A stretch of DNA of 64,000 nucleotides from Marivita sp. (GTDB lineage Bacteria > Pseudomonadota > Alphaproteobacteria > Rhodobacterales > Rhodobacteraceae): contig NZ_JALEGT010000079.1 of NCBI RefSeq assembly GCF_022763305.1, positions 62,001 to 126,000 on the forward strand, written 5' to 3'. Shown here piece by piece: positions 1-64,000 of this stretch. Numbering within the stretch: the stretch's first letter is position 1; each line of letters starts with the position of its first letter. Under the pieces are notes generated by a model. That model made no database searches, had not been told where the DNA came from, and saw only the letters and a list, made by a program, of their open reading frames with translations. Position numbers and translations under genes: made by a program.

Positions 1-3000
1 TCATCGCCGGTGATCAGCGGAAGATCAAGGAACAGCGGCAGGACCGGCCCAGAGCTCACATACCGCCGGGATGGCGTCGGATCATCCGGGAAATCCGCCG
101 GATGATACACCTCGGGCGCGATCCGCACCGCATCAATCAACTGATGGGTCGTCTGCTCCACCCGGTCGATGCGCACGGTCATGTCGCCCGCCTCGGCCGG
201 CAGCCTCAGCACATCCCCTGCGCCCAGCGCATGTTGTGACAACGGCAGGGCAAAGCGCACCGCATCGCGCGACACCCGTGCCTCGCTCAGCCAGCGTTCC
301 ACCGCCTGCCGCCCTTCAGGTCGCGTCAGCAGAAGCGGCACCTCGCTTTCGGCCACAGCATGTGTCCCTTCGTCAGGCAGCACCGATTCCTCCGCGATGT
401 TGCGGTAATCCCCATCCGCCTCGACAAAGTTCAACCGAACGCGCCCCGACATTTCCGCCTCGGAGCTCCGGCTCTGCACCACTTCGGACCCAAGATCGCC
501 ATGCGCGGCAAGCTGGTTGACCCCAAGGGACACCGCCCGCGCCCCATCGCGATTGCGGAACACCACCACACCGTCCCGCTCGATCGCATCGAACCCGTAG
601 GCCAGCATAAGCGGCTGCAACACCCGCCGCGCATCCGATACATCCGGTGCAAGATAGCCGCGCACAAAACCGTATAATGCGCTCACGTCATAGTCCCGCA
701 ACCCGGAGCGTTCGCAAATCTCGGCCACAACCGACGCCAATGTCCGCCCCGACACACGCCCGTTGATCCAATGCCCGCGTCGGTAATTCGGCCCGTCCGA
801 CCACATCTCGTCGGTGTTCGGAAACCACGGATAGGGCCGCGCGTCCCAGGCCCAGACAAACACCCGCCCCATGTCGATCATCGGCTCGGAATAGACACCC
901 GACACCGGATTGTTCGCCGGATCGCCCCAATAGCTCAGCATTGCGCGCAGATACTGGTGCTGGATCAACTCATCCCGCAGCCCGTTCGAATAGGCGGGCA
1001 ACGTGCTTTCCGAACTTTTCGGGTCGAGAAACTTGTTCGGCTCATTCGTTGCCTTGTTGACCGCTGCACAGCCGATCTCGGTGAACCAGATCGGCTTGCT
1101 TTCCGGCACCCACGCCGTCGGCACAGCCTGCCGCACGCCGCCCACCCGGTTGTGATGCGGCTGCGACCACCAGGCGCGGATGTCCTTGTAACGCCAGACC
1201 CACGGCTCGCCATAAGCCCCATCGGTGATCGGCGCGCGCTGCTGCAGGTCCCGTGCCTCCTGCGACGGGTAGTACCAATCATACCCCTCCCCCCCGGCCA
1301 CATTGGCCTTGAGGTAGTCAAGATCATGCACCGCCCCCCAGGCGGCATCCGCGTGATCCTCGCCATCCCGCCAATCCGAGAGCGGCATGTAATTGTCGAT
1401 CCCGATGAAATCGATATTCGGATCGGCCCAAAGCGGATCGAGATGGAAATAGAGATCCCCGCTGCCATCCTGCGGATGTGCGCCGAAATATTCCGACCAA
1501 TCCGCCGCGTAGCCGATCTTCACCCCCGGCCCGAGGATCGCCCGGCAGTCTGCCGCCAGCACCCGCAACGCCTCGACCGCAGGAAATCCCGTCGCCCCGC
1601 GCAACTGCGTCAGGCTCCGCATCTCGGACCCGATACAGAACGCGGTCACACCGCCTGCAACGGCACAGAGATGCGCCTGATGCAGGATGAACCGCCGATA
1701 GCCCCAATCCTGCGGCACCTCTTCCTCAGGGTCGTCGCCGGGCATCAGACCACCCGGCGCATAAAAGATGACATCCTCATCAACGACAAAATCGCCAAGC
1801 TGAGCACCGCCAAAGAACGCCGCCACCTCGGCGTCCATCGCACTGGTTCCTGTCAGGTCCCCCACCTGCCCCGGCGCCACACTTGCCGTAATCCGCCCGC
1901 GCCACGGCAGCTTGGGCTGCTCTCCCTCCCCGGTCCACGGGTTCGGCAAACCGTTCCCCGGCATCTGCTCCATCAGGATGAACGGATAATAGAGCACCTG
2001 CAGCCCCTTGGCGGTCATGTCCCGGATCGCCTGAACGACTGACGCATCGCACGGCGTGCCGCCATAGACCGGACGCCCGTCCTCGACAGGCACCAGCCCG
2101 GCATCGGCGCGCGCCAGCCCACTCACCTGCCAGGGCATCTCCGCACTGTCCGCCTCGGTCTGCTCGACCTTTGGCTGGATCACGCACGCGCCGCAGCGCA
2201 GGTCACTGCCGAACCAGCTCACCACCAGCGACACCGCCCCGCAATCCGGCACCTCGTCCTGCAAATGCTTGAGCGATGTGACGAAATCCGGCCGATCAGA
2301 CGGGCTGTTCACATTGACCACATTGGACTTGCCCGCGCCCGCATCCAGCGACACGGCCTCGGTGGCCAGCGAATACTCCCCCGTTCCGGGGATCATCGCC
2401 ACCGCCCGGATCGCAAAAGGAACGTCCTCCGGATCGTCCTGCACGGGCCGCGTCACCTCGAACGAGAACTGAGGCACCCGGTTGCCGAACCGGCTCAGGT
2501 CCAGATCCTCGAACACGACATAGGCCGTGCCTCGATAGGCCGGCACAGCCCCCACGCCCTCGACCGCCTCCATCTTCGGGTCCGGCAACTGGTCACGCGA
2601 CCCCGGATAGACCACCATGTTCAGATCAGGCACCGACACCTCGGCCCCATCCGCCCAGACGCGGTTCACGCTGGTGATCTCGCCCTCGCACAAGGCCACG
2701 GCAAGGCTCACCGAATAGCTGTATTCCTTGATCGTCGGCTGCGCGGACAGCCCCTTGCCACCCCCGGATTTCGACACGTGTTCCTTGAACTGCGTCGCCC
2801 AGATGATGTGCCCGCCCACCCGCATCCGGCCAAAGATCTGCGGGATCGGCTGTCCCTCGCCCGCCGTGCTCAGCCGCAACCGGTCCAGCCGCCCGGTCTC
2901 AATGCTCCGCGCACCTCCCCCCAGCACCCGCTGGTCGATGGCCCGTCCCAGGGTGGCCCCGGCGAACCGGCCCACCGCCGACATCGACAGCCCAAGCACC

Positions 3001-3059
3001 GACCCGCCAAGGCTGCTGCCCAGCGCAGCGCCCGCCGCCGAAAGTACCAGTGTCGCCAT
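1..3059 (-). CDS. GTA g15: host-contact/baseplate hub protein with TIM-barrel domain (partial, 3' end outside window)
   Basis: The frame is open from an ATG at 3059 to the left edge, giving about 1019 residues without a stop. The N-terminus is a Gly/Ala-rich stretch starting MATLVLSAAGAALGSSLGG. The region around residues 420-715 reads as the GTA TIM-barrel-like domain: it contains DPLWADPNIDFIGIDNYMPL near residue 541 and IWFTEIGCAAVNKATNEPN near residue 660, the latter resembling a glycosidase-like acidic strand. The following residues fit the phage tail-tip domain of this family. It starts four bases after the stop of g14. In RcGTA the homologue is among the largest structural proteins, at the distal tail, and is thought to contact the recipient cell. 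The family is usually about 1300 residues, so roughly a quarter is missing here only because the window ends. Confidence 0.92.
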   Translation of the reverse strand, partial: MATLVLSAAGAALGSSLGGSVLGLSMSAVGRFAGATLGRAIDQRVLGGGARSIETGRLDRLRLSTAGEGQPIPQIFGRMRVGGHIIWATQFKEHVSKSGGGKGLSAQPTIKEYSYSVSLAVALCEGEITSVNRVWADGAEVSVPDLNMVVYPGSRDQLPDPKMEAVEGVGAVPAYRGTAYVVFEDLDLSRFGNRVPQFSFEVTRPVQDDPEDVPFAIRAVAMIPGTGEYSLATEAVSLDAGAGKSNVVNVNSPSDRPDFVTSLKHLQDEVPDCGAVSLVVSWFGSDLRCGACVIQPKVEQTEADSAEMPWQVSGLARADAGLVPVEDGRPVYGGTPCDASVVQAIRDMTAKGLQVLYYPFILMEQMPGNGLPNPWTGEGEQPKLPWRGRITASVAPGQVGDLTGTSAMDAEVAAFFGGAQLGDFVVDEDVIFYAPGGLMPGDDPEEEVPQDWGYRRFILHQAHLCAVAGGVTAFCIGSEMRSLTQLRGATGFPAVEALRVLAADCRAILGPGVKIGYAADWSEYFGAHPQDGSGDLYFHLDPLWADPNIDFIGIDNYMPLSDWRDGEDHADAAWGAVHDLDYLKANVAGGEGYDWYYPSQEARDLQQRAPITDGAYGEPWVWRYKDIRAWWSQPHHNRVGGVRQAVPTAWVPESKPIWFTEIGCAAVNKATNEPNKFLDPKSSESTLPAYSNGLRDELIQHQYLRAMLSYWGDPANNPVSGVYSEPMIDMGRVFVWAWDARPYPWFPNTDEMWSDGPNYRRGHWINGRVSGRTLASVVAEICERSGLRDYDVSALYGFVRGYLAPDVSDARRVLQPLMLAYGFDAIERDGVVVFRNRDGARAVSLGVNQLAAHGDLGSEVVQSRSSEAEMSGRVRLNFVEADGDYRNIAEESVLPDEGTHAVAESEVPLLLTRPEGRQAVERWLSEARVSRDAVRFALPLSQHALGAGDVLRLPAEAGDMTVRIDRVEQTTHQLIDAVRIAPEVYHPADFPDDPTPSRRYVSSGPVLPLFLDLPLITGD

Positions 3060-3062
3060 CGT

Positions 3063-3506
3063 CTATCCTTCCTGAATGTCGGGGAACGCAAACCGCGCCA
3101 CGATGCGCCGCTGCCAGGGCGCGCTCAGCGCCGTTTCCACCACCGCATGCCCCGAATAGGCATGGAGGAACCGCGCCTCGGCCCCGATCCGTGTCTGAAG
3201 CCCCAGATGTTTCGCCACACCACGGTCCCGCATCCGGAACAAGATCACATCGCCGGGTGCTTCATCCTCAATCGCTTTGCCGCGCAGCAACCGCGAAAGC
3301 CCCCGCCACAGCACCTCATCCCCCTGCGGCTCCGACCAGTCGGGCGTGTAGGCAGGCAGAGCACAGGGCTCACACCCATAAAGCCCCCGCCAAACGCCCC
3401 GCAGCAGGCCCAGACAATCCGTGCCAGCCCCGCGCACACTCGCCTGATGCACATAAGGCGTCCCGATCCAGCGCCGCGCCTCGGCGACGACAGCCTCGCT
3501 CCTCAC
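3063..3506 (-). CDS. GTA g14: NlpC/P60 family peptidase, tail-associated
   Basis: This 147-residue protein carries an NlpC/P60 cysteine peptidase pattern: GTDCLGL with Cys31 as likely nucleophile and AKHLGL with His100. The chosen start is the GTG at 3506, which forms a GTGA overlap with the g13 stop. Starting there puts the conserved RRWIGTPY segment about 10 residues in, as in homologues. A longer frame upstream would overlap g13 by 200 bases and is rejected. In RcGTA the homologue is a tail-tip protein thought to cut peptidoglycan so that DNA can cross the cell wall. The predicted role here is inferred from the motif and the position before g15. Confidence 0.92.
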   Translation of the reverse strand: MRSEAVVAEARRWIGTPYVHQASVRGAGTDCLGLLRGVWRGLYGCEPCALPAYTPDWSEPQGDEVLWRGLSRLLRGKAIEDEAPGDVILFRMRDRGVAKHLGLQTRIGAEARFLHAYSGHAVVETALSAPWQRRIVARFAFPDIQEG

Positions 3507-4390
3507 CGCAAGCTCCCGCCACCGCGTGACCGCGTTGCTGTTGGATGGATCATCACCCACTCCTCCTGCGGAATGTCCGGAAAGCCCTGAAAGTTGATCA
3601 CATTGTCGAACTTCACCCGACAGGTCTCGAACCGCTTGTCGCAGCCCGCGATCAGTTTGACCCGATCTCCAACGGCGACAGCCGCCCGCAAAGGCTCCCA
3701 CAGATCGACCTCGCGCGCGCCGTCCTCGTAAAGCACATCACGCTTGATCACCGCCCAAAGCCCTGCAGCCGCGCCGTCCAGCACTGTCAACCGACCCCGC
3801 TGAAACCACTGCGCCGCAGACCCGCTTGCCCCGGACAGAGCCAATCCGCCCTTGGACGTCACGGACCGGATAACCGCCTCAGCCCAAAACCCCGCCGTCT
3901 CGGTATCCAACCCACAGGCCGCATCCCCCAGCACCGCCAGACACGGCGCCTGGTACACCCGCCCCACAGGCCGGTTGAGCCACTCCGTCAGCCCCCGCAA
4001 TTCCGCCGTGAACGCACCACCGCTCCGTGTGATCTCACCCAGCGATCCGCGAAACAGCACCTTGCGAGCCGACACTTCCGCCCAGTTGACCAGCCACGCC
4101 GTCACTTCGGCCCCGTCAAAACGCCCTGCCGCGATGTCCACCTCGGTCACACTGGCATCCGACAGCGCGCCAATCGCCTCGCTGTTGTCCACCGACAGCC
4201 CTGTGCCCTGCTGCACCGCCGCCGCGCTCATGCCGGTGTCGGCGCGGAACATCAGACCGTCGAAGCTCAGGTCCAGATCATGATCCGTGAACCCGAACCG
4301 CCGCCCATCCCTGCGCCGCACCTCCCAGGCCCGCGCAACCGTGGTGACACCCGTCCCCAGATGCACCGCAAGCGCCTCCGCCCCGCTCAT
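3503..4390 (-). CDS. GTA g13: tail-tip protein, DUF2163/BR0599 family
   Basis: The 295-residue product matches the phage BR0599-type family: an N-terminal half with WEVRRRDGRRFGFTDHDLDL and a C-terminal Cys-containing segment (LIAGCDKRFETCRVKFDN) followed by FQGFPDIP. In GTAs this protein forms part of the tail hub. Its ATG overlaps the stop of g12 by four bases (ATGA), and its own stop overlaps the GTG of g14. The C-terminal cysteines (GCDK...CRVKF) lie in the segment that binds an iron-sulfur cluster in the RcGTA homologue. That is established for the family, not shown here. Confidence 0.92.
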   Translation of the reverse strand: MSGAEALAVHLGTGVTTVARAWEVRRRDGRRFGFTDHDLDLSFDGLMFRADTGMSAAAVQQGTGLSVDNSEAIGALSDASVTEVDIAAGRFDGAEVTAWLVNWAEVSARKVLFRGSLGEITRSGGAFTAELRGLTEWLNRPVGRVYQAPCLAVLGDAACGLDTETAGFWAEAVIRSVTSKGGLALSGASGSAAQWFQRGRLTVLDGAAAGLWAVIKRDVLYEDGAREVDLWEPLRAAVAVGDRVKLIAGCDKRFETCRVKFDNVINFQGFPDIPQEEWVMIHPTATRSRGGGSLR

Positions 4391-5019
4391 ACCCGCAGCT
4401 CCACCACCGGCACGTCCGGCACCTCACCCGCCTGGAATGTCGCAGCCGAGGTCTGGATACGATCCGTGTCGAACCGCACCGGAACGTCGAACTCGAACCC
4501 GGCCGTCACCAAGACACCCGTCGAGGGCGCAGCTACAAACGACACAACCCCTGTCACCACATCGACCGAGAAATCCGCCCCCTCGACCTGCGCCGCCCCG
4601 TCCAACGCCACCAGCACCGTCCCGACGACAGGCTTCGCCACCGGTCGCGCGTAAACCGCATCTCCCGACGCATATGCCTTGCGCAAAGCAAACTCGGTCG
4701 CCACGCCATCCCCGGTCCCGATCACCTGATCCGTAGCCGAGACCTGCGCCGATGGCTTGCACGATTTGAAGTCCGCCCAGTCCTTCCAGCGAAACCCGTA
4801 CATCTGCCCGCGCCGTGCTTCGAAGAACGCGATCAGCGTGTCGATGTCGTCCATCGACCGCAGCCCGATCCCCGCGTCGTACCGCCTCCACGAGTGCGCC
4901 CACGGCGTGTTCCGCTCCTCGAACCCACTCGCCAGCGTCACCACATCCGTCCGCCGCTCCGGCCCCCCGATCGAGCCAAAGCTCAGCGCCGTCGGAAACC
5001 GCACCTCATGAAACTGCAT
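4387..5019 (-). CDS. GTA g12: distal tail protein, DUF2460 family
   Basis: The 210-residue protein starts MQFHEVRFPTALSFGSIGGP and contains RRTDVVTLASGFEERNTPWAHSWRRYDAG, the hallmark segment of the DUF2460/TIGR02217 family, plus GFRWKDWADFKS in the middle. In RcGTA it is the distal tail protein joining the tail tube to the baseplate. It begins 12 bases after the g11 stop and overlaps g13 by four bases. Family length and start agree, and nothing looks damaged. Confidence 0.93.
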   Translation of the reverse strand: MQFHEVRFPTALSFGSIGGPERRTDVVTLASGFEERNTPWAHSWRRYDAGIGLRSMDDIDTLIAFFEARRGQMYGFRWKDWADFKSCKPSAQVSATDQVIGTGDGVATEFALRKAYASGDAVYARPVAKPVVGTVLVALDGAAQVEGADFSVDVVTGVVSFVAAPSTGVLVTAGFEFDVPVRFDTDRIQTSAATFQAGEVPDVPVVELRV

Positions 5020-5031
5020 CGCAAGCCCTCC

Positions 5032-5682
5032 TCACAGGTTCCGCTGACCCGAGCCCAGCACCCGGCCCATCTGCGCCGCGATCTGGCTTTGCGACCGCCG
5101 GAACCCCTGCACATCCGGGGTCGAGATGTTCATCACCACGTTGACTGCACGCCCACCACCGCCCGCGCGCACACCCAGCTTGCCATCGGCCCCGCGCGCA
5201 AGCGGCAGGATCGCCTCCGGCCCAGCCTCACCCATCAAACCGACACCGCCCCGCATCGGAAATGTCGTCGGCCCATGCACCACGCCACCATCCGCAAAGG
5301 GCATCACCCGGCCCTGCGAAAACGACGCCCCATCGGCAAACGGCAACAGGTTGCTGATCCCCTTCATCACCATCCCGCTCAGATGTTCCTTCACCGGGTT
5401 GACCGCCGCGCGGTAACTTGCCCCGATCATCGACTGCGCAATCGTGCCCAGCGCATCCGACAGCTTCATCCCGTCAAACACAATCCCATCAATCGCCCGG
5501 CTCAATCCGCTGTTCAGCGCACCTTCCAGCTTGGCCGCGCCTTTGCCAGTCTCTGAAAGGGACTCCCGTACCTTCGCCATCTCGGCCTGAAAGCCACCCG
5601 CCATGCTCGACGCCCCCGCAAGCGCCTCTTCCAAAGCACTCACCTGCGCCTCGAAGCCGTCGATCCCGTCCAACTCAATCAT
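5032..5682 (-). CDS. GTA g11: short tape-measure protein
   Basis: This 216-residue protein (MIELDGIDGFEAQVSALEEALAGASS at the N-terminus, where a heptad pattern predicts coiled coil) is the GTA tape measure. The C-terminal half contains SFSQGRVMPFADGGVVHGPTTFPMRG, a segment typical of lambda-type tape measure C-termini, then LMGEAGPEAILPLARG. Its small size is expected because GTA tails are short. It overlaps the end of g10.1 by eight bases. Confidence 0.9.
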   Translation of the reverse strand: MIELDGIDGFEAQVSALEEALAGASSMAGGFQAEMAKVRESLSETGKGAAKLEGALNSGLSRAIDGIVFDGMKLSDALGTIAQSMIGASYRAAVNPVKEHLSGMVMKGISNLLPFADGASFSQGRVMPFADGGVVHGPTTFPMRGGVGLMGEAGPEAILPLARGADGKLGVRAGGGGRAVNVVMNISTPDVQGFRRSQSQIAAQMGRVLGSGQRNL

Positions 5683-5869
5683 CCCGTTCCCCCCGTGTGT
5701 CCGGATAAGCTGCCATCAGCGTCTCCAGCCCGCGCCGCCCCAGTGGCGCATCCCCGCCCCCCAGCAGCAGATGCAACTCCGCTGGTGTCAGCGCCCAGAA
5801 CTCCGCTGGGCGCAGCCCCAACCCGCGCACCCCCGCACACAGCAAGGCCGGCCAGTCGAACCGGCTCAC
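5675..5869 (-). CDS. GTA g10.1: small tail-assembly protein (rcc01693 family)
   Basis: This is a 64-residue frame starting at GTG 5869, which forms a GTGA overlap with the g10 stop, and ending inside the first codons of g11. The protein (SRFDWPALLCAGVRGLGL, then AEFWALTPAELHLLLGG) matches the small GTA family located between g10 and the tape measure. The WALTPAEL segment is characteristic. The position resembles the tail assembly chaperone pair of long-tailed phages, so a chaperone role is likely but inferred. A longer upstream frame would overlap g10 almost completely and is rejected. Confidence 0.85.
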   Translation of the reverse strand: MSRFDWPALLCAGVRGLGLRPAEFWALTPAELHLLLGGGDAPLGRRGLETLMAAYPDTRGERDD

Positions 5870-6186
5870 GCCTCGCCCACCGGCGTGAACGCCCGCGCCA
5901 ACAGCTCCGCCGCCACCCGCGCCGCCGCCAGCGGCCCGCCCTCGATCTCCGCCGCCAGCAAATCCGCCGCAGTCCCGCGCCAGCCCCCGCCGCGCAGCCC
6001 GGCGACGATCAGCGCCAGCACATCCCGGCTCGAACAGCCCCCGCCCTCGAAGCGTGCCACGAGATCGACCAGCGTGTCCGCGCCCATCCCCGCTTCCAGT
6101 TCCGCCAGCGCCCCCAGCGTCAGCCGCAGAACATGCGGCTCGCCGTCGATCACCAACGACACCTCTCCGCGCCAGGGGTTCGCCAT
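5866..6186 (-). CDS. GTA g10: tail assembly protein
   Basis: The product (MANPWRGEVSLVIDGEPHVLRLTLGALAELE..., about 106 residues) belongs to the GTA gp10 family. LRLTLGALAELEAGMGADTLVDLVARF is the family core (residues about 20-46). I placed the start at ATG 6186. A GTG at 6192 overlapping the g9 stop as GTGA is an equally possible start that adds two residues. It probably acts with g10.1 as a tail assembly chaperone, judged from the position between major tail protein and tape measure. Confidence 0.88.
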   Translation of the reverse strand: MANPWRGEVSLVIDGEPHVLRLTLGALAELEAGMGADTLVDLVARFEGGGCSSRDVLALIVAGLRGGGWRGTAADLLAAEIEGGPLAAARVAAELLARAFTPVGEA

Positions 6187-6188
6187 GC

Positions 6189-6605
6189 TCACGCCGCCGC
6201 CGTGAACGCCACAACGCCGGCTGACGCCAGCGACAACTCATATGTCGCCTCGCCATTATGCGAACCGGCATATTCCAGTCCGGTCACCTGAAACGGTGCC
6301 TGCACCACGCCGAAATCGGGGATGATCACCTGAAACGCAGGCGTCTGGCTGTCGAAGAAAATCTGCCGCGCCCGTTCATCCGTGCTGGCATCCTTGAACA
6401 CCCCCGCACCCGAGATCACGACGCTCCGCACGCCCGCACCGGCCAGCAATTCGCGCCACCCGCCCTCGCTCTCAAGCGAGGTCACATCCACCGCTTCCGC
6501 ATTGAAACTGATCCGCGTCGCCCGCAGTCCTGCCAGCGTCTCAAACGTGCCGCTGCCATCCACATCGACCTTGATCAAGAGGTCTTTCCCGTTCTGAGCA
6601 CCCAT
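6189..6605 (-). CDS. GTA g9: major tail tube protein
   Basis: The 138-residue protein starts MGAQNGKDLLIKVDVDGSG and belongs to the TP901-1/TIGR02126 major tail protein family. It contains FETLAGLRATRISFNAEAVDVTSLES and WRELLAGAGVRSVVISGAGVF. The start at ATG 6605 is preceded by GGGAG about ten bases upstream, a good ribosome site. A longer frame from 6614 lacks one. It would polymerise into the GTA tail tube. It follows g8 after a 46-base gap. Confidence 0.93.
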   Translation of the reverse strand: MGAQNGKDLLIKVDVDGSGTFETLAGLRATRISFNAEAVDVTSLESEGGWRELLAGAGVRSVVISGAGVFKDASTDERARQIFFDSQTPAFQVIIPDFGVVQAPFQVTGLEYAGSHNGEATYELSLASAGVVAFTAAA

Positions 6606-6651
6606 CGCCCACACTCCCTGTCTGGAAATTCTCTGGAAATCCGAAACGCCC

Positions 6652-7062
6652 TCAGGCGTCGTCCTCGACCCGCGCCCGGAAGGTCAGATCGATCCTGCGC
6701 CGTCCCGCCTTTTCGCGCTGCGCCACCGCCCGCTTGAAGGTCAGCGCCACCAACCGGCCCCGGTCCAACACCAACTCGGCGTCGATCAGCGCGTCACACA
6801 CCGCCGCAGACACCTCCTTGGCGGCCTGAAACCCCGCATCGTCCGAGATCACCGAGACCACAAACTCGTGCCACGCCCCGCGCCCTGTCTTGTCACTGGC
6901 ATCCACCGCCTTCTCCGGGCCAAGCGCCACATAGAGGTCCGGCAACCGCCCTTTCGGCACTGCGTCATAGACCCGGTCACCCACCAGCACCGAAAGCCCC
7001 GCGTCACTCTGCAAGCGCTGATACACAGCCCCCTGCAACGCCGCCGCCACCGCATAGCTCAT
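6652..7062 (-). CDS. GTA g8: tail terminator protein, DUF3168 family
   Basis: The 136-residue product (MSYAVAAALQGAVYQRLQSDAGLSVLVGDRVYDAVP) has the DUF3168 signature of gene-transfer-agent tail terminators. The central segment PDLYVALGPEKAVDASDKTG and the C-terminal RRRIDLTFRARVEDD also fit. It overlaps the g7 stop by four bases. The family caps the tail and joins it to the head. Length and start are as expected. Confidence 0.92.
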   Translation of the reverse strand: MSYAVAAALQGAVYQRLQSDAGLSVLVGDRVYDAVPKGRLPDLYVALGPEKAVDASDKTGRGAWHEFVVSVISDDAGFQAAKEVSAAVCDALIDAELVLDRGRLVALTFKRAVAQREKAGRRRIDLTFRARVEDDA

Positions 7063-7397
7063 GTCGCCACCTCCTCGTCGCAGAGGCAGACCAGGAACCG
7101 CCCTCCGGGATCGGCCTCGGTCACCGAATTGATCCGAAACACCCGCGACGCATCCCGAAACCGCTGCTCCGGCAACGGCCGCACGGACTGGCCCTGCGGC
7201 GCTCCCCGCACCAGAACCCGAAACCCGGTTACCGACACCTGCCCGGCCTCACCGACACTTTCCCGCCCGGACCGGGGCTTCACCTCACCCCAGAGCACGC
7301 CCAGCACGACCCAGCTTTCATGCATCCCGCCCGCGCCATCGGGCACCGCGTCCAGCCGCTCCAGCACCAGCTTCGATGTCAGCCTCGGCCCGCTCAT
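7059..7397 (-). CDS. GTA g7: head-tail adaptor (head closure) protein
   Basis: The 112-residue frame starts at ATG 7397 (MSGPRLTSKLVLERLDAVPDGAGG), overlapping the g6 stop as ATGA. A head-tail joining family pattern is present: SWVVLGVLWGEVKPRSGRE followed by a C-terminal FRVLVRGAP...FRINSVTEADPGGRFLVC. It is placed between connector g6 and tail terminator g8, as in RcGTA. A longer frame reaching 7622 lies inside g6 and is rejected. Confidence 0.9.
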   Translation of the reverse strand: MSGPRLTSKLVLERLDAVPDGAGGMHESWVVLGVLWGEVKPRSGRESVGEAGQVSVTGFRVLVRGAPQGQSVRPLPEQRFRDASRVFRINSVTEADPGGRFLVCLCDEEVAT

Positions 7398-7987
7398 GCA
7401 CCAAACCCCAACCGCACCGGGCGATAGCGCGCAATCAGGCTCGTCACTCCGAACGGCATGCACCCCTGTCCCAGCGCGGTCTCGTCGCGGTATTCGTAGT
7501 AATGCGCCGCCAGCAGCATCACCGCCTGTGCCAGATCGGCCGGCAGATCGCCAAAGGCTTCGGCGATCCCCGCCCGGAACCGGATCTCCGCGCTCCCATG
7601 TTCGGGAATGGACGGCAGACACGCCCCGACCGGCACCAGCCTGGGGGCCTCCCCGTCCGGCAAGAGCGCATAACGCGAGACATCAACCACCGCGCCTGCG
7701 CCAAAAACATCGACAAGGGTCACCTGCGTGACCGCGCGGACCGGCGCAATCGGGATCGCCTGGCCAGTGACATCCCGCCAACGGTGCAGACTGCACAGAA
7801 AATCCCGCACCAACAGCGCCTTGCCCGTCCGCGCCTCGACCGCCGCCATCGCCGCCCGCAGAAACCCGCCCAGCAGGCCATCCTGCAGCCCGTCCTCGAC
7901 AAACCCGCTGCCCATCCGCAGATGGTCCCGCAACCGCGCCACCGGCAGGGCCGCCTCGGGGATCTGGCTCTCTTCAATCAAATACAT
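7394..7987 (-). CDS. GTA g6: head-tail connector, phiE125 gp8 family
   Basis: The 197-residue protein MYLIEESQIPEAALPVARLRDHLRMG... is the GTA connector below the portal. The N-terminal helical part (LRDHLRMGSGF...GFLRAAMAAVEARTGKALL) is typical of phage gp6-like connector proteins, and the middle contains PIAPVRAVTQVTLVDVFG. It starts 168 bases downstream of the capsid stop, the only sizeable gap in the g3-to-g15 stretch, and overlaps g7 by four bases. Confidence 0.9.
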   Translation of the reverse strand: MYLIEESQIPEAALPVARLRDHLRMGSGFVEDGLQDGLLGGFLRAAMAAVEARTGKALLVRDFLCSLHRWRDVTGQAIPIAPVRAVTQVTLVDVFGAGAVVDVSRYALLPDGEAPRLVPVGACLPSIPEHGSAEIRFRAGIAEAFGDLPADLAQAVMLLAAHYYEYRDETALGQGCMPFGVTSLIARYRPVRLGFGA

Positions 7988-8155
7988 CTTGTCTTCTCCG
8001 CAAACCCTGTCCCGTGCTCAGAGGCCAGTCAGTTGTCGGACGCGCGCCGCGGCCGCTGCTCGGACGGAGGGAGCGGCTAGACAACGCCGGCACTCCGGCG
8101 CGCGCCCCATGAGGAAGACGGCCCGCACCGCCCTCCCCATGTCCGCCATCACCGA

Positions 8156-9337
8156 TCAGGCGACAGCGAAGCGCAGCAGCTTGATGGCCGCGAAATCGCT
8201 CACATCGCCGCCCACCCGCTTTGTCGCGTAAAACAGCACATGCGGCTTGGCGCTGAACGGATCGCGCAGCACGCGCAGATCGGGACGTTCCGCAATCGTG
8301 TAGCCCGCGCGGAAGTCGCCAAAGGCAATCGCATCCGCCCCTGTCGCAATGTCCGGCATGTCTTCGGCAATCAGCACCGGATAGCCCAGCAGACGCGCAG
8401 GCTCTCCGCTGGTGAACCCGTCCGACCACAGGTGGCGCCCATCCGCATCCTTGAGCTTGCGCAGGGTGCCCGCCGTCTTGGAGTTCATCACGAAACTCGC
8501 ATTGGCGCGGTATTCCGCCCCCAGCGCATAGACCAGTTCGATCAGCGCATCGCCATTGCCGATAGACCCATCCACACCTGTTGGAACGTACCCGATATTG
8601 GTCCAGCTCCAGATCGCGTTGTCGACCGCCGGGTGAGTCAGAAATCCCTTGGGTTTGTCATTGCCATCCCCGGTGATGAACGCACCCGCCTCCGCCCGAG
8701 AGAACGTGTCCGCAATCTTGCCCGCCAGCCACGTCTCGATGTCAAAGGCCGTGTCGTCCAGCAACCGCTGGCTTGCCTTCGGCATCGCACTCAGTTCGTG
8801 CAGCTTGATTGAAATGCGGTCGATGGTTGGCGTTCCGGTTTCCGACCGCGAGGCAACCTCGTCCGCCCAGCCTGCACCCGCATTGCCCTGGTCGATCAGC
8901 ACGTCATAGCTCGACGCCTCGACATGCACGACCGTGGCCACCGCCCGAAGCGACGCGCTGCTCTTCAGCACGCCCTGAATGGTGTCCGACGTCACCGGGT
9001 CGATCAGAAACCCGCCATCGCTGTTGACCGCCGAGGACATGGATTTCACATCCATCTCCAACCCGCGCAGCCCGTCATCATCGCCCGTGCGCAGATAGGC
9101 GTCGAACGCCTGATAATGCAGGTCATCGCTGCGCATACCGCCCGCCAGAGCCGGTCGCCCGGCAAACCCTGTCTTTGTCTCGATCTTTGTCATTCGCTCT
9201 TCCTGTTCCTGAAGCTTTTTCCCGAAGTCATCCCGCTGGCGGCGAATGTCGCCCACCAGACCAGCCAAGGCGGCCCCCACCTGCGTGAACGGAGACACAT
9301 CTTCCCCGTGCCGCAACATTGTCCCGGTCTCACTCAT
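8156..9337 (-). CDS. GTA g5: major capsid protein, HK97 fold
   Basis: This 393-residue protein starts at ATG 9337 (MSETGTMLRHGEDVSPF). Residues about 15-75 form a charged, coiled-coil-like N-terminal region (RRQRDDFGKKLQEQEERMTKIETK) that in RcGTA is removed by the g4 protease. The mature capsid then begins around residue 90. The HK97-like body includes SAVNSDGGFLIDPVTSDTIQ and AEAGAFITGDGNDKPKGFLTH, both typical of phage major capsid proteins. It ends with YATKRVGGDVSDFAAIKLLRF, also typical. Frames extending to 9505 run antiparallel to g4 and lack a plausible start. Confidence 0.95.
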   Translation of the reverse strand: MSETGTMLRHGEDVSPFTQVGAALAGLVGDIRRQRDDFGKKLQEQEERMTKIETKTGFAGRPALAGGMRSDDLHYQAFDAYLRTGDDDGLRGLEMDVKSMSSAVNSDGGFLIDPVTSDTIQGVLKSSASLRAVATVVHVEASSYDVLIDQGNAGAGWADEVASRSETGTPTIDRISIKLHELSAMPKASQRLLDDTAFDIETWLAGKIADTFSRAEAGAFITGDGNDKPKGFLTHPAVDNAIWSWTNIGYVPTGVDGSIGNGDALIELVYALGAEYRANASFVMNSKTAGTLRKLKDADGRHLWSDGFTSGEPARLLGYPVLIAEDMPDIATGADAIAFGDFRAGYTIAERPDLRVLRDPFSAKPHVLFYATKRVGGDVSDFAAIKLLRFAVA

Positions 9338-9366
9338 CCCGTTTTTCCCATTTCCGAAGGGTGGCC

Positions 9367-9924
9367 CTAGCCGTCCACCAATGTCCGGCGCGCCTCTTCG
9401 ATCAGGCGCACCATCTCGCGCAGATCGGCCTCCACAGGGGTCTCCCCCTTGGCCGCCACCCGCGCACTGGGCAGCATCGGGAAGGTCACCAGCGACACCT
9501 CCCACAGCTCCAGTTCCGTCAGAACCCTGCGGCCCTGCTTGTCCTTGGTCGCCGCCTTGGTGCGATAGCCGATCGACAGCCCGTCAATCGCCCCCGCCGC
9601 CACCAATGCCGCCGCCTCCCGACCCCGTGCGACGCTGTCCAGCAACCGGCCCTTCACATAAAGCCCCGTGCCATCCTCGCGCACCTCATCCCAGATGCCG
9701 ATGGGCTGCGCCGGATCGTGCTGCCACAGCATCTTGACGGCACGCCCACTCTCGGCCAACCGCTTCAACGACGCCGCATAAGCCCCTGATACCACGATAT
9801 CATTCCCCTGATCGCACTGCCAGAAACGCGATGCATAGCCTTCGATCACACAGCCATCCGTCACGGTCACATCCGCATCGAACCGGCAGAACTTCCACTC
9901 CAGATCCATCCCAATCTCCCTCAT
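9367..9924 (-). CDS. GTA g4: HK97 family prohead protease
   Basis: The 185-residue protein carries the catalytic pattern of U35/S78 prohead proteases: WQHDPAQPIG with His69 and DGLSIGYRT with Ser117. It also has the family start EGYASRFWQCDQGNDIVVSGAY. The start at ATG 9924 forms an ATGA overlap with g3.5. It cleaves the capsid propeptide during head assembly. It lies immediately before the capsid gene, as in other HK97-type modules. Confidence 0.94.
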   Translation of the reverse strand: MREIGMDLEWKFCRFDADVTVTDGCVIEGYASRFWQCDQGNDIVVSGAYAASLKRLAESGRAVKMLWQHDPAQPIGIWDEVREDGTGLYVKGRLLDSVARGREAAALVAAGAIDGLSIGYRTKAATKDKQGRRVLTELELWEVSLVTFPMLPSARVAAKGETPVEADLREMVRLIEEARRTLVDG

Positions 9925-10148
9925 GGCGTCACCTGAACGAACTTCAGGAACACATCCGCCAGCACCGCCGCCGCCACGCCATAGACCGCCAGCCACACCC
10001 GCCGCTCCAACCGCTCGATCAGTGCCTCGATCCGGTCCAGCCGCCCCGAGATCCCTTCGAAGCGCAACAATGTCAGCCGTTCATGTGCCTCCAGCCGCAG
10101 CGCAGGCGCACAATCGAACGGCTCGTATCCCCCGCGCGCCTCACCCAT
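9921..10148 (-). CDS. GTA g3.5: small head-associated protein
   Basis: The 75-residue protein MGEARGGYEPFDCAPALRL... resembles the GTA gp3.5 family. RLTLLRFEGISGRLDRIEALIERLERRVWLAV (residues about 24-55) forms an amphipathic helix or coiled coil followed by a single hydrophobic stretch (VWLAVYGVAAAVLADVF). It overlaps the portal stop by eight bases and g4 by four. Its exact role is unclear. In R. capsulatus the homologue is needed for full GTA production, to my knowledge. Confidence 0.85.
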   Translation of the reverse strand: MGEARGGYEPFDCAPALRLEAHERLTLLRFEGISGRLDRIEALIERLERRVWLAVYGVAAAVLADVFLKFVQVTP

Positions 10149-11316
10149 CGGCCAGCACCGGCAAACCCAGCAGCGCGCGCTTCTCCGCCGCCGTCAAAAA
10201 CTCCGCCCGCGACACCCGCGCCCATTGCGCATCGCGTTCCGCCGCCAACGCGGGCACCTGATCCAGATCGGGTTTCAGCACCACCGCCTGCCCCGCATGC
10301 TCGGACAGCCAGGCCGACAAGGCCGCTGTCACCCGGGACACCAGCGGCAGCACCGTCAGCCGGTAGAACGCCCGATGCGCCTCGGCATAATTGGCGAATG
10401 TCGCCTCACCGGGAATCCCAAGCAGCATCGGCGGAACCCCGAACGCCACGGCAATCTCCCGCGCCGCCGCTTCCTTGGTTTTCTGAAACTCCATGTCCGA
10501 GGGCGAAAACCCCATTGGTTTCCAGTCCAGACCACCCTCCAGCAGCATCGGCCGGCCAGCATTGCGCGCACCCATATGGTGGCTCTCGATCTCCTCGACC
10601 AGCCGGTCATATTGCTCGGACCCCATGCCCGGCATGCCGTCCGTACCGCGATAGACGATTGCCCCCGAGGGCCGTGCGGCATTGTCCAACAATCCCTTGG
10701 ACCATCGCGACGCCGCATTGTGCACGTCGAGCGCCTGAGCCGCCGCCACCATCGGGCTCAGCCCGTAGTGATCGTCCTGCGGGTGAAACGCCTTCACATG
10801 GCAGATCGGCGGCGCGTCCTCGCTCATTTCGAACCGATGCGACTTGCCACCGACCCCATAGTCATAGGCCACAGGCCAACCATCCGATCCCGGCACCAGC
10901 TTCATCCGGTCAGACCGCAGCACATGCAGCTCGCCGGGCACACCGCCCGCACCCACAGCCTCGAAATACCCGTCCCCGGACAAGAGCAACTGCCCGTAGA
11001 ATGCCTCGAACAGCTCCGCCTGTCCCTGCGCCGGGTTCGGACGGCGCAACAGCTCCAACACCGGATGCATCTCGTACCGCTGGCTGGCGTCCTGCAAGAC
11101 CAAAGGCACCGCAGCGCCCGCCTCCGCAATCAGCTTGACCGCCCGAAACCCCACCGGGTTTCCGGTAAATCCCGTCCGCGTCAGACTGCCGGTATCCCGC
11201 GCCGACCAGGCCACGCGGCCCATGTTCTGCCAGGCCACGACCGGTCCGGTGGCGCTGGCCTTCGCCTCTGGCCGCGCCGCGTCCTTTCGCTCTCGTCGAA
11301 AGATGTTCCACACCAT
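10141..11316 (-). CDS. GTA g3: portal protein, HK97 family
   Basis: The 391-residue product (MVWNIFRRERKDAARPEAKA) has phage portal features: TGFTGNPVGFRAVKLIAEAGAAVPLVL near the N-terminus, HPVLELLRRPNPAQGQAELFEAFYGQLLLSGDGYFEAV, and a C-terminal RVTAALSAWLSEHAGQAVVLKPDLDQVPALAAERDAQWARVS. The portal forms the dodecameric DNA entry ring. It is separated from g2 by 271 bases that hold a strong hairpin. Start and length fit the family. Confidence 0.95.
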   Translation of the reverse strand: MVWNIFRRERKDAARPEAKASATGPVVAWQNMGRVAWSARDTGSLTRTGFTGNPVGFRAVKLIAEAGAAVPLVLQDASQRYEMHPVLELLRRPNPAQGQAELFEAFYGQLLLSGDGYFEAVGAGGVPGELHVLRSDRMKLVPGSDGWPVAYDYGVGGKSHRFEMSEDAPPICHVKAFHPQDDHYGLSPMVAAAQALDVHNAASRWSKGLLDNAARPSGAIVYRGTDGMPGMGSEQYDRLVEEIESHHMGARNAGRPMLLEGGLDWKPMGFSPSDMEFQKTKEAAAREIAVAFGVPPMLLGIPGEATFANYAEAHRAFYRLTVLPLVSRVTAALSAWLSEHAGQAVVLKPDLDQVPALAAERDAQWARVSRAEFLTAAEKRALLGLPVLADG

Positions 11317-11356
11317 GCTGCCACGCTCCTCGCAAATCCCGTTTCAGTTCCGGCAC

Positions 11357-11391
11357 GGCCGGAACGGTCTCTCGAACCGTCCCGACCGGCC
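11357..11391 (-). other. Strong hairpin between GTA g2 and g3
   Basis: The 271-base gap between g2 and g3 holds an inverted repeat: GGCCGG at 11357-11362 pairs with CCGGCC at 11386-11391, and inside it ACGGT (11364-11368) pairs with ACCGT (11376-11380) around a 7-base loop. No T-run follows on the minus strand, so it is not a classic terminator. It may be an RNA processing or stability element at the head of the g3-g15 message. I found no convincing gene in 11317-11587. Confidence 0.5.
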
Positions 11392-11587
11392 ACCCGCCGG
11401 AGACCCGACCCCGCTGGTCCCCGGCCGCGCCAGACACGGCGTCTTTCTCCACAGCCCGGGCCAGCGCCCCGCTCCGCTCCCAGATCACCGGTCCGTCCAA
11501 AAAATCCGAGGCGCGGTGCCACCTGCGCCCGTCGATGAAATCCACCCTACCGATCAAAGGTTAACGGCTGGAAACCATTGCGTGCGC

Positions 11588-13012
11588 TCACCGTTGCAGC
11601 GTCCGCACCCGCGGCACACGCCACTCTGCCGCCCGCGCGATCACAAGATCGGTCAAGGCCCAGACCAGCGCATCCAGCCGGTCCGGAGACCCGGCCCCCT
11701 GATAGCCCAGCCGCGTCATCTGGCACATCTCGTCCTCCAGCGCGTCGAACACCCCATGATGCGTCACCCGCCCCTGCTCGTAGAGCGCAGCCACCGGCTC
11801 CGCCCGCGCGCTCTTGGACTTCGACGCATGCACCCGCACAACCGGCACCAGTGGATCGACCTGCCGCAACACGGCCTCGACCATGTCACCCCCCTGATTG
11901 ACCTCGGCCACCAGCGCCTGCGCCCCCCAGCGTTCCATCGCGGTGATCGCGCGCCGCGCCCAGACCAGCGGCGACACGCCTTGTAAGGTGCAATCTTCAA
12001 GCACGACCGCCCGCCAATCCTGCGGAGGCCCGGCGCTCACGACACCCGCCACGACGATACCGCAGGCATCCGACCCCTTACCGCTCGAAGCGGACGGATC
12101 GACCGCCACCACTACGCGATCAAAGCGCGGCAGGATCGAACAGCGTGCGTGCTCCAGCGCCTCCATCGTCCAGAGAGCCCCGTCCGCCTGCTCCAGCAAA
12201 TCCCCGTCCAGCTCCTGCCGTCCCAGCCGCGTGCCCGCATAGCGCGCCCGCACTTCGTCAAGAAAGGACGACGCAAGATACGCCCGGTTCGCCTCTGTCG
12301 GTGCCCGCGTCACAGCGGTGGACGGCGCCGCAAGCAGATTGCGCAGCAGCTTCAGGTTCCGCGGTGTCGTCGTGACACACATGCGGGGATGCTTTCCCAG
12401 CCGCAGCGTGAACTGCAACATGTCCCACGCCTCCTGCGCCCGTTTCCATTTCGCCAACTCGTCCACCCACGCGGCGTCGAATTGCGGACCCCGCAGCGAG
12501 TCCGGATCATGGGCAGAACACGCAACCGCTTCGGCCCCGTTCGGCCATCGCAGCACCCACCGCGTGGCCAGCCAGTCCGGTCGTCGATCCGGCGGCGAAC
12601 AGGCCATGATCCCGCTGTCCCCAAAGATCATCACTTCCCGCACCTGATCGAGCGTTTCGCCCACAAGGGCCACGCGGCGCGCCCGGCCTGTGTCCCGTGG
12701 ACGCGCGCCTTCCACCTCGGAGCGCACCCATTCGGCCCCGGCGCGGGTCTTGCCCGCGCCGCGCCCGCCAAGGATCACCCAGGCGCGCCAATTGCCCTTG
12801 GGAGGCAGCTGATGCGGATGGGCCCAGAAGTCGAACAGATACGGCAGCGCCAACAGCGCTCCGGGCACCTCCTCAAGGCTGGTCAGAAACGCTTCCTTCT
12901 CGGCAACAGGCGCGGAGGCGATCAAGTCGGCACCTGACCGCAACCCGCGCCGCGTCGAGGTCGAGCCCGTAGGCTCCTTCGATGGCGGCATGTTCTCGGC
13001 GATGTCTTTCAA
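11588..13012 (-). CDS. GTA g2: large terminase subunit
   Basis: The 474-residue protein has an N-terminal ATPase with Walker A GGRGAGKT (residues 82-89) and Walker B FDAAWVDELAKW. The C-terminal RNase H-like nuclease has VVVAVDPSASSGKGSDACGIV as its first acidic strand and ends near SPDRLDALVWALTDL. It packages DNA into the GTA head by a headful mechanism. The start is uncertain: ATG 13012 or ATG 12991 both lie inside g1, so the two genes overlap by about 120-140 bases. No obvious later start lies before the conserved FDFWAHPHQLPPKGNW segment, apart from a TTG. Confidence 0.94.
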   Translation of the reverse strand: MKDIAENMPPSKEPTGSTSTRRGLRSGADLIASAPVAEKEAFLTSLEEVPGALLALPYLFDFWAHPHQLPPKGNWRAWVILGGRGAGKTRAGAEWVRSEVEGARPRDTGRARRVALVGETLDQVREVMIFGDSGIMACSPPDRRPDWLATRWVLRWPNGAEAVACSAHDPDSLRGPQFDAAWVDELAKWKRAQEAWDMLQFTLRLGKHPRMCVTTTPRNLKLLRNLLAAPSTAVTRAPTEANRAYLASSFLDEVRARYAGTRLGRQELDGDLLEQADGALWTMEALEHARCSILPRFDRVVVAVDPSASSGKGSDACGIVVAGVVSAGPPQDWRAVVLEDCTLQGVSPLVWARRAITAMERWGAQALVAEVNQGGDMVEAVLRQVDPLVPVVRVHASKSKSARAEPVAALYEQGRVTHHGVFDALEDEMCQMTRLGYQGAGSPDRLDALVWALTDLVIARAAEWRVPRVRTLQR

Positions 13013-13220
13013 TCTGAACCTCCGTTTCCTTGGCGTGTTTCAGCCAGGCCCGCAGATCGGCCAGCGTCTTGGCCGCTTCGGTCGCGGTCCCCGTTTCACC
13101 GGCCTCCACCTTCATGCGCAGACGCGCCACCATCTCCCGGATGGTCCGCAACTCCTGCGCAATGGCGTCGCGCTCGGCTTCAAGCGCGCCGCCCGTCTCT
13201 TCTGCAGTGATCAGTACCAT
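12873..13220 (-). CDS. GTA g1: small terminase subunit
   Basis: The 115-residue protein starts at ATG 13220 (MVLITAEETGGALEAERDAIAQ). It is largely helical with a coiled-coil core (LEAERDAIAQELRTIREMVARLRMKVE) and a second helix LADLRAWLKHAKETEVQIERHRREHA. This composition, its size and its position before the large terminase fit GTA g1, the DNA-recognition partner of the terminase. A frame reaching 13259 adds MDGDPFSTGGRDR, with no better ribosome site. It overlaps g2 in another frame. Confidence 0.85.
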   Translation of the reverse strand: MVLITAEETGGALEAERDAIAQELRTIREMVARLRMKVEAGETGTATEAAKTLADLRAWLKHAKETEVQIERHRREHAAIEGAYGLDLDAARVAVRCRLDRLRACCREGSVSDQP

Positions 13221-13465
13221 GCGATCCCTGCCTCCTGTGCTGAATGGATCTCCGTCCATCGACGCACCGGCAGATCCCGGAACATCTCGCGACCTGTTGA
13301 TGCCTAGCAGGCACGAAGCAAAAGACCCTTGAACAGGTAAGAAGTGCCTAACGCGCCGTGCGGAGCCTTAAGACATGCGCAAGGGTCCGCACCTCGAGGC
13401 ACCAAACCCATGAGTGGTTCACAAATTGAAGTGATTCAGGTTTTCTTAACCACAAGGCGGGCGGC
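13221..13465 (-). promoter_or_regulatory. GTA leader/promoter region with hairpin at 13358-13392
   Basis: The 245 bases between tauE and g1 must carry the GTA promoter if the cluster is transcribed on its own. Within it GTGCGGA at 13358-13364 pairs with TCCGCAC at 13386-13392, extended inward by CCTT (13366-13369) and AAGG (13381-13384) around an 11-base loop. A CtrA-like half site TTAACC is seen on the plus strand at 13446-13451. I could not identify a -10/-35 pair or a GafA site with confidence. No gene is seen here. Confidence 0.45.
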
Positions 13466-14209
13466 TCAGAAAATCCCCCGCCGCAGCAGGTTCAGCCCGA
13501 GAATCAGGAACACGTAAAGCACAAGCTTGCGGAAGCCTTCGTTCGAAAACCGCGACCGCAGCTTGGCGCCAAGCGTGAAACCCAGCAGCGTCGGCATCAC
13601 CAGAACAAGCGAGAGAACGCCCAGCTCCGGCGTCAGAAAGCCTTGCTGCACATAGGCCAGCGCAAAGGGCACCCCGCCGATGAACAAGAGCAGCCCTACC
13701 GCCCGAACGAACTCGTCCTTCGGCACCTGCCGCGCGCTCATGTACATGATGACCGGGGCCACCCAGACCCCGGACAACCCGCCCAGAATCCCCCCGGCCG
13801 TGCCAAAGCCCAGTTGCCCGATCTTGTCGAACCGGTCCGGCAGCCGCGGCATGGTGAACCGCAGGTTCAGCACGGCAAAGGACACGATGGATATGCCCAA
13901 GGCAAGGAAGATCACGCGGTCAGAGACCTCGGCCGACAGGATCACCGTAACAAAGACGCTGCCCCCCAACGCCGCGGCAAAAAGCCAGTAGCGCGCGAAC
14001 GCGCCCCGGATGTCTCCCATTGTCCAGACCTGCCACGCATTCGACACGACAATCGGCACCAGCCCCAGCGCAATGGCCGTCCGTGGGTCGATCACCATGG
14101 TCAGCATACTGATCGCCGCCGTGGGCAACCCGATGCCAACCAACCCCTTCACGGACCCGGCCACGACAAAGACAACCGCTCCGATCAGCAGCAACTCGAC
14201 AGGGCTCAT
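13466..14209 (-). CDS. TauE/SafE family membrane transporter
   Basis: The 247-residue product is very hydrophobic, with about eight predicted membrane segments in two halves. The first half carries VAGSVKGLVGIGLPTAAISML and the second GTAGGILGGLSGVWVAPVIMY. These two glycine-rich repeats are the hallmark of the TauE/SafE (DUF81) family of anion exporters, linked elsewhere to sulfite, sulfoacetate or other organic acids. The substrate cannot be told here. It lies 31 bases downstream of mltG on the same strand and upstream of the GTA cluster, with no functional link seen. Confidence 0.88.
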   Translation of the reverse strand: MSPVELLLIGAVVFVVAGSVKGLVGIGLPTAAISMLTMVIDPRTAIALGLVPIVVSNAWQVWTMGDIRGAFARYWLFAAALGGSVFVTVILSAEVSDRVIFLALGISIVSFAVLNLRFTMPRLPDRFDKIGQLGFGTAGGILGGLSGVWVAPVIMYMSARQVPKDEFVRAVGLLLFIGGVPFALAYVQQGFLTPELGVLSLVLVMPTLLGFTLGAKLRSRFSNEGFRKLVLYVFLILGLNLLRRGIF

Positions 14210-14240
14210 ACCGCCTCCGTCGGGTCAGAGCGGCGCGGGC

Positions 14241-15401
14241 TCAATTCTCCCGCTGCGCTTCAAGCGCCCTGTAGGCCGCCACATTGGCGTTGTGCTCGGC
14301 CAGCGTCACCGCGAAATTGTGCCCATCCGTAGGATCCAGCGTCTTGGCCACGAAGAAGATGTAATCCGTATCGTCCGGATTGAGCGCCGCCTCGATAGCC
14401 GCGCGTCCCGGATTGGCAATGGGCGTCGGCGGCAAACCGTCGATCACATAGGTGTTCCACGGCGTCTCCGCCCGCAATTCGCTCTGCCGGATGCCACGGC
14501 CCAACACACCCTGCCCGCGCGTGATGCCATAGATCACCGTCGGGTCGGTCTGAAGCCGCATGCCCTGCTCGAGGCGGTTGACGAACACGCTGGCCACGAG
14601 AAACCGCTCGTCTGGCGTGCCGGTTTCCTTCTCGATGATCGACGCCATGATCAGCGCCTCCTCCGGGCTTTCATAGGGCAACCCATCCTGCCGGTTCGCC
14701 CAGGCCTCGGCCAGGATGCGCTCCTGCGCCGACTCCATTCGCGCCAAAAGCTCCGTCCGGTCGGTGCCCGGCATGATCTCGTAGCTGTCCGGAGCCAAAG
14801 ACCCCTCGGCCGGAATATCGGCAATCTCCCCCTCCAGCACATCGATCTGGTTGAGTTCCTGCACGATCTGCCAACTGGTCACACCTTCCGCCAGCGCCAC
14901 ACGATACCGCGTGTCCGGTTCCGCCTTCACCCGCGTGTAGTCCTCCGGAACGGCATCCTCCGCCGGGTTGAATTCGGCAATCTCGACAAACCGGCCCGTC
15001 GCCGGATCAAGCTCGCGCACCTGCACGGTCGCCCGTGCGATGCTCACCCGGTAGACAACCTCCGTGCCACAGGTGCTGGCCCCCCCACGCGTGACGATGT
15101 CGACGATCTGCTCCATGGATGCACCTTCCGGCACAAGGAACGATCCCGCCTTCAGTTGCTGGGTCTTGCCGGCATAGTCCGCCCCGATCCGCAACAGGGC
15201 CGCGCTCGACACCGCGCCATCCGCCGCCAAGTCTTCGGACACGGCCCGGAAGTTGCTGCCCCGATCCACCTGCACGCAGATCGCCTGTTCCAACGGGCCT
15301 TCGGACGCATATTCGTTCTGCGCCCACAGAAGGACGCCGCCCAGCAGGAAGACGAGCACGACCAGAAAGGTCAGCGCATTGGACGCGATGTGACGCCACA
15401 T
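14241..15401 (-). CDS. mltG: Endolytic murein transglycosylase MltG
   Basis: The 386-residue protein has one N-terminal membrane anchor (residues about 10-27, LTFLVVLVFLLGGVLLW) and a periplasmic YceG domain. The conserved ASIIEKETG segment supplies the catalytic Glu257, followed by FVNRLEQGMRLQTDPTVIYGI, the family signature, and PYNTY-like WNTYVIDGLPPTPIANPG. MltG cuts nascent glycan strands in the inner membrane and limits peptidoglycan chain length. It starts three bases after the fabF stop, so the two are almost certainly co-transcribed, an arrangement common in Rhodobacteraceae. Confidence 0.95.
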   Translation of the reverse strand: MWRHIASNALTFLVVLVFLLGGVLLWAQNEYASEGPLEQAICVQVDRGSNFRAVSEDLAADGAVSSAALLRIGADYAGKTQQLKAGSFLVPEGASMEQIVDIVTRGGASTCGTEVVYRVSIARATVQVRELDPATGRFVEIAEFNPAEDAVPEDYTRVKAEPDTRYRVALAEGVTSWQIVQELNQIDVLEGEIADIPAEGSLAPDSYEIMPGTDRTELLARMESAQERILAEAWANRQDGLPYESPEEALIMASIIEKETGTPDERFLVASVFVNRLEQGMRLQTDPTVIYGITRGQGVLGRGIRQSELRAETPWNTYVIDGLPPTPIANPGRAAIEAALNPDDTDYIFFVAKTLDPTDGHNFAVTLAEHNANVAAYRALEAQREN

Positions 15402-15404
15402 GGT

Positions 15405-16667
15405 TTAGCGATCCACCTTTCCGAAGATGACGCTGGCATTGGTGCCGCCGAAGCCAAATGAGTTGGACAGCGCATAGCGGATCTCGCGCTCGCGCTTGAC
15501 CTTGGGTGCCAGATCCACAGCCGTGTCGACCGCAGGGGTATCAAGGTTCAAGGTCGGCGGCGCCACCTGATCGCGGATCGCAAGGATCGAGAAAATCGCC
15601 TCGATCGCACCCGCTGCCCCTAAAAGGTGTCCCGTGGCCGACTTGGTTGACGACATCGTCACTTTGCCTGCCGCATCGCCCATCATCCGCTCGACCGCGG
15701 CCAGTTCGATCACATCCGCCATGGTCGAGGTGCCATGCGCATTGATGTAGTCGATATCCGCAGGCTCCAGCCCAGCATGTTTCAGAGCCGCGCGCATCGA
15801 CCGCTCGCCACCTTCACCGTCTTCGGAGGGGGCCGTAATGTGATAGGCATCGCCCGACAGGCCATACCCGCAGACCTCGGCATAGATCTTCGCCCCGCGC
15901 GCCTTGGCGTGCTCGTATTCCTCAAGCACCACAATGCCCGCGCCTTCGCCCATGACAAACCCATCGCGGTCCGCATCGTAAGGACGGCTCGCTGCCTTGG
16001 GATCATCGCCACGCTTGGTCGACAGCGCCTTGCAGGCGTTGAACCCGGCAATCCCGATCTCGGAAATCGCAGCCTCGGCCCCACCGGCCACCATCACGTC
16101 CGCATCCCCGAACATGATCAACCGCGCCGCATCCCCGATCGCGTGCGCACCGGTCGAACAGGCCGTCACAACCGCATGGTTCGGCCCCTTGAAGCCGTAC
16201 TTGATCGACACATTGCCCGAAATCAGGTTGATCAGCGCGCCCGGAATAAAGAACGGCGACACCCGGCGCGGGCCCTTGTCGCGGATCAAGAGCGCGGTTT
16301 CGGCGATGGAGTTCAGACCACCGATCCCCGAGCCGATCATGACGCCCGTGCGCAACCGGCTTTCCTCGTCCTCGGGCATCCAGCCCGCATCCGTCACCGC
16401 CTGTTGTGCCGCCGCCATGCCGAAGAGGATGAACTCGTCGACCTTGCGCTGTTCTTTTTTCTCAAGATAGGCGTCGGGGTTGAACGTCCCGTCCGAGCCA
16501 TCGCCATAAGGCACTTCGCAGGCATAGGTCGTGGCCAGATGGCTTGCGTCGAACTTGGTGATCGTGCCCGCCCCGGACTGCCCGTCCAGAATGCGCGACC
16601 AACTCGCCTCGACCCCGTCCGCCAACGGTGTCACCAATCCCAAGCCCGTCACAACTACTCGACGCAT
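15405..16667 (-). CDS. fabF: 3-oxoacyl-[acyl-carrier-protein] synthase II
   Basis: The 420-residue condensing enzyme starts at ATG 16667 (MRRVVVTGLGLVTPLADGVE). The catalytic Cys170 lies in VTACSTGAHAIG, one histidine in YINAHGTSTMADV, and the second in SATGHLLGAAGAIEA, giving the Cys-His-His triad of KAS II. It elongates acyl chains, including cis-vaccenate precursors, in the cytoplasmic fatty acid synthase II cycle. A longer frame to 16871 would run into the palindromic repeat array and is rejected. acpP, fabG and fabD are not in the window. Confidence 0.97.
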   Translation of the reverse strand: MRRVVVTGLGLVTPLADGVEASWSRILDGQSGAGTITKFDASHLATTYACEVPYGDGSDGTFNPDAYLEKKEQRKVDEFILFGMAAAQQAVTDAGWMPEDEESRLRTGVMIGSGIGGLNSIAETALLIRDKGPRRVSPFFIPGALINLISGNVSIKYGFKGPNHAVVTACSTGAHAIGDAARLIMFGDADVMVAGGAEAAISEIGIAGFNACKALSTKRGDDPKAASRPYDADRDGFVMGEGAGIVVLEEYEHAKARGAKIYAEVCGYGLSGDAYHITAPSEDGEGGERSMRAALKHAGLEPADIDYINAHGTSTMADVIELAAVERMMGDAAGKVTMSSTKSATGHLLGAAGAIEAIFSILAIRDQVAPPTLNLDTPAVDTAVDLAPKVKREREIRYALSNSFGFGGTNASVIFGKVDR

Positions 16668-16784
16668 GGTGTTGCCCTTCCCTCGAATGCTCTTGCCCGC
16701 TCTTACCCCGTTCGCGCCAGCGCCCGCAAGACTCCACCCGTATGGCGGGGCATTCTTGCCGCTTTGCCTGATGTCCGCCCGCCC
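16668..16784. promoter_or_regulatory. fabF upstream region
   Basis: These 117 bases separate the fabF start from the first palindrome unit. The presumed fabF promoter must lie here or within the repeat array. I see no clear -35/-10 pair. A weak ribosome site (GGGAAGG, 16674-16680 on the minus strand) precedes the fabF ATG. Confidence 0.35.
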
Positions 16785-17024
16785 GTTTCCGTCAACGGAA
16801 ACGATGGATGCGTCAACGCATCCTGCACTGAAAACCGCCGCCCGAGACCGTGTTTCCGTCAACGGAAACATGCACCGCGTCGACGCGTTACGCCGTGAAC
16901 CCGATCCGGCAGCGCCCTGTTTCCGTCAACGGAAACATGCACCGCGTCGACGCGGTGCCCCCCACCCACGGTCACCAAGCCGCTGTTTCCGTCAACGGAA
17001 ACAAACGATGCGTCGACGCATCGT
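16785..17024. repeat. Tandem array of four composite palindrome units (about 67 bp period)
   Basis: Four units each carry palindrome A, GTTTCCGTCAACGGAAAC, at 16785-16802, 16852-16869, 16919-16936 and 16985-17002. Each is followed by palindrome B with a shared core GCGT(C/A)(G/A)ACGC and variable arms: 16806-16823 (arms GGATGCGT), 16876-16887 (CGCGTC), 16939-16958 (GCACCGCGTC) and 17005-17024 (ACGATGCGTC). Centre to centre, A to B is 21 bp in every unit, and successive units are 67, 67 and 66 bp apart. The arms of B change on both sides together, so symmetry is conserved rather than sequence. The last B starts five bases from the stop of the neighbouring gene. This is not CRISPR: the units differ, the intervals hold no conserved spacer length evidence of acquisition, and there are no cas genes. 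Confidence 0.85.
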
Positions 17025-17028
17025 CCGC

Positions 17029-17835
17029 CTATCCCCAGCGATCCCCCAGATCCGCCTTCGCCCGGTCGATCCAATGTTCCTGCAACCACCGCGTCGGCTT
17101 GGCATAGCGGATCAGCGATCCGCGATACCCCGCCACCGCCTCGGGCATCTTGGGTCGCCCGTGAAAACACACCACCCGCGCGTCCTCAGGCAAGCGCGCG
17201 GGATGCAGGTAATTGCCCGGAAACGGGTTGCAGTCATACTTGAAGCTCACCACCCAATTCCCTGGAATATAGGTGAAAACCTCGTTCTCCATTGCCTTGT
17301 GCGAGGTATAGCGCTGCTCCGACCCCCGCGCGATCTCGACCTCGCGATAGGCATCCGCCGCCAAGTCGTTATACAGAAACCCGTGCACCGCCGGATCATA
17401 CCGAAACACCGACCCGTGCCCTGTAGGCCGCCCCTTGCGCGCCTCGGTCCAGTCATGGCGCATCACCACATGCCCCGGAGCCACGGTCAGCAGATCATCC
17501 AGCGACCCGGTGATCACCACATCCAGATCGAACCCCAGAACCGGCCCGTCCAGATCGGGGATCAGTCCCGGCTTGAACAGCGACACCTTGCGCATCGCCC
17601 CCTGCCGGTTCGCCACCTTCAAAGCCGCCGCCATCGGCTCGGCGAACGGCTCGACCGGCAGATCGAGAACCTCGATGTCGGGATGCAGCCCCTCGGCATG
17701 TTCCGTCATGCACAGAAATCGCACCGGGCAGGACAGGTTGCGCCGCACGCCGGAATAAAGCCGGTTCACATAATCCGGCCCGAACAGCGTGCCCCATTTG
17801 ATACAGGCGACAGTGGCATGAGATGGCATGGTCAT
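17029..17835 (-). CDS. Glycosyltransferase-like protein with DxD motif
   Basis: The 268-residue protein starts MTMPSHATVACIKWGTLFGPDYVNRLYSG. It has an acidic DLD motif at residues 103-105 (VLGFDLDVVITGSLDDLL) and YDCNPFPGNYLHPARLPEDARVVCFHGRPKMPE near the end. The GPDYVNRL opening and DxD strand resemble GT-A fold sugar transferases of the GT8-like type that use nucleotide sugars and a metal. The acceptor is unknown and no polysaccharide cluster surrounds it. Starts at ATG 17835 or 17829 are both possible. The palindrome array begins five bases after its stop. Confidence 0.65.
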   Translation of the reverse strand: MTMPSHATVACIKWGTLFGPDYVNRLYSGVRRNLSCPVRFLCMTEHAEGLHPDIEVLDLPVEPFAEPMAAALKVANRQGAMRKVSLFKPGLIPDLDGPVLGFDLDVVITGSLDDLLTVAPGHVVMRHDWTEARKGRPTGHGSVFRYDPAVHGFLYNDLAADAYREVEIARGSEQRYTSHKAMENEVFTYIPGNWVVSFKYDCNPFPGNYLHPARLPEDARVVCFHGRPKMPEAVAGYRGSLIRYAKPTRWLQEHWIDRAKADLGDRWG

Positions 17836-17877
17836 GCGTCCGCTTAGCAACGGTTTGCGCGAATGACCAGATGCCGC

Positions 17878-17906
17878 TTGGCCCCCGCGCATCCGCCGCC
17901 TATACT
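17878..17906 (+). promoter_or_regulatory. Predicted sigma-70 promoter for rsgA
   Basis: TTGGCC at 17878-17883 and TATACT at 17901-17906 are separated by exactly 17 bases on the plus strand. A start site near 17913 would give a leader of about 130 bases before rsgA, containing the small frame at 17942. Prediction only. Confidence 0.5.
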
Positions 17907-17941
17907 GCCCATCAACCGAAGCTGAGATGCAGGAGGACATG

Positions 17942-17977
17942 ATGGAGATTGTGCGCACCCTGCGGGTGTCCGGCTGA
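17942..17977 (+). CDS. Possible leader peptide upstream of rsgA
   Basis: An 11-codon frame, MEIVRTLRVSG, starts at ATG 17942 with AGGAGG at 17931-17936, the strongest ribosome site in the leader, and stops at 17977. It lies downstream of the predicted promoter and 64 bases before rsgA. A second ATG at 17939 would add one residue. It could couple or attenuate rsgA translation, but no clear terminator or anti-terminator was found. It may also be chance. Confidence 0.3.
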   Translation: MEIVRTLRVSG

Positions 17978-18041
17978 TCGCCGCACCCGGACCCTTTGAA
18001 CGCCCCATCGGGGCAGGTTTCTCAGCGACAGGACGACTCCC

Positions 18042-19079
18042 TTGACCACATATACCCTGACCGACCTCGGATGGTCGGACCGTTTCGCGCGTCAGCTTAC
18101 CGAAGACGACGCGTCCCTCACCCCCGCCCGCATCTCCGAGGTGCATCGCAGCCAGCTCATCGCGCTCTCCGAGGCGGGCGATCTGAGGCTCATCCCCACC
18201 GACAGCGCCGGGGCCTATGCCGTGGGCGACTGGGTGCTGACCGACGGCACCAGCGCGCTCCGCCGGCTCGACCCCGTCACCGACCTGCACCGCCGCGCGG
18301 CGGGTCACGCCGTGGGCGCACAGCGCATCGCGGCCAATGTCGACACCGTGGGCCTTGTCACCTCGTGCAACGCCGATTTCAACGTCGCGCGGCTGGAACG
18401 CTATCTGGCGCTGGCGCTGGCCTCGAACGCGCTGCCGCTGGTGATCCTGACCAAGGCCGATCTCTGCGATGACCCCGACAGCTTCAAACGGCAGGCCGAA
18501 CGCCTGTCCCCGCTGGTCACCGCCATCACCGTCAACGCCAAGGACCCCGAAGATGTGGCGCGCCTCAACGCATGGTGCAGCACCGCGCAAACCCTGGCCC
18601 TCCTTGGGTCGTCAGGTGTCGGCAAAACCACCCTGCGCAACGCGCTCACCGGCGAGAAAGAAGCGACCCAAGGCATCCGCGAGGACGACGCCAAGGGCCG
18701 CCACACCACCACGCACCGCGCCCTGCGCCCCACGCTGGCCGGTGGCTGGCTGATCGACACGCCGGGGATGCGCGAGTTGCAGCTTTCAGGCACCAGCGAC
18801 GGTCTGGAGGAGCTCTTCGACGACATCGAAACCCTCGCCGCCCAGTGCAAGTTCACCAACTGCGCGCATGACACGGAACCCGGCTGCGCGGTCAAGGCCG
18901 CCTTGGCCGATGGCACGCTCGACCCTGACCGGCTGGACCGCTGGCAGAAACTGCGGCGCGAGGATCAATACAATTCGGAAACCATCGCCGCCGCCCGCGC
19001 CCGTCAGAAATCCTTTGGCCGGGTTGTAAAAGAGGCGATGAGCACGAAAACCCGCTACAAACGCGGGTACGAGGACTGA
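18042..19079 (+). CDS. rsgA: Ribosome small subunit-dependent GTPase RsgA
   Basis: The 345-residue protein shows the circularly permuted GTPase order of RsgA (YjeQ): G4 TKAD at 137-140, then G1 GSSGVGKTT at 189-197, G2 region HTTTHRA and G3 DTPGM at 239-243. The C-terminal zinc motif has Cys269, Cys274, His276 and Cys282 (C-X4-C-X-H-X5-C). An N-terminal OB-fold precedes the GTPase. RsgA tests and releases late-maturing 30S subunits in the cytoplasm. It is preceded by a predicted promoter and a short leader frame, and is transcribed alone. Confidence 0.96.
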   Translation: MTTYTLTDLGWSDRFARQLTEDDASLTPARISEVHRSQLIALSEAGDLRLIPTDSAGAYAVGDWVLTDGTSALRRLDPVTDLHRRAAGHAVGAQRIAANVDTVGLVTSCNADFNVARLERYLALALASNALPLVILTKADLCDDPDSFKRQAERLSPLVTAITVNAKDPEDVARLNAWCSTAQTLALLGSSGVGKTTLRNALTGEKEATQGIREDDAKGRHTTTHRALRPTLAGGWLIDTPGMRELQLSGTSDGLEELFDDIETLAAQCKFTNCAHDTEPGCAVKAALADGTLDPDRLDRWQKLRREDQYNSETIAAARARQKSFGRVVKEAMSTKTRYKRGYED

Positions 19080-19221
19080 TCAAATCAGCGGGTCGCAAGG
19101 CCCGCTCTTCCGTGACCGCCCAATCGAAGAAACACTCGCGGAAAACGCAATCGCTGCCATAAGCCCAAGGCTGCTGGGTTCCACCAGATCGGCGCCGAGC
19201 CAGAAGCCGTCGCCTTCTGTC

Positions 19222-19332
19222 CTGTCAGAGTCTAGTCCGATTTAGCCTGACAGCACATTTCAAAATCGAGACAAAAATAAAATTGACATCAGTTTCATTT
19301 TTTAGGCAACCTGATTTCGGTCGACAGGTTGC
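19222..19332 (+). promoter_or_regulatory. Promoter/operator region of the TetR-ligase-crotonase operon
   Basis: The 375 bases between rsgA and the tetR gene contain an inverted repeat GCAACCTG (19306-19313) - 11 bases - CAGGTTGC (19325-19332), a size suited to a TetR dimer. A TTGACA box lies just upstream at 19283-19288 in an AT-rich stretch, without a good -10. A second inverted repeat, CTGTCAG (19222-19228) with CTGACAG (19247-19253), lies further upstream. The remaining bases (19080-19221 and 19333-19454) show nothing else. Confidence 0.5.
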
Positions 19333-19454
19333 TGAGTTGCAGAGCGTCGCAAACGTCTTGGCGCAAACAGACCCATCGTCTCGGCACGTGTCGACCGGCC
19401 AATCCTTGAGACGTGCTCAGCGCGTCATGTCGTCGTCCGGAGACCAACAAGAGA

Positions 19455-20123
19455 ATGAACAGTCTTTCAACTCTCCCTGTGGGCCACCAAGGCGGTCAGA
19501 GTGCGTTTTGCGATTGGCTGGCTGGCGATCGTGAAAACCTACGCAAGGGAGAGCGCACTCGCACGGACTTGATGGTCACCTGCGCGCGGCGTCTTGCTTC
19601 GGAGCCATTTGATCGCCTCACAGTTTCGGGGCTGTGCAAGGCGGCAGGCGTCGCACACGGGACATTCTACGTCTACTTTGAAAATCTGAACACACTCCTG
19701 TCAGAGGTCCTTGGCCTCTTTGTCGACTACGTTCAAATCCGGATGCGGTCGGCCGCGCGCCAGGGCGAGGACCCCGTCCGGGATACAACGGCGGCCTATT
19801 ACACCCTGTTCCAGGCGAATGCCGGGTTGATGAAATGCCTCGTCATGGGCATCGACGCCTTCCCCGAGGCGCGGGCTGCATTCCAGCGTCTCAACAACGA
19901 CTGGGCGAAAACCGTCGTCCGCGCCCTGAAAAGGCAGAACAAGATCGGACAGTCCACCGAAGACGAACTGATGCGCCGGGCTTATGCGCTTGGCGGCATG
20001 GTCGATCAGTATTTGACCGCCCTCTTTGTGACCGAGGACCCGTGGATTGCCGCGATCTCGCAGGATCCTGACGCTGTGATTTCGACCCTTACAACACTCT
20101 GGATGAAAGGCATGCAGGAATGA
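19455..20123 (+). CDS. TetR family transcriptional regulator
   Basis: The 222-residue protein has a TetR-type helix-turn-helix: LASEPFDRLTVSGLCKAAGVAHGTFYVYFENLNTLLSEV, which includes the recognition helix GTFYVYF. The C-terminal ligand domain is not of a recognised subfamily. I chose ATG 19455, preceded by AAGAG. A GTG at 19413 would add 14 residues. Its stop overlaps the ligase start as ATGA, so it is the first gene of the operon and probably represses it, with an acyl- or aryl-CoA as a plausible inducer. Confidence 0.85.
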   Translation: MNSLSTLPVGHQGGQSAFCDWLAGDRENLRKGERTRTDLMVTCARRLASEPFDRLTVSGLCKAAGVAHGTFYVYFENLNTLLSEVLGLFVDYVQIRMRSAARQGEDPVRDTTAAYYTLFQANAGLMKCLVMGIDAFPEARAAFQRLNNDWAKTVVRALKRQNKIGQSTEDELMRRAYALGGMVDQYLTALFVTEDPWIAAISQDPDAVISTLTTLWMKGMQE

Positions 20124-21424
20124 GCTTGCTGCGCGACGGGCACATGCTGCCACTGGATGACATCGCCGAACACCGACAGCGCGCCTGGGAACGGCAAAGC
20201 GCCTATGTCGCCGAAAACTCGGCGTTTTACCAAAGGCTTTGGGATGGGCAGAAACCGCCCACACGGCTCGAGGACATCGCCAAATTGCCGTTCTCGGACA
20301 AGGCGGGGCTGCGACTGTCGCAGCCTGCGTCGCCCCCTTTTGGTGACTACCTCGCAGCAGCACCCGAAAAGGTCAGCCGGCTGCACCGGACATCGGGAAC
20401 CACCGGTCAGGCGATGAACCTCGCCATGAGCGCGCAGGATTGCAACATCACCGAAATCGTCGGTGGGCGCGCGCAATCACTGGCAGGCTTGAAAGCAGGC
20501 ACGATGGTCGTCCACTGCCTGAATTATCAGATGTGGATGGGCGGGCTCACCGACCACCTCACGCTGGAGCGCACAGGCGCAACCGTCGTTCCGTTCGGCG
20601 TCGGGTCGACCGAGTTGCTGATCAATACGATATTGGAAACCGGGATCACGGCGATTTCCTGCACGCCCTCCTATCCCGCCGTTCTGGAACAGGTGATCAC
20701 CCAGAAATTCCCGCATCTCTCCCCCCGTGATCTCGGGCTGAAGCTGGGCCTGTTCGGGGGCGAGCCCGGCATCGACGATCCGGCCTTCCGCAAACGCCTG
20801 AGCGACACCTGGGGGATGCAGCCGCGCAACGCGAATTACGGCGTTTCGGATGTGTTTTGCAATTTCGCGTCCGAATGCGCACACGACACCGCACTGCATT
20901 TCGTGGCTCATGATGTGCTGCATGTGGAACTGATCGATCCAGACAACGGCACACCAAAGCAGGCTGTGGCCGGCACTGAGGGAGAGCTGGTGCTGACCCA
21001 TCTCAGTCGTGAATGCCAGCCGCTGGTTCGGTTCCGGACGGGTGACATCATCCGAGTTGAGAACACGGACACCTGTGCCTGCGGTTGCGCCGGGTTCCGG
21101 TTCAGAGTGGTCGGTCGGTCGGACGACATGGTGGTCGTGCGGGGGCTGAACATGTTTCCCACCATGGTGGCCGCCATCGTGACAAGCTTTGACGAAATGT
21201 CGGGCGACTACCGGATCGTTCTGAACGCGCCGCCCCCTTATGACGTGTTGCCCGTGCACGCCGAGCTGGCCGCAGGCAGACAGGATGACGGCACGCTATC
21301 CCGGCGTATGGAAGAGCGCTTCAAGCAAAAGCTGGGAGCGACCATCAAGGTGAAGATCGTCCCTCATGGAACATTCCCGCGCACCGAAGGCAAAACGAAA
21401 CGTGTGATCAGGAGCTATGAATGA
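20120..21424 (+). CDS. Phenylacetate-CoA ligase (PaaK)-like AMP-forming acyl/aryl-CoA ligase
   Basis: The 434-residue enzyme has the adenylate-forming P-loop RTSGTTGQ (TSGTTG at 91-96), a central GLFGGEPG and ANYGVSDVF segment, and the C-terminal RFRTGDIIRVENTDTCACGCAGFRFRVVGRSDDMVVVRGLNMFPTMV pattern. These features fit the PaaK family, including the GRSDDM(V/L) hinge motif. It would activate a carboxylic acid, probably aromatic, to its CoA thioester with ATP. It overlaps both neighbours by four bases. No other paa gene is nearby, so the substrate is open. Confidence 0.88.
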   Translation: MSLLRDGHMLPLDDIAEHRQRAWERQSAYVAENSAFYQRLWDGQKPPTRLEDIAKLPFSDKAGLRLSQPASPPFGDYLAAAPEKVSRLHRTSGTTGQAMNLAMSAQDCNITEIVGGRAQSLAGLKAGTMVVHCLNYQMWMGGLTDHLTLERTGATVVPFGVGSTELLINTILETGITAISCTPSYPAVLEQVITQKFPHLSPRDLGLKLGLFGGEPGIDDPAFRKRLSDTWGMQPRNANYGVSDVFCNFASECAHDTALHFVAHDVLHVELIDPDNGTPKQAVAGTEGELVLTHLSRECQPLVRFRTGDIIRVENTDTCACGCAGFRFRVVGRSDDMVVVRGLNMFPTMVAAIVTSFDEMSGDYRIVLNAPPPYDVLPVHAELAAGRQDDGTLSRRMEERFKQKLGATIKVKIVPHGTFPRTEGKTKRVIRSYE

Positions 21425-22182
21425 CGAGCTTTACCTATGACACCATCCGCTCGGACGTGACGGCCGATGGTGTCAGGACGATTTCCCTGAACCGGCCGCA
21501 TGCCATGAACGCGATGAACCGACGCCTGATCGACGAGATCTCGGTCGCGTTCGACGACGCCAATCGCGACCCCGGAACGCGGGCCATAATCTTGACCGGT
21601 GAAGGGCGCGCGTTCTGTGCGGGGGATGACAGGCACGAGCATGTGCACCCTGAGACCGAAGAAGACGCCCGTGCCGTCGTCGACGCGATCCAGCGCGCGA
21701 CCGTTGCCATCGTCATGGGGGCAAAACCGGTGGTCGGCGCGATCAATGGCTGGGCCGTCGGCGGTGGTTTCGAATGGGCAATCAATTGCGATTTTCCGAT
21801 CTGGGCGGAAAGCGCCAAGGGTTTTTTTCCCGAGGTTTCGCTCAACCTCTTCGTGACGGGTGCGGTGACCTCGATCTTGCCCGCGATTGTCGGCCCGGTG
21901 AAAGCACGCGAGATGCTCTTCCTCGGGCAGCGTTATTCTGCCGCTGAACTGCACGAGATCGGCGTCGCCTGGAAGGTGGTGCCGGATGATGAACTGCTGG
22001 TCGAAGCAGAAGCGGTTGCAACGAAACTGGCGTCGCTTCCAACGCTCTCCACCCGGGCAATGAAACGTGTGCTGAATCAGGCAATGGCCGGCGGGCTGCA
22101 CCAAGCGCTTCAACTGGAAACAGAAGCGACCGTTGCAGGGTTCCTCGACCCGGAAACGACGCGACTTCTCAAGGATTTCTAA
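21421..22182 (+). CDS. Enoyl-CoA hydratase/isomerase (crotonase) family protein
   Basis: The 253-residue protein has the crotonase pattern: LTGEGRAFCAGDDRHEHVHPE (oxyanion hole near AFCAG), PVVGAINGWAVGGGFEWAINCDFPIWAESAKGFFPEVSLNLF and LGQRYSAAELHEIGVAWKVV. GAINGWAVGGGFE is the second oxyanion hole region. The usual second catalytic acid of hydratases appears as Glu in FPEVSL. It starts inside the ligase stop (ATGA) and would act on the CoA ester made by that ligase. The exact reaction (hydration, isomerisation, ring cleavage or dechlorination) cannot be assigned. Confidence 0.85.
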   Translation: MTSFTYDTIRSDVTADGVRTISLNRPHAMNAMNRRLIDEISVAFDDANRDPGTRAIILTGEGRAFCAGDDRHEHVHPETEEDARAVVDAIQRATVAIVMGAKPVVGAINGWAVGGGFEWAINCDFPIWAESAKGFFPEVSLNLFVTGAVTSILPAIVGPVKAREMLFLGQRYSAAELHEIGVAWKVVPDDELLVEAEAVATKLASLPTLSTRAMKRVLNQAMAGGLHQALQLETEATVAGFLDPETTRLLKDF

Positions 22183-22287
22183 ACTTTGCGCAGAACATGC
22201 TTTGGTGTTGACGCGGTGGCGATCAAGAAAGTTTGCAAAACGGCGGATCGGGCGGGTCCGCGTAGAAATCCATCCCCGCCACACACG

Positions 22288-22323
22288 GAGAAAACAAACG
22301 GCGGACCATGACAGCCCGCCGTT
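22288..22323 (-). terminator. Rho-independent terminator after the M20 peptidase gene
   Basis: On the minus strand AACGGCGG (reading from 22323) pairs with CCGCCGTT ending at 22297, 8 bp around an 11-base loop. It is followed by TTGTTTTC. It lies 23 bases after the stop of the M20 gene and before the convergent crotonase gene. Confidence 0.7.
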
Positions 22324-22345
22324 CCGATCCCACTGACGCCAAGAC

Positions 22346-23509
22346 TTAAGCCGCAGGCATGCGCCGTTCGACGATCTCGGCCCACCAGGAACAGCCTGCC
22401 GGGATCGCTTCGTCGTTGAAGTTGTACTCCGGGTGATGCACCGCCGCGCTGTCGCCGTTGCCGACAAGGATATAGGCGCCGGGGCATTCCTCGAGCATGA
22501 AGGCGAAATCCTCGCCGCCCATGACCAGCGGGGCCTCGTCACAGCCACCCGAGACCGCCTTGGCCACTTCGGCGGCGAACTCGGTCTGGTCCTCGTGGTT
22601 CACCATCACCGGATAACCACGGTGGTATTTCACCTCGACCGACCCGCCAAACGTGGCCGCGATGCCCGCGCAGATGTCCTTGATACGGGTTTCCGCAAGG
22701 TCGCGCATCTCGGACGACATGGTCCGCACGGTGCCCTTCAGATGCACCCGCTGCGGGATCACGTTGAACGCCTTGGACGAGGTCTCGAACGAGGTGACTG
22801 ACACCACAACCTGATCAATCGGATCGGCGTTGCGGCTTGCGATGGTCTGCAACGCCAGCACCGCCTGCGCCGCCATCACGGTCGAGTCTACGGTCTCATG
22901 CGGTTTCGCGGCATGACCGCCCCTGCCCTCGAAGGTGATGTCGAACTGGTCGGTCGCGGCAAAGAACGCGCCGGGACGGATGGCAAAGCTGCCCACCGGA
23001 CGGCCCGGCCAGTTGTGCATGCCGTAGACCTCCTGAATGCCCCAACGCTCCATCATGCCGTCCTCGCACATCTCGCGGCCCCCGCCGCCGCCTTCTTCGG
23101 CGGGCTGAAAGATCACCACAACGGTGCCATCGAAATTGCGCGTCTCGGACAGGTACTTGGCCGCCCCGAGCAGCATCGCCGTATGTCCATCGTGCCCACA
23201 GGCATGCATCGCGCCATCGGTCTTGGACTTGTAGTCCAGCCCCGTCTGTTCGTGGATCGGCAGCGCGTCCATGTCAGCCCGCAGGCCGATGACCTTGCCG
23301 GATGTGTCGGTCTTGCCCTTGATGACACCCACCACGCCGGTGCGGCCGATACCGGTGACGATCTCGTCGCAGCCGAACTCCTTGAGCCGTTCCGCCACCA
23401 AGGCACTGGTGCGGTGCGTCTCGAAGAGGATCTCGGGGTTCTCGTGCAAGTCACGCCGCCACGCGGTGATTTCGTCCTGCAATTCGGCAAATCGGTTCTT
23501 CACGGGCAT
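22346..23509 (-). CDS. M20 family amidohydrolase (peptidase M20D), copy 1
   Basis: The 387-residue protein starts at ATG 23509 (MPVKNRFAELQDEITAWRRDLH). The metal-binding pattern of M20D hydrolases is visible: RADMDALPI, then ACGHDGHT around Cys104-His106, QPAEEGGGGG, and a C-terminal VMGGEDFAFMLEECPGAYILVGNGD. Members include hippurate hydrolases and IAA-amino acid hydrolases that cut N-acyl amino acids. It lies 23 bases downstream of the second copy (23533-24702), whose first residues are nearly identical (MPVKN), so a tandem duplication is evident. Confidence 0.9.
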   Translation of the reverse strand: MPVKNRFAELQDEITAWRRDLHENPEILFETHRTSALVAERLKEFGCDEIVTGIGRTGVVGVIKGKTDTSGKVIGLRADMDALPIHEQTGLDYKSKTDGAMHACGHDGHTAMLLGAAKYLSETRNFDGTVVVIFQPAEEGGGGGREMCEDGMMERWGIQEVYGMHNWPGRPVGSFAIRPGAFFAATDQFDITFEGRGGHAAKPHETVDSTVMAAQAVLALQTIASRNADPIDQVVVSVTSFETSSKAFNVIPQRVHLKGTVRTMSSEMRDLAETRIKDICAGIAATFGGSVEVKYHRGYPVMVNHEDQTEFAAEVAKAVSGGCDEAPLVMGGEDFAFMLEECPGAYILVGNGDSAAVHHPEYNFNDEAIPAGCSWWAEIVERRMPAA

Positions 23510-23532
23510 GAACTGCCTCCTTTCATCGAGTG

Positions 23533-24702
23533 TCAGACCGAGAGCGGCATCCGGCGTTCGACCAGCTCCGCGAACCAGCTGCATCCCATGGGAATCGCGT
23601 CATCGGAAAAGACATAGGCCGGATGATGGCACATCTCGGTGTCGCCATTGCCGAGGAACATATAGGCTCCGGGTCTGGCTTCAAGCATGTAGGAAAAGTC
23701 CTCGGCGGGCAGGATCGGATCGGTGTCGTCATCCACGTGATCCGTCACCGCCCGCGCCGCCTCGACTGCGTAGGCGGTCTGTTCGGGATGGTTCACCGTC
23801 ACCGGATAGCCCGGCGTCCAGATCACCTCGGCCTTTGCGCCATAGGCCGAGGCCGTGCTTTCGCAAAGCGCGCGAATCCGTGCCTCCGCCTGTCCCCGAA
23901 CCTCCTGCGCCAGAGTGCGCACCGTGCCCTCCATGCGCACGGTATGGGCGATCACGTTCGAGGCATGGCTGTCGGTCTGGAACGTGCCCACGGTCACCAC
24001 CGCAGGCCGCACCGGGTTGACGTTGCGCGACACCACCGATTGCAGCGCCACGACGATCTGCGCCGCCACCAGCGTCGTATCCACCGCCTCATGCGGGGCT
24101 GCCGCATGGCCACCCCGCCCGGTCACGCGAATCTCGAACTCGTCCGAAGACGCCAGCAGAGGCCCGGGCCGGATGGCGAAATGGCCCACCGGGATGCGGG
24201 GCGCATTGTGCAGACCGTAGACCTCCTGAATGTTCCAGCGGTCCATCAGACCGTCCTCGACCATCGCGCGCCCGCCTGCCCCGCCCTCTTCAGCAGGCTG
24301 GAAGATCAGCACGACGGTGCCGTCGAAATTGCGGGTCTCGGTCAGGTACTGCGCCGCCCCGAGCAGGATCGCCGTGTGCCCGTCATGGCCGCAGGCGTGC
24401 ATCTTTCCGGGCACGGTGCTGGCATAGTCGACACCCGAGGCCTCGGTGATCGGCAGCGCGTCCATATCGGCGCGCAACCCAATGACCCGGCCTTTTGTAT
24501 CCGCCTGCCCCCTGATCATCGCCACAACCCCGGTGCGCCCGATGCCGGTGGTGATCTCGTCCACGCCAAAACTGCGCAGCTTGTCCACGACAAACGCCGC
24601 CGTCTCGTGAACGTCGTACATCAGTTCGGGATGCTGGTGCAGATACCGCCGCCACTGGGTGATGTCGCCCGCGTTTTCGGCGATGCTGTTCTTGACCGGC
24701 AT
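23533..24702 (-). CDS. M20 family amidohydrolase (peptidase M20D), copy 2
   Basis: This 389-residue paralogue of the neighbouring gene carries the same motifs: LRADMDALPI, HACGHDGHTAILLGAAQYL, QPAEEGGAGG and LPAEDFSYMLEARPGAYMFLGNGD. It opens MPVKNSIAENAGDITQWRRYLHQHPE. One visible difference from copy 1 is LPAEDF in place of MGGEDF before the C-terminal Glu. The pair probably acts on N-acyl or N-aroyl amino acids of different acyl size. It is preceded by a 58-base gap to the oxidase gene and a GGGAGAG ribosome site. Confidence 0.9.
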   Translation of the reverse strand: MPVKNSIAENAGDITQWRRYLHQHPELMYDVHETAAFVVDKLRSFGVDEITTGIGRTGVVAMIRGQADTKGRVIGLRADMDALPITEASGVDYASTVPGKMHACGHDGHTAILLGAAQYLTETRNFDGTVVLIFQPAEEGGAGGRAMVEDGLMDRWNIQEVYGLHNAPRIPVGHFAIRPGPLLASSDEFEIRVTGRGGHAAAPHEAVDTTLVAAQIVVALQSVVSRNVNPVRPAVVTVGTFQTDSHASNVIAHTVRMEGTVRTLAQEVRGQAEARIRALCESTASAYGAKAEVIWTPGYPVTVNHPEQTAYAVEAARAVTDHVDDDTDPILPAEDFSYMLEARPGAYMFLGNGDTEMCHHPAYVFSDDAIPMGCSWFAELVERRMPLSV

Positions 24703-24760
24703 ATGCGCTCTCCCTTGTGTTGCGGCACACTGACCGACGCTAACATCAAGGACAAGCGTC

Positions 24761-26110
24761 TTATAGCGCCGGACCCAGCTCCATCACGCTGCCGTCAGTG
24801 AACCGCGACAGACGGAACCGCCGCAGGTCGTGTCCCGGCGCATCGCCGCAGACCAGATCGGCCAACACCCGGCCCATCCCCGGACCGATGCCGAACCCGT
24901 GCCCGCTCATGCCCGTGCCGATGGTCAGACCGGGGATCGCATCCACCCGGTCCACCACCGGCACCACGTCCGGCATGGTGTCGATCATGCCCGCCCACAT
25001 CGCGCGATAGCGGATCGGCCCCACCTCGGGGAACAGCTTTGCCACCTCATCCGCCACCTTGCGCAGCTTGCCGGCATGGGGTTTGGGGTTGAGCACGCGG
25101 ATGCCCTCGAAGGGCGACACCTCGTCCCCCTCCCACTGGCGTTTGGTGCTCCAGGCATCGGGATAGCCCTTGGGGGCCGCTGGCAGAAACCGCGTGCCGA
25201 ACGGATCGGCCATCAACTGCGCCCGGAACTTCGGTAAGGCGCGGAACGCATCCGGCCCGACAAACAGCTCGTGAAATCCCCCCGCCGCCAAGGACGCCCC
25301 GCCATCCGCCCGCGTGCGGAAGGCGAACTTGCCACCTGCCGCCGCCCCCTGATGCGGCAGGTGCACGGGTTCGGTCGCGCCCACGCTGGCTCGCACCGAC
25401 AGTTGCGGGATCGACACGCCATGTGCCCGCAGGAACAGCGAAGACCACGCGCCCCCCGCGACCACCACATCCGAACAGGCGATCCGCCCGGCCTCGGTGA
25501 ACACGCCGGTGATGCGCCCCGCCGCGATGTCCAGCTTGCGCGCGGCGCAGGCCTCGACGATCACAGCGCCCTCGCGCACCGCGATCCCGGCCAGCGCCGG
25601 CACCGCGACCCAAGGCTCGGCCCGCATGTCGGACGGAGTTGTGATCGCCCCGACAAAGCCTCCCTCGGCCAGTTCCGGAAACCGCGCCTTGAGCGCCGTA
25701 CGATCCAGCAGAATCGTATCCACCCCTTGTGCCGTCGCATAGGGCAGCCAGTCGGCGTAGCCCTGAAGCTCTTTCTCACTCTCGGCCAGATAGGTCACAC
25801 CCGACCGTTTGAGACCGAGGTCGACATTGGTCTGGCTGGCCAGTTCCCTCCAAAGGCGGTTTGCCTCGACCATGATCGGCAATTCGTCCGGGTCACGGCC
25901 CTGCTGCCGGATCCAGCCCCAGTTGCGCGAGGATTGCTCGCCCGCGATGCGCCCCTTTTCAACCAGCACCACCCGCCGCCCCTTGCGGGCAAGGTAAAGC
26001 GCCGTGCAGACGCCGATGACGCCGCCACCAATGACAACCACATCGGTCTCTGAAGGCGGCGGGCCGGGAAAGGCGACAGGGGTCGCTTCGGAAATGGGAA
26101 AGGGCATCAT
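24761..26110 (-). CDS. FAD-dependent amino acid/amine oxidoreductase (DAO family)
   Basis: The 449-residue enzyme has an N-terminal Rossmann motif VVVIGGGVIGVCTALYLARKGRRVVLVEKG and the DAO pattern SSRNWGWIRQQGRDPDELPIM. Near the C-terminus is TIGTGMSGHGFGIGPGMGRVLADLVCG, the second FAD contact. The DAO family oxidises amino acids or N-methyl amines, but the substrate is unclear. Its ATG overlaps the argE-like stop by four bases. Together with the two M20 hydrolases it suggests breakdown of modified amino acids. Confidence 0.88.
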   Translation of the reverse strand: MMPFPISEATPVAFPGPPPSETDVVVIGGGVIGVCTALYLARKGRRVVLVEKGRIAGEQSSRNWGWIRQQGRDPDELPIMVEANRLWRELASQTNVDLGLKRSGVTYLAESEKELQGYADWLPYATAQGVDTILLDRTALKARFPELAEGGFVGAITTPSDMRAEPWVAVPALAGIAVREGAVIVEACAARKLDIAAGRITGVFTEAGRIACSDVVVAGGAWSSLFLRAHGVSIPQLSVRASVGATEPVHLPHQGAAAGGKFAFRTRADGGASLAAGGFHELFVGPDAFRALPKFRAQLMADPFGTRFLPAAPKGYPDAWSTKRQWEGDEVSPFEGIRVLNPKPHAGKLRKVADEVAKLFPEVGPIRYRAMWAGMIDTMPDVVPVVDRVDAIPGLTIGTGMSGHGFGIGPGMGRVLADLVCGDAPGHDLRRFRLSRFTDGSVMELGPAL

Positions 26111-27273
26111 GCTGACAGATGCCCCAGCAAACGCTCCATGAACGCGTGTCCTTCGTTGAACTGTGCGACGGTGATGTATTCGTCCGGCTGATGCGCCACC
26201 GCAATGTCACCGGGGCCGCAAACCACCACGGAATAACCCGCGCTTTGGAAATGGCTCGCCTCGGTGCCGTAGGAGACGTATTTCGTCCCGTTGTCCCCGG
26301 TCAGTTGCCGCACCAGCGTTTCCGCAGCGCCGCCATCTTCGGGCTTGAAGGGCGGCAGGGAAAACGCGGGCGTGATCTCGATCCACGCCTCAGGCCGCAC
26401 CGCCTTCATTTCCGCCTCGATCTCGGCCGCCGCCTCGCGCAGCCTGGCCTCCCACTGATCGAGCGTTTCGCCCGGCACCACGCGGAATCCCAGACCAAAC
26501 TCGCAATCCTTGGCGGTGATGTTATGCGCCGTGCCGCCTTTGATCTGACCGACATGCACATTGGTGTAGGGCGGATCGAACTGCGCCGCGATCGGCCTCG
26601 GTTCCGCAGCGGCGCTTTCCGCGTTCATGCGGTTGGCCCACTCGATTAGCTTGGCCCCATACATGATCGCGCTCACACCTGTATGCAGGATCGAGGAATG
26701 GACCTCGAACCCATGCACATGCACCCAGAACGTGTTGCCGCCTTTGTGCCCGGTGACCGCCTTCATCATCGTCGGCTCGCCCACGATCACCGTGTCCGCC
26801 GTGGGCACCACGCCCTGCATCGCCTCGATCAGAGCAGGCGCGCCGGTGCAGCCGATCTCTTCGTCATAGCTGAGCGCGATCTGCAATGGACGCTGCACAC
26901 CCCGATGTTGCGCCTCGACCAGCGCCCAGATGGCCAGCGCGTCAAAGCCTTTCATGTCGGTGCAACCGCGCCCGTAAAGCTTGCCGTTTTTCTCGGTCAC
27001 GGTGAAGGGATCGGTGCTCCAGGGCTGGCCGTCGGTCGGCACCACGTCGGTGTGACCGGACAGCACCACCCCACCCGCAACCTCCGGCCCCACATGCGCA
27101 AAAAGCGCCGCTTTGGAGGGGTCGTCGGATTTGACATGCCGATGGCTTTGGACACCGTGCTCGGCCAGATATGCCTCGACCCAGTCGATGAGCGGCAGAT
27201 TGGTGTCGCGGCTGACGGTGGGAAATTTTACCAATTGGTCAAGAATGGCGCGCGGGGTCAGACGATTGGGCAT
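26107..27273 (-). CDS. argE: Acetylornithine deacetylase (ArgE-like, M20A family)
   Basis: The 388-residue protein starts at ATG 27273 (MPNRLTPRAILDQLVKFPTVSRDTNLPLIDW). It has VVLSGHTDVVPTDGQPW, GRGCTDMKGFDALAIWALVEAQ and SYDEEIGCTGAPALIE, the zinc ligands and catalytic Glu pair (DEE) of ArgE-type M20 deacylases. It would hydrolyse N-acetylornithine or a related N-acyl amino acid. Because it lies with two more M20 enzymes and a peptide transporter, a catabolic substrate is as likely as arginine biosynthesis. A 75-base longer frame to 27348 lacks a good ribosome site. Confidence 0.85.
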   Translation of the reverse strand: MPNRLTPRAILDQLVKFPTVSRDTNLPLIDWVEAYLAEHGVQSHRHVKSDDPSKAALFAHVGPEVAGGVVLSGHTDVVPTDGQPWSTDPFTVTEKNGKLYGRGCTDMKGFDALAIWALVEAQHRGVQRPLQIALSYDEEIGCTGAPALIEAMQGVVPTADTVIVGEPTMMKAVTGHKGGNTFWVHVHGFEVHSSILHTGVSAIMYGAKLIEWANRMNAESAAAEPRPIAAQFDPPYTNVHVGQIKGGTAHNITAKDCEFGLGFRVVPGETLDQWEARLREAAAEIEAEMKAVRPEAWIEITPAFSLPPFKPEDGGAAETLVRQLTGDNGTKYVSYGTEASHFQSAGYSVVVCGPGDIAVAHQPDEYITVAQFNEGHAFMERLLGHLSA

Positions 27274-27289
27274 AATCTCACTTTGCGGA

Positions 27290-28213
27290 TCAGGGGAGCA
27301 GGTAGTCGGCGTAGACCGGATGATGGTCCGACGGCCATTCGCCGTCAAATCGACGTTGCAAGACCTCCGGCCCGGTCTGCAATCGCACGTCAGGGGTGCG
27401 GCTCAGATGATCAATCGCGCCAAGCACATGGATTCCCCGGTTGAGGTGATAGGTCGCGCCGGGAGTGCGGTCGAAGACCACGCCCGTCTCTTCGAGGATC
27501 CGCATCGTCTGTGCGCCATGCAACGCGTTGAGGTCTCCGACAAGGAACACGGTCTCGCCCGCCTCGACCCAGGGCCTCAGCCGGTCCCGCACCAGCGCGG
27601 CCGACAAAAGCCGGTTCGACCGGCTGGAATACTCGAAATGTACGTTCACCACACGGAACCTCTGCCCCGTGCCGCGGTCCTCGAACTGCGCCCATGACGC
27701 AAAGGCCGGATAAGAGCCATTGAAGGTGCGCGAGTAGATCACGTCCGGCGTGTCAGAAAAGAAAAACCAACCCTGATCAACAGGTTGCAACCGATCCTTA
27801 AGGTAGAAGATCGGCTGCGTCGTCGGAAATGTCCGCCAATCCCCCGTTGCGGCAACGCCATAGCCGGGGTTCTGACCGATCAGATAGTCCCGAGCGAGGT
27901 TGACCGACCCGTCATCGCCGCGCTGGAAGCTTTCCATCTCCTGAAATGCCACAACATCCGCCTGCAACGCCCTGAACGCCTTGTTCAACGGCTCTTTCCG
28001 CCGGTCCCAGTCGCCCACCGACCATGGCCCGGTTTCGCGGTCGAGCCAGATGTAATGCACGTTGTAGGATGCGATACGCAATGCGTCGCCGTCGGGGGGT
28101 GCCACCCCCTCCGCATCGTCGCTTTGCGTGACGTGCAGCGCGCAGGCCACCAGCGTCAGCAACGCGAACACCGCGATCAGACCGCGCACACACCATTTGA
28201 AAACACGCATCAT
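27290..28213 (-). CDS. Endonuclease/exonuclease/phosphatase family lipoprotein
   Basis: The 307-residue protein begins with a basic N-terminus and a hydrophobic segment ending LLTLVAC, a good lipobox at about Cys23. It is therefore probably anchored on the periplasmic side of the inner membrane. The EEP fold is seen in LRIASYNVHYIWLDRETGPW, VAFQEMESF, VNVHFEYSSRSNRLL, VFLVGDLNALHGAQTM and WPSDHHPVYADY. The family includes nucleases and phosphodiesterases of nucleic acids and lipids. The substrate is unknown. It is between argE and the ABC ATPase gene on the same strand. Confidence 0.82.
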   Translation of the reverse strand: MMRVFKWCVRGLIAVFALLTLVACALHVTQSDDAEGVAPPDGDALRIASYNVHYIWLDRETGPWSVGDWDRRKEPLNKAFRALQADVVAFQEMESFQRGDDGSVNLARDYLIGQNPGYGVAATGDWRTFPTTQPIFYLKDRLQPVDQGWFFFSDTPDVIYSRTFNGSYPAFASWAQFEDRGTGQRFRVVNVHFEYSSRSNRLLSAALVRDRLRPWVEAGETVFLVGDLNALHGAQTMRILEETGVVFDRTPGATYHLNRGIHVLGAIDHLSRTPDVRLQTGPEVLQRRFDGEWPSDHHPVYADYLLP

Positions 28214-28244
28214 CCACGCTTTCCAGCCGCATCCCGCGCGGCGA

Positions 28245-30065
28245 TCAGTACCCGCTGTCGGTGATCAGCACCTTGTGACCCGGTTCCACCTCGCGGTAGA
28301 TCGACGGCTCGGGTTTGTAATCCAAACCATGGATCGGCGATGGGATCGGCTTGAAGTTCAGATCCTTCTCGGATTTGCGCTGACGCGGGTCGGCGATCGG
28401 AACCGCCTTCATGAGTGCCTGCGTGTAGGGGTGCTGCGGGTTCTCGAACACCGCACGGCGCGGGCCCAGCTCCACGATACGGCCCAGATACATCACGCCG
28501 ACATAGTGACTCACCCGCTCGACAACGGCCATGTCATGACTGATGAAAAGGAAGGAAATCCCAAGCTCCGCCTGCAGCTCCAGCATCAGGTTCAGCACCT
28601 GCGCCTGCACCGACACGTCGAGCGCCGACACCGCCTCGTCCGCCACGATCAGCTTGGGGTTCAGAGCCAGGGCGCGGGCAATCGCGATCCGCTGACGCTG
28701 ACCACCGGACAATTCATGCGGATAGCGCTGCATGAAGCTGCGCGGCAGCTCCACCCGGTCGAACAGCGTTTCCACCTTCTTCTGCATCTCTGCCCTCGAA
28801 CCGATGCCGAAATTGCGCATCGGCTCGGACACCTGATCCGCCAGCTGCATCTGCGGATTGAGCGAGGCGAACGGGTCCTGGAACACCATCTGCATGTCCC
28901 GCCGCGCCTCGCGCAGCTGGGACTGGCTCAGCGCCATGATGTCCTTGCCATCGAGAAAGATACTGCCTTTCATCGGCTCGACCAGACGCAGGATTGACCG
29001 CCCGGCGGTGGATTTGCCACAGCCCGACTCCCCGACAAGGCTCAGCGTCTGGCCCTTGTTCACGGTGAAAGACAGGTCTTCCACAGCGTGCACATTCGCC
29101 ACCGTGCGACGGAAGAACCCGCCCTTGACCGCAAATCGCGTCGTCAGGTGCTTGACCTCGAGCAGCACGTCATCGGACCCGGTGATCGGTGGCACTTCTG
29201 AGCCGTCCCGCCCCAGAAGGCGCATCGGGCGCGGCAGGTCCGTGCCCTTCATCTCACCCAGCTTGGGCACCGCCGCCAGAAGCGCCTGCGTGTAGGGATG
29301 CTGCGGGTTCTCGAAGATCTCTTCGACCGTGCCTTCCTCGACCTTGTTGCCGCGGAACATCACGACCACGCGGTCGGCCATCTGTGCCACCACGGCCATG
29401 TCATGGGTGATGAACATAACCGCCGTGCCGGTTTCCCGCTTGAGCCGGTCCATCAGCGCGAGGATCTCGGCCTGAATCGTCACGTCCAGCGCCGTAGTCG
29501 GTTCATCCGCGATCAGCAGGCGGGGTTCGCAGGCCAGCGCCATGGCGATCACCACGCGCTGCCGCATGCCGCCCGAAAGCTCGTGCGGATACTGCTTGAG
29601 CCGCCGCTCGGGTTCCGGAATGCGGACCTGCCGCATCAGTTCGAGCGCGCGTGCCTCGGCCTGCGCTCGGCTCATGCCCTTGTGCAGGCGCAGTCCTTCG
29701 GTCAACTGACGGCCGACGGTGAACACCGGGTTGAGCGCCGTCATCGGCTCCTGAAAGATCATGCCGATCTCGTTGCCCCGGATCGTGCGCATGAGGTCCT
29801 GATCGGTGTCCGACAGGTCGACCTGACCCGCATCCTTGCGGTCAAACAGCAGCCGCCCACCCGCGATGTCACCCCCGCCGAATTCGATCAACCGCATGAG
29901 CGACAGCGACGACACCGATTTGCCCGACCCGGATTCGCCCACGACGCAGACCGTCTCGCCGGGATTGATCTCGAAGGACACATCTTCCACGCCAACCACG
30001 GTTCCCGACTTCGTCTGGAATTCGACGCGAAGATTTTCGATTTTGGCGATGCTGCCATCCAGCAT
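28245..30065 (-). CDS. Dipeptide/oligopeptide ABC transporter, fused two-domain ATPase (DppD-DppF type)
   Basis: The 606-residue protein contains two ABC ATPase domains. The first has VVGESGSGKSVSSL, LSGGMRQRVVIAMALA and LLIADEPTTALDV, and the second LVGESGCGKSTAGRS, LSGGQRQRIAIARAL and LIVADEAVSALDV. Each half ends in an oligopeptide-type C-terminal extension (HPYTQALLAAVPK and HPYTQALMKAVPI). It energises peptide uptake through the permease pair encoded at 32127-34137. It is transcribed divergently from the binding protein gene, with a 266-base gap between. Start ATG 30065 is chosen. Confidence 0.93.
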   Translation of the reverse strand: MLDGSIAKIENLRVEFQTKSGTVVGVEDVSFEINPGETVCVVGESGSGKSVSSLSLMRLIEFGGGDIAGGRLLFDRKDAGQVDLSDTDQDLMRTIRGNEIGMIFQEPMTALNPVFTVGRQLTEGLRLHKGMSRAQAEARALELMRQVRIPEPERRLKQYPHELSGGMRQRVVIAMALACEPRLLIADEPTTALDVTIQAEILALMDRLKRETGTAVMFITHDMAVVAQMADRVVVMFRGNKVEEGTVEEIFENPQHPYTQALLAAVPKLGEMKGTDLPRPMRLLGRDGSEVPPITGSDDVLLEVKHLTTRFAVKGGFFRRTVANVHAVEDLSFTVNKGQTLSLVGESGCGKSTAGRSILRLVEPMKGSIFLDGKDIMALSQSQLREARRDMQMVFQDPFASLNPQMQLADQVSEPMRNFGIGSRAEMQKKVETLFDRVELPRSFMQRYPHELSGGQRQRIAIARALALNPKLIVADEAVSALDVSVQAQVLNLMLELQAELGISFLFISHDMAVVERVSHYVGVMYLGRIVELGPRRAVFENPQHPYTQALMKAVPIADPRQRKSEKDLNFKPIPSPIHGLDYKPEPSIYREVEPGHKVLITDSGY

Positions 30066-30331
30066 GGGCGCAGTCCTTTTTGTGTCTTTGCCCAAACGCT
30101 AACCGACGCGGGGCCAGAGTCAAACGATGTCTCTACGTCGCCCCTGTTATCGCTCCCACGGGACTTGCATTTTGCTCAAAAGCTGTTTCGATGCGCAGAC
30201 AGGGGGACGAACCTGCGCGTTTCGACGCGGTTTCCGGCGCATTTGCTCCGAAAATCAGCACCGACAGGCGGCAGGCGCATCCCACCAATGAAAACGACAC
30301 GGAATGAACTGTGTCCAACAAGGAGAGACAA
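30066..30331. promoter_or_regulatory. Divergent promoter region of the peptide transporter
   Basis: These 266 bases separate the ATPase gene and the binding protein gene and must hold both promoters. There is an imperfect repeat around CATTTTGCTCAAAAGC (30168-30183). I could not assign -35/-10 boxes with confidence. A strong ribosome site AAGGAGAG (30319-30326) precedes the binding protein ATG. No gene is seen in the gap. Confidence 0.4.
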
Positions 30332-32038
30332 ATGAGACTCAAATCCCTGCTTTTGGGGGCCGCTGCCGCCGTTGCGATTGCGCCTGCCGCGTTTGCCGAG
30401 CGTGGCGCCGATGGCGAAGTCAAGATCATCTACTGGCAAGCGCCCTCAATCCTGAACCCGTTCCTGTCGGGCGGCACCAAAGACGTGGAATCGGCGTCGA
30501 TGATCATCGAGCCGCTGGCACGCTACAATGAAAAGGGTGAACTGGTGCCCTGGCTGGTCGAGGAAATCCCGACCGTGGCCAATGGCGGCGTGAGCGAAGA
30601 CCTCACCTCGATCACCTGGAAAATCACCCCCGGCCTGCTCTGGTCCGACGGCACGCCTTTCACTTCGGCGGATGTGGCCTTCACACATGAATACTGCACC
30701 CACCCCGAAGGTGGCTGCGCGCAGCAGACCAAATTCAACGGCGTCAGCAGCGTCGAGACCCCCGATGATCTGACCGTGATCGTGACTTTCGAAGGCCCGA
30801 CGCCGAACCCCTATGGTCCGTTCGTCGGCGGCGAAAGCCCGATCCTGCAGAAGGCGCAGTTCGAAAGCTGCCTGGGTGCCGCCGCATCGACCTGCACCGA
30901 ACAGAACTTCAACCCGATCGGCACCGGCCCGTTCGTGGTCGATGAATTCAAGCCGAACGACGTGATCACCATGTCGGCCAACCCGAATTACCGCGACCCG
31001 GCCAAGCCCGCCTTTGCCAGCGTGACCTTCAAGGGTGGCGGCGATGCCCGCGCGGCGGGTCAGGCCGTCATGGAAACCGGCGAATTCGACTACGCCTGGA
31101 ACCTCCAGCTTGCACCCGACGTGATCGCGCAGATGGAAGCCGGCGGCAAAGGCGTGCCCGTGGCCGGCTTCGGCCCGCTGCTCGAGCGCATCATGGTCAA
31201 CCAGACCGACCCGAGCCCGGACCTGCCCGAAGGTGAACGTTCGACCGCGATGCATCCGCACCCGTTCCTCCAGGAACCGGCGGTCTACAAGGCGATGTCC
31301 ATGGCCATCGACCGTCCGCTGCTGGTGGAAATCGGCTACGGACAGGCCGGCAAGGTCGGCTGTTCCTGGGTTCCGGCACCCGAAGCTTTCGCCTCGACAT
31401 TCGAAGGCTGTGACGTGCAGGACATCGACGGCGCAAAAGCGCTTCTGGATGAGGCCGGGATTGTCGACAGCGATGGCGATGGCGTGCGCGAGCACAACGG
31501 GGTGCCGCTCTCGATCCTCTATCAGACCTCGACCAACGCCGTCCGTCAGGACTTCCAGGCACTGATCAAGGAATGGTGGGAACAGATCGGCTTCGAAGTC
31601 GAACTGCGCAATGTCGATTCGTCCGTATTCTTCGGCGGCGACGCGGGTTCGCCCGACACGTTCCAGAAGTTCTATGCGGACGTGCAGATGTACGCCAACA
31701 CCTTCAACGGCACCGACCCGCAGGCCTATCTGGGCAACGGTCTCTGCGCAAACGCGCCGCGCCCGGAAACCCAGTGGCAGGGCGAGAACATCAGCCGCTT
31801 CTGCATGGAAGAGTATGACGCACTCCATGCCGAGCTGACCAAGACCGCCGACATGGCCGAGCGCCAGCGCATCGGCCGTGAGCTCAGCGCGATGATGACC
31901 GACAATGGCGGGATGATCCCGCTGGTCCACCGTGGCCGTCTGTCGGCGCATGCCAACACCCTCGGCGGTGTCGTCCTGAACGTGTGGGACAGCGAATTGT
32001 GGAACGTTGCGGACTGGTACCGCATCAAGTCCAACTGA
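30332..32038 (+). CDS. Peptide ABC transporter substrate-binding protein
   Basis: The 568-residue protein has a signal peptide, MRLKSLLLGAAAAVAIAPAAFA, cleaved near residue 22. A type II peptide-binding fold (SBP_bac_5) follows: YWQAPSILNPFLSGGTKDVE, LVPWLVEEIPTV, WSDGTPFTSADVAFTHEYC and FQKFYADVQMYANTFNG. Periplasmic binding of di- or oligopeptides is expected. The start at ATG 30332 has AAGGAGAG six bases upstream. A strong hairpin follows the stop, so expression of this gene is probably higher than that of the permeases. Confidence 0.92.
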   Translation: MRLKSLLLGAAAAVAIAPAAFAERGADGEVKIIYWQAPSILNPFLSGGTKDVESASMIIEPLARYNEKGELVPWLVEEIPTVANGGVSEDLTSITWKITPGLLWSDGTPFTSADVAFTHEYCTHPEGGCAQQTKFNGVSSVETPDDLTVIVTFEGPTPNPYGPFVGGESPILQKAQFESCLGAAASTCTEQNFNPIGTGPFVVDEFKPNDVITMSANPNYRDPAKPAFASVTFKGGGDARAAGQAVMETGEFDYAWNLQLAPDVIAQMEAGGKGVPVAGFGPLLERIMVNQTDPSPDLPEGERSTAMHPHPFLQEPAVYKAMSMAIDRPLLVEIGYGQAGKVGCSWVPAPEAFASTFEGCDVQDIDGAKALLDEAGIVDSDGDGVREHNGVPLSILYQTSTNAVRQDFQALIKEWWEQIGFEVELRNVDSSVFFGGDAGSPDTFQKFYADVQMYANTFNGTDPQAYLGNGLCANAPRPETQWQGENISRFCMEEYDALHAELTKTADMAERQRIGRELSAMMTDNGGMIPLVHRGRLSAHANTLGGVVLNVWDSELWNVADWYRIKSN

Positions 32039-32056
32039 TCGCTGATCGTGTACAGG

Positions 32057-32082
32057 CAGGATGGGTCTGACGGCCCATCCTG
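32057..32082 (+). terminator. Intergenic hairpin after the binding protein gene
   Basis: CAGGATGGG (32057-32065) pairs with CCCATCCTG (32074-32082) around an 8-base loop, followed by TTCTTCGTT. It lies 18 bases after the stop of the binding protein gene and 45 bases before the permease gene. Such hairpins typically terminate part of the transcripts or protect the 3' end of the upstream message. Confidence 0.65.
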
Positions 32083-32126
32083 TTCTTCGTTCCCCATAAG
32101 AGACTCATGACCCGAGGCGCCACACG

Positions 32127-33164
32127 ATGCTGACCTTCGCCGTCCGACGACTTGTCCTTGCCGTTCCGACGCTTCTGTTCATCAGTTTTGTCATTTTCAT
32201 GCTGCTCCAGCTCGCCCCCGGCGACCCGATGGCGCAGGTCCCCCTCACCGTCCCCGCCGAGGTGAAGGAAAAGATGCGCCAGGCTCTGGGGGTCGGGGAA
32301 CCGCCTCTGGTGCAATACTGGAAATGGCTGGTCCAGGTGTTCTGGATCGAACCCAAGGTCTTCATCGACTACATGACCAATTCCAGCGCCCTGCTGGGCT
32401 GGCTGCCGGACACCCAGCTCTATCAGGGTGAACTGCGCGTGATCTCCTGGCAGACCCGCAGCCCGGTCATGGACATCGTGATCCAGCGTATCCCGCAGAC
32501 CCTCTGGGTGGTGGGCATGGCCTATGTGGTGGGCATCCTGATCGCCCTGCCGATCGGCATCTATTCCGCCTACCGGCAGTATTCCGTCTTCGACCAGTCC
32601 GGCACGTTCATCACGATGATCGGCTTCTCGATCCCGCCCTTCTTCACCGGTCCGCTGCTGATCGTGATCTTCTCGGTCCAGCTCGGATGGTTCCCGTCGA
32701 TCTATGACACGACCCATGTGGTCAACGACTGGGCCAGCTTCAAATTCCAGCTGCAGCAGATGATCCTGCCGGTGATGGTGCTGGCGCTGCAGACCACCGC
32801 GCAGATCAGCCGCTACATGCGCGCCTCGATGCTCGACAACCTCAATCAGGACTACGTGCGCACGGCCCGCGCCAAGGGGCTGAGCGAGGCGGTCGTCGTC
32901 ACCGTGCACGTGCTGCGCAACTCGATGATCCCGGTCATCACCGTGATCGCACTCAACGTGCCGTCGATCTTCGGGGGCGCGATCATCACCGAAAACGTGT
33001 TCAAGGTGAACGGCATCGGCCAGCTTCTGATCACCGCGCTTTTCGCCAATGACCTGCCGATGGTGATGACGCTGACCTTCATCTTTGCCGTGCTGATCGT
33101 ACTCTTCAACCTGATTGCCGATATCCTCTACGGCCTTCTCGACCCGAGGATCCGCTATGACTGA
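32127..33164 (+). CDS. Peptide ABC transporter permease (DppB type)
   Basis: The 345-residue protein has six membrane segments and the DppB/OppB pattern: N-terminal MLTFAVRRLVLAVPTLLFISFVIFMLLQLAPGDPMA and the EAA-like loop RYMRASMLDNLNQDYVRTARAKGLSEAVVV. It contains the periplasmic loop of this family between helices 1 and 2. The second permease overlaps it by eight bases. Confidence 0.93.
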   Translation: MLTFAVRRLVLAVPTLLFISFVIFMLLQLAPGDPMAQVPLTVPAEVKEKMRQALGVGEPPLVQYWKWLVQVFWIEPKVFIDYMTNSSALLGWLPDTQLYQGELRVISWQTRSPVMDIVIQRIPQTLWVVGMAYVVGILIALPIGIYSAYRQYSVFDQSGTFITMIGFSIPPFFTGPLLIVIFSVQLGWFPSIYDTTHVVNDWASFKFQLQQMILPVMVLALQTTAQISRYMRASMLDNLNQDYVRTARAKGLSEAVVVTVHVLRNSMIPVITVIALNVPSIFGGAIITENVFKVNGIGQLLITALFANDLPMVMTLTFIFAVLIVLFNLIADILYGLLDPRIRYD

Positions 33165-34137
33165 GCCCGTGCAAGCCACACCGACCCCAATCGAAGCGCT
33201 GGCCGACAAAGGCCCGCTCGAGCCGCCGCGCAGCCAGTGGAAGGACGTCTGGGACCAGTTCCGCAAACACAAGGGCGCCATGTTCGGCGGGGGCTTCCTG
33301 CTCTTCATCACGCTCGCCGTGCTGCTGGGCCCCTATATCTGGCAGGTCGATGCGCAAAAGCTCGACATCCGCAACAAGGACCTCCGGCCGATCTGGACCG
33401 CGCTCTGGGACGGGACGGCCAAGGTGGCCTGGAACCGCCCCTTCGGGACCGACCAACTGGGCCGCGACCAGCTTGCCCAAATCATTCAGGGCGGCCGCAC
33501 CTCGATGGCCGTCGGCTGGGCCGCGATGGTGCTCAGCCTGTTGATCGGCACTGCCGTGGGCGTTCTGGCCGGCTTCGTGCGCAAGGCAGACGGGCTGCTC
33601 ATGCGCCTCACCGACCTGTTCCTGTCGCTGCCGATCCTGCCGCTGCTGCTGGTGGCCGTGACGCTCTTCCGCCAGCCCCTGCGCGAGGCCTTCGGGCCGG
33701 AAGGCGGCATGTTCGTTCTGATCGTGGGCATCATCGCGATCACAAGCTGGATGCCCACCGCGCGGATCGTGCGTGGCGACATCCTTGCTCTCAAGGAACG
33801 CGAGTTCATTCTGGCCGCACGCTCCATCGGAACGACACCGTTCCGCATCGTGCAACGCCATCTGCTGCCCAACGTGCTGTCCCCCATCATGGTCTCGGCC
33901 ACGCTGGGTCTGGCCACGGCCATCATCACCGAAAGCGCGCTCAGCTTCCTTGGCGTCGGCTTCCCGTCCGACTTCCCCACATGGGGCAAGATGCTGGCGG
34001 ATGCCGTGCAGCGGATGCAGCAGTTCCCGGAACGCGTCTACCTGCCCGGCATTGCGATCTCGCTCACCGTTCTGAGCGTGAACTATCTGGGCGATGGTCT
34101 GCGCGACGCGTTGGATCCGCGCATCCGTGGGCGCTGA
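33157..34137 (+). CDS. Peptide ABC transporter permease (DppC type)
   Basis: The 326-residue permease starts at ATG 33157 (MTEPVQATPTPIEAL). The N-terminal cytoplasmic tail is followed by FRKHKGAMFGGGFLLFITLAVLLGPYIW. The family segment RPFGTDQLGRDQLAQIIQGGRTSMAVG appears, as does the EAA loop EFILAARSIGTTPFRIVQRHLLPNVLSPIMVSATLGLATAIITESALSFLGVG. It forms the channel with the DppB-type subunit. It is the last gene of the operon. Confidence 0.93.
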   Translation: MTEPVQATPTPIEALADKGPLEPPRSQWKDVWDQFRKHKGAMFGGGFLLFITLAVLLGPYIWQVDAQKLDIRNKDLRPIWTALWDGTAKVAWNRPFGTDQLGRDQLAQIIQGGRTSMAVGWAAMVLSLLIGTAVGVLAGFVRKADGLLMRLTDLFLSLPILPLLLVAVTLFRQPLREAFGPEGGMFVLIVGIIAITSWMPTARIVRGDILALKEREFILAARSIGTTPFRIVQRHLLPNVLSPIMVSATLGLATAIITESALSFLGVGFPSDFPTWGKMLADAVQRMQQFPERVYLPGIAISLTVLSVNYLGDGLRDALDPRIRGR

Positions 34138-34343
34138 CAGGAAATAAGACCGAACGGCGCACAGCGCATCGCCCGATCTGAACGTCGGCCCCGGTTTTTC
34201 CCGAAAAATCGGGACGGCGTTCCGGTTGTACTGACAAAAGCGCAACCCCTTCCCCTTCTCATCGCCAATTTGTCCTGATCGCCCCCTTGTCAGAGGGAAA
34301 GTTTCCCTCCATCTGGCCATTTGGAGTTCCGAAGGAGGCCCCG

Positions 34344-35396
34344 ATGTTCGAATCCCTTGGTTTTGAAAACATGACCGCGCCGCAAGTGGCGGTCGGCTTT
34401 GCTCTGATCCTCGGAGCCGCATTCGGCCTGCTGGCGGAACGCACGAAATTCTGCTTCCGTCGGAGCCTTGTCGGCGATGACCGCAAGCAGGCGATGGGCG
34501 TCTGGCTGACTGCTCTGGCGGTTGCGATCCTCGGCACCCAGGCAGCTGTATTCTCCGGACTGATCAGCTTTGACGACCACAGGTTCATGGCCGCCGACCT
34601 TCCAATCCTCGCCATCGTTCTCGGTGGTCTGGCGTTCGGCGCGGGCATGGTTCTGACCCGGGGCTGCGCCTCGCGCCTGACGGTACTGTCGGCGACCGGC
34701 AACCTGCGCGCCGTGTTCGTTCTGCTGGTCTTCGCTATCACCGCCCATGCCACGCTCAAGGGCGTGCTGGCGCCCGTCCGGACAACGCTCGGTTCCGTCA
34801 CCCTGTCGCTGGGCGAAACGGTGTCGCTGTCCCAATTGCCGGGCGGTGGTCTGGTCTGGTCGGCCCTGCTGGCACTGGCTGCGCTGGCCGTCGCGCTGCG
34901 CTCGGGGAACCGCGCGGGCACATTGATCCTTGCCGCCGCTCTGGGCGCCCTTGTCCCGCTGGGCTGGGTCGGCACCGGCTTCGTGCTCTACGATGATTTC
35001 GACCCGGTCGCGCTGGAAAGCCTGTCCTTCACCGCGCCCTATGCCGACACGCTCTTCTGGACCGTGGCCTCCACCTCGATCCCGGCGAATTTCGGGGTCG
35101 GGCTGATCGGCGGCACGGTTCTGGGCGCACTCGTGGCCTCGCTCCTCTTCGGCAGCTTCCAGTGGCAAAGCTTTTCTACCCCCGCCGAAACCGGTCGCTA
35201 CGCGTCTGGTGCCGTTCTGATGGGTGTGGGCGGCGTTCTGGCCGGGGGCTGCACCGTGGGTGCGGGTCTCGCCGGTGTGCCCACCCTGTCCATCGCGGCG
35301 CTTCTGGCGATCCTGTCGATCGCGGCGGGTGCGGTGCTGACCAACGCGGCGCTCAAACCGTCGCGCCAGTCCGCCTACGCCCAACCAGCCGAATAA
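34344..35396 (+). CDS. YeeE/YedE family sulfur-compound transporter
   Basis: The 350-residue membrane protein starts at ATG 34344, preceded by the strong ribosome site AAGGAGG. Repeated glycine-cysteine motifs of the family are seen: LLAERTKFCFRRSLVG, RGCASRLTVLSATGN and AGGCTVGAGLAGVPTLS. About ten membrane helices are predicted. Characterised homologues (TsuA) take up thiosulfate through cysteine relay sites. The cysteines in CFRR, GCAS and GGCTVG match that. An upstream in-frame ATG at 34287 lacks a ribosome site. No TusA partner is found nearby. Confidence 0.87.
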   Translation: MFESLGFENMTAPQVAVGFALILGAAFGLLAERTKFCFRRSLVGDDRKQAMGVWLTALAVAILGTQAAVFSGLISFDDHRFMAADLPILAIVLGGLAFGAGMVLTRGCASRLTVLSATGNLRAVFVLLVFAITAHATLKGVLAPVRTTLGSVTLSLGETVSLSQLPGGGLVWSALLALAALAVALRSGNRAGTLILAAALGALVPLGWVGTGFVLYDDFDPVALESLSFTAPYADTLFWTVASTSIPANFGVGLIGGTVLGALVASLLFGSFQWQSFSTPAETGRYASGAVLMGVGGVLAGGCTVGAGLAGVPTLSIAALLAILSIAAGAVLTNAALKPSRQSAYAQPAE

Positions 35397-35399
35397 GAC

Positions 35400-35765
35400 C
35401 TACAGATCGATCTCGCCGTCTTCAGGCGGCGGGAGCGTGTCGAGCGGCGGCATATCCGGCTTGCGCCGGAGCAGGATATCCCCGTTCGGCAATACGACAG
35501 GCGGCTCATAAGCCGACCAGTCCTCCACCTGCTCCATCAGGTCGCGAAGCGCTGGACCCATCTCTTCGGCAAAACTGCGCAGGGCCGGTTCGATCTCGTC
35601 GGCCAGCCCTTCAAGCTCCCGCAGCGCAGGCTCCATCTCCTGCATGAGCCCTCGGAAGAAAAGCTTGGCGCCTTCCTCCATCAGGCTCGTGCCTTCGTCG
35701 TCCTGCGCCATCGCGCCGAACGGCATGAGAGAAACAGCCAGTGCACATGTGGTCCTGCGTATCAT
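35400..35765 (-). CDS. Secreted hypothetical protein
   Basis: The 121-residue product starts MIRRTTCALAVSLMPFGAMAQDDEG, a signal peptide cleaved near AMA-QD. The mature part is an acidic helical stretch with heptad-like repeats (LFFRGLMQEMEPALRELEGLADEIEPALRSFAEEMGPALRDLMEQVEDW) followed by a proline-rich tail YEPPVVLPNGDILLRRKPDMPPLDTLPPPEDGEIDL. I know of similar small secreted proteins in Rhodobacteraceae, with no known function. It ends three bases from the convergent YedE stop. Confidence 0.75.
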   Translation of the reverse strand: MIRRTTCALAVSLMPFGAMAQDDEGTSLMEEGAKLFFRGLMQEMEPALRELEGLADEIEPALRSFAEEMGPALRDLMEQVEDWSAYEPPVVLPNGDILLRRKPDMPPLDTLPPPEDGEIDL

Positions 35766-35802
35766 GACAGGGAATATAGGCGCTCTCGTAAGCGATTGCA
35801 CC

Positions 35803-36834
35803 TCAGAGATCGAAATCCACCGTAACCGGGAAATGATCAGACGCCACGAGCAACGCCTCGCGCAGCTCGGGCGTGGTCCAGCACACCGGATCATCGAACG
35901 GATGCCAGATGCGCCAGCGCCGGGCCTTGGGACGCAGATCGCCCGAGACCATCACGTAATCCAGCAGCGCCTGCAAATAGCGGTCCTCCTGCGGAATGTA
36001 GAAGCGCGCGGTCGTCGGTTGAGGACCGATCCGCCGCAACAGCGCCTTTGACGCGTGCGGATCGTAGAGCGCATGATCGCCCTCCCCGAGGATGATCTCG
36101 ACCGAACTGCGACCGAACAGATGTTCGTACTCATCCAGACCGGGACCATCGTTCAGATCCCCCATGACAATCAGGGGTTCTCCGGCGGCCAGGTGTTCCA
36201 TCACCCGCGCGCGCAGCCAGATCGCCTGCGCCAGTTGCTTGCGCCGGTTGGCGATGGACAGGCGCATCACCTCGTCCCGGCTTCTGGCCCCGTGCGGTGC
36301 CTTGGATTTCAGATGCGCGCCGATCAGACGGATCTCCTGCCCATTGGCACGCAGGGTCAGCGCAATCTCGAGCGGCGGCTTCGAGAACGCCACCTTGTCC
36401 TCGGTCGCGTCGATGTCGAGGTCGATGCGGAAGGTGCCATCGAACCGAGGAGCCCCCTCCGAAGGCGGCGCGCCCGGCACCGGGGCATGACCTCTTGGGT
36501 CATGCCGGGCCGTCACCACGTCAGGATCGTACATCACCGCGATTTCCTGCTGGGTGTCATTGGCAAACCCCATCACCGCCTTGCGCGCCCGCAGATCAAA
36601 TGCGGCGGCAAAGCTTTCCAAAGCCCGCACGGTATCGCGGTGACGGCTTGTGTCCGGGGCTTCGATCACCATGACCAGATCCGCATCAAGCGCGGTAAAG
36701 ACAATGCCCAGAGCCTCGGTCTGCATGGCCTTGGTCACATCATGACGCGCCGACCAGGACCCGTCCGCAACCAACTGCCCCGCATCATCGAAGAGCGCGT
36801 CGAACCATTCCACGTTGTAGGTGGCCAGCCGCAT
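35803..36834 (-). CDS. Endonuclease/exonuclease/phosphatase family protein
   Basis: The 343-residue protein starts MRLATYNVEWFDALFDDAG (ATG 36834). A GTG at 36852 would add six residues. EEP landmarks are VMVIEAPDT, IRLIGAHLKSKAPHGARSRDEVMRLSIANRRKQ, LIVMGDLNDGPGLDEYEH, and DYVMVSGDL followed by ASDHFPVTVDFDL. These give the metal-binding Asn, Glu, Asp and His positions. No signal peptide is seen, so it is cytoplasmic. It lies 21 bases after djlA on the same strand. Confidence 0.85.
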   Translation of the reverse strand: MRLATYNVEWFDALFDDAGQLVADGSWSARHDVTKAMQTEALGIVFTALDADLVMVIEAPDTSRHRDTVRALESFAAAFDLRARKAVMGFANDTQQEIAVMYDPDVVTARHDPRGHAPVPGAPPSEGAPRFDGTFRIDLDIDATEDKVAFSKPPLEIALTLRANGQEIRLIGAHLKSKAPHGARSRDEVMRLSIANRRKQLAQAIWLRARVMEHLAAGEPLIVMGDLNDGPGLDEYEHLFGRSSVEIILGEGDHALYDPHASKALLRRIGPQPTTARFYIPQEDRYLQALLDYVMVSGDLRPKARRWRIWHPFDDPVCWTTPELREALLVASDHFPVTVDFDL

Positions 36835-36855
36835 GCCGCTGTCAAACGCCACGCA

Positions 36856-37539
36856 TCATGCGTGTTCGCGCGCCGCGATCTCTTCCCAGGCCCGGTTGAT
36901 GTCGATGAGCCGCCGTTCCGACAGCTTCACCGCCTCTTCCGGCACGCCCCGTGCGATCATGCGGTCAGGATGGCTGTCCCGCACCAACTGCCGCCAGGCG
37001 GCGCGGATTTCGTCAAGCGGCATGTCCGGATCGACGCCCAGAACGTCATAGGGATCGGGCGCGGCATCCGGCACGAACCGCGACTTCAGGCGACGGAATG
37101 ACGTTTCGGGCAATTCGAAGATTTCGGCAACGCGCAGCAGGAACGCCTCTTCGCCCGGATGATAGGATCCGTCCGCCATGGCGATGTGAAACAGCCCCTC
37201 CATCAGGTCGCAGAGCGTACCCTGATCCTGACCGAACATCGCACGAATACGCTTGGCGTACTCCTCGAATCCGGCCACGTCCTGACGGGCCAGATTGAAC
37301 ACGCGGGCCGCCCCGGCTTCGTCCTCGCGCGGGATGTGGAACACCTCGCGAAAGGCCATCACCTCGTCGCGTGTGACAAGCCCATCCGCCTTGGCCATCT
37401 TGGCCGAAAGCGCGATCACGGCGATGGTGAAGGCGACGGTCTTTTCCGGTGGCGTGCGCAACCGGTCGAACACCTCCGTCAGACCCTCGCCCGAGGCAAG
37501 GGCCGACAGGGCATCGGCTATGCGCGACCAGATCGACAT
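36856..37539 (-). CDS. djlA: DjlA-like co-chaperone (TerB + J domain)
   Basis: The 227-residue protein has an N-terminal helical TerB-like domain (FTIAVIALSAKMAKADGLVTRDEVMAFREVFHIPREDEAGAARVFNLA) and a C-terminal J domain (DPYDVLGVDPDMPLDEIRAAWRQLVRDSHPDRM) with the HPD tripeptide at 190-192 that stimulates Hsp70 ATPase. Unlike Escherichia coli DjlA, it has no N-terminal membrane anchor, so it is probably soluble. The same arrangement is common in Rhodobacteraceae. Confidence 0.9.
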   Translation of the reverse strand: MSIWSRIADALSALASGEGLTEVFDRLRTPPEKTVAFTIAVIALSAKMAKADGLVTRDEVMAFREVFHIPREDEAGAARVFNLARQDVAGFEEYAKRIRAMFGQDQGTLCDLMEGLFHIAMADGSYHPGEEAFLLRVAEIFELPETSFRRLKSRFVPDAAPDPYDVLGVDPDMPLDEIRAAWRQLVRDSHPDRMIARGVPEEAVKLSERRLIDINRAWEEIAAREHA

Positions 37540-37581
37540 GTTCGCAGTCTACGCGAAAAGCGCGAAACTGTCAGTGCGGCA

Positions 37582-38061
37582 TCACAGCATTTTCTGCATC
37601 AGCACAAGGTCAAGCCAGCGCCCGAACTTGAATCCGACCTCCGGCAGGCGGGCAACCTCGACAAAGCCAAGCCGTGCATGAAAGGCCAGACCCGCCGGGT
37701 TCTCCCCGCTGACACCCGCAAAGAGCGAATGCACGCCCTCTGCCCGCGCCACCTCCTCCAGCGCCTGCATCAGCGCCCGACCGGCGCCCCGGCCACGCGC
37801 AGGTCCGGCAAGCGCAATGGAGTGTTCCTTGGTGCGCGCATAGCCGGGACCGGAGCGGAACGGAAAATAGCTCGCATATCCGGCAGCGATGCCATCAATC
37901 TCGACCACCAGAAAGGCGTCGCCCTTGGCGAGAATATCGTCGCGCACGTCCTCGACCGTCTTGCGCTGCGACGTGAAGGTGATGGTCGTTGTGTCGATCA
38001 CATCGTTGAGGATCATCACCAGCGCCTCGGCATCCGCGGCGCGCGCAGGCCGGATGATCAT
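37582..38061 (-). CDS. GNAT family N-acetyltransferase, phosphinothricin acetyltransferase-like
   Basis: The 159-residue enzyme [23 protein letters not shown] carries the GNAT acetyl-CoA motif [18 protein letters not shown] and the C-terminal [35 protein letters not shown], which resembles Pat/Bar-type and MnaT acetyltransferases that act on phosphinothricin, methionine sulfoximine or similar amino acid analogues. The acceptor is unproven. It overlaps the VOC gene by four bases (ATGA), so the two are co-expressed. Confidence 0.82.
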
Positions 38062-38675
38062 GTCAGGATGCGCCGCCCACCTGCGGTCAGGAACACCGCC
38101 TGCATCATGCGATCCGACATGGTCTGGTAGAGCACCCGGTCATTGTCGAACACCGGGGCAAGCCGGTTCTGCAGCTCTTTGACATCCGGCCCGCAGATCG
38201 TCAGCGCCTCGAGCCGCAATCCGGCACTGGGCAGGGACACGCCCGGTGGCGTTTCCGTATGCCACTGGATGATCGCCGGGAACTGGCCTCCAAAGGGCAG
38301 CCGGCCATCCGGCGGCACGAGCATGGTCCAGCTCAGGTCTCCGCGAGACAGATGCACCGGCTCTCCGGCCTCGGGAAACATCCGCTGCGCCGCCTCGATG
38401 TCGTCACAGCGCAGGATCCATTTGTCGAGCTGCGCCGGTCCGTCGAAGTCGTCGAGCCCGAACCACCGGGGATAGTCCGGTTTGGGCTGGGACGGATCAG
38501 GGGCGATGGCCTCGAAATAGAGGTCGTTCTCCAGCCCCAACACCCGGTTGTGCGTGGCATAATGCGCGTGCTGACCGCCGGGCGAGAGCGTCACCCCCAG
38601 CGCCTCTTCGCTGTGGCGCACCGCCTCCTCCAGCGTTTCACCCGCAACCGCGATATGATCCAGTTCGAATTTCAT
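38058..38675 (-). CDS. VOC/glyoxalase-like domain protein
   Basis: The 205-residue protein [28 protein letters not shown] has a vicinal oxygen chelate start, followed by [26 protein letters not shown], which resembles the glyoxalase_3 type family. A second half repeats the fold with [22 protein letters not shown]. The metal ligands are incomplete, and the reaction is unknown. It shares a transcript with the GNAT gene. Confidence 0.78.
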
Positions 38676-38698
38676 GCCGACATTGACACATGCGGCGG

Positions 38699-38741
38699 GT
38701 TTTCCGTCAACGGAAAACAGCGGACGCGGTCCCGCGTCCGC
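38699..38741. repeat. Composite palindrome, single copy between scpA and the VOC gene
   Basis: Palindrome A (GTTTTCCGTCAACGGAAAAC, 38699-38718) is the array motif with one extra base pair in each arm. Palindrome B follows: GCGGACGCGG (38720-38729) pairs with CCGCGTCCGC (38732-38741). Centres are 22 bp apart, one more than in the array. Palindrome B lies 11 bases downstream of the scpA stop, so the order from the gene is stop, B, A. Confidence 0.75.
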
Positions 38742-38752
38742 CTGCCCGGATG

Positions 38753-40882
38753 TCAGCCGCGCGCCTCGCGGATCAGCCGCAGGATGTCCTGCGCCGCCTC
38801 CGGAATGTTGGTGCCCGGACCGAAGATCGCCTTGACCCCGGCGTCATAGAGGAACTGGTAATCCTGCTGCGGGATGACCCCACCACAGATGACCAGAATG
38901 TCCCCCGCACCCTGCGCCTTCAGCTCTTGCACCAACTGCGGCGCCAAAGTCTTGTGTCCGGCGGCTTGCGAGGAAATACCGATCACATGCACATCGTTGT
39001 CGATGGCGTCCTGCGCCGCCTCGGCCGGGGTCTGGAACAATGGCCCCACATCGACGTCGAAACCGATGTCTGCGAACGCGGTCGCGATCACCTTTGCGCC
39101 CCGGTCATGCCCGTCCTGCCCCATCTTGACCACGAGCATCCGTGGACGACGGCCTTCGTCCTCGGCAAAGGCCTCGACCGAGCGCTGGATGGCGGCAAAG
39201 CCTTCGTCGCCCTCATAGGCCGCGCCATAGACGCCCGCCAATGTCTTCGCCTCGGCCCGGTGACGGCCGAACACCTTTTCCATCGCCATGCTGATCTCTC
39301 CTACCGTGGCGCGGGCGCGGGAAGCCTCGACCGCCGCTTCCAACAGATTGCCGCCTTCGGCCGCACGTTTCTCAAGCTCGGCCAGCGCCGCGTCGCAGGC
39401 CGCCTGATCGCGGGTGCTGCGGATGCTCTCCAGCCGGGCGATCTGGCTCTGCCGCACCTTGACGTTGTCCACATCCAGAATGTCGAGCGCATCTTCCTTG
39501 GCGAGCCGGTACTTGTTCACACCCACGATCACATCGGTGCCCCGGTCGATGTCCGCCTGCCGCTGCGCCGCCGTTTCCTCGATCCGCAGCTTGGGCATGC
39601 CCGATGCCACGGCCTTGGTCATGCCGCCCATTTCGTCGACCTCTTCGATCAGGGTCCACGCGGCTTCGGCCAGATCATGGGTCAGCTTTTCGACGTAGTA
39701 AGATCCCGCCAGCGGGTCGACCACCTTGGTCACGCCGGTTTCTTCCTGCAGGATCAACTGCGTGTTCCGCGCGATCCGCGCCGAAAACTCGGTCGGCAGA
39801 GCAATCGCCTCGTCCAACGCATTGGTGTGCAGCGATTGGGTGCCGCCCAGAACCGCGCTCATCGCCTCATAGGCGGTGCGGATCACGTTGTTATAGGGAT
39901 CCTGTTCCGCCAGTGACACACCCGAGGTCTGGCAATGGGTTCGCAGCATCTTGGAGCGGTCGTTCTTTGCGCCCAGATCGGTCATGATCCGGTGCCAGAG
40001 CAGGCGCGCCGCGCGCAGCTTAGCCGCCTCCATAAAGAAGTTCTTGCCAATGGCAAAGAAGAACGACAGCCGGCCTGCGAACTTGTCCACATCCATGCCC
40101 CGCGCCATCGCGGTCTGCACGTATTCCTTGCCGTCCGCCAGCGTATAGGCCAGCTCCTGCACAAGGTTCGCGCCCGCCTCCTGCATGTGGTAACCGGAAA
40201 TCGAGATCGAGTTGAACTTGGGCATCTCGTTCGAGGTGTATTCGATAATGTCCGCGATGATCCGCATCGACGGCTCGGGCGGGTAGACATAGGTGTTGCG
40301 GACCATGAACTCCTTGAGGATGTCGTTCTGGATGGTCCCCGAAAGCAGCGCGCGGTCCACGCCCTGCTCCTCGCCCGCCACGATGAAATTGGCGAGGATC
40401 GGAATGACCGCGCCGTTCATTGTCATCGACACCGACACCTGATCCAGGGGGATACCATCGAAGAGGATCTTCATGTCCTCGACAGAGTCGATGGCCACAC
40501 CGGCCTTGCCGACATCGCCGACAACCCGCTCGTGATCGCTGTCATAGCCTCGGTGCGTGGCCAGATCGAACGCCACCGACACACCCTGCTGACCGGCCGC
40601 CAGGTTCTTGCGATAAAACGCGTTCGATTCCTCGGCGGTCGAGAACCCCGCATACTGTCGGATCGTCCAGGGACGGCCCGCATACATCGTGGCCTTCACC
40701 CCGCGCGTGAACGGCGCTTCACCCGGCAGCGTGCCCAGATGCGGCAGGTCCTTGATGTCGTCCTCGGTATAAAGCGGCTGAACCTCGATCCCTTCGAGCG
40801 TCTTCCAGGTCAGCGAGTCGACCGATTTCCCGCGCAGTTCCTTTTCGGCCAGCGCGCGCCATGTGTCTGTCTTGGACGTCAT
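38753..40882 (-). CDS. scpA: Methylmalonyl-CoA mutase
   Basis: The 709-residue enzyme starts at ATG 40882 ([21 protein letters not shown]). The N-terminal TIM barrel holds [38 protein letters not shown] and [23 protein letters not shown]. The C-terminal B12 domain carries [24 protein letters not shown] with the cobalt-ligand His592. It converts (R)-methylmalonyl-CoA to succinyl-CoA, the last step of propionyl-CoA assimilation, with pccA and pccB nearby. A longer frame to 40930 adds [17 protein letters not shown] mutase-associated GTPase and epimerase are not in the window. Confidence 0.97.
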
Positions 40883-41044
40883 CTTCTGTCTGTTCCTCTT
40901 GTCGTCATTCGCACCCTGCCGCATGTGCACGGGTGCGATTGTGGAATGGGTCGAGAGCCGTGCCGCAGGAGCGCGGTCACTTTTTTGCGTGTGGACGCGC
41001 TTCGTGCCTTCGCATTGTGCAGAGCGCGCCCTATGTTTTCGGGT

Positions 41045-41518
41045 ATGAACAAAGTCTTATCCGCAGTGCTTGCATCTCTCATGCTGTCCGCCCCGATTGC
41101 GGGACAGGCGCAGGAGTCCGGTGCAACCGTCGACGACCTGTCCGTCGACATGATCCGGTCCGCCGAAACCGTGACGCTTGAGGAATTTCTCTGGATCAAG
41201 CGCCCCGTCGTGGTCTTTGCCGACAGCCCCGCCGATCCGCGATACGTGCAGCAGATGCAGTACCTGACCAGCGATCTGCACGCGCTCGATCTGCGGGATG
41301 TGGTGATCATCACCGACACCAACCCAGCGGAACGAACCCCGGCCCGCACCGCCCTCCGGCCGCGCGGGTTCATGCTGGCCATCATCGACAAGGATGGCGG
41401 CGTCAAACACCGCAAGCCCCTGCCCTGGGACGTCCGTGAAATCAGCCGCGCCATCGACAAGATGCCCACACGCCAGCAGGAGATCCAGGAACGCACCGAA
41501 GGTTTGCCGCGCGGATAG
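41045..41518 (+). CDS. Secreted DUF4174 domain protein
   Basis: The 157-residue protein starts [24 protein letters not shown], a signal peptide with cleavage near QAQ-ES. The mature domain ([50 protein letters not shown]...[38 protein letters not shown]) is a DUF4174 thioredoxin-like fold without active-site cysteines. It is the only plus-strand gene between scpA and pccA. ATG 41045 is preferred. An ATG at 41033 adds four residues. Confidence 0.85.
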
Positions 41519-41528
41519 GCCCTTTCCC

Positions 41529-41555
41529 ACCCGGTGCGGTCAGTCCACACCGGGT
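41529..41555. terminator. Hairpin between convergent DUF4174 and pccA
   Basis: ACCCGGTG (41529-41536) pairs with CACCGGGT (41548-41555), 8 bp around an 11-base loop, between the two convergent stops. Without T-runs it may serve as a bidirectional barrier rather than an intrinsic terminator. Confidence 0.45.
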
Positions 41556-41590
41556 CAAGGCCGGATATGCGCGCAGCTGCAGTCACGGCC

Positions 41591-43591
<2,001 letters not shown>

Positions 43592-43650
43592 GTCTGTCCC
43601 TTTCCGTCAGTCGTTTCTTGGCCGGGGACGCATCCCGCAGCGATGGCATG

Positions 43651-43684
43651 AAAAAGACCGCCGCAGCGCAAGGCCACGACGGTC
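43651..43684 (-). terminator. Rho-independent terminator after the small lipoprotein gene
   Basis: On the minus strand GACCG (43684-43680) pairs with CGGTC (43660-43656), extended by inner GC pairs, followed by TTTTT (43655-43651). It is 33 bases after the lipoprotein stop and 59 bases before the pccA start. Confidence 0.7.
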
Positions 43685-43717
43685 GCATTCCGTGAGTGAT
43701 CGGGACGTGCCGATCGT

Positions 43718-43933
43718 TCAGCAGCGTTCCGGATAGGTCTGGCAATAGGCGACGTTGGCCGCAGCGCCGACGGCCGCACCGGTGACCGGGTCGCCCCCGG
43801 TTGCAACGGCCGTTCCGCCACCTGCGGCACCGCCCAGAAGCGCCTGTTCCCCAAGCGTGTCACCGCAGGCCGACAGGCCCAGCAGCGCGACAACGCCGAA
43901 AATCTTTGCGGGTGTGATCGAGTGGAAATCCAT
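43718..43933 (-). CDS. Small lipoprotein with Gly/Ala-rich repeat
   Basis: The 71-residue product has a lipoprotein signal ending VVALLGLSAC (lipobox LSAC), then GDTLGEQALLGGAAGGGTAVATGGDPVTGAAVGAAANVAYCQTYPERC. The glycine-zipper-like segment (LLGGAAGGGTAV...TGAAVGAAAN) is typical of small outer-membrane-associated lipoproteins. A C-terminal Cys pair is present. It has its own terminator, so it may be transcribed alone or read from pcc transcripts. Function unknown. Confidence 0.8.
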   Translation of the reverse strand: MDFHSITPAKIFGVVALLGLSACGDTLGEQALLGGAAGGGTAVATGGDPVTGAAVGAAANVAYCQTYPERC

Positions 43934-44061
43934 GTGTCTGCTCCTTTGCAGGTCTTTGCCCTTGGAGGAGTAACACCCCGGATCGCGACAGGGTTCCAGC
44001 GCTTCCTGCGCGGATGCCGATTTTGGGCAGATCCTTGCCCGTCACTGTAACACGCTGATCC

Positions 44062-44112
44062 GAAAAGCAAAAAGTCGGGCCCTTGGCATGGGGTATGACC
44101 AAGGAGCCCGAC
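44062..44112 (-). terminator. Strong terminator hairpin upstream of the small lipoprotein gene
   Basis: On the minus strand GTCGGGC (44112-44106), bulge, CCTTGG pairs with CCAAGG and GCCCGAC (44080-44074), followed by TTTTTGCTTTT (44073-44063). It lies 158 bases after the stop of the 44271-44633 gene. A second hairpin (ATGGCG at 44136-44141 with CGCCAT at 44153-44158) lies just upstream, so the stretch 44062-44165 could be the body of a small RNA. No gene is seen in the 337-base gap 43934-44270. Confidence 0.65.
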
Positions 44113-44270
44113 AGGGGAAGGGTAACGGTGAACAAATGGCGCAATCTGCCAACGCCATGTCACTAGGAACACGCCCAGAGTGCCACAACCCTTAAACGCG
44201 TCAATCGGAAATGCGATACAACCCAAGGTATCGGCCTTTTCCCGCGCAAATTGACCTTCGGTAAGCAACA

Positions 44271-44633
44271 TCACGCCCACTCCTCGGGCTCGTCAAAGGC
44301 TTCCGGGAACGAAGCCCTCGCCACCGACTCGTTGATAATCAGAAGCGCCTCGTAGCTTTCGGGATCGAACGGGTCGTCATAGGGCAGCACCTCGCGCCCG
44401 AAGAGCCAGCTCAGCCGTCCCGCATCAAGATTGCCCCGCTCGAACGGCTCATCGCCAAAATGCGCCCAGAGTGCTGCCATGAAGGCCGTGTCGGCCTTGC
44501 GATCCACCGCCTTGCGGTCGCGATAGCGCTCGCGCTTGATCAGCGGCGTCACCCCCTTGGGATTCGGGCGGCGGATGGTGAACTGGAAATCAGTGCCCGG
44601 AAGACGGCCCGGGAAGCCGCGATGCTTCAGCAT
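44271..44633 (-). CDS. Hypothetical protein in the pcc region
   Basis: The 120-residue protein MLKHRGFPGRLPGTDFQFTIRRPNPKGVTPLIKRERYRDRKA contains DTAFMAALWAHFGDEPFERGNLDAGRLSWLFGREVLPYDDPFDPESYEALLIINESVARASFPEAFDEPEEWA. No motif of a known family was recognised. Basic N-terminus and acidic C-terminus are visible. It is on the pccB strand, 63 bases after the 48-residue lipoprotein, and I recall similar proteins at this position in other Rhodobacteraceae. Confidence 0.7.
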   Translation of the reverse strand: MLKHRGFPGRLPGTDFQFTIRRPNPKGVTPLIKRERYRDRKAVDRKADTAFMAALWAHFGDEPFERGNLDAGRLSWLFGREVLPYDDPFDPESYEALLIINESVARASFPEAFDEPEEWA

Positions 44634-44657
44634 GGGACACCCCCGCTCAGCATCCGG

Positions 44658-44688
44658 GAAAAGGGGGCGGACGCCTCTGCCCGCCCCG
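44658..44688 (-). terminator. Rho-independent terminator after the 48-residue lipoprotein gene
   Basis: On the minus strand GGGGCGG (44687-44681) pairs with CCGCCCC (44670-44664) around a 10-base loop and is followed by CTTTTCCC. It is nine bases after the lipoprotein stop and overlaps the space before the next gene. Confidence 0.6.
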
Positions 44689-44696
44689 TTTCTAGG

Positions 44697-44843
44697 TTAC
44701 TTGTACTTGCCTGTGTACACAGGTTCGTGGCTGATCGGCTCAGGGTCGATAACCACAAACTCTTCTTCGGCCTGCTTGTGTCCGCACGCGGACAGAACAG
44801 CAAAAAGACCGACTGCGGCAAGAAGCTTGATGCTCTTTGACAT
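44697..44843 (-). CDS. 48-residue lipoprotein
   Basis: This short frame encodes a 48-residue product beginning MSKSIKLLAAVGLFAVLSAC, a lipoprotein signal with lipobox LSAC at Cys20. It continues GHKQAEEEFVVIDPEPISHE and PVYTGKYK. The start is preceded by CAGGAGAACTAG, a good ribosome site. Its own terminator follows. Lipoproteins of this size, with the tail Tyr-Thr-Gly-Lys-Tyr-Lys, are found in Rhodobacteraceae, to my knowledge. Function unknown. Its 5' leader contains a hairpin (CAGGACC-TGCT-GGTCCTG). Confidence 0.8.
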   Translation of the reverse strand: MSKSIKLLAAVGLFAVLSACGHKQAEEEFVVIDPEPISHEPVYTGKYK

Positions 44844-45057
44844 CTAGTTCTCCTGTCAGGTTCAAAGGACCCAACAGGACCTGCTGGTCCTGCCTGTCCT
44901 CGGTTCGAGGTAGCGACTGCTTGGGTGCAGTCCGCCTCAGAATACCCTGAAACCCCGGATGAAAGATATCCACAGCCGCCAACATCGCGGTGCTGTGACG
45001 CAAAAGACTCAAACCCCGTATCGTCTGAACGACGTGTCGCAACATATTGTGGACGCA

Positions 45058-45444
45058 TCAGAAAAACTCCAAGATGCAGGTCTCGTTCTCGACGCGATAC
45101 GCCTCGAAAAACTGGATGACGTCTTCATTCGCGATGCCGAATTCGGTCTCTTCCTGACTGAAGGAAATCACGATCTGACTGGGCTGCGGCCCGGTTTCCG
45201 CAAGACGCGGCAGGGCAAAGGTTTCGCACAGGTACTGCATGTCGACCTCCACATCCTCGTATTCCCGGCCGTCCTGCCCGATCTCGGGCGCAACGAAGCG
45301 AAAGCGGTAGATCAGCCCGCCGCCCGGCCGGTCCCAGAGCATCTCGTGGAACGTCACCGGCTGGCCCGAGGGCACCGACAGGTCTTCGGCGCACGCGCTG
45401 TGTGCAAGCAGACAACCTGCAGTCAGACATACCAGCGCCCTCAT
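45058..45444 (-). CDS. Secreted DUF6497-like protein
   Basis: The 128-residue protein starts MRALVCLTAGCLLAHSACAEDLSVPSGQPV, with a signal peptide cleaved near ACA-ED. The mature part (VPSGQPVTFHEMLWDRPGGGLIYRFRFVAPEIGQDGREYEDVEVDMQYLCETFALPRLAETGPQPSQIVISFSQEETEFG) resembles DUF6497, a Rhodobacteraceae family with an unknown role. It overlaps the preceding gene by four bases (ATGA), so it shares the pccB transcript. Confidence 0.78.
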   Translation of the reverse strand: MRALVCLTAGCLLAHSACAEDLSVPSGQPVTFHEMLWDRPGGGLIYRFRFVAPEIGQDGREYEDVEVDMQYLCETFALPRLAETGPQPSQIVISFSQEETEFGIANEDVIQFFEAYRVENETCILEFF

Positions 45445-45791
45445 GCCTGCCGCCCCCTCCGCGCCCATGACAGCCAGCGCGACCGCAATTTCGGATCCGT
45501 CAGGACGTCGTCCAAACGATCGGACACCGAAGCTGCTGACCGGCGCTCCGCCAAGCGACCACCGGCCGTGACGCGCATCACATGCTCCAGTCGCTCCACA
45601 CGCACCACGGGCGAAAAGCCCCGCACCCGCTGCAAGGCGCGCCAGACATCCTGCCGAACCTGCCGCGCCAGACGCCCGGCATCACACAAGGGCAGCTCCG
45701 CCGAGACCGACACGTCAAAACGCGCAGGAAGGTGCCGGGCCAAGGTCAGCCCGGTCTCGTCGCGCAGAATGTGCCAGCCGTTACGTGCCAT
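45441..45791 (-). CDS. Hypothetical protein downstream of pccB
   Basis: The 116-residue protein MARNGWHILRDETGLTLARHLPARFDVSVSAELPLCDAGRLARQVRQDVWRALQRVRGFSPVVRVERLEHVMRVTAGGRL is basic, without membrane segments or known motifs. It lies 42 bases after pccB and overlaps the DUF6497 gene by four bases. I recall equivalents in the pcc loci of other Rhodobacteraceae, function unknown. Confidence 0.7.
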   Translation of the reverse strand: MARNGWHILRDETGLTLARHLPARFDVSVSAELPLCDAGRLARQVRQDVWRALQRVRGFSPVVRVERLEHVMRVTAGGRLAERRSAASVSDRLDDVLTDPKLRSRWLSWARRGRQA

Positions 45792-45833
45792 GACTGCCTA
45801 ACTCGTCGGCCGGGCTTCCGCCCGGCATCCCTC

Positions 45834-47366
45834 TTACAGCGGAATGTTGTCGTGCTTCTTCCACGGCATCGACTGCTGCTTCGACCGCAGCGCGGCGAAC
45901 GCCCGGGCGACCCGCTTGCGCGTGCTGCGCGGCTGGATCACCTCGTCGATGAAGCCGCGCTCTGCCGCCACGAACGGATTGGCAAAGCGGTCCTCGTATT
46001 CCTTGGTGTGTGCTGCGATCTTCTCGGCATTGCCCGCATCGGCACGGTGGATGATCTCTGTCGCGCCTTTGGCGCCCATCACGGCGATCTCCGAAGTCGG
46101 CCAGGCATAGTTCACATCCGCGCGCAGATGCTTGGAGGCCATGACCACATAGGCACCACCATAGCTCTTGCGGGTGATGACCGTCACCTTCGGCACTGTC
46201 GCCTCGCCATAGGCAAAGAGCAGCTTCGCGCCGTGCTTGATCACGCCGTTATACTCCTGCGACGTCCCCGGCAGGAAGCCCGGCACGTCCACCAGCGTCA
46301 GGATCGGAATCCCGAAGCAGTCACAGAACCGCACGAACCGCGCGGCCTTGCGGGCCGAGTCGATGTCCAGAACTCCGGCCAGCACCATCGGCTGGTTGGC
46401 CACCACACCCACGGTCTGCCCTTCGAGCCGGATGAACCCGGTGATGATGTTCTTGGCGAAGTCTTCCTGAATCTCGTAGAAATCGCCCTCGTCCGCGATC
46501 TTGAGGATCAGCTCTTTCATGTCATAGGGCGTGTTGGCGTTTTCCGGCACCAGCGTGTCGAGCGATTCCTCCACCCGGTCGACATCATCGAAGAACGGCC
46601 GCGTCGGGCTGGGCTGGCGGTTGTTGAGCGGCAGGAAATCCACCAGACGCCGCACTTCGGCCAGCGCCTCTACATCGTTCTCGAACGCGCCATCGGCAAC
46701 GGACGACTTGCGCGTATGCGTTGTGGCTCCGCCCAGCTCCTCGGCGGTCACATGCTCGTTGGTCACGGTCTTGACCACGTCGGGACCGGTGACGAACATG
46801 TACGAGCTGTCCTTCACCATGAAGATGAAGTCGGTCATCGCGGGGCTGTAGACCGCGCCACCCGCGCAGGGCCCCATGATCACGCTGATCTGCGGCACCA
46901 CGCCCGATGCCATGATGTTGCGCTGGAACACCTCGCCATAGCCCGCAAGGCTGTCCACACCTTCCTGGATGCGCGCCCCACCCGAGTCGTTGATCCCGAT
47001 CACCGGCGCGCCGTTCTGCATTGCCATATCCATGATCTTGCAGATCTTCATCGCGTGGGTGGCCGAGACCGAGCCGCCCAGAACGGTGAAGTCCTGAGAG
47101 AACACATAGACCATGCGGCCATTGATCGTGCCCCAGCCGGTGACCACGCCATCGCCAGCCGGCTTGTTCTTCTGCATGCCGAAGTCGGTGCAACGATGCG
47201 TGACGAACATGTCATATTCTTCAAAGCTGCCCTCGTCGAGCAGCAGCTCGACCCGCTCGCGCGCCGTGAGCTTGCCCCGCGCGTGCTGCGCGTCGATGCG
47301 CGCCTGTCCCCCACCCAGACGGGCATCGGCGCGGCGCGTTTCCAGTTCCTGCAGAATATCTTTCAT
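45834..47366 (-). CDS. pccB: Propionyl-CoA carboxylase beta (carboxyltransferase) subunit
   Basis: The 510-residue protein has the two carboxyltransferase halves: [59 protein letters not shown] and, in the second half, [72 protein letters not shown]. It takes carboxybiotin from PccA and makes methylmalonyl-CoA. TTTGCAAA boxes precede it. Confidence 0.96.
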
Positions 47367-47431
47367 GGACCGTCCCTTTGTCGCTTTGCGGCGAACATAC
47401 TGCGGCGCGGCAAGGCCTCAAGCGTAAATGA

Positions 47432-47484
47432 GCAAATTTGCAAACTATGAAAAGACGGCAAGATGCAAACTGCAAACTTGCAAA
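47432..47484. promoter_or_regulatory. PccR-type operator upstream of pccB and the MFS gene
   Basis: The 176-base gap between pccB and the divergent MFS gene holds TTTGCAAA at 47437-47444 (within the palindrome GCAAATTTGC, 47432-47441) and a cluster of TGCAAA units at 47464, 47471 and 47479. PccR in Rhodobacter sphaeroides binds two TTTGCAAA boxes (TTTGCAAA-X4-TTTGCAAA). These variants match the half site but not the exact spacing. Both divergent promoters could be controlled. Confidence 0.75.
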
Positions 47485-47542
47485 TTGTATCGTTACGCCG
47501 TGCAATATGGACAATCTGCACTCTCAGGCGTAGCGATACAGC

Positions 47543-48772
47543 ATGAGTTACGCCTCAAAGGTTCGATTTCTCGACCGCTCCACACCGCCGCATATTGTCA
47601 CACTGATCCTGCTCGCAGGTCTGTCGGCATTGGTGATGAACATCTTCCTGCCGTCGTTGCCCAACATGACGGCCTATTTCCAGACCGAATACTGGCTGAT
47701 GCAACTGTCGGTCGCGGTCTACCTTGGCGTGAACGCGATCCTGCAAATCCTGATCGGCCCGATCTCGGACAAGCTGGGCAGGCGCCCGGTGATCCTGTGG
47801 GGAATCGGCGGGTTCTGCATCGCCACTCTGGGCTGCATCTTCGCGCCCGACATCTACACCTTCCTTGGCTTCCGCATGGCACAGGCCGTCATCGTGACCG
47901 CGATGGTGCTCAGCCGCGCCGTGGTGCGCGATTGCGTCCCGCAGGACCAGGCGGCGTCGATGATCGGATACGTGACGATGGGCATGGCCGTGGTGCCGAT
48001 GATCGGCCCCGCCTTCGGGGGCGTGCTCGATCAGTATTTCGGCTGGCAGGCCAATTTCTGGCTGCTCTTCATCCTTGGCGTCGGCCTGTTCTGGCTCACC
48101 TGGAGCGATCTGGGCGAGACCGCCACCGTCAGCGGGCTCAGCCTGGGCCAGCAATTCGCCCAATATCCCGAATTGCTCGCAAGCCCGCGCTTCTGGGGCT
48201 ATGCAATCGCCTCGGGGATGTCGTCGGGTGCCTTCTTTGCCTATCTCGGCGGCGCGCCGTATGTCGGCACCGAGGTGTTCGGCATGTCCCCCGCCATCCT
48301 CGGATTCTTCTTCGGCGCACCGGCCATCGGCTATTTCCTCGGCAATTTCGTGTCTGGCCGCTTCTCGGCGCGGATCGGGGTGAACCGGATGGTGTTCCTC
48401 GGCACGCTGATCAACTGCCTCGGGATCACCCTGTCGATGCTGGTCTTCTGGCTCGGCCTTGGATCCGAGTGGACGTTCTTCGGCTTCATGACCTTCGTGG
48501 GCCTTGGCAATGGCATGACCATTCCCAACGCCACGGCGGGCATGCTGTCGGTACGCCCGCATCTGGCCGGCACCGCGTCCGGTCTGGGCGGCGCGATCAT
48601 GCTGGGCGGTGGCGCGGGGCTGTCGGCGCTGGCGGGGGCGCTGCTTGTCCCAGGCGCGGGTCCCTGGCCCCTGCTCTGGATCATGCTGGTCACAGCCCTC
48701 TGCGCCGTCGTGGCGATCCGCATGGTGATCTGGCGGGCGCAGCGCCTTGCAGGGCTGGACAGCGCAGGGTGA
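47543..48772 (+). CDS. MFS transporter (Bcr/CflA-like)
   Basis: The 409-residue membrane protein has twelve predicted segments. The family motif A region GPISDKLGRRPVILWGI and motif C-like PMIGPAFGGVLDQYFGWQANF are visible, and the N-terminus IVTLILLAGLSALVMNIFLPSLPNMTAYF fits the Bcr/CflA drug-resistance branch. It sits between pccB and pccR, with PccR-type boxes on both sides, so it is probably part of the propionate-responsive regulon, perhaps exporting an acid. The substrate is unknown. Confidence 0.85.
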   Translation: MSYASKVRFLDRSTPPHIVTLILLAGLSALVMNIFLPSLPNMTAYFQTEYWLMQLSVAVYLGVNAILQILIGPISDKLGRRPVILWGIGGFCIATLGCIFAPDIYTFLGFRMAQAVIVTAMVLSRAVVRDCVPQDQAASMIGYVTMGMAVVPMIGPAFGGVLDQYFGWQANFWLLFILGVGLFWLTWSDLGETATVSGLSLGQQFAQYPELLASPRFWGYAIASGMSSGAFFAYLGGAPYVGTEVFGMSPAILGFFFGAPAIGYFLGNFVSGRFSARIGVNRMVFLGTLINCLGITLSMLVFWLGLGSEWTFFGFMTFVGLGNGMTIPNATAGMLSVRPHLAGTASGLGGAIMLGGGAGLSALAGALLVPGAGPWPLLWIMLVTALCAVVAIRMVIWRAQRLAGLDSAG

Positions 48773-48773
48773 A

Positions 48774-48811
48774 TTTGCAAACTCGGCCCTGACAGGCTGC
48801 AAAGCTGCAAA
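48774..48811 (+). promoter_or_regulatory. PccR-type boxes upstream of pccR
   Basis: TTTGCAAA at 48774-48781 starts two bases after the MFS stop. TGCAAA units follow at 48798-48803 and 48806-48811, just before the pccR start at 48824. The arrangement suggests autoregulation of pccR, as described for PccR-type regulators. Confidence 0.7.
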
Positions 48812-48823
48812 CCCGAGGACGGC

Positions 48824-50221
48824 ATGCCCACCCAGAAACTCTATGCCGGGGCCAAACTGCGCGAGATCCGCACGCGCCTCGGCATCACCCAGCGCGATTT
48901 CGCTGCCAAGCTGGGTCTTTCCCTGCCCTATCTGAACCAGATGGAGAACAACAAGCGCCCGCTATCGACGACAGTCGTGCTGGCACTGGCGCAGGAATTC
49001 GGCGTCGATGTCACCGAGCTGGGCCAGGGCGATGCGGAACGCATGATCTCGGACATGCGCGAAGCGCTCGCCGATCCGATCTTTGCGGACGCCGCACCGC
49101 CGATTGCCGATCTGCGCCTGACGGCATCGAACGCGCCAGGCTTGGCGCGGGCCTTTCTGGAACTGCACCGCGCCTATCGGCAGACCCATGAGCGTCTTGC
49201 CTCGCTGGACGAGGCTTTGGGCCGCGAAGGCGCGCAGCTGCAACCCTCGCCCTGGGAAGAGGTGCGCGACTTCTTCCATTACTGCGACAACTACATCGAC
49301 GCAGTGGACAAGGCCGCCGAACACGTGGCCACCAAGCTGACAGGCACCGACCGCGTGCGCGCCGCCATTCGCGGGTTGGAAAACGAAGGCCTGCAGGTGC
49401 GCTTTGCCAACGTGCCCGACCTGCGCCGCTTTGATGAGCTTCGGCAGGAACTCACGCTCTCGTCATTGGCGGCCCCCGAGACACAGACTTTCCAGATGAT
49501 GCTGCAACTCGCGCTGACGCGGCATGGCAAGCTGCTGGATGCGACGCTCGATCTGGGGCGGTTTCAATCTGACGCGGCACGGGACATCGCAAGGCTGGGG
49601 CTGGCGAACTACTTTGCCGGGGCTGCCGTGATGCCCTATGGCCAATTCCTGCAGGCGGCCCATGACACGCGGCACGATCTTGAACTGATGGCGCGGCGCT
49701 TCGGGGCGTCCATCGAACAGGTCGCGCATCGCCTCTCGACGCTGCAACGGCCCGGAGCCAAGGGCATCCCGTTCTTTTTTGTCCGCGTCGATCAGGCGGG
49801 CACGATCACCAAGCGTCATTCCGCCACGCGGCTGCAATTCGCCCGCTTCGGCGGGGCTTGTCCCTTGTGGAACGTACATCGCGCCTTCGAGACACCGGGG
49901 CGGTTCCTGCGCCAATTGGCGGAAACACCGGACGGGGTGCGCTATATCAGCCTCGCGCGGGATGTGTCCAAGACGGGCGGGCATTTCGGCGCGCCGGTGC
50001 GGCGATACGCGATTGCTTTGGGATGTGAGGTCAAACATGCCGGCGCGCTGGTCTATGCCGATGGGCTCGACCTTACCCGGGATGGGGCGTTCGAGCCGAT
50101 CGGGATTTCCTGCCGCATCTGCGAGCGGTCGAACTGTCATCAAAGGTCCGTCCCGCCCCTTGAGCGGAAGCTGACGATCCAGACGCATCGGCGGGGAATC
50201 CTGCCGTATGAGTTGAGTTGA
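48824..50221 (+). CDS. pccR: Propionyl-CoA regulator PccR (ScfR family, XRE HTH)
   Basis: The 465-residue protein has an N-terminal XRE-type helix-turn-helix (LREIRTRLGITQRDFAAKLGLSLPYLNQMENNKRPLSTTVV) followed by a long ligand domain of the short-chain acyl-CoA regulator (ScfR) family, and four Cys near residues 410-440 (FEPIGISCRICERSNCHQRSVPPLERKLTIQTHRRGILPYEL). The CRIC...C pattern and the domain size match PccR. PccR of R. sphaeroides controls propionyl-CoA assimilation. The genes around it (pccA, pccB, scpA) fit exactly. Confidence 0.92.
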   Translation: MPTQKLYAGAKLREIRTRLGITQRDFAAKLGLSLPYLNQMENNKRPLSTTVVLALAQEFGVDVTELGQGDAERMISDMREALADPIFADAAPPIADLRLTASNAPGLARAFLELHRAYRQTHERLASLDEALGREGAQLQPSPWEEVRDFFHYCDNYIDAVDKAAEHVATKLTGTDRVRAAIRGLENEGLQVRFANVPDLRRFDELRQELTLSSLAAPETQTFQMMLQLALTRHGKLLDATLDLGRFQSDAARDIARLGLANYFAGAAVMPYGQFLQAAHDTRHDLELMARRFGASIEQVAHRLSTLQRPGAKGIPFFFVRVDQAGTITKRHSATRLQFARFGGACPLWNVHRAFETPGRFLRQLAETPDGVRYISLARDVSKTGGHFGAPVRRYAIALGCEVKHAGALVYADGLDLTRDGAFEPIGISCRICERSNCHQRSVPPLERKLTIQTHRRGILPYELS

Positions 50222-50227
50222 GCGCGG

Positions 50228-50267
50228 GCGATGCGGCGACGCATCGCGTGTTTCCGTTGACGGAAAC
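50228..50267. repeat. Composite palindrome, single copy after pccR (opposite orientation)
   Basis: Palindrome B (GCGATGCG at 50228-50235, CGCATCGC at 50240-50247, with a G replacing T in the GTCGAC core at 50236) comes first, six bases after the pccR stop. Palindrome A (GTTTCCGTTGACGGAAAC, the reverse complement of the array copy) follows at 50250-50267. Centre spacing is 21 bp. The order from the gene is again stop, B, A. Confidence 0.75.
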
Positions 50268-50268
50268 A

Positions 50269-50285
50269 CTGGGGCTCTGCCCCAG
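50269..50285. terminator. Hairpin between pccR and ampD with a recurring Rhodobacteraceae motif
   Basis: CTGGGGC (50269-50275) pairs with GCCCCAG (50279-50285) around TCT, followed by ACCCCGAAGTATTTTG. I recall GGGGCTCTGCCCC...GTATTTT blocks as frequent intergenic sequences in Rhodobacteraceae. It lies between convergent genes and could terminate pccR transcription. Confidence 0.5.
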
Positions 50286-50314
50286 ACCCCGAAGTATTTT
50301 GAAACCAGAGAAGA

Positions 50315-51010
50315 TCAGGACGCGGCGACAGGCCAGCGATCGGCGAGATTGGCCATGATCGCACGGTCGCTGTCGTCGTGCGGGCCTGTCACGCCGGGGC
50401 GGAAGCGCAGGCGGAAGCTGTGCAGGAGTGTGTCAAACGGCACATCGGCGGTGTAGCCGAAACGGCGCGCGTTTTCAGTGAAATCGCCATCGCCCTGTGC
50501 GTCCGGCCAGATGGCCAGACCCTGCCGGGCAAGGCGTTGCCAGTCAAAGCGCGGGCCGGGGTCGATCTTGCGGCCCGGCGCCATGTCGGAATGGCCGATC
50601 ACGCGCTCCGGCGGGATGGCGTGGCGCTCCATGATGCCCGCGACCAGAGCGTCGAGCGCGTCCATCTGCTTGGCGGCAAAGGGCGTGCTGCCGGTGTTGG
50701 CGATCTCGATGCCGATGGAGCGGGAATTGACATCTGTCACCGGCCCCCACGCCCCTGCTCCGGCATGCCAGGCGCGGTCCGCCTCGTCGACAAGGTGCCA
50801 GACCCTGCCATCCGGTGCGATCACGTAATGGGCCGAGACCTGAGCGTCGGCATGGCAGAGCCAGTCGCGCGCCTTTTCGGCGCAGTCCATGGCAGTGTAG
50901 TGCAGGACGATCAGGTCAGGCCACGCACCGTCGCGGCGCGGCCCGCAATTTGGCGAGGGATGCCAGAGCGGCGTCAGTTGCGCACCGCGCGGAACGGGGC
51001 CGGATCCCAA
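50315..51010 (-). CDS. N-acetylmuramoyl-L-alanine amidase (AmpD/amidase_2)
   Basis: The 231-residue enzyme shows an amidase_2 zinc site: VLHYTAM near the N-terminus, RAWHAGAG, then VIGHSDMAPGRKIDPGPRF, which carries the His and Asp residues of AmpD-type enzymes. It would cut the bond between MurNAc and L-Ala in recycled muropeptides. The start is uncertain: TTG 51010 is the farthest start, overlapping the lipoprotein stop by 37 bases. The reading frame from QLTPLWHPSPNCGPR is clearly coding. Confidence 0.85.
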   Translation of the reverse strand: MGSGPVPRGAQLTPLWHPSPNCGPRRDGAWPDLIVLHYTAMDCAEKARDWLCHADAQVSAHYVIAPDGRVWHLVDEADRAWHAGAGAWGPVTDVNSRSIGIEIANTGSTPFAAKQMDALDALVAGIMERHAIPPERVIGHSDMAPGRKIDPGPRFDWQRLARQGLAIWPDAQGDGDFTENARRFGYTADVPFDTLLHSFRLRFRPGVTGPHDDSDRAIMANLADRWPVAAS

Positions 51011-51681
51011 CCACAGGCAAAACCGTCCCCATCGGGATCGAGGTTCTGGCGGTCGCGCTCGGGGCCACCATTGGCGAGGAATTCCTCCTGCGCCAGATCC
51101 GCGGACGCAAACGCCGCGCAGTTGCGCAGGTGCCGGTTTTCCGTGGCAAAGGCCGAGCGGCGGTAGATCGGCGCGCCCTTGGGATTGTTGGTCTGCAGCG
51201 CATAGGCCACGATGTTGGGCGTGTTGGTGCCGGGACGCGTCGGCAGGGCCTCGGGCGCGATGATCTGATAGCGCGCGCGGTTCTGCGCGATGAGTGCGGC
51301 ATCGCCTTCGATGCTGCGGGTGTTGGAGACCGCGTCGAAATCGTTTTCCGCCGAAATCCCGGCGGCGTTCTCCACGATCTGCGGGGCCGGGTTGCCGGGA
51401 GATGCCTGCACCGGGTCAATCCCGGAATTGGCGCGCCGTGCCTCGAGATCGGCCGCATCGAGCGGGCCTGTGGCGGACAGGGGCGCTCCCGTCACGGTTG
51501 GAGGTGCGCCGATGGTGGTGGGCGCCGCGCGCCCTTCGAGCACCGCATCGCGACGCTGCTGGTAGCCGTCGATGCGGTCGAAGCCCACGGCGCTGTCGGG
51601 AATGCTGGGGCTGCAGGCGGTGACCGCCACAAGGGCGGCGCCCGCGACCCACGCCCGGATGATGCGATGTTTCTGGTTCAT
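50974..51681 (-). CDS. Lipoprotein with Excalibur-type calcium-binding motif
   Basis: The 235-residue product starts MNQKHRIIRAWVAGAALVAVTACSPS, with lipobox VTAC at Cys23. A low-complexity Pro/Ala/Gly region follows, and the C-terminus holds NRHLRNCAAFASADLAQEEFLANGGPERDRQNLDPDGDGFACGWDPAPF, which includes the DPDGDGFACGWDP loop of the Excalibur domain. Such domains bind calcium and are found on envelope proteins. It overlaps ampD and lies 23 bases after gatA. Confidence 0.8.
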   Translation of the reverse strand: MNQKHRIIRAWVAGAALVAVTACSPSIPDSAVGFDRIDGYQQRRDAVLEGRAAPTTIGAPPTVTGAPLSATGPLDAADLEARRANSGIDPVQASPGNPAPQIVENAAGISAENDFDAVSNTRSIEGDAALIAQNRARYQIIAPEALPTRPGTNTPNIVAYALQTNNPKGAPIYRRSAFATENRHLRNCAAFASADLAQEEFLANGGPERDRQNLDPDGDGFACGWDPAPFRAVRN

Positions 51682-51704
51682 GTCCTGCCTCGTTCGGCGC
51701 GAAA

Positions 51705-53188
<1,484 letters not shown>

Positions 53189-53189
<1 letters not shown>

Positions 53190-53476
53190 TATTCCACCAC
53201 CTTCGGCACGGCGAAAAAGCCCTCGCGGGCGTCGGGGGCGTTGGCGAGAACCTTGTCCTGCATGCCCCCATCGGTGACGCCGTCCTTGCGTCGCTTGAGG
53301 CGCATCGGCTCGACGCTGACCATCGGCTCCACGCCCTCGACATCGACCTCGTTCAGCTGCTCAATGAAGCCGAGAATATTGCTGAATTCCTGTGCCAGTG
53401 CGGGCAGCGCGTCCTCTTCGACGCGGATGCGCGCGAGCTTGGCCACGCGGGCGGCGGTTTCGATATCAATGGACAT
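53189..53476 (-). CDS. gatC: Aspartyl/glutamyl-tRNA amidotransferase subunit C
   Basis: The 95-residue protein [54 protein letters not shown] has the GatC family pattern, then [38 protein letters not shown]. It stabilises GatA. It overlaps gatA by one base, and both are on the same strand. Confidence 0.96.
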
Positions 53477-53578
53477 GCGGCGGGGTCCCCCCGAGTTTGC
53501 GGTCTGCGGATCTGTCGCTGCGTTTAGCCCCAGCAGGGCAAGGGTTCAAGTGGCGCGACCGCCGCTTCAACCTCCCGT

Positions 53579-53600
53579 GACCGGATGGCACGGTCCGGTC
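53579..53600. terminator. Hairpin between the sensor kinase and gatC
   Basis: GACCGGA (53579-53585) pairs with TCCGGTC (53594-53600) around an 8-base loop, 16 bases from the kinase stop on the minus strand. No T-run follows, so it is a weak terminator candidate. Confidence 0.4.
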
Positions 53601-53616
53601 GTCGAAATGTTGGTGA

Positions 53617-54789
53617 CTACGGCTCGGGTGCCTCGAAAACGGACAGTGGCAGGGTCAGCCTGTGGGCAACACCCGAGCGGCGCCAATCGCTGTTCAGGCT
53701 GCCATTCATCTGGCGCGCGACGGTAACGTCGATCAGGCGGCTGCCAAAGCCGGTTTCGGTCGGGGCAGCGGCAATGTCGGGCCCGCCCTCTTCGCTCCAG
53801 TTGAGGCCGACATGATCGCCGTCGATCTGGCCGGTGATCGTGACGATGCCATCCGGGCAGGACAGCGCGCCGTATTTCGCGGCATTGGTGGCGAGTTCAT
53901 GGAGCACGAGCGCAATATCGGTGATCGCGCGTCCTGACAGGTGCAGGTCCGGAAGATCCAGACCCAACTGCGCGGACCCGTTGGACAGATGCGGCTGCAC
54001 GATGCGGGTGATGAGGTCCTCAAGCGCGAGGCTTTGCGCATCCGTGCGCCCATCTGCCAGTGACGGGCTGACCATCGAATGCGCAAGATCGAGCGCTGCC
54101 AGCCGCCCCTGAAGCACGCGCGCCATGTCGGCGGGGGTGTCCACCGTGCGCGAGGTCAGCGCGATCATGCCACCCACCACCGAAAACAGGTTCTTGACCC
54201 TGTGGTTCATCTCGCGCGCAAGCGTCTGCATCGCGTCACGTTCGCGGCGGAGATGCAGTTCGGTTTCAAGCATCGCGGCCAGATCGGACAGTATCTCGAC
54301 ATCCTTGTCCGTCCAGTCGCGCGGGGCGGTGTCGATGGCGCAGAACGACCCGATCGGCTCTCCGGTGGGGGCGTGGATCGGCACTCCCAGATAGGCGATC
54401 ACACCCAGGTCCGAAATCGCCATGTTGCTGGTCAGAAGGGGATGCGCACGCGCATCGGACACCGCAAGAGTGCGGTCATGTGCGACCACATACTGACAGA
54501 AGGAGTGACTGAGCGGCGTTTCGCGGTCCGCTGCCACATCTGACGGCAGCCCGCATTGCGCCTTGAAGAACTGCCGTTCCGCATCGACGAAAGAGGCCAG
54601 ACCGATCGGCACCCCCAGAAAGGTCGTTGCAAGCCGTGCGGCGCGGTCGAAAATCTCTTCGGGCGGCGTCTCCATCACCCCGGCATCCGCAAGCGCGGAC
54701 AGACGCGCCCGGTCCGAGAGGCGGGCCTCGTGATCCGGCAAGGGATCGGTCGGAAACTGTGTCACGCCGTTTGATTTCTGCATGTTCAT
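53617..54789 (-). CDS. HWE-type sensor histidine kinase with GAF domain
   Basis: The 390-residue protein (MNMQKSNGVTQFPTDPLPDHE) has a GAF domain at about residues 25-170 (FLGVPIGLASFVDAERQFFKAQCGLPSDVAADRETPLSHSFCQYV) and an HWE/HisKA_2-type dimerisation segment with EMNHRVKNLFSVVGGMIAL, putting the phospho-acceptor at His196. The ATPase domain follows with LVLHELATNAAKYGAL and GFGSRLIDVTVARQMNGSL. No membrane segment is seen, so it senses an internal signal. No response regulator lies beside it. A GTG or TTG start further upstream (to 54945) is less likely than ATG 54789. Confidence 0.87.
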   Translation of the reverse strand: MNMQKSNGVTQFPTDPLPDHEARLSDRARLSALADAGVMETPPEEIFDRAARLATTFLGVPIGLASFVDAERQFFKAQCGLPSDVAADRETPLSHSFCQYVVAHDRTLAVSDARAHPLLTSNMAISDLGVIAYLGVPIHAPTGEPIGSFCAIDTAPRDWTDKDVEILSDLAAMLETELHLRRERDAMQTLAREMNHRVKNLFSVVGGMIALTSRTVDTPADMARVLQGRLAALDLAHSMVSPSLADGRTDAQSLALEDLITRIVQPHLSNGSAQLGLDLPDLHLSGRAITDIALVLHELATNAAKYGALSCPDGIVTITGQIDGDHVGLNWSEEGGPDIAAAPTETGFGSRLIDVTVARQMNGSLNSDWRRSGVAHRLTLPLSVFEAPEP

Positions 54790-54982
54790 GCGCCCTGCCC
54801 CCGCTGACGCGACCTGTGCTGTGCCGTGTACTGAACCTCGCCGGAACCCACCCCTGAGCACCGGCACTCCGATCGGACCGGGAACGCGCATCACGCCCCA
54901 AGCCGTTTCAAAGCCCGATGATAACGTCCAATGCTGGGCAGGCAAAGCCGAATGTCATAATGGCGCAGGAAATCGCCGGATT

Positions 54983-55618
54983 TCAGCGGCTTGCGAGTGT
55001 CAGCTCGAACTGACAGGTGGAGTGACCGGGCAATGCGCAACAGGCCGTTTCGCGACACCGAGCGCGCGGGTGAACGAGTTTGCGGTAGAGATGTTCGAAC
55101 ACCGCCGCATGCCAGTGGCAGAGCGGCACATCGCTGTGTTCGCCCTGCACGATGGGATTGTGCGCGATGTCGAACCGCCACGGGCTTATCGCCGTGAACG
55201 CGCCCGACCCGGCAAAGGTCCAGGCGTGTTTGCGGATTGCACTGGACAGGGCCCGTGCCGCCAGAGGGGCTGGAAGACCCTTCAGGATCAGTTGCGCCGG
55301 TCGCGGAATGCGATGGGCCAGAATGTACTCTGCCGTGGCGCGCCCGGCCCAAGCCGCCAGTTCCGGGGCAAGGTCCGGCTCATCCCGGCGCAGCACCTGA
55401 TGCAGCCGCGCGGCATCGCCTTCGGGGATCATCTGGGTACCGTCGGGCACCTCGAAAACCCCCGCTTCGGCCAGCATCTGCACCACCCGCGCCTCGCCGC
55501 CGATCCGTTCGATCTGCGGCAGAAGCTGCAGGATGGCGTTGGGCCCGATCAGCGCGCCGCGATGGCCGGTTGCGCGGGCATCCTCAGACGTCCTCCATTT
55601 GCTGCGATCCCCCTCCAC
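54983..55618 (-). CDS. bchJ: Bacteriochlorophyll biosynthesis protein BchJ (V4R domain)
   Basis: The 211-residue protein carries a C-terminal V4R domain with the Cys/His cluster [41 protein letters not shown]. An N-terminal region [30 protein letters not shown] matches BchJ. BchJ was first described as a 4-vinyl reductase, and later work suggests a helper role in tetrapyrrole flow instead. The frame begins at GTG 55618 within bchE, an overlap of 35 bases that indicates translational coupling. The start is uncertain because no good ATG precedes the conserved part. Confidence 0.85.
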
Positions 55619-57248
55619 AGGCCTTGATCTCGGCCCCGTTGGGCAGTTTGAAGTCCTGAGTGCGTTCAGCCGAGCGTTCTTTCATCTGCGCCTTGACCGC
55701 CTCGCGGCGTTCCTTGGCGGCCGCGGCCTTGTCGGCAGAGGCCTCCCAATCCTCCATCTGCGCCTCGGCGATGGTGCGGCTGTCGTCGAAATGGAAGTCG
55801 AGCTTGTTCTTCGATTGCGGCCCGGTATAGCCCACCTTGCCCAGATCGTAGAAGGTGCGCCCCACACCCGCCTTGAGGAAGGCATAGAGACAGCCCAGCA
55901 GGTACCGCCGCCGGAACCCGGTGCCGCGCCACGGATAGTGGAACAGCGCTTTTTTCATGTAGAACCGGCGGTAGTTGTTCATCACGCCATCGAGCAATTC
56001 CCCTCGCTCCATCGCGGCTGGTTTCATGATGGGTGTCACAAAGTTATATCGACTGAAATCAAAGACTTCTACCTGGTCCTTCAATTCCTGGAACAAGGGC
56101 GTGAAAGGCCACGGCGTGTACATGGACCAGTTGGCGAGGTCCGGCTGCCAGTCCCACGCCATCTGGTAGGTCTCTTCCAGCGTCTCAGGCGTTTCGTTGT
56201 CGAGCCCCACGATGAACTGCGCCTCGACCAGGATGTCGGCCTCGCGCAGCAAGCGGATCGCAGTCTTGTTCTCGTCGACCTTGGTTTCCTTGTTGAAGAT
56301 GTCGAGCTTCATCTGCGCGGCGGCCTCGGTGCCAAGCGACACGTGCACCAGCCCCGCCTTGCGGTAGAACTTGAGCAGATCGCGGTCGCGGTAGATGTCG
56401 GTCACGCGGGTGTTGATGCCCCATTTGACCCGGTCCGGCAGGCCCCGGTCGATCAGCTCCTGACAGAAGGCGACGAATTTCTTCTTGTTGATGGTGGGTT
56501 CCTCGTCGGCAAGGATGAAAAAGCCGACGCCGTGATTTTCGACCAGATCCTCGATCTCGTCGACCACGTCCTTCGGATCGCGCACGCGGTAGTCGCGCCA
56601 GAATTTCCACTGGGAACAGAAGGAACAGGTGAAGGGACAGCCGCGCGCGAGGTTGGGGATCGCCACGCGCGTCCCCAGCGGAATGTAGATGTATTTCGAC
56701 CACTCCAGAACGGTCCAGTCGGGTTTGATCTTGGACAGGTCCTTGACCGTGCTCGCCGCCGGGGTCGCGACGATCTGGTCGCCCTCCATGAAGGCCAGAC
56801 CCTTGATCTTGTGCTTGTCCGCAGGCCAACGCCCGTCCTCGATGGCGAGCATCAGTTCGGTGCAGATCTCCTCGCCTTCGCCGCGCACGATCACGTCGAC
56901 CCAGGGCGCTTCCGACAGGACCTGCTTGTACATGAAGGTCGCGTGGACCCCGCCCAGCATCCGCACGGCGTTGGGGACCACCTCGCTTGCAACCTTGAGC
57001 ACGTCCTCGGCGCGGTAGATCGACGGGGTGATCGCGGTCACACCCACCACGTCGGGGTCCAGCTCTTCCATGCGTTTGGCGAGATCGGCATCCGACACGT
57101 TGTCGGTCATGGCGTCGATGAAGTGGATGTCGTCAAATCCCGCCTGCCGCAGATGGCCCGACAGATACGCCACCCAAGCCGGCGGCCAGGTGCCCGCGAT
57201 CTCGGCCCCGCCGGAGCGGTAGTTGGGATGGACAAACAAAATGCGCAT
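55584..57248 (-). CDS. bchE: Mg-protoporphyrin IX monomethyl ester oxidative cyclase, anaerobic (radical SAM, B12)
   Basis: The 554-residue protein has an N-terminal B12-binding fold ([33 protein letters not shown]) and the radical SAM motif CPFTCSFC with Cys204, Cys208 and Cys211. Segments [33 protein letters not shown] and [23 protein letters not shown] are typical of BchE. It forms the fifth ring of bacteriochlorophyll without oxygen. It starts at ATG 57248. The rest of the photosynthesis cluster (bchXYZ, bchP, crt, puf, puh) is absent from the window. Confidence 0.95.
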
Positions 57249-57266
57249 GGCGACTCTCCCCGTGTG

Positions 57267-57317
57267 TGTAAACTTATATTGACAGTTTATTTGTCCGCTT
57301 TGATTGACATAGATCAA
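57267..57317 (-). promoter_or_regulatory. Two PpsR-type boxes and an FNR-type box upstream of bchE
   Basis: TGT-N12-ACA, the PpsR/CrtJ consensus, occurs at 57267-57284 and again at 57292-57309, seven bases apart. TTGACATAGATCAA at 57304-57317 matches the FNR/FnrL consensus TTGAT-N4-ATCAA at nine of ten defined bases and overlaps the second PpsR box. A TATAAG in the first box on the minus strand could be a -10 element. In Rhodobacter FnrL and PpsR control bchE, and this arrangement predicts the same oxygen control here. Confidence 0.78.
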
Positions 57318-57387
57318 AATGCCCTGACCTCTTTTCCGCAGCGCCCGCTGTGCTAGCCTTGGCCCGAACAAGGAGGGAGGTTCTCAG

Positions 57388-58080
57388 ATGAACATCATAT
57401 GGCTTGGGCACGGATCGTTCCGGATCGAGATCGGCGATCAGGTGCTGCTGATCGACCCGTGGCTTAACGGCAACCCGATGATGGAGGGGCAGGACAAGGA
57501 CGCGGCGATTGCGGGCGCAACGCATTTCCTTGTGACCCATGGGCACGGCGATCACACCGCGGATGTTGTGGCGCTGTCACAGAAAACCGGGGCGCCGGTC
57601 TCTGGGATGGTGGAACTGGCGCAACACCTGTTTGCGCTTGGAGCACATCAAGGGCACGCGTTCAACAAGGGGGGCACGATCACGCTGGGCAATGTCGCGG
57701 TGACACTGGTGCCGGCATCGCATTCCTCCTCAATGGAGATCGATGGCGACAAGCGCTACATGGGCATGGAAACCGGCTTCATCCTGCGCGGTGACGGCAA
57801 GACGCTCTACTTCTCAGGCGATACGTCGATCATGGCCGACATGGACTGGATCGGGGATTGCTACAAACCCGACATCGGCATCCTGTCGGCGGGCGGCTAT
57901 TACACCATGGATATGGCCGGTGTGGCCTATGCCGCGAAGCGGTATTTCGACTTCAAGACGCTGATCCCCTGCCACTACCGGACGTTCCCGGCGCTGGAGC
58001 AATCCGCCGAAGGGTTGATCCGCGCGCTTCCGGACGTCGATGTGATCGAGCCGCAGGTGATGCAGGCGATCACGGTCTGA
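57388..58080 (+). CDS. Metallo-beta-lactamase fold hydrolase (UPF0173/UlaG-like)
   Basis: The 230-residue protein MNIIWLGHGSFRIEIGDQVLLIDPWLNGNPMM has the metal-binding motif THGHGDHT (His51, His53, Asp55, His56), then PASHSSSMEIDGDKRYMGMETGF and LYFSGDTSIMADMDWI. It belongs to the UlaG/YtkL-like group of metal-dependent hydrolases (UPF0173). It is divergent from bchE, sharing the 139-base gap with the PpsR and FNR boxes, so its expression may respond to oxygen too. The substrate is unknown. Confidence 0.85.
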   Translation: MNIIWLGHGSFRIEIGDQVLLIDPWLNGNPMMEGQDKDAAIAGATHFLVTHGHGDHTADVVALSQKTGAPVSGMVELAQHLFALGAHQGHAFNKGGTITLGNVAVTLVPASHSSSMEIDGDKRYMGMETGFILRGDGKTLYFSGDTSIMADMDWIGDCYKPDIGILSAGGYYTMDMAGVAYAAKRYFDFKTLIPCHYRTFPALEQSAEGLIRALPDVDVIEPQVMQAITV

Positions 58081-58084
58081 ACTG

Positions 58085-58152
58085 GCGGCAAGCCCGTTCG
58101 AACGGGCTTGCCGCATTTTCCAAAATGCGGGAAAGGCCCTTCGAAGGGCCTT
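58085..58152. repeat. Three adjacent palindromes between convergent genes
   Basis: A 30-base perfect palindrome with TTCGAA at its centre (58085-58114), a palindrome CCGCATTTT-CC-AAAATGCGG at 58111-58130, and a 20-base palindrome AAGGCCCTTCGAAGGGCCTT at 58133-58152 lie between the hydrolase stop (58080) and the metY stop (58158). Their centres are 21 and 22 bp apart. They can form hairpins in both transcripts and are probably a bidirectional terminator, though they have no T-runs. Confidence 0.75.
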
Positions 58153-58157
58153 CCGCC

Positions 58158-59447
58158 TCACTTGGCCGCGTTCAGCGCCTGGTTCAGATCCGCGATCAGG
58201 TCCGCCGGGTCTTCGATCCCGATGGAAATCCGCACCACGCTCGGACCCGCACCCGCCGCTTCCTGCTGCTCGGGGGTCAACTGACGGTGTGTGGTCGAGG
58301 CCGAATGGATCACGAGGCTGCGCGTGTCGCCAAGGTTCGCCACGTGGCTGAAGATCTGCAGGGCATCGACAAACTTGATGCAGGACTCGTATCCACCCTT
58401 CAGCCGCACAGTGAAAAGGCCGCCTGCCCCGTTCGGGCAAATCCGTGCCACCCGGTCGTTATAGGGCGAGGACGGCAGACCCGCATAGGTCACAGCCTCG
58501 ACCGCCTCATGCGTTTCGAGCCCGCTTGCCACTTCCATCGCGTTCGCGACATGCTTCTGCATGCGCAGGGACAGGGTCTCGATCCCCATCAGCGTGTAAT
58601 GCGCCGCCTGCGGGTTCAGCGTCATGCCCAGATCGCGCAGACCGATGGCGATGCCGTGGAAGGTAAAGGCCAGCGGGCCGAAGGTCTCGTGGAACTTGAG
58701 GCCGTGATAGGCGGGCTCGGGCGCGCTCAGCGACGGGAACTTGTCATTGGCGGACCAGTCAAACTTGCCGCTGTCCACCACGACGCCACCGGTCACGGTG
58801 CCATTGCCGGTAAGGTATTTGGTCATCGAGTGCACGACCAATGTCGCGCCATGTTCGATCGGGCGGCAGAGGTATGGCGTGGCCGAGGTGTTGTCCACGA
58901 TGAGCGGGATACCCGCCGCATCGGAAATCGCCGAGATCGCGTCGAGATCTGTGATGTAGCCACCGGGGTTGGCGATGGATTCGCAGAACACCGCGCGGGT
59001 GTCGTCGTTGATCGCGGCCTTGACCGCGTCGAGATCGTCGAAATCGACAAAGGTCGCCGACCAGCCGAAGCGTTTGATCGTCTGGCTGAATTGGGTGATC
59101 GTGCCGCCGTAAAGACGTGTCGAGGCGACGATGTTCTTGCCCGGCCCCATCAGTGGGAAGAGCGCCATGATCTGTGCCGCGTGGCCTGAGGAACAGCAGA
59201 CCGCGCCGACACCGCCCTCAAGCGTCGCCATGCGTTCCTGCAACGCGGCCACGGTCGGGTTGGTCAGGCGGGAATAGATGTAGCCCACTTCCTGCAGGTT
59301 GAAGAGCGCCGCCGCGTGATCGGCATCCCGGAACACGTAAGCGGTCGTCTGGTAGATCGGCACCTGCCGCGCGCCAGTGGCCGGATCGGGCCGTGCGCCA
59401 GCATGGATTTGAAGCGTGTCGAAACCGTAGCTCGGTCCGTCTGTCAT
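58158..59447 (-). CDS. metY: O-acetylhomoserine aminocarboxypropyltransferase (MetY-like)
   Basis: The 429-residue PLP enzyme has the Cys/Met-metabolism pattern GYIYSRLTNPTVAALQERMATLEGG, SSGHAAQIMALFPLMGPGKNIVAS and IPLIVDNTSATPYLCRPIEHGATLVVHSMTKYLTGNGTVTGG, with Lys210 as the Schiff base lysine. It makes homocysteine from O-acetylhomoserine and sulfide in the transsulfuration-independent route. A candidate structured leader (59473-59523) precedes it. Confidence 0.93.
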   Translation of the reverse strand: MTDGPSYGFDTLQIHAGARPDPATGARQVPIYQTTAYVFRDADHAAALFNLQEVGYIYSRLTNPTVAALQERMATLEGGVGAVCCSSGHAAQIMALFPLMGPGKNIVASTRLYGGTITQFSQTIKRFGWSATFVDFDDLDAVKAAINDDTRAVFCESIANPGGYITDLDAISAISDAAGIPLIVDNTSATPYLCRPIEHGATLVVHSMTKYLTGNGTVTGGVVVDSGKFDWSANDKFPSLSAPEPAYHGLKFHETFGPLAFTFHGIAIGLRDLGMTLNPQAAHYTLMGIETLSLRMQKHVANAMEVASGLETHEAVEAVTYAGLPSSPYNDRVARICPNGAGGLFTVRLKGGYESCIKFVDALQIFSHVANLGDTRSLVIHSASTTHRQLTPEQQEAAGAGPSVVRISIGIEDPADLIADLNQALNAAK

Positions 59448-59467
59448 GGTTCTCTCCCCTTGGAACT

Positions 59468-59523
59468 ACTTGGTTGCGCACAGGATTAGGGCAACACCGT
59501 GCGGCTCACAACTGTTGGGTTGC
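59468..59523 (-). promoter_or_regulatory. Candidate structured leader (pseudoknot) of metY
   Basis: Just upstream of the metY ribosome site, CGCAC (59503-59499) pairs with GTGCG (59481-59477), and GTTG in the loop (59495-59492) can pair with CAAC (59476-59473), an H-type pseudoknot. The same loop bases can instead pair with an upstream GCAAC (59523-59519). SAM-II and SAM/SAH riboswitches are pseudoknots before met genes, but the conserved bases of those families are not visible here. Confidence 0.3.
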
Positions 59524-59672
59524 TCGAAAGGACATTGGCCCGGCATGTGGCGAAGGATCGAAGAACGGCGTTTCGATTTCCGACGCTGGTGCAAAACTCT
59601 GTCCCGCGACCTTGCAGAGCAGGCGCATTCTGCGACACAAGGAAGGCCAACCAGACAGGAGCCCGCACCGCC

Positions 59673-60662
59673 ATGACGCTTCCCGAGACCATGACCGCTG
59701 TCGAGATCACCACCCATGGCGGACCCGAGGTCCTGCAGCCCGTGACCGTTCCCGTGCCGACACCCAAGGCGGGGGAAATCCTGATCAAGGTCGCCTATGC
59801 CGGGGTCAACCGCCCCGACGCGCTGCAACGTGCGGGCCTCTATAACCCGCCGCCCGATGCCTCGCCCCTGCCCGGGCTCGAGGCCGCTGGAACCGTGGCG
59901 GCGGTTGGCCCCGGTGTTGCGCGCTGGAGCGTGGGCGATGCCGTGACGGCCCTGCTGCCCGGTGGCGGCTATGCGGAGTATGTCACCACCCATGCCGACC
60001 ACGCCCTGCCGGTGCCCGAGGGCATGCCGATGGATCAGGCAGCCGCCCTCTGCGAGACGTTTTTTACCGTTTGGTCAAATGTCTTCCGACGCGGTGGATT
60101 GAAGGCCGGAGAGCGGCTCCTCGTGCATGGCGGATCGAGCGGCATTGGCACCACCGCGATCCAACTGGCGCATTTACGCGGCGCACGGGTGTTCACGACC
60201 GCCGGGTCGGCGGACAAGTGCAACGCCTGTCTGGCACTGGGGGCCGAGGCGGCGTGGAATTACCGCGAGGTGGATTTCGTCGATGCGATGCGCGCGATGG
60301 GCGGTGCGGATGTGATCCTCGACATGGTCGGCGGCGATTACCTGCCGCGCAACGTCAAGGCGCTGGCCGATGATGGTCGGCTGGTGCAGATCGCGTTCCT
60401 GCAAGGCCCGAAGGTCGAGATGAATTTCACCCAGATGATGACTCGGCGGCTGACCCTCACGGGATCGACCCTGCGGCCCCAGTCCGTTGCCGCCAAGGCC
60501 GCTATTGCACGCGATCTGGAGGCCGAGGTCTGGCCGCATCTGGCGTCTAGCCGCATCGCCCCGGTGATGGACAGCGCGTTTGCGCTGGCGGATGCGGCAC
60601 AAGCCCATGCGCGGATGGAAGGGTCGACCCATATCGGGAAGATCGTGCTGACGGTCGGCTGA
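59673..60662 (+). CDS. NAD(P)H quinone oxidoreductase (zinc-independent MDR family)
   Basis: The 329-residue protein starts at ATG 59673 (MTLPETMTAVEITTHGGPEVLQPVTVPVP). The MDR fold is seen in PKAGEILIKVAYAGVNRPDALQRAGLYNPPPDASPLPGLEAAGTVAAVG and in the nucleotide site RLLVHGGSSGIGTTAIQLAHLRGARVFTTAGSADKC. It lacks the zinc ligands of alcohol dehydrogenases and is close to QOR/PIG3-like enzymes. It is divergent from metY and ends two bases before a palindrome cluster. Confidence 0.9.
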   Translation: MTLPETMTAVEITTHGGPEVLQPVTVPVPTPKAGEILIKVAYAGVNRPDALQRAGLYNPPPDASPLPGLEAAGTVAAVGPGVARWSVGDAVTALLPGGGYAEYVTTHADHALPVPEGMPMDQAAALCETFFTVWSNVFRRGGLKAGERLLVHGGSSGIGTTAIQLAHLRGARVFTTAGSADKCNACLALGAEAAWNYREVDFVDAMRAMGGADVILDMVGGDYLPRNVKALADDGRLVQIAFLQGPKVEMNFTQMMTRRLTLTGSTLRPQSVAAKAAIARDLEAEVWPHLASSRIAPVMDSAFALADAAQAHARMEGSTHIGKIVLTVG

Positions 60663-60663
60663 C

Positions 60664-60717
60664 GCGAAGAGCTTTCGAAAGCTCTTCGCCACGGGCTGAA
60701 GCCGCGTCGACGCGGCT
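60664..60717. repeat. Paired palindromes between qor and glpK
   Basis: A 26-base perfect palindrome centred on TTCGAA occupies 60664-60689, and AGCCGCGTCGACGCGGCT lies at 60700-60717. The second shares the CGCGTCGACGCG core with units 2 and 3 of the array at 16785-17024. Centres are 32 bp apart, 21 plus one helical turn. From glpK the order is stop (60719), GTCGAC palindrome, second palindrome. Confidence 0.75.
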
Positions 60718-60718
60718 C

Positions 60719-62209
60719 TTACCCCGCAAACCCGATGGTTGCCTCGATGGCGCGCTTCCACGCACCATATCTCCGGTCCCGGGCCTCTGACGGCATGTCC
60801 GGCTCGAACCGGGCATCCACCGCCCATTGCGCGGCGAAGGCCTCCATGTCGGGCAGAACGCCTGCCTTGTAGCCTGCAAGCCACGCCGCCCCCATCGCGG
60901 TGGTTTCCAGCACCTTGGGTCTCTCGACGGGCGCGTCGATGATGTCTGACAGGAATTGCATCGTCCAGTCGGACGCGCTCATGCCGCCATCGACGCGCAG
61001 GGCGGTTTCGGATTGACCGGACCAGTCCGCCTTCATCGCCTCCAAGAGATCGCGGGTCTGGTATCCGACGCTTTCCAATGCCGCGCGCGCGAATTCCTCA
61101 GGGCCGGAATTGCGGGTCAGGCCGAAGATTGCGCCGCGGCATTCGGCGTTCCAGTAGGGTGCGCCGAGGCCTGTAAAGGCCGGAACAAGCACCACGTCCT
61201 GCGTGTCGTCGGCTTTCTCTGCCAAGGGCTGGGTCTCTTTCGCCTCTCGGATGATCTTGAGGCCGTCGCGCAGCCATTGCACCACCGCGCCCGCGATGAA
61301 GATCGACCCTTCGAGCGCGTAGGTCGGTTTGCCGTCCAACTGGTAGGCGATGGTCGTCAGAAGCCGGTTGGTCGAGGTCACCGGCGTGTCGCCCGTGTTC
61401 AGAAGCGCAAAACAGCCCGTGCCATAGGTGGATTTCAGCATCCCCGGCTTGAAGCACGCCTGCCCCACGGTCGCCGCCTGCTGGTCGCCCGCGATGCCGC
61501 AGATCGGGATGGCGCGGCCAAAGAGGTCGGGGCGGGTTTCGCCGAAATCGGCGGCGCAGTCCTTGACCTCGGGCAGCAGCGACATCGGGATCCCCAGCTT
61601 GTCGCAGATGGTCTTGGACCAGCGGCCTTTGCGGATGTCATAGAGCATGGTGCGGGCAGCGTTGGTGGCGTCGGTGACATGCACCTTGCCCCCCGTCAGG
61701 TTCCAGACAAGCCACGTATCCACAGTGCCGAAGGCCAGCTCGCCCGCCTCGGCCCGCGCGCGCACGCCGTCCACATTGTCGAGGATCCAAGCCAGTTTCG
61801 TGCCGCTGAAATACGGGTCCAGCAGCAGGCCGGTGCGGTCGGTCACGACGTCTTCGAAGCCTTCGGACTTGAGGCGCTTGCAGTGATCGGAGGTGCGACG
61901 GTCCTGCCAGACGATGGCGTTGAACACCGGCTTGCCGGTGACGCGGTCCCAGACCAGCGTGGTTTCGCGCTGGTTGGTGATGCCGATGGCGGCAATCTCG
62001 TCGGCCCCGACCGGGGCCTTCTCGATCGCGGCGCGGCAGGTGGCGGCAGTTGTGGACCAGAGGTCGGACGGGTCATGTTCGACCCAACCGCTTTGCGGGT
62101 AGTGCTGGGTGAATTCCTCCTGCGCCGAGGCGACAACGGTCAGGCTGGTGTCGAACAGAATGGCACGGGTCGAGGTGGTGCCCTGATCAATGGCAAGGAT
62201 ATGGGTCAT
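60719..62209 (-). CDS. glpK: Glycerol kinase
   Basis: The 496-residue protein starts at ATG 62209 ([20 protein letters not shown]), with the FGGY phosphate loop at residues 8-15. Further family landmarks are [66 protein letters not shown] and [32 protein letters not shown]. It phosphorylates glycerol to glycerol 3-phosphate. It lies 121 bases downstream of glpD on the same strand. Confidence 0.96.
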
Positions 62210-62330
62210 GTGCGGCGGGCCTCCCTGGTGGTCCTGTCCCCCGGTTTCGTCCGGGAGATCGTCTGTCTGATGTCGGATCGCCCCATTCAACGGCATGGCG
62301 CGCCGGGGTCAAGCCCGGCCTCGGACGGCG

Positions 62331-63926
62331 TCATTCGGCGGCGTTGCGGCACGGCACGCGATGCGCGGCCATCCAGCGATCCAGGGCCGCGATCTGATCG
62401 GCGGTCAGACGCAGGCCGAGCTTGGTGCGGCGCCAGACGACGTCTTCGGCGGTGCGGGCGTATTCCTGCTCCATGAGCCAGCGCACTTCCGCCTCGGTCA
62501 GGGTGGCGCCGAATGCGCGGCCGAGGTCCTCGACAGCCCGCGCGTCACCAAGAACGGATGTGGCTTCCGTGCCGTAGGCGCGCACGAGGCGACGGGCCCA
62601 GACCGGACCGAGGAAGGGATAGGCGTCCTGCAGATCGGCCACGAGCCTGTCGAACCGCGCGACCGGGAAATCCCCGCCGGGCAAGGGCACACCTGCGGTC
62701 CAGGGAACCTTCACGTCCGATAGATGCTGCGCGATCTTGTCCAGCGCACTTTCCGCCAACCTGCGATAGGTCGTGATCTTGCCGCCAAAGATGTTGAGCA
62801 CGGGCGCGCCGCCTGCCGTATCGACCTTGAGCGTGTAGTCGCGGGTGGCCGCTGTCGCGCTGGTGGCGCCGTCATCATAGAGCGGGCGCACCCCGGAATA
62901 GGTCCAGACCACATCTGCATCGGTCAGGTCCTGCTTGAAATAGCGGTTTGCAAAATCGAGCAGATAGGCCTGCTCTTTCGGCGTGCAGACGGGCGTGTTG
63001 GATGGATCGTCATGTTCGGCATCTGTGGTGCCGATCAGGGTGAAATCGGTCTCGTAGGGGATGGCAAAGATGATGCGTCCATCGGTGCCCTGAAAGAAGT
63101 AGCACTTGCCGTGATCGTAAAGCTTGCGCGTCACGATATGCGACCCGCGCACAAGGCGGACGCCTTCCTTTGAATTGAGCCGGGCCTTGGTCTGGATGAT
63201 GTCCCCCACCCAGGGGCCACCGGCATTCACCAGCATCCGGGCCTGATGGGTGCGGGTTTCTCCTTTTTCGGTATTTTGCGTTTCGATGCGCCAGAGATCG
63301 CCTTCCCGGCTGGCCGACAGCACCTTGGTCCGCGTCAGGATCGTCGCACCGCGTGACTCGGCATCGCGCGCATTGAGCACGACGAGGCGGGAGTCCTCGA
63401 CCCAGCAATCGGAGTATTCATAAGCCTTGGCAAAGCGATCCTGAAGCGGCGCGCCTTCCGGCGTGCCCGCAAGCGACAGGGTGGATGTGCCCGGAAGAAT
63501 GTCCCTCCCCCCCAGAATGTCATACAGGAAAAGACCCAGTCGGATCAGCCAAGCCGGCCGGCGCCCCTTCATCCACGGCATCACACGGCTGAGCAGGCGC
63601 GAGGTCGGCGTTTCGCTTTCGAAGCGCATATCCGGATGATAGGGTAGAACAAAACGCATCGGCCAGCTGATATGCGGCATCGCCTTGAGCAGCACCTCGC
63701 GTTCGATCAGTGCCTCGCGAACAAGGCGGAACTCGAAATATTCGAGATAGCGCAACCCGCCATGAAAGAGCTTGGTCGAGGCCGAGGACGTTGCAGAGGC
63801 AAGGTCGTTCATCTCGGCGAGGGTGACGGACAGGCCGCGCCCGGCCGCATCGCGCGCGATGCCGCATCCGTTGATGCCGCCACCGATAATGAAGAGGTCC
63901 GTCGGTTCGCTCTGCTGGTCAACCAT
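62331..63926 (-). CDS. glpD: Glycerol-3-phosphate dehydrogenase, FAD-dependent
   Basis: The 531-residue protein has the FAD fold GGGINGCG at residues 15-22, with NDLASATSSASTKLFHGGLRYLEYFEFRLVREALIEREVLLKAMPHI, typical of aerobic GlpD. SYSGVRPLYDD- and ADIFGGKITTYRRLAESALDKI-like segments follow (TYSGVRPLYDDGATSATAATRDYTL and NIFGGKITTYRRLAE). It oxidises glycerol 3-phosphate to DHAP at the inner membrane. Start ATG 63926 has a ribosome site AAAGG nine bases upstream. The gene is complete in the window. Confidence 0.95.
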   Translation of the reverse strand: MVDQQSEPTDLFIIGGGINGCGIARDAAGRGLSVTLAEMNDLASATSSASTKLFHGGLRYLEYFEFRLVREALIEREVLLKAMPHISWPMRFVLPYHPDMRFESETPTSRLLSRVMPWMKGRRPAWLIRLGLFLYDILGGRDILPGTSTLSLAGTPEGAPLQDRFAKAYEYSDCWVEDSRLVVLNARDAESRGATILTRTKVLSASREGDLWRIETQNTEKGETRTHQARMLVNAGGPWVGDIIQTKARLNSKEGVRLVRGSHIVTRKLYDHGKCYFFQGTDGRIIFAIPYETDFTLIGTTDAEHDDPSNTPVCTPKEQAYLLDFANRYFKQDLTDADVVWTYSGVRPLYDDGATSATAATRDYTLKVDTAGGAPVLNIFGGKITTYRRLAESALDKIAQHLSDVKVPWTAGVPLPGGDFPVARFDRLVADLQDAYPFLGPVWARRLVRAYGTEATSVLGDARAVEDLGRAFGATLTEAEVRWLMEQEYARTAEDVVWRRTKLGLRLTADQIAALDRWMAAHRVPCRNAAE

Positions 63927-64000
63927 GCTGCACATCCTTTCCCGACCGGAGGAAACCCGGGCGCCTGTATGCGCCCTTGGACCCCGATCAGGCAAGGCGA

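Follow-up and report, generated by a model that had tools for sequence, protein, structure and literature searches.

The window, a stretch of 64,000 nucleotides from a Marivita genome, contains an array of palindromes between two genes of the minus strand (Table 1). In the direction of transcription, the array, spanning 16784-17024, starts 4 nt past the stop codon of the gene at 17029-17958 and ends 117 nt before the start codon of fabF. The palindrome GTTTCCGTCAACGGAAAC, referred to here as A, is found four times, at 16785, 16852, 16919, and 16985, with spacings of 67, 67, and 66 bp. Every copy is paired with the core of a second palindrome, B, which lies further along the plus strand at a dyad distance of 21 bp, and the units read B, then A in the transcript of the minus strand. 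With up to 3 mismatches allowed and both strands counted, GTTTCCGTCAACGGAAAC shows 11 matches at 6 places of the window, compared to 0.03 expected by shuffling. An earlier, sequence-only reading of this DNA described four composite units with a dyad spacing of 21 bp and a period of 67/67/66 bp, which the pattern search against shuffled sequences bears out. It further described the arms of B as variable yet complementary and the center of B as GCGTCGACGC in every unit. The former description holds for three of the four units, where each arm has 7 to 8 paired bases, and fails for unit 2 (16872-16891), in which pairing is limited to the inner 4 bp (CGCG-TCGA-CGCG). The latter fails for unit 1, which is centered on GCGTCAACGC.

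Table 1. Hairpin elements and neighboring genes in the window
Feature	Position	Strand	Remarks
Array unit 4, stop-proximal	16984-17024	-	B hairpin 17005-17024, A hairpin 16984-17003
Array unit 3	16918-16958	-	B GCACCGCG/CGCGGTGC, then A
Array unit 2	16851-16891	-	A intact, B broken beyond the inner 4 bp; 47.7 bits, the weakest of the four
Array unit 1	16784-16824	-	B AGGATGCG/CGCATCCA, then A
Gene whose 3′ end bears the array	17029-17958	-	No Pfam match; start uncertain (17709 or 17958)
fabF (beta-ketoacyl synthase), downstream of the array	15405-16667	-	Start codon read from the sequence
Hairpin pair of the same class, spacing 22	38699-38740	-	12 nt past the stop codon of the methylmalonyl-CoA mutase gene (38753-40882)
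B-A pair of the same class	50228-50268	+	6 nt past the stop codon of the gene 48824-50221; orthologous place in most Marivita species
Triple back-to-back hairpins, spacing 21 and 22	58085-58152		In a convergent gap; stop codon of 58158-59363 at a distance of 5 nt

The orthologues of the gene at 17029-17958 terminate beside the same element. Throughout the genus, the region upstream of fabF (16668-16760; CTCTTGCGG...GTAAGAGCGGGCAAGAGCATTCGAGGGAAGGGCAACACC) shows strong conservation; the fabF promoter may be located there. A scan for canonical terminators from 16500 to 17300 yields a single match, located inside a gene at 17172-17193, compared to 0.8 in shuffled sequences, and none in the array. 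CRISPR was considered and rejected: the eight neighboring proteins (13466-22182) match no defense-system model in PADLOC, in agreement with the lack of cas genes noted in the first description. The window shows no Rfam match at gathering scores, and no plasmid DNA resembling the array was found. Positions 1-13000 contain a run of minus-strand genes, including one for a terminase-like protein (11588-13012), which we take to resemble a gene transfer agent cluster.

The window holds two more copies of A, one at 38700 with 2 mismatches and an exact one at 50250 on the minus strand. The A core TTTCCGTNNACGGAAA occurs at 27 places of the 4.43-Mb genome, 6 of them within the window, and at each of the 21 other places, distributed over 19 stretches, a second palindrome adjoins it on one of its two sides, as judged by eye. 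A covariance model of the element, described below, finds 108 matches in the whole genome with the strands counted apart. The triple element has stems quite different from those of A and B. Two more stem-loops with TCGA loops are located in a convergent gap at 60664-60717, with a spacing of 32 instead of 21 to 22. Tandem arrays also exist outside the window, one with 67-bp units, three of which are near-identical and alike in model score (L274:935-1176), and one with three units and a period of ∼103 bp (L031); at L046:8246-8692, six successive model matches carry differing stems. Local expansion of this kind looks like tandem duplication. For the array in the window, the spacers differ between units, and its duplication is therefore deduced from the period alone.

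Other repeats accompany the hairpin pairs. At 50268-50305 and in six stretches (L332, L335 to L337, L339, and L343), CTGGGGGCCAGCCCCCAG (or GGGGCTCTGCCCC) followed by CCCCGAAGTATTTT or a similar sequence is found directly after the pair; this third element recurs at the same place in the genus and gives the impression of an independent repeat resembling a terminator. A longer inverted repeat of the GTCGTCCATTGGGCTTGAACCAATGGCGCACCAATGGACGAC type adjoins the pair in four stretches (L016, L033, L237, and L341), and because of such neighbors at several sites, gene ends resemble mosaics made up of various hairpin repeats.

The geometry of the element emerges from a scan for stem-loop pairs that ignores sequence and covers 844 kb of the genome, comprising the window plus 39 stretches, each of 20 kb. 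Neighboring tetraloop hairpins with 7 or all 8 of the 8 stem pairs formed are found 24 times at a center spacing of 21 and 14 times at a spacing of 22, compared to 1 and 0 in one block-shuffled copy, and each of the remaining spacings from 14 to 33 accounts for 0 to 4 pairs. When four inner pairs are required, the intergenic set consists of 19 pairs at a spacing of 21, 13 at 22, 1 at 23, and 2 at 24; none occurs at 17 to 20 or 25 to 27 in the 844 kb, and a single intragenic pair is left, at spacing 18. Without this filter, scattered pairs appear at 14 to 18 and 25 to 32 too, with at most 2 at each spacing. The 44 candidate pairs at spacings of 21 to 24 are reduced to 35 by the inner-pair filter and to 34 by removal of the chance-looking pair L088:13166; among the 9 pairs lost to the filter, some look real (L045:3307 and L046:8318) and others may be intragenic. 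The stretch L077, which overlaps the window, is left out of the spacing scan, the intergenic pair counts, and the site counts.

With loops of 3 to 8 nt allowed, 32 of the 38 close intergenic pairs consist of two tetraloop hairpins, and the linker measures 1 or 2 nt in 32 of 38 (18 and 14 pairs, respectively). The spacing of 21 bp corresponds to two hairpins with 8-bp stems and 4-nt loops joined by a 1-nt linker. The two DNA turns with which the first description equated this distance are not needed, and two-turn phasing was set aside as superfluous given the packing of hairpins with minimal linkers. The 70 loops of the 35 pairs include 34 of TCGA and 13 of TCAA, and the contiguous stem is 8 to 10 bp long in 58/70. 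The stems are of many kinds, the most common being GTTTCCG/CGGAAAC and GATGCG/CGCATC. A closing stem joining the outer flanks was also considered for this genome and discarded, with at least 4 base pairs in 4/34 pairs compared to 7.1 in shuffles. A fixed order with B first from the stop codon is mostly true where only one 3′ end is near; it was rejected as a rule since L081:14480 has A first.

The 34 pairs correspond to 27 sites in the 844 kb, all of which adjoin the 3′ end of a gene as called by a simple codon-usage caller written for this analysis rather than by an annotation. At 21 of the 27 sites, a stop codon is no more than 15 nt away, compared to a mean of 1.8 and a maximum of 9 in 5,000 random intergenic placements, and at 22 the distance to it is 3 to 18 nt. 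Convergent gaps hold 15 of the sites (null mean, 3.1; maximum, 9) and divergent gaps hold none (null mean, 7.2; minimum, 0); none of the 34 kept pairs is inside a gene. These counts establish the position of the element in the genome sequence and support the suggestion in the first description that the hairpins stand at a 3′ end. Position alone is not special, since stem-loops in all bacteria studied there are reported to favor convergent gaps and the 50 bp that follow stop codons (PMC1590033). Of the 27 sites, 1 has 4 or more T among the 10 nt after the element. In a simple scan, canonical terminators occur at 3/10 co-directional gene ends with the element compared to 20/267 without it and at 2/26 convergent ends compared to 20/98, numbers too small to carry weight.

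The A/B stem family is characteristic of the genus. The A core is present in all 17 Marivita genomes, in G127 only once; among 119 genomes from the other genera of this family, a single one has it, there once and with a different center. The exact composite pattern is found in at least 104 stretches of named genomes; the matches listed belong to Marivita or to alphaproteobacterial or Rhodobacteraceae bins, apart from two records. Those two are titled Tannerella sp. (a metagenome bin; L146) and halophilic archaeon (L169) and may represent a mis-binned contig and chance. The covariance model (R1) was built from 21 elements of the own genome: 23 were aligned with MAFFT, the misplaced rows window:58090 and L044:15579 were dropped, and the rest were realigned. 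It gives 10 to 108 matches per genome in the 17 Marivita genomes (strands counted apart) and, under stricter filters at an E value of 0.001, matches in 2 of 148 other genomes, namely, G002 and a weak one. The elements underlying it were picked for good stems and the A/B type, which makes its own covariation count partly circular.

Comparison of three orthologous sites across the 17 species addresses the stems directly. At the fabF site, a recognizable element is located 4 to 5 nt past the same stop codon in 14/17 species, with a weak or altered A hairpin in some. The distance to this upstream stop codon is fixed, whereas the distance to fabF varies, and the copy number is one unit in most species, two in G132 and G134, and four here. 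The element of site 50228 is found at the orthologous position in 13/17 species, and all three hairpins of the triple site can be aligned in 11/17; partial forms of both exist in a few more. The outer span of the triple site is 43 nt in all 11, one of which has spacings of 21 and 22 in place of 22 and 21. Double-sided stem changes amount to 8 pairs at the triple site (2.0 in shuffles; reached in 0/500), 4 at site 50228 (0.6; 0/500), and 4 at the fabF site (1.8; 9/500); since the shuffles ignore the relatedness of the species, these values are counts and not probabilities. The sets omit loci in which the element or part of it is missing (fabF site, 3/17; triple site, 6/17; site 50228, 4/17), and the copies at the fabF site were located by the inner B stem, so that those inner pairs are selected as well. 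As far as these sequence comparisons reach, the pairing of the stems is kept by selection and the geometry persists as the stems change, which supports the earlier notion of a symmetry under selection. The A stem shows sequence conservation beyond what pairing requires, for which recent spread or sequence-specific recognition is offered as an explanation.

In some species, the orthologous place holds a copy with decayed pairs or no element at all. Where it is missing or reduced, other hairpins are often seen by eye at the same 3′ end, AGATTTTTC..GAAAAATCT in L241 and L242 and GGGGGCCAGCCCCC in L243; L360 retains two hairpins, preceded by an inverted repeat with A and T runs at its flanks. Such replacement suggests an equivalent role of these hairpins in ending transcripts.

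Predicted folds are in line with separate hairpins at the simpler sites. Unit 4 (16984-17024) folds as two separate hairpins with −23.2 kcal/mol on the minus strand and −21.9 kcal/mol on the plus strand. Two separate hairpins are likewise predicted for the pair at 50226 on both strands and for the one at 38697 on the minus strand; the energies of these pairs and of unit 4 (folded from 16982) are well below those of shuffles. The energy of the triple element is also well below that of shuffles, and on both strands its minimum-energy fold omits the middle hairpin. When the array is folded as a whole, the predicted minimum joins unit 4 to unit 1, the outermost ones, and does not form every hairpin locally; this model speaks for structure as such and not for eight hairpins that simply fold one by one.

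The geometry extends beyond Marivita. A scan of 1.03 Mb from 55 other genera of the family, made up of 60 stretches of which several are very short, with the gene caller trained on the own genome and covering 72%, shows 10 hairpin pairs at spacings of 17 to 27. Four are intragenic; the six intergenic ones, from 4/55 genera, all lie at gene 3′ ends with spacings of 21 to 23 and stems unrelated to A and B. The stretch from G002 (L294) had been chosen for a prior model match; the other three genera came up unprompted. On these sequences, the geometry is wider than the genus and sparse, and the A/B stem family is a Marivita expansion. One stretch, L321:10770-10870 (G072), contains four back-to-back hairpins with unrelated stems and spacings of 21, 22, and 23 between convergent genes. 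In L246 and L250, both from G002, pairs with AAATTCC/GGAATTT stems follow just past stop codons, and by eye their flanks seem to pair with each other and so enclose both hairpins, unlike those in the own genome.

Several known systems resemble the element in part. Like the REP and BIME sequences associated with RAYT transposases (GTAG type), it consists of short dispersed intergenic palindromes that form dimers at gene 3′ ends and often in convergent gaps (PMC3733652). The partners of most REP dimers are described as 20 to 100 bp apart, unlike the linker of 1 to 2 nt here, and a few families have partners 1 to 2 bp apart, as in the Marivita element (PMC3733652). The CGTC REPs, which are mostly from alphaproteobacteria, come close in other respects: they are characterized by 8- to 9-bp stems, loops of 4 to 5 nt, a mostly dimeric arrangement, a position less than 20 bp from 3′ ends, and the lack of a dedicated transposase, and the CGTC-4 dimers of Wolbachia have 1 to 2 bp between partners (PMC3733652). 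The terminal tags of both groups are missing, however. Among 136 stem ends (68 hairpins, shared ones counted twice), GTAG is found at none, nor within 8 nt, and CGTC, TGTC, or CCTC stands directly at none; within 8 nt, CGTC occurs 4 times, CCTC 2 times, and TGTC once. The only CGTC of the element itself is formed by the top of the stem and the loop (CG-TCRA). A Y1 transposase (PF01797) is matched neither in the own genome nor in 13 of the 17 Marivita genomes, and 4/17 have one. The element is thus by definition neither a GTAG REP nor a CGTC REP. The untagged REP-like families of Brucella, Bordetella, and others are, by their description, likewise dispersed palindromes without terminal tags; the main text of that survey makes no mention of Rhodobacter, Roseobacter, or Rhodobacterales (PMC3733652).

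The second group of relatives is the clustered-hairpin terminators, which are described as adjacent hairpins near the stop codon that do not need a U-tract (PMC8355165). Clusters of two hairpins are the most common form, and for other bacteria a terminator function of such U-tract-free clusters near stop codons has been proposed (PMC8355165). The Marivita element, with two or more adjacent hairpins near a stop codon, shares this arrangement and differs in its narrow geometry and in the dispersal of one stem family over the genus. Canonical intrinsic terminators share the stable hairpin past the stop codon; a T-rich stretch in the place of their U-tract is found here at 1 of the 27 sites, as mentioned above. 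With many dispersed intergenic palindromes that prefer gene 3′ ends and convergent gaps, the element also belongs among REP-like sequences in the broad sense. This agrees with the REP/BIME-like nature proposed in the sequence-only reading. The same reading had named occurrence at this place only as a finding that would make the element a chance local duplication; the element is instead found at many genomic sites and in all 17 Marivita genomes searched. The involvement of a RAYT considered there finds no support in the own genome, and the proposed protein-binding array is weakened by arms that covary rather than keep a half-site. In the best-supported reading, the element, with its tight geometry, would function in the manner of a REP dimer or of a terminator made of two hairpins. 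Searches of open-licence papers found nothing on this element.

We propose, with a probability of roughly 60%, that the element is a bidirectional tandem-hairpin module of mRNA 3′ ends, which acts at the level of the transcript in termination, exonuclease protection, or both. Here, a pair or run of tetraloop hairpins with ∼8-bp stems and a linker of 1 to 2 nt stands directly after the stop codon, and once RNA polymerase has passed the stop codon, the two hairpins would fold back to back. These may set the mRNA 3′ end by stopping transcription or helping to stop it without a U-tract, alone or with Rho, and may protect the end by blocking 3′-to-5′ exonucleases. One element could serve both genes of a convergent pair because the stems and the self-complementary TCGA loop read alike on both strands. 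The array at 16784-17024 would be the 3′ element of the gene 17029-17958, probably duplicated in tandem to four units in this species, and the A/B stem family would have spread within the genus by copying. Position and covariation are compatible with termination and exonuclease protection alike and do not separate the two; the action in the transcript is what we infer.

Dispersed repeats of this kind could also be selfish, that is, REP-like sequences that an enzyme copies and that the host tolerates next to gene 3′ ends while gaining no function from them. One stem family dispersed in one genus (27 core places; 17/17 genomes), local tandem expansions with periods of 67 and ∼103 bp, and the same positional bias as described for REPs elsewhere (PMC3733652) fit this explanation. 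It is nevertheless judged rather unlikely, as the compensatory changes at orthologous sites suggest that pairing is kept after insertion, many elements share the geometry and not the stems, and the own genome is without a Y1 transposase match. An action of the DNA itself, in which pairs of palindromes about two helical turns apart bind a protein such as gyrase or a nucleoid protein or extrude cruciforms, is improbable. Arms that vary with pairing kept and without a conserved half-site argue against it, as does the location of 22/27 sites 3 to 18 nt from a stop codon, and minimal linkers explain the spacing of 21 to 23; this stands against the self-complementary centers (TCGA in 34/70 loops), the near-constant dyad spacing, and the frequency in convergent gaps, on which such an action would draw. 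Supercoils collect between convergent genes, and gyrase reportedly binds the BIMEs of E. coli.

Two further explanations are very improbable. A leader or operator function of the array for fabF would account for its location 117 nt upstream of the fabF start. Its position, however, is fixed to the upstream stop codon (4 to 5 nt in 14 species) while copy number and distance to fabF vary, and the same class of element follows stop codons elsewhere, including those of convergent pairs without a downstream gene. Ribosome stalling, in which translation termination is impeded by a hairpin no more than ∼15 nt away from the stop codon, as reported for REPs of E. coli, would fit the 21/27 sites in this range and by itself leaves the tandem pair and the symmetry on both strands without an explanation; it is hardly to be expected as the function of the element.

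Returning to the tandem-hairpin module of mRNA 3′ ends, a more general form of this proposal is advanced only tentatively and is doubtful at present: a family-level type of mRNA 3′ end with a pitch of 21 to 23 nt, exchangeable stems, and mostly strand-symmetric loops, which would comprise U-tract-free bidirectional terminators and perhaps a dedicated factor that measures the pitch. To our knowledge, transcript ends in GC-rich alphaproteobacteria have been little mapped. Gene ends without the element seldom bear canonical U-tract terminators, with 20/267 co-directional and 20/98 convergent ends in the simple scan. The element further represents a genus-specific repeat family without a Y1 transposase match in most genomes of the genus. 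As the elements are numerous and sharply defined and their stems naturally varied, they would allow a direct test of whether hairpin geometry alone sets mRNA 3′ ends on both strands.
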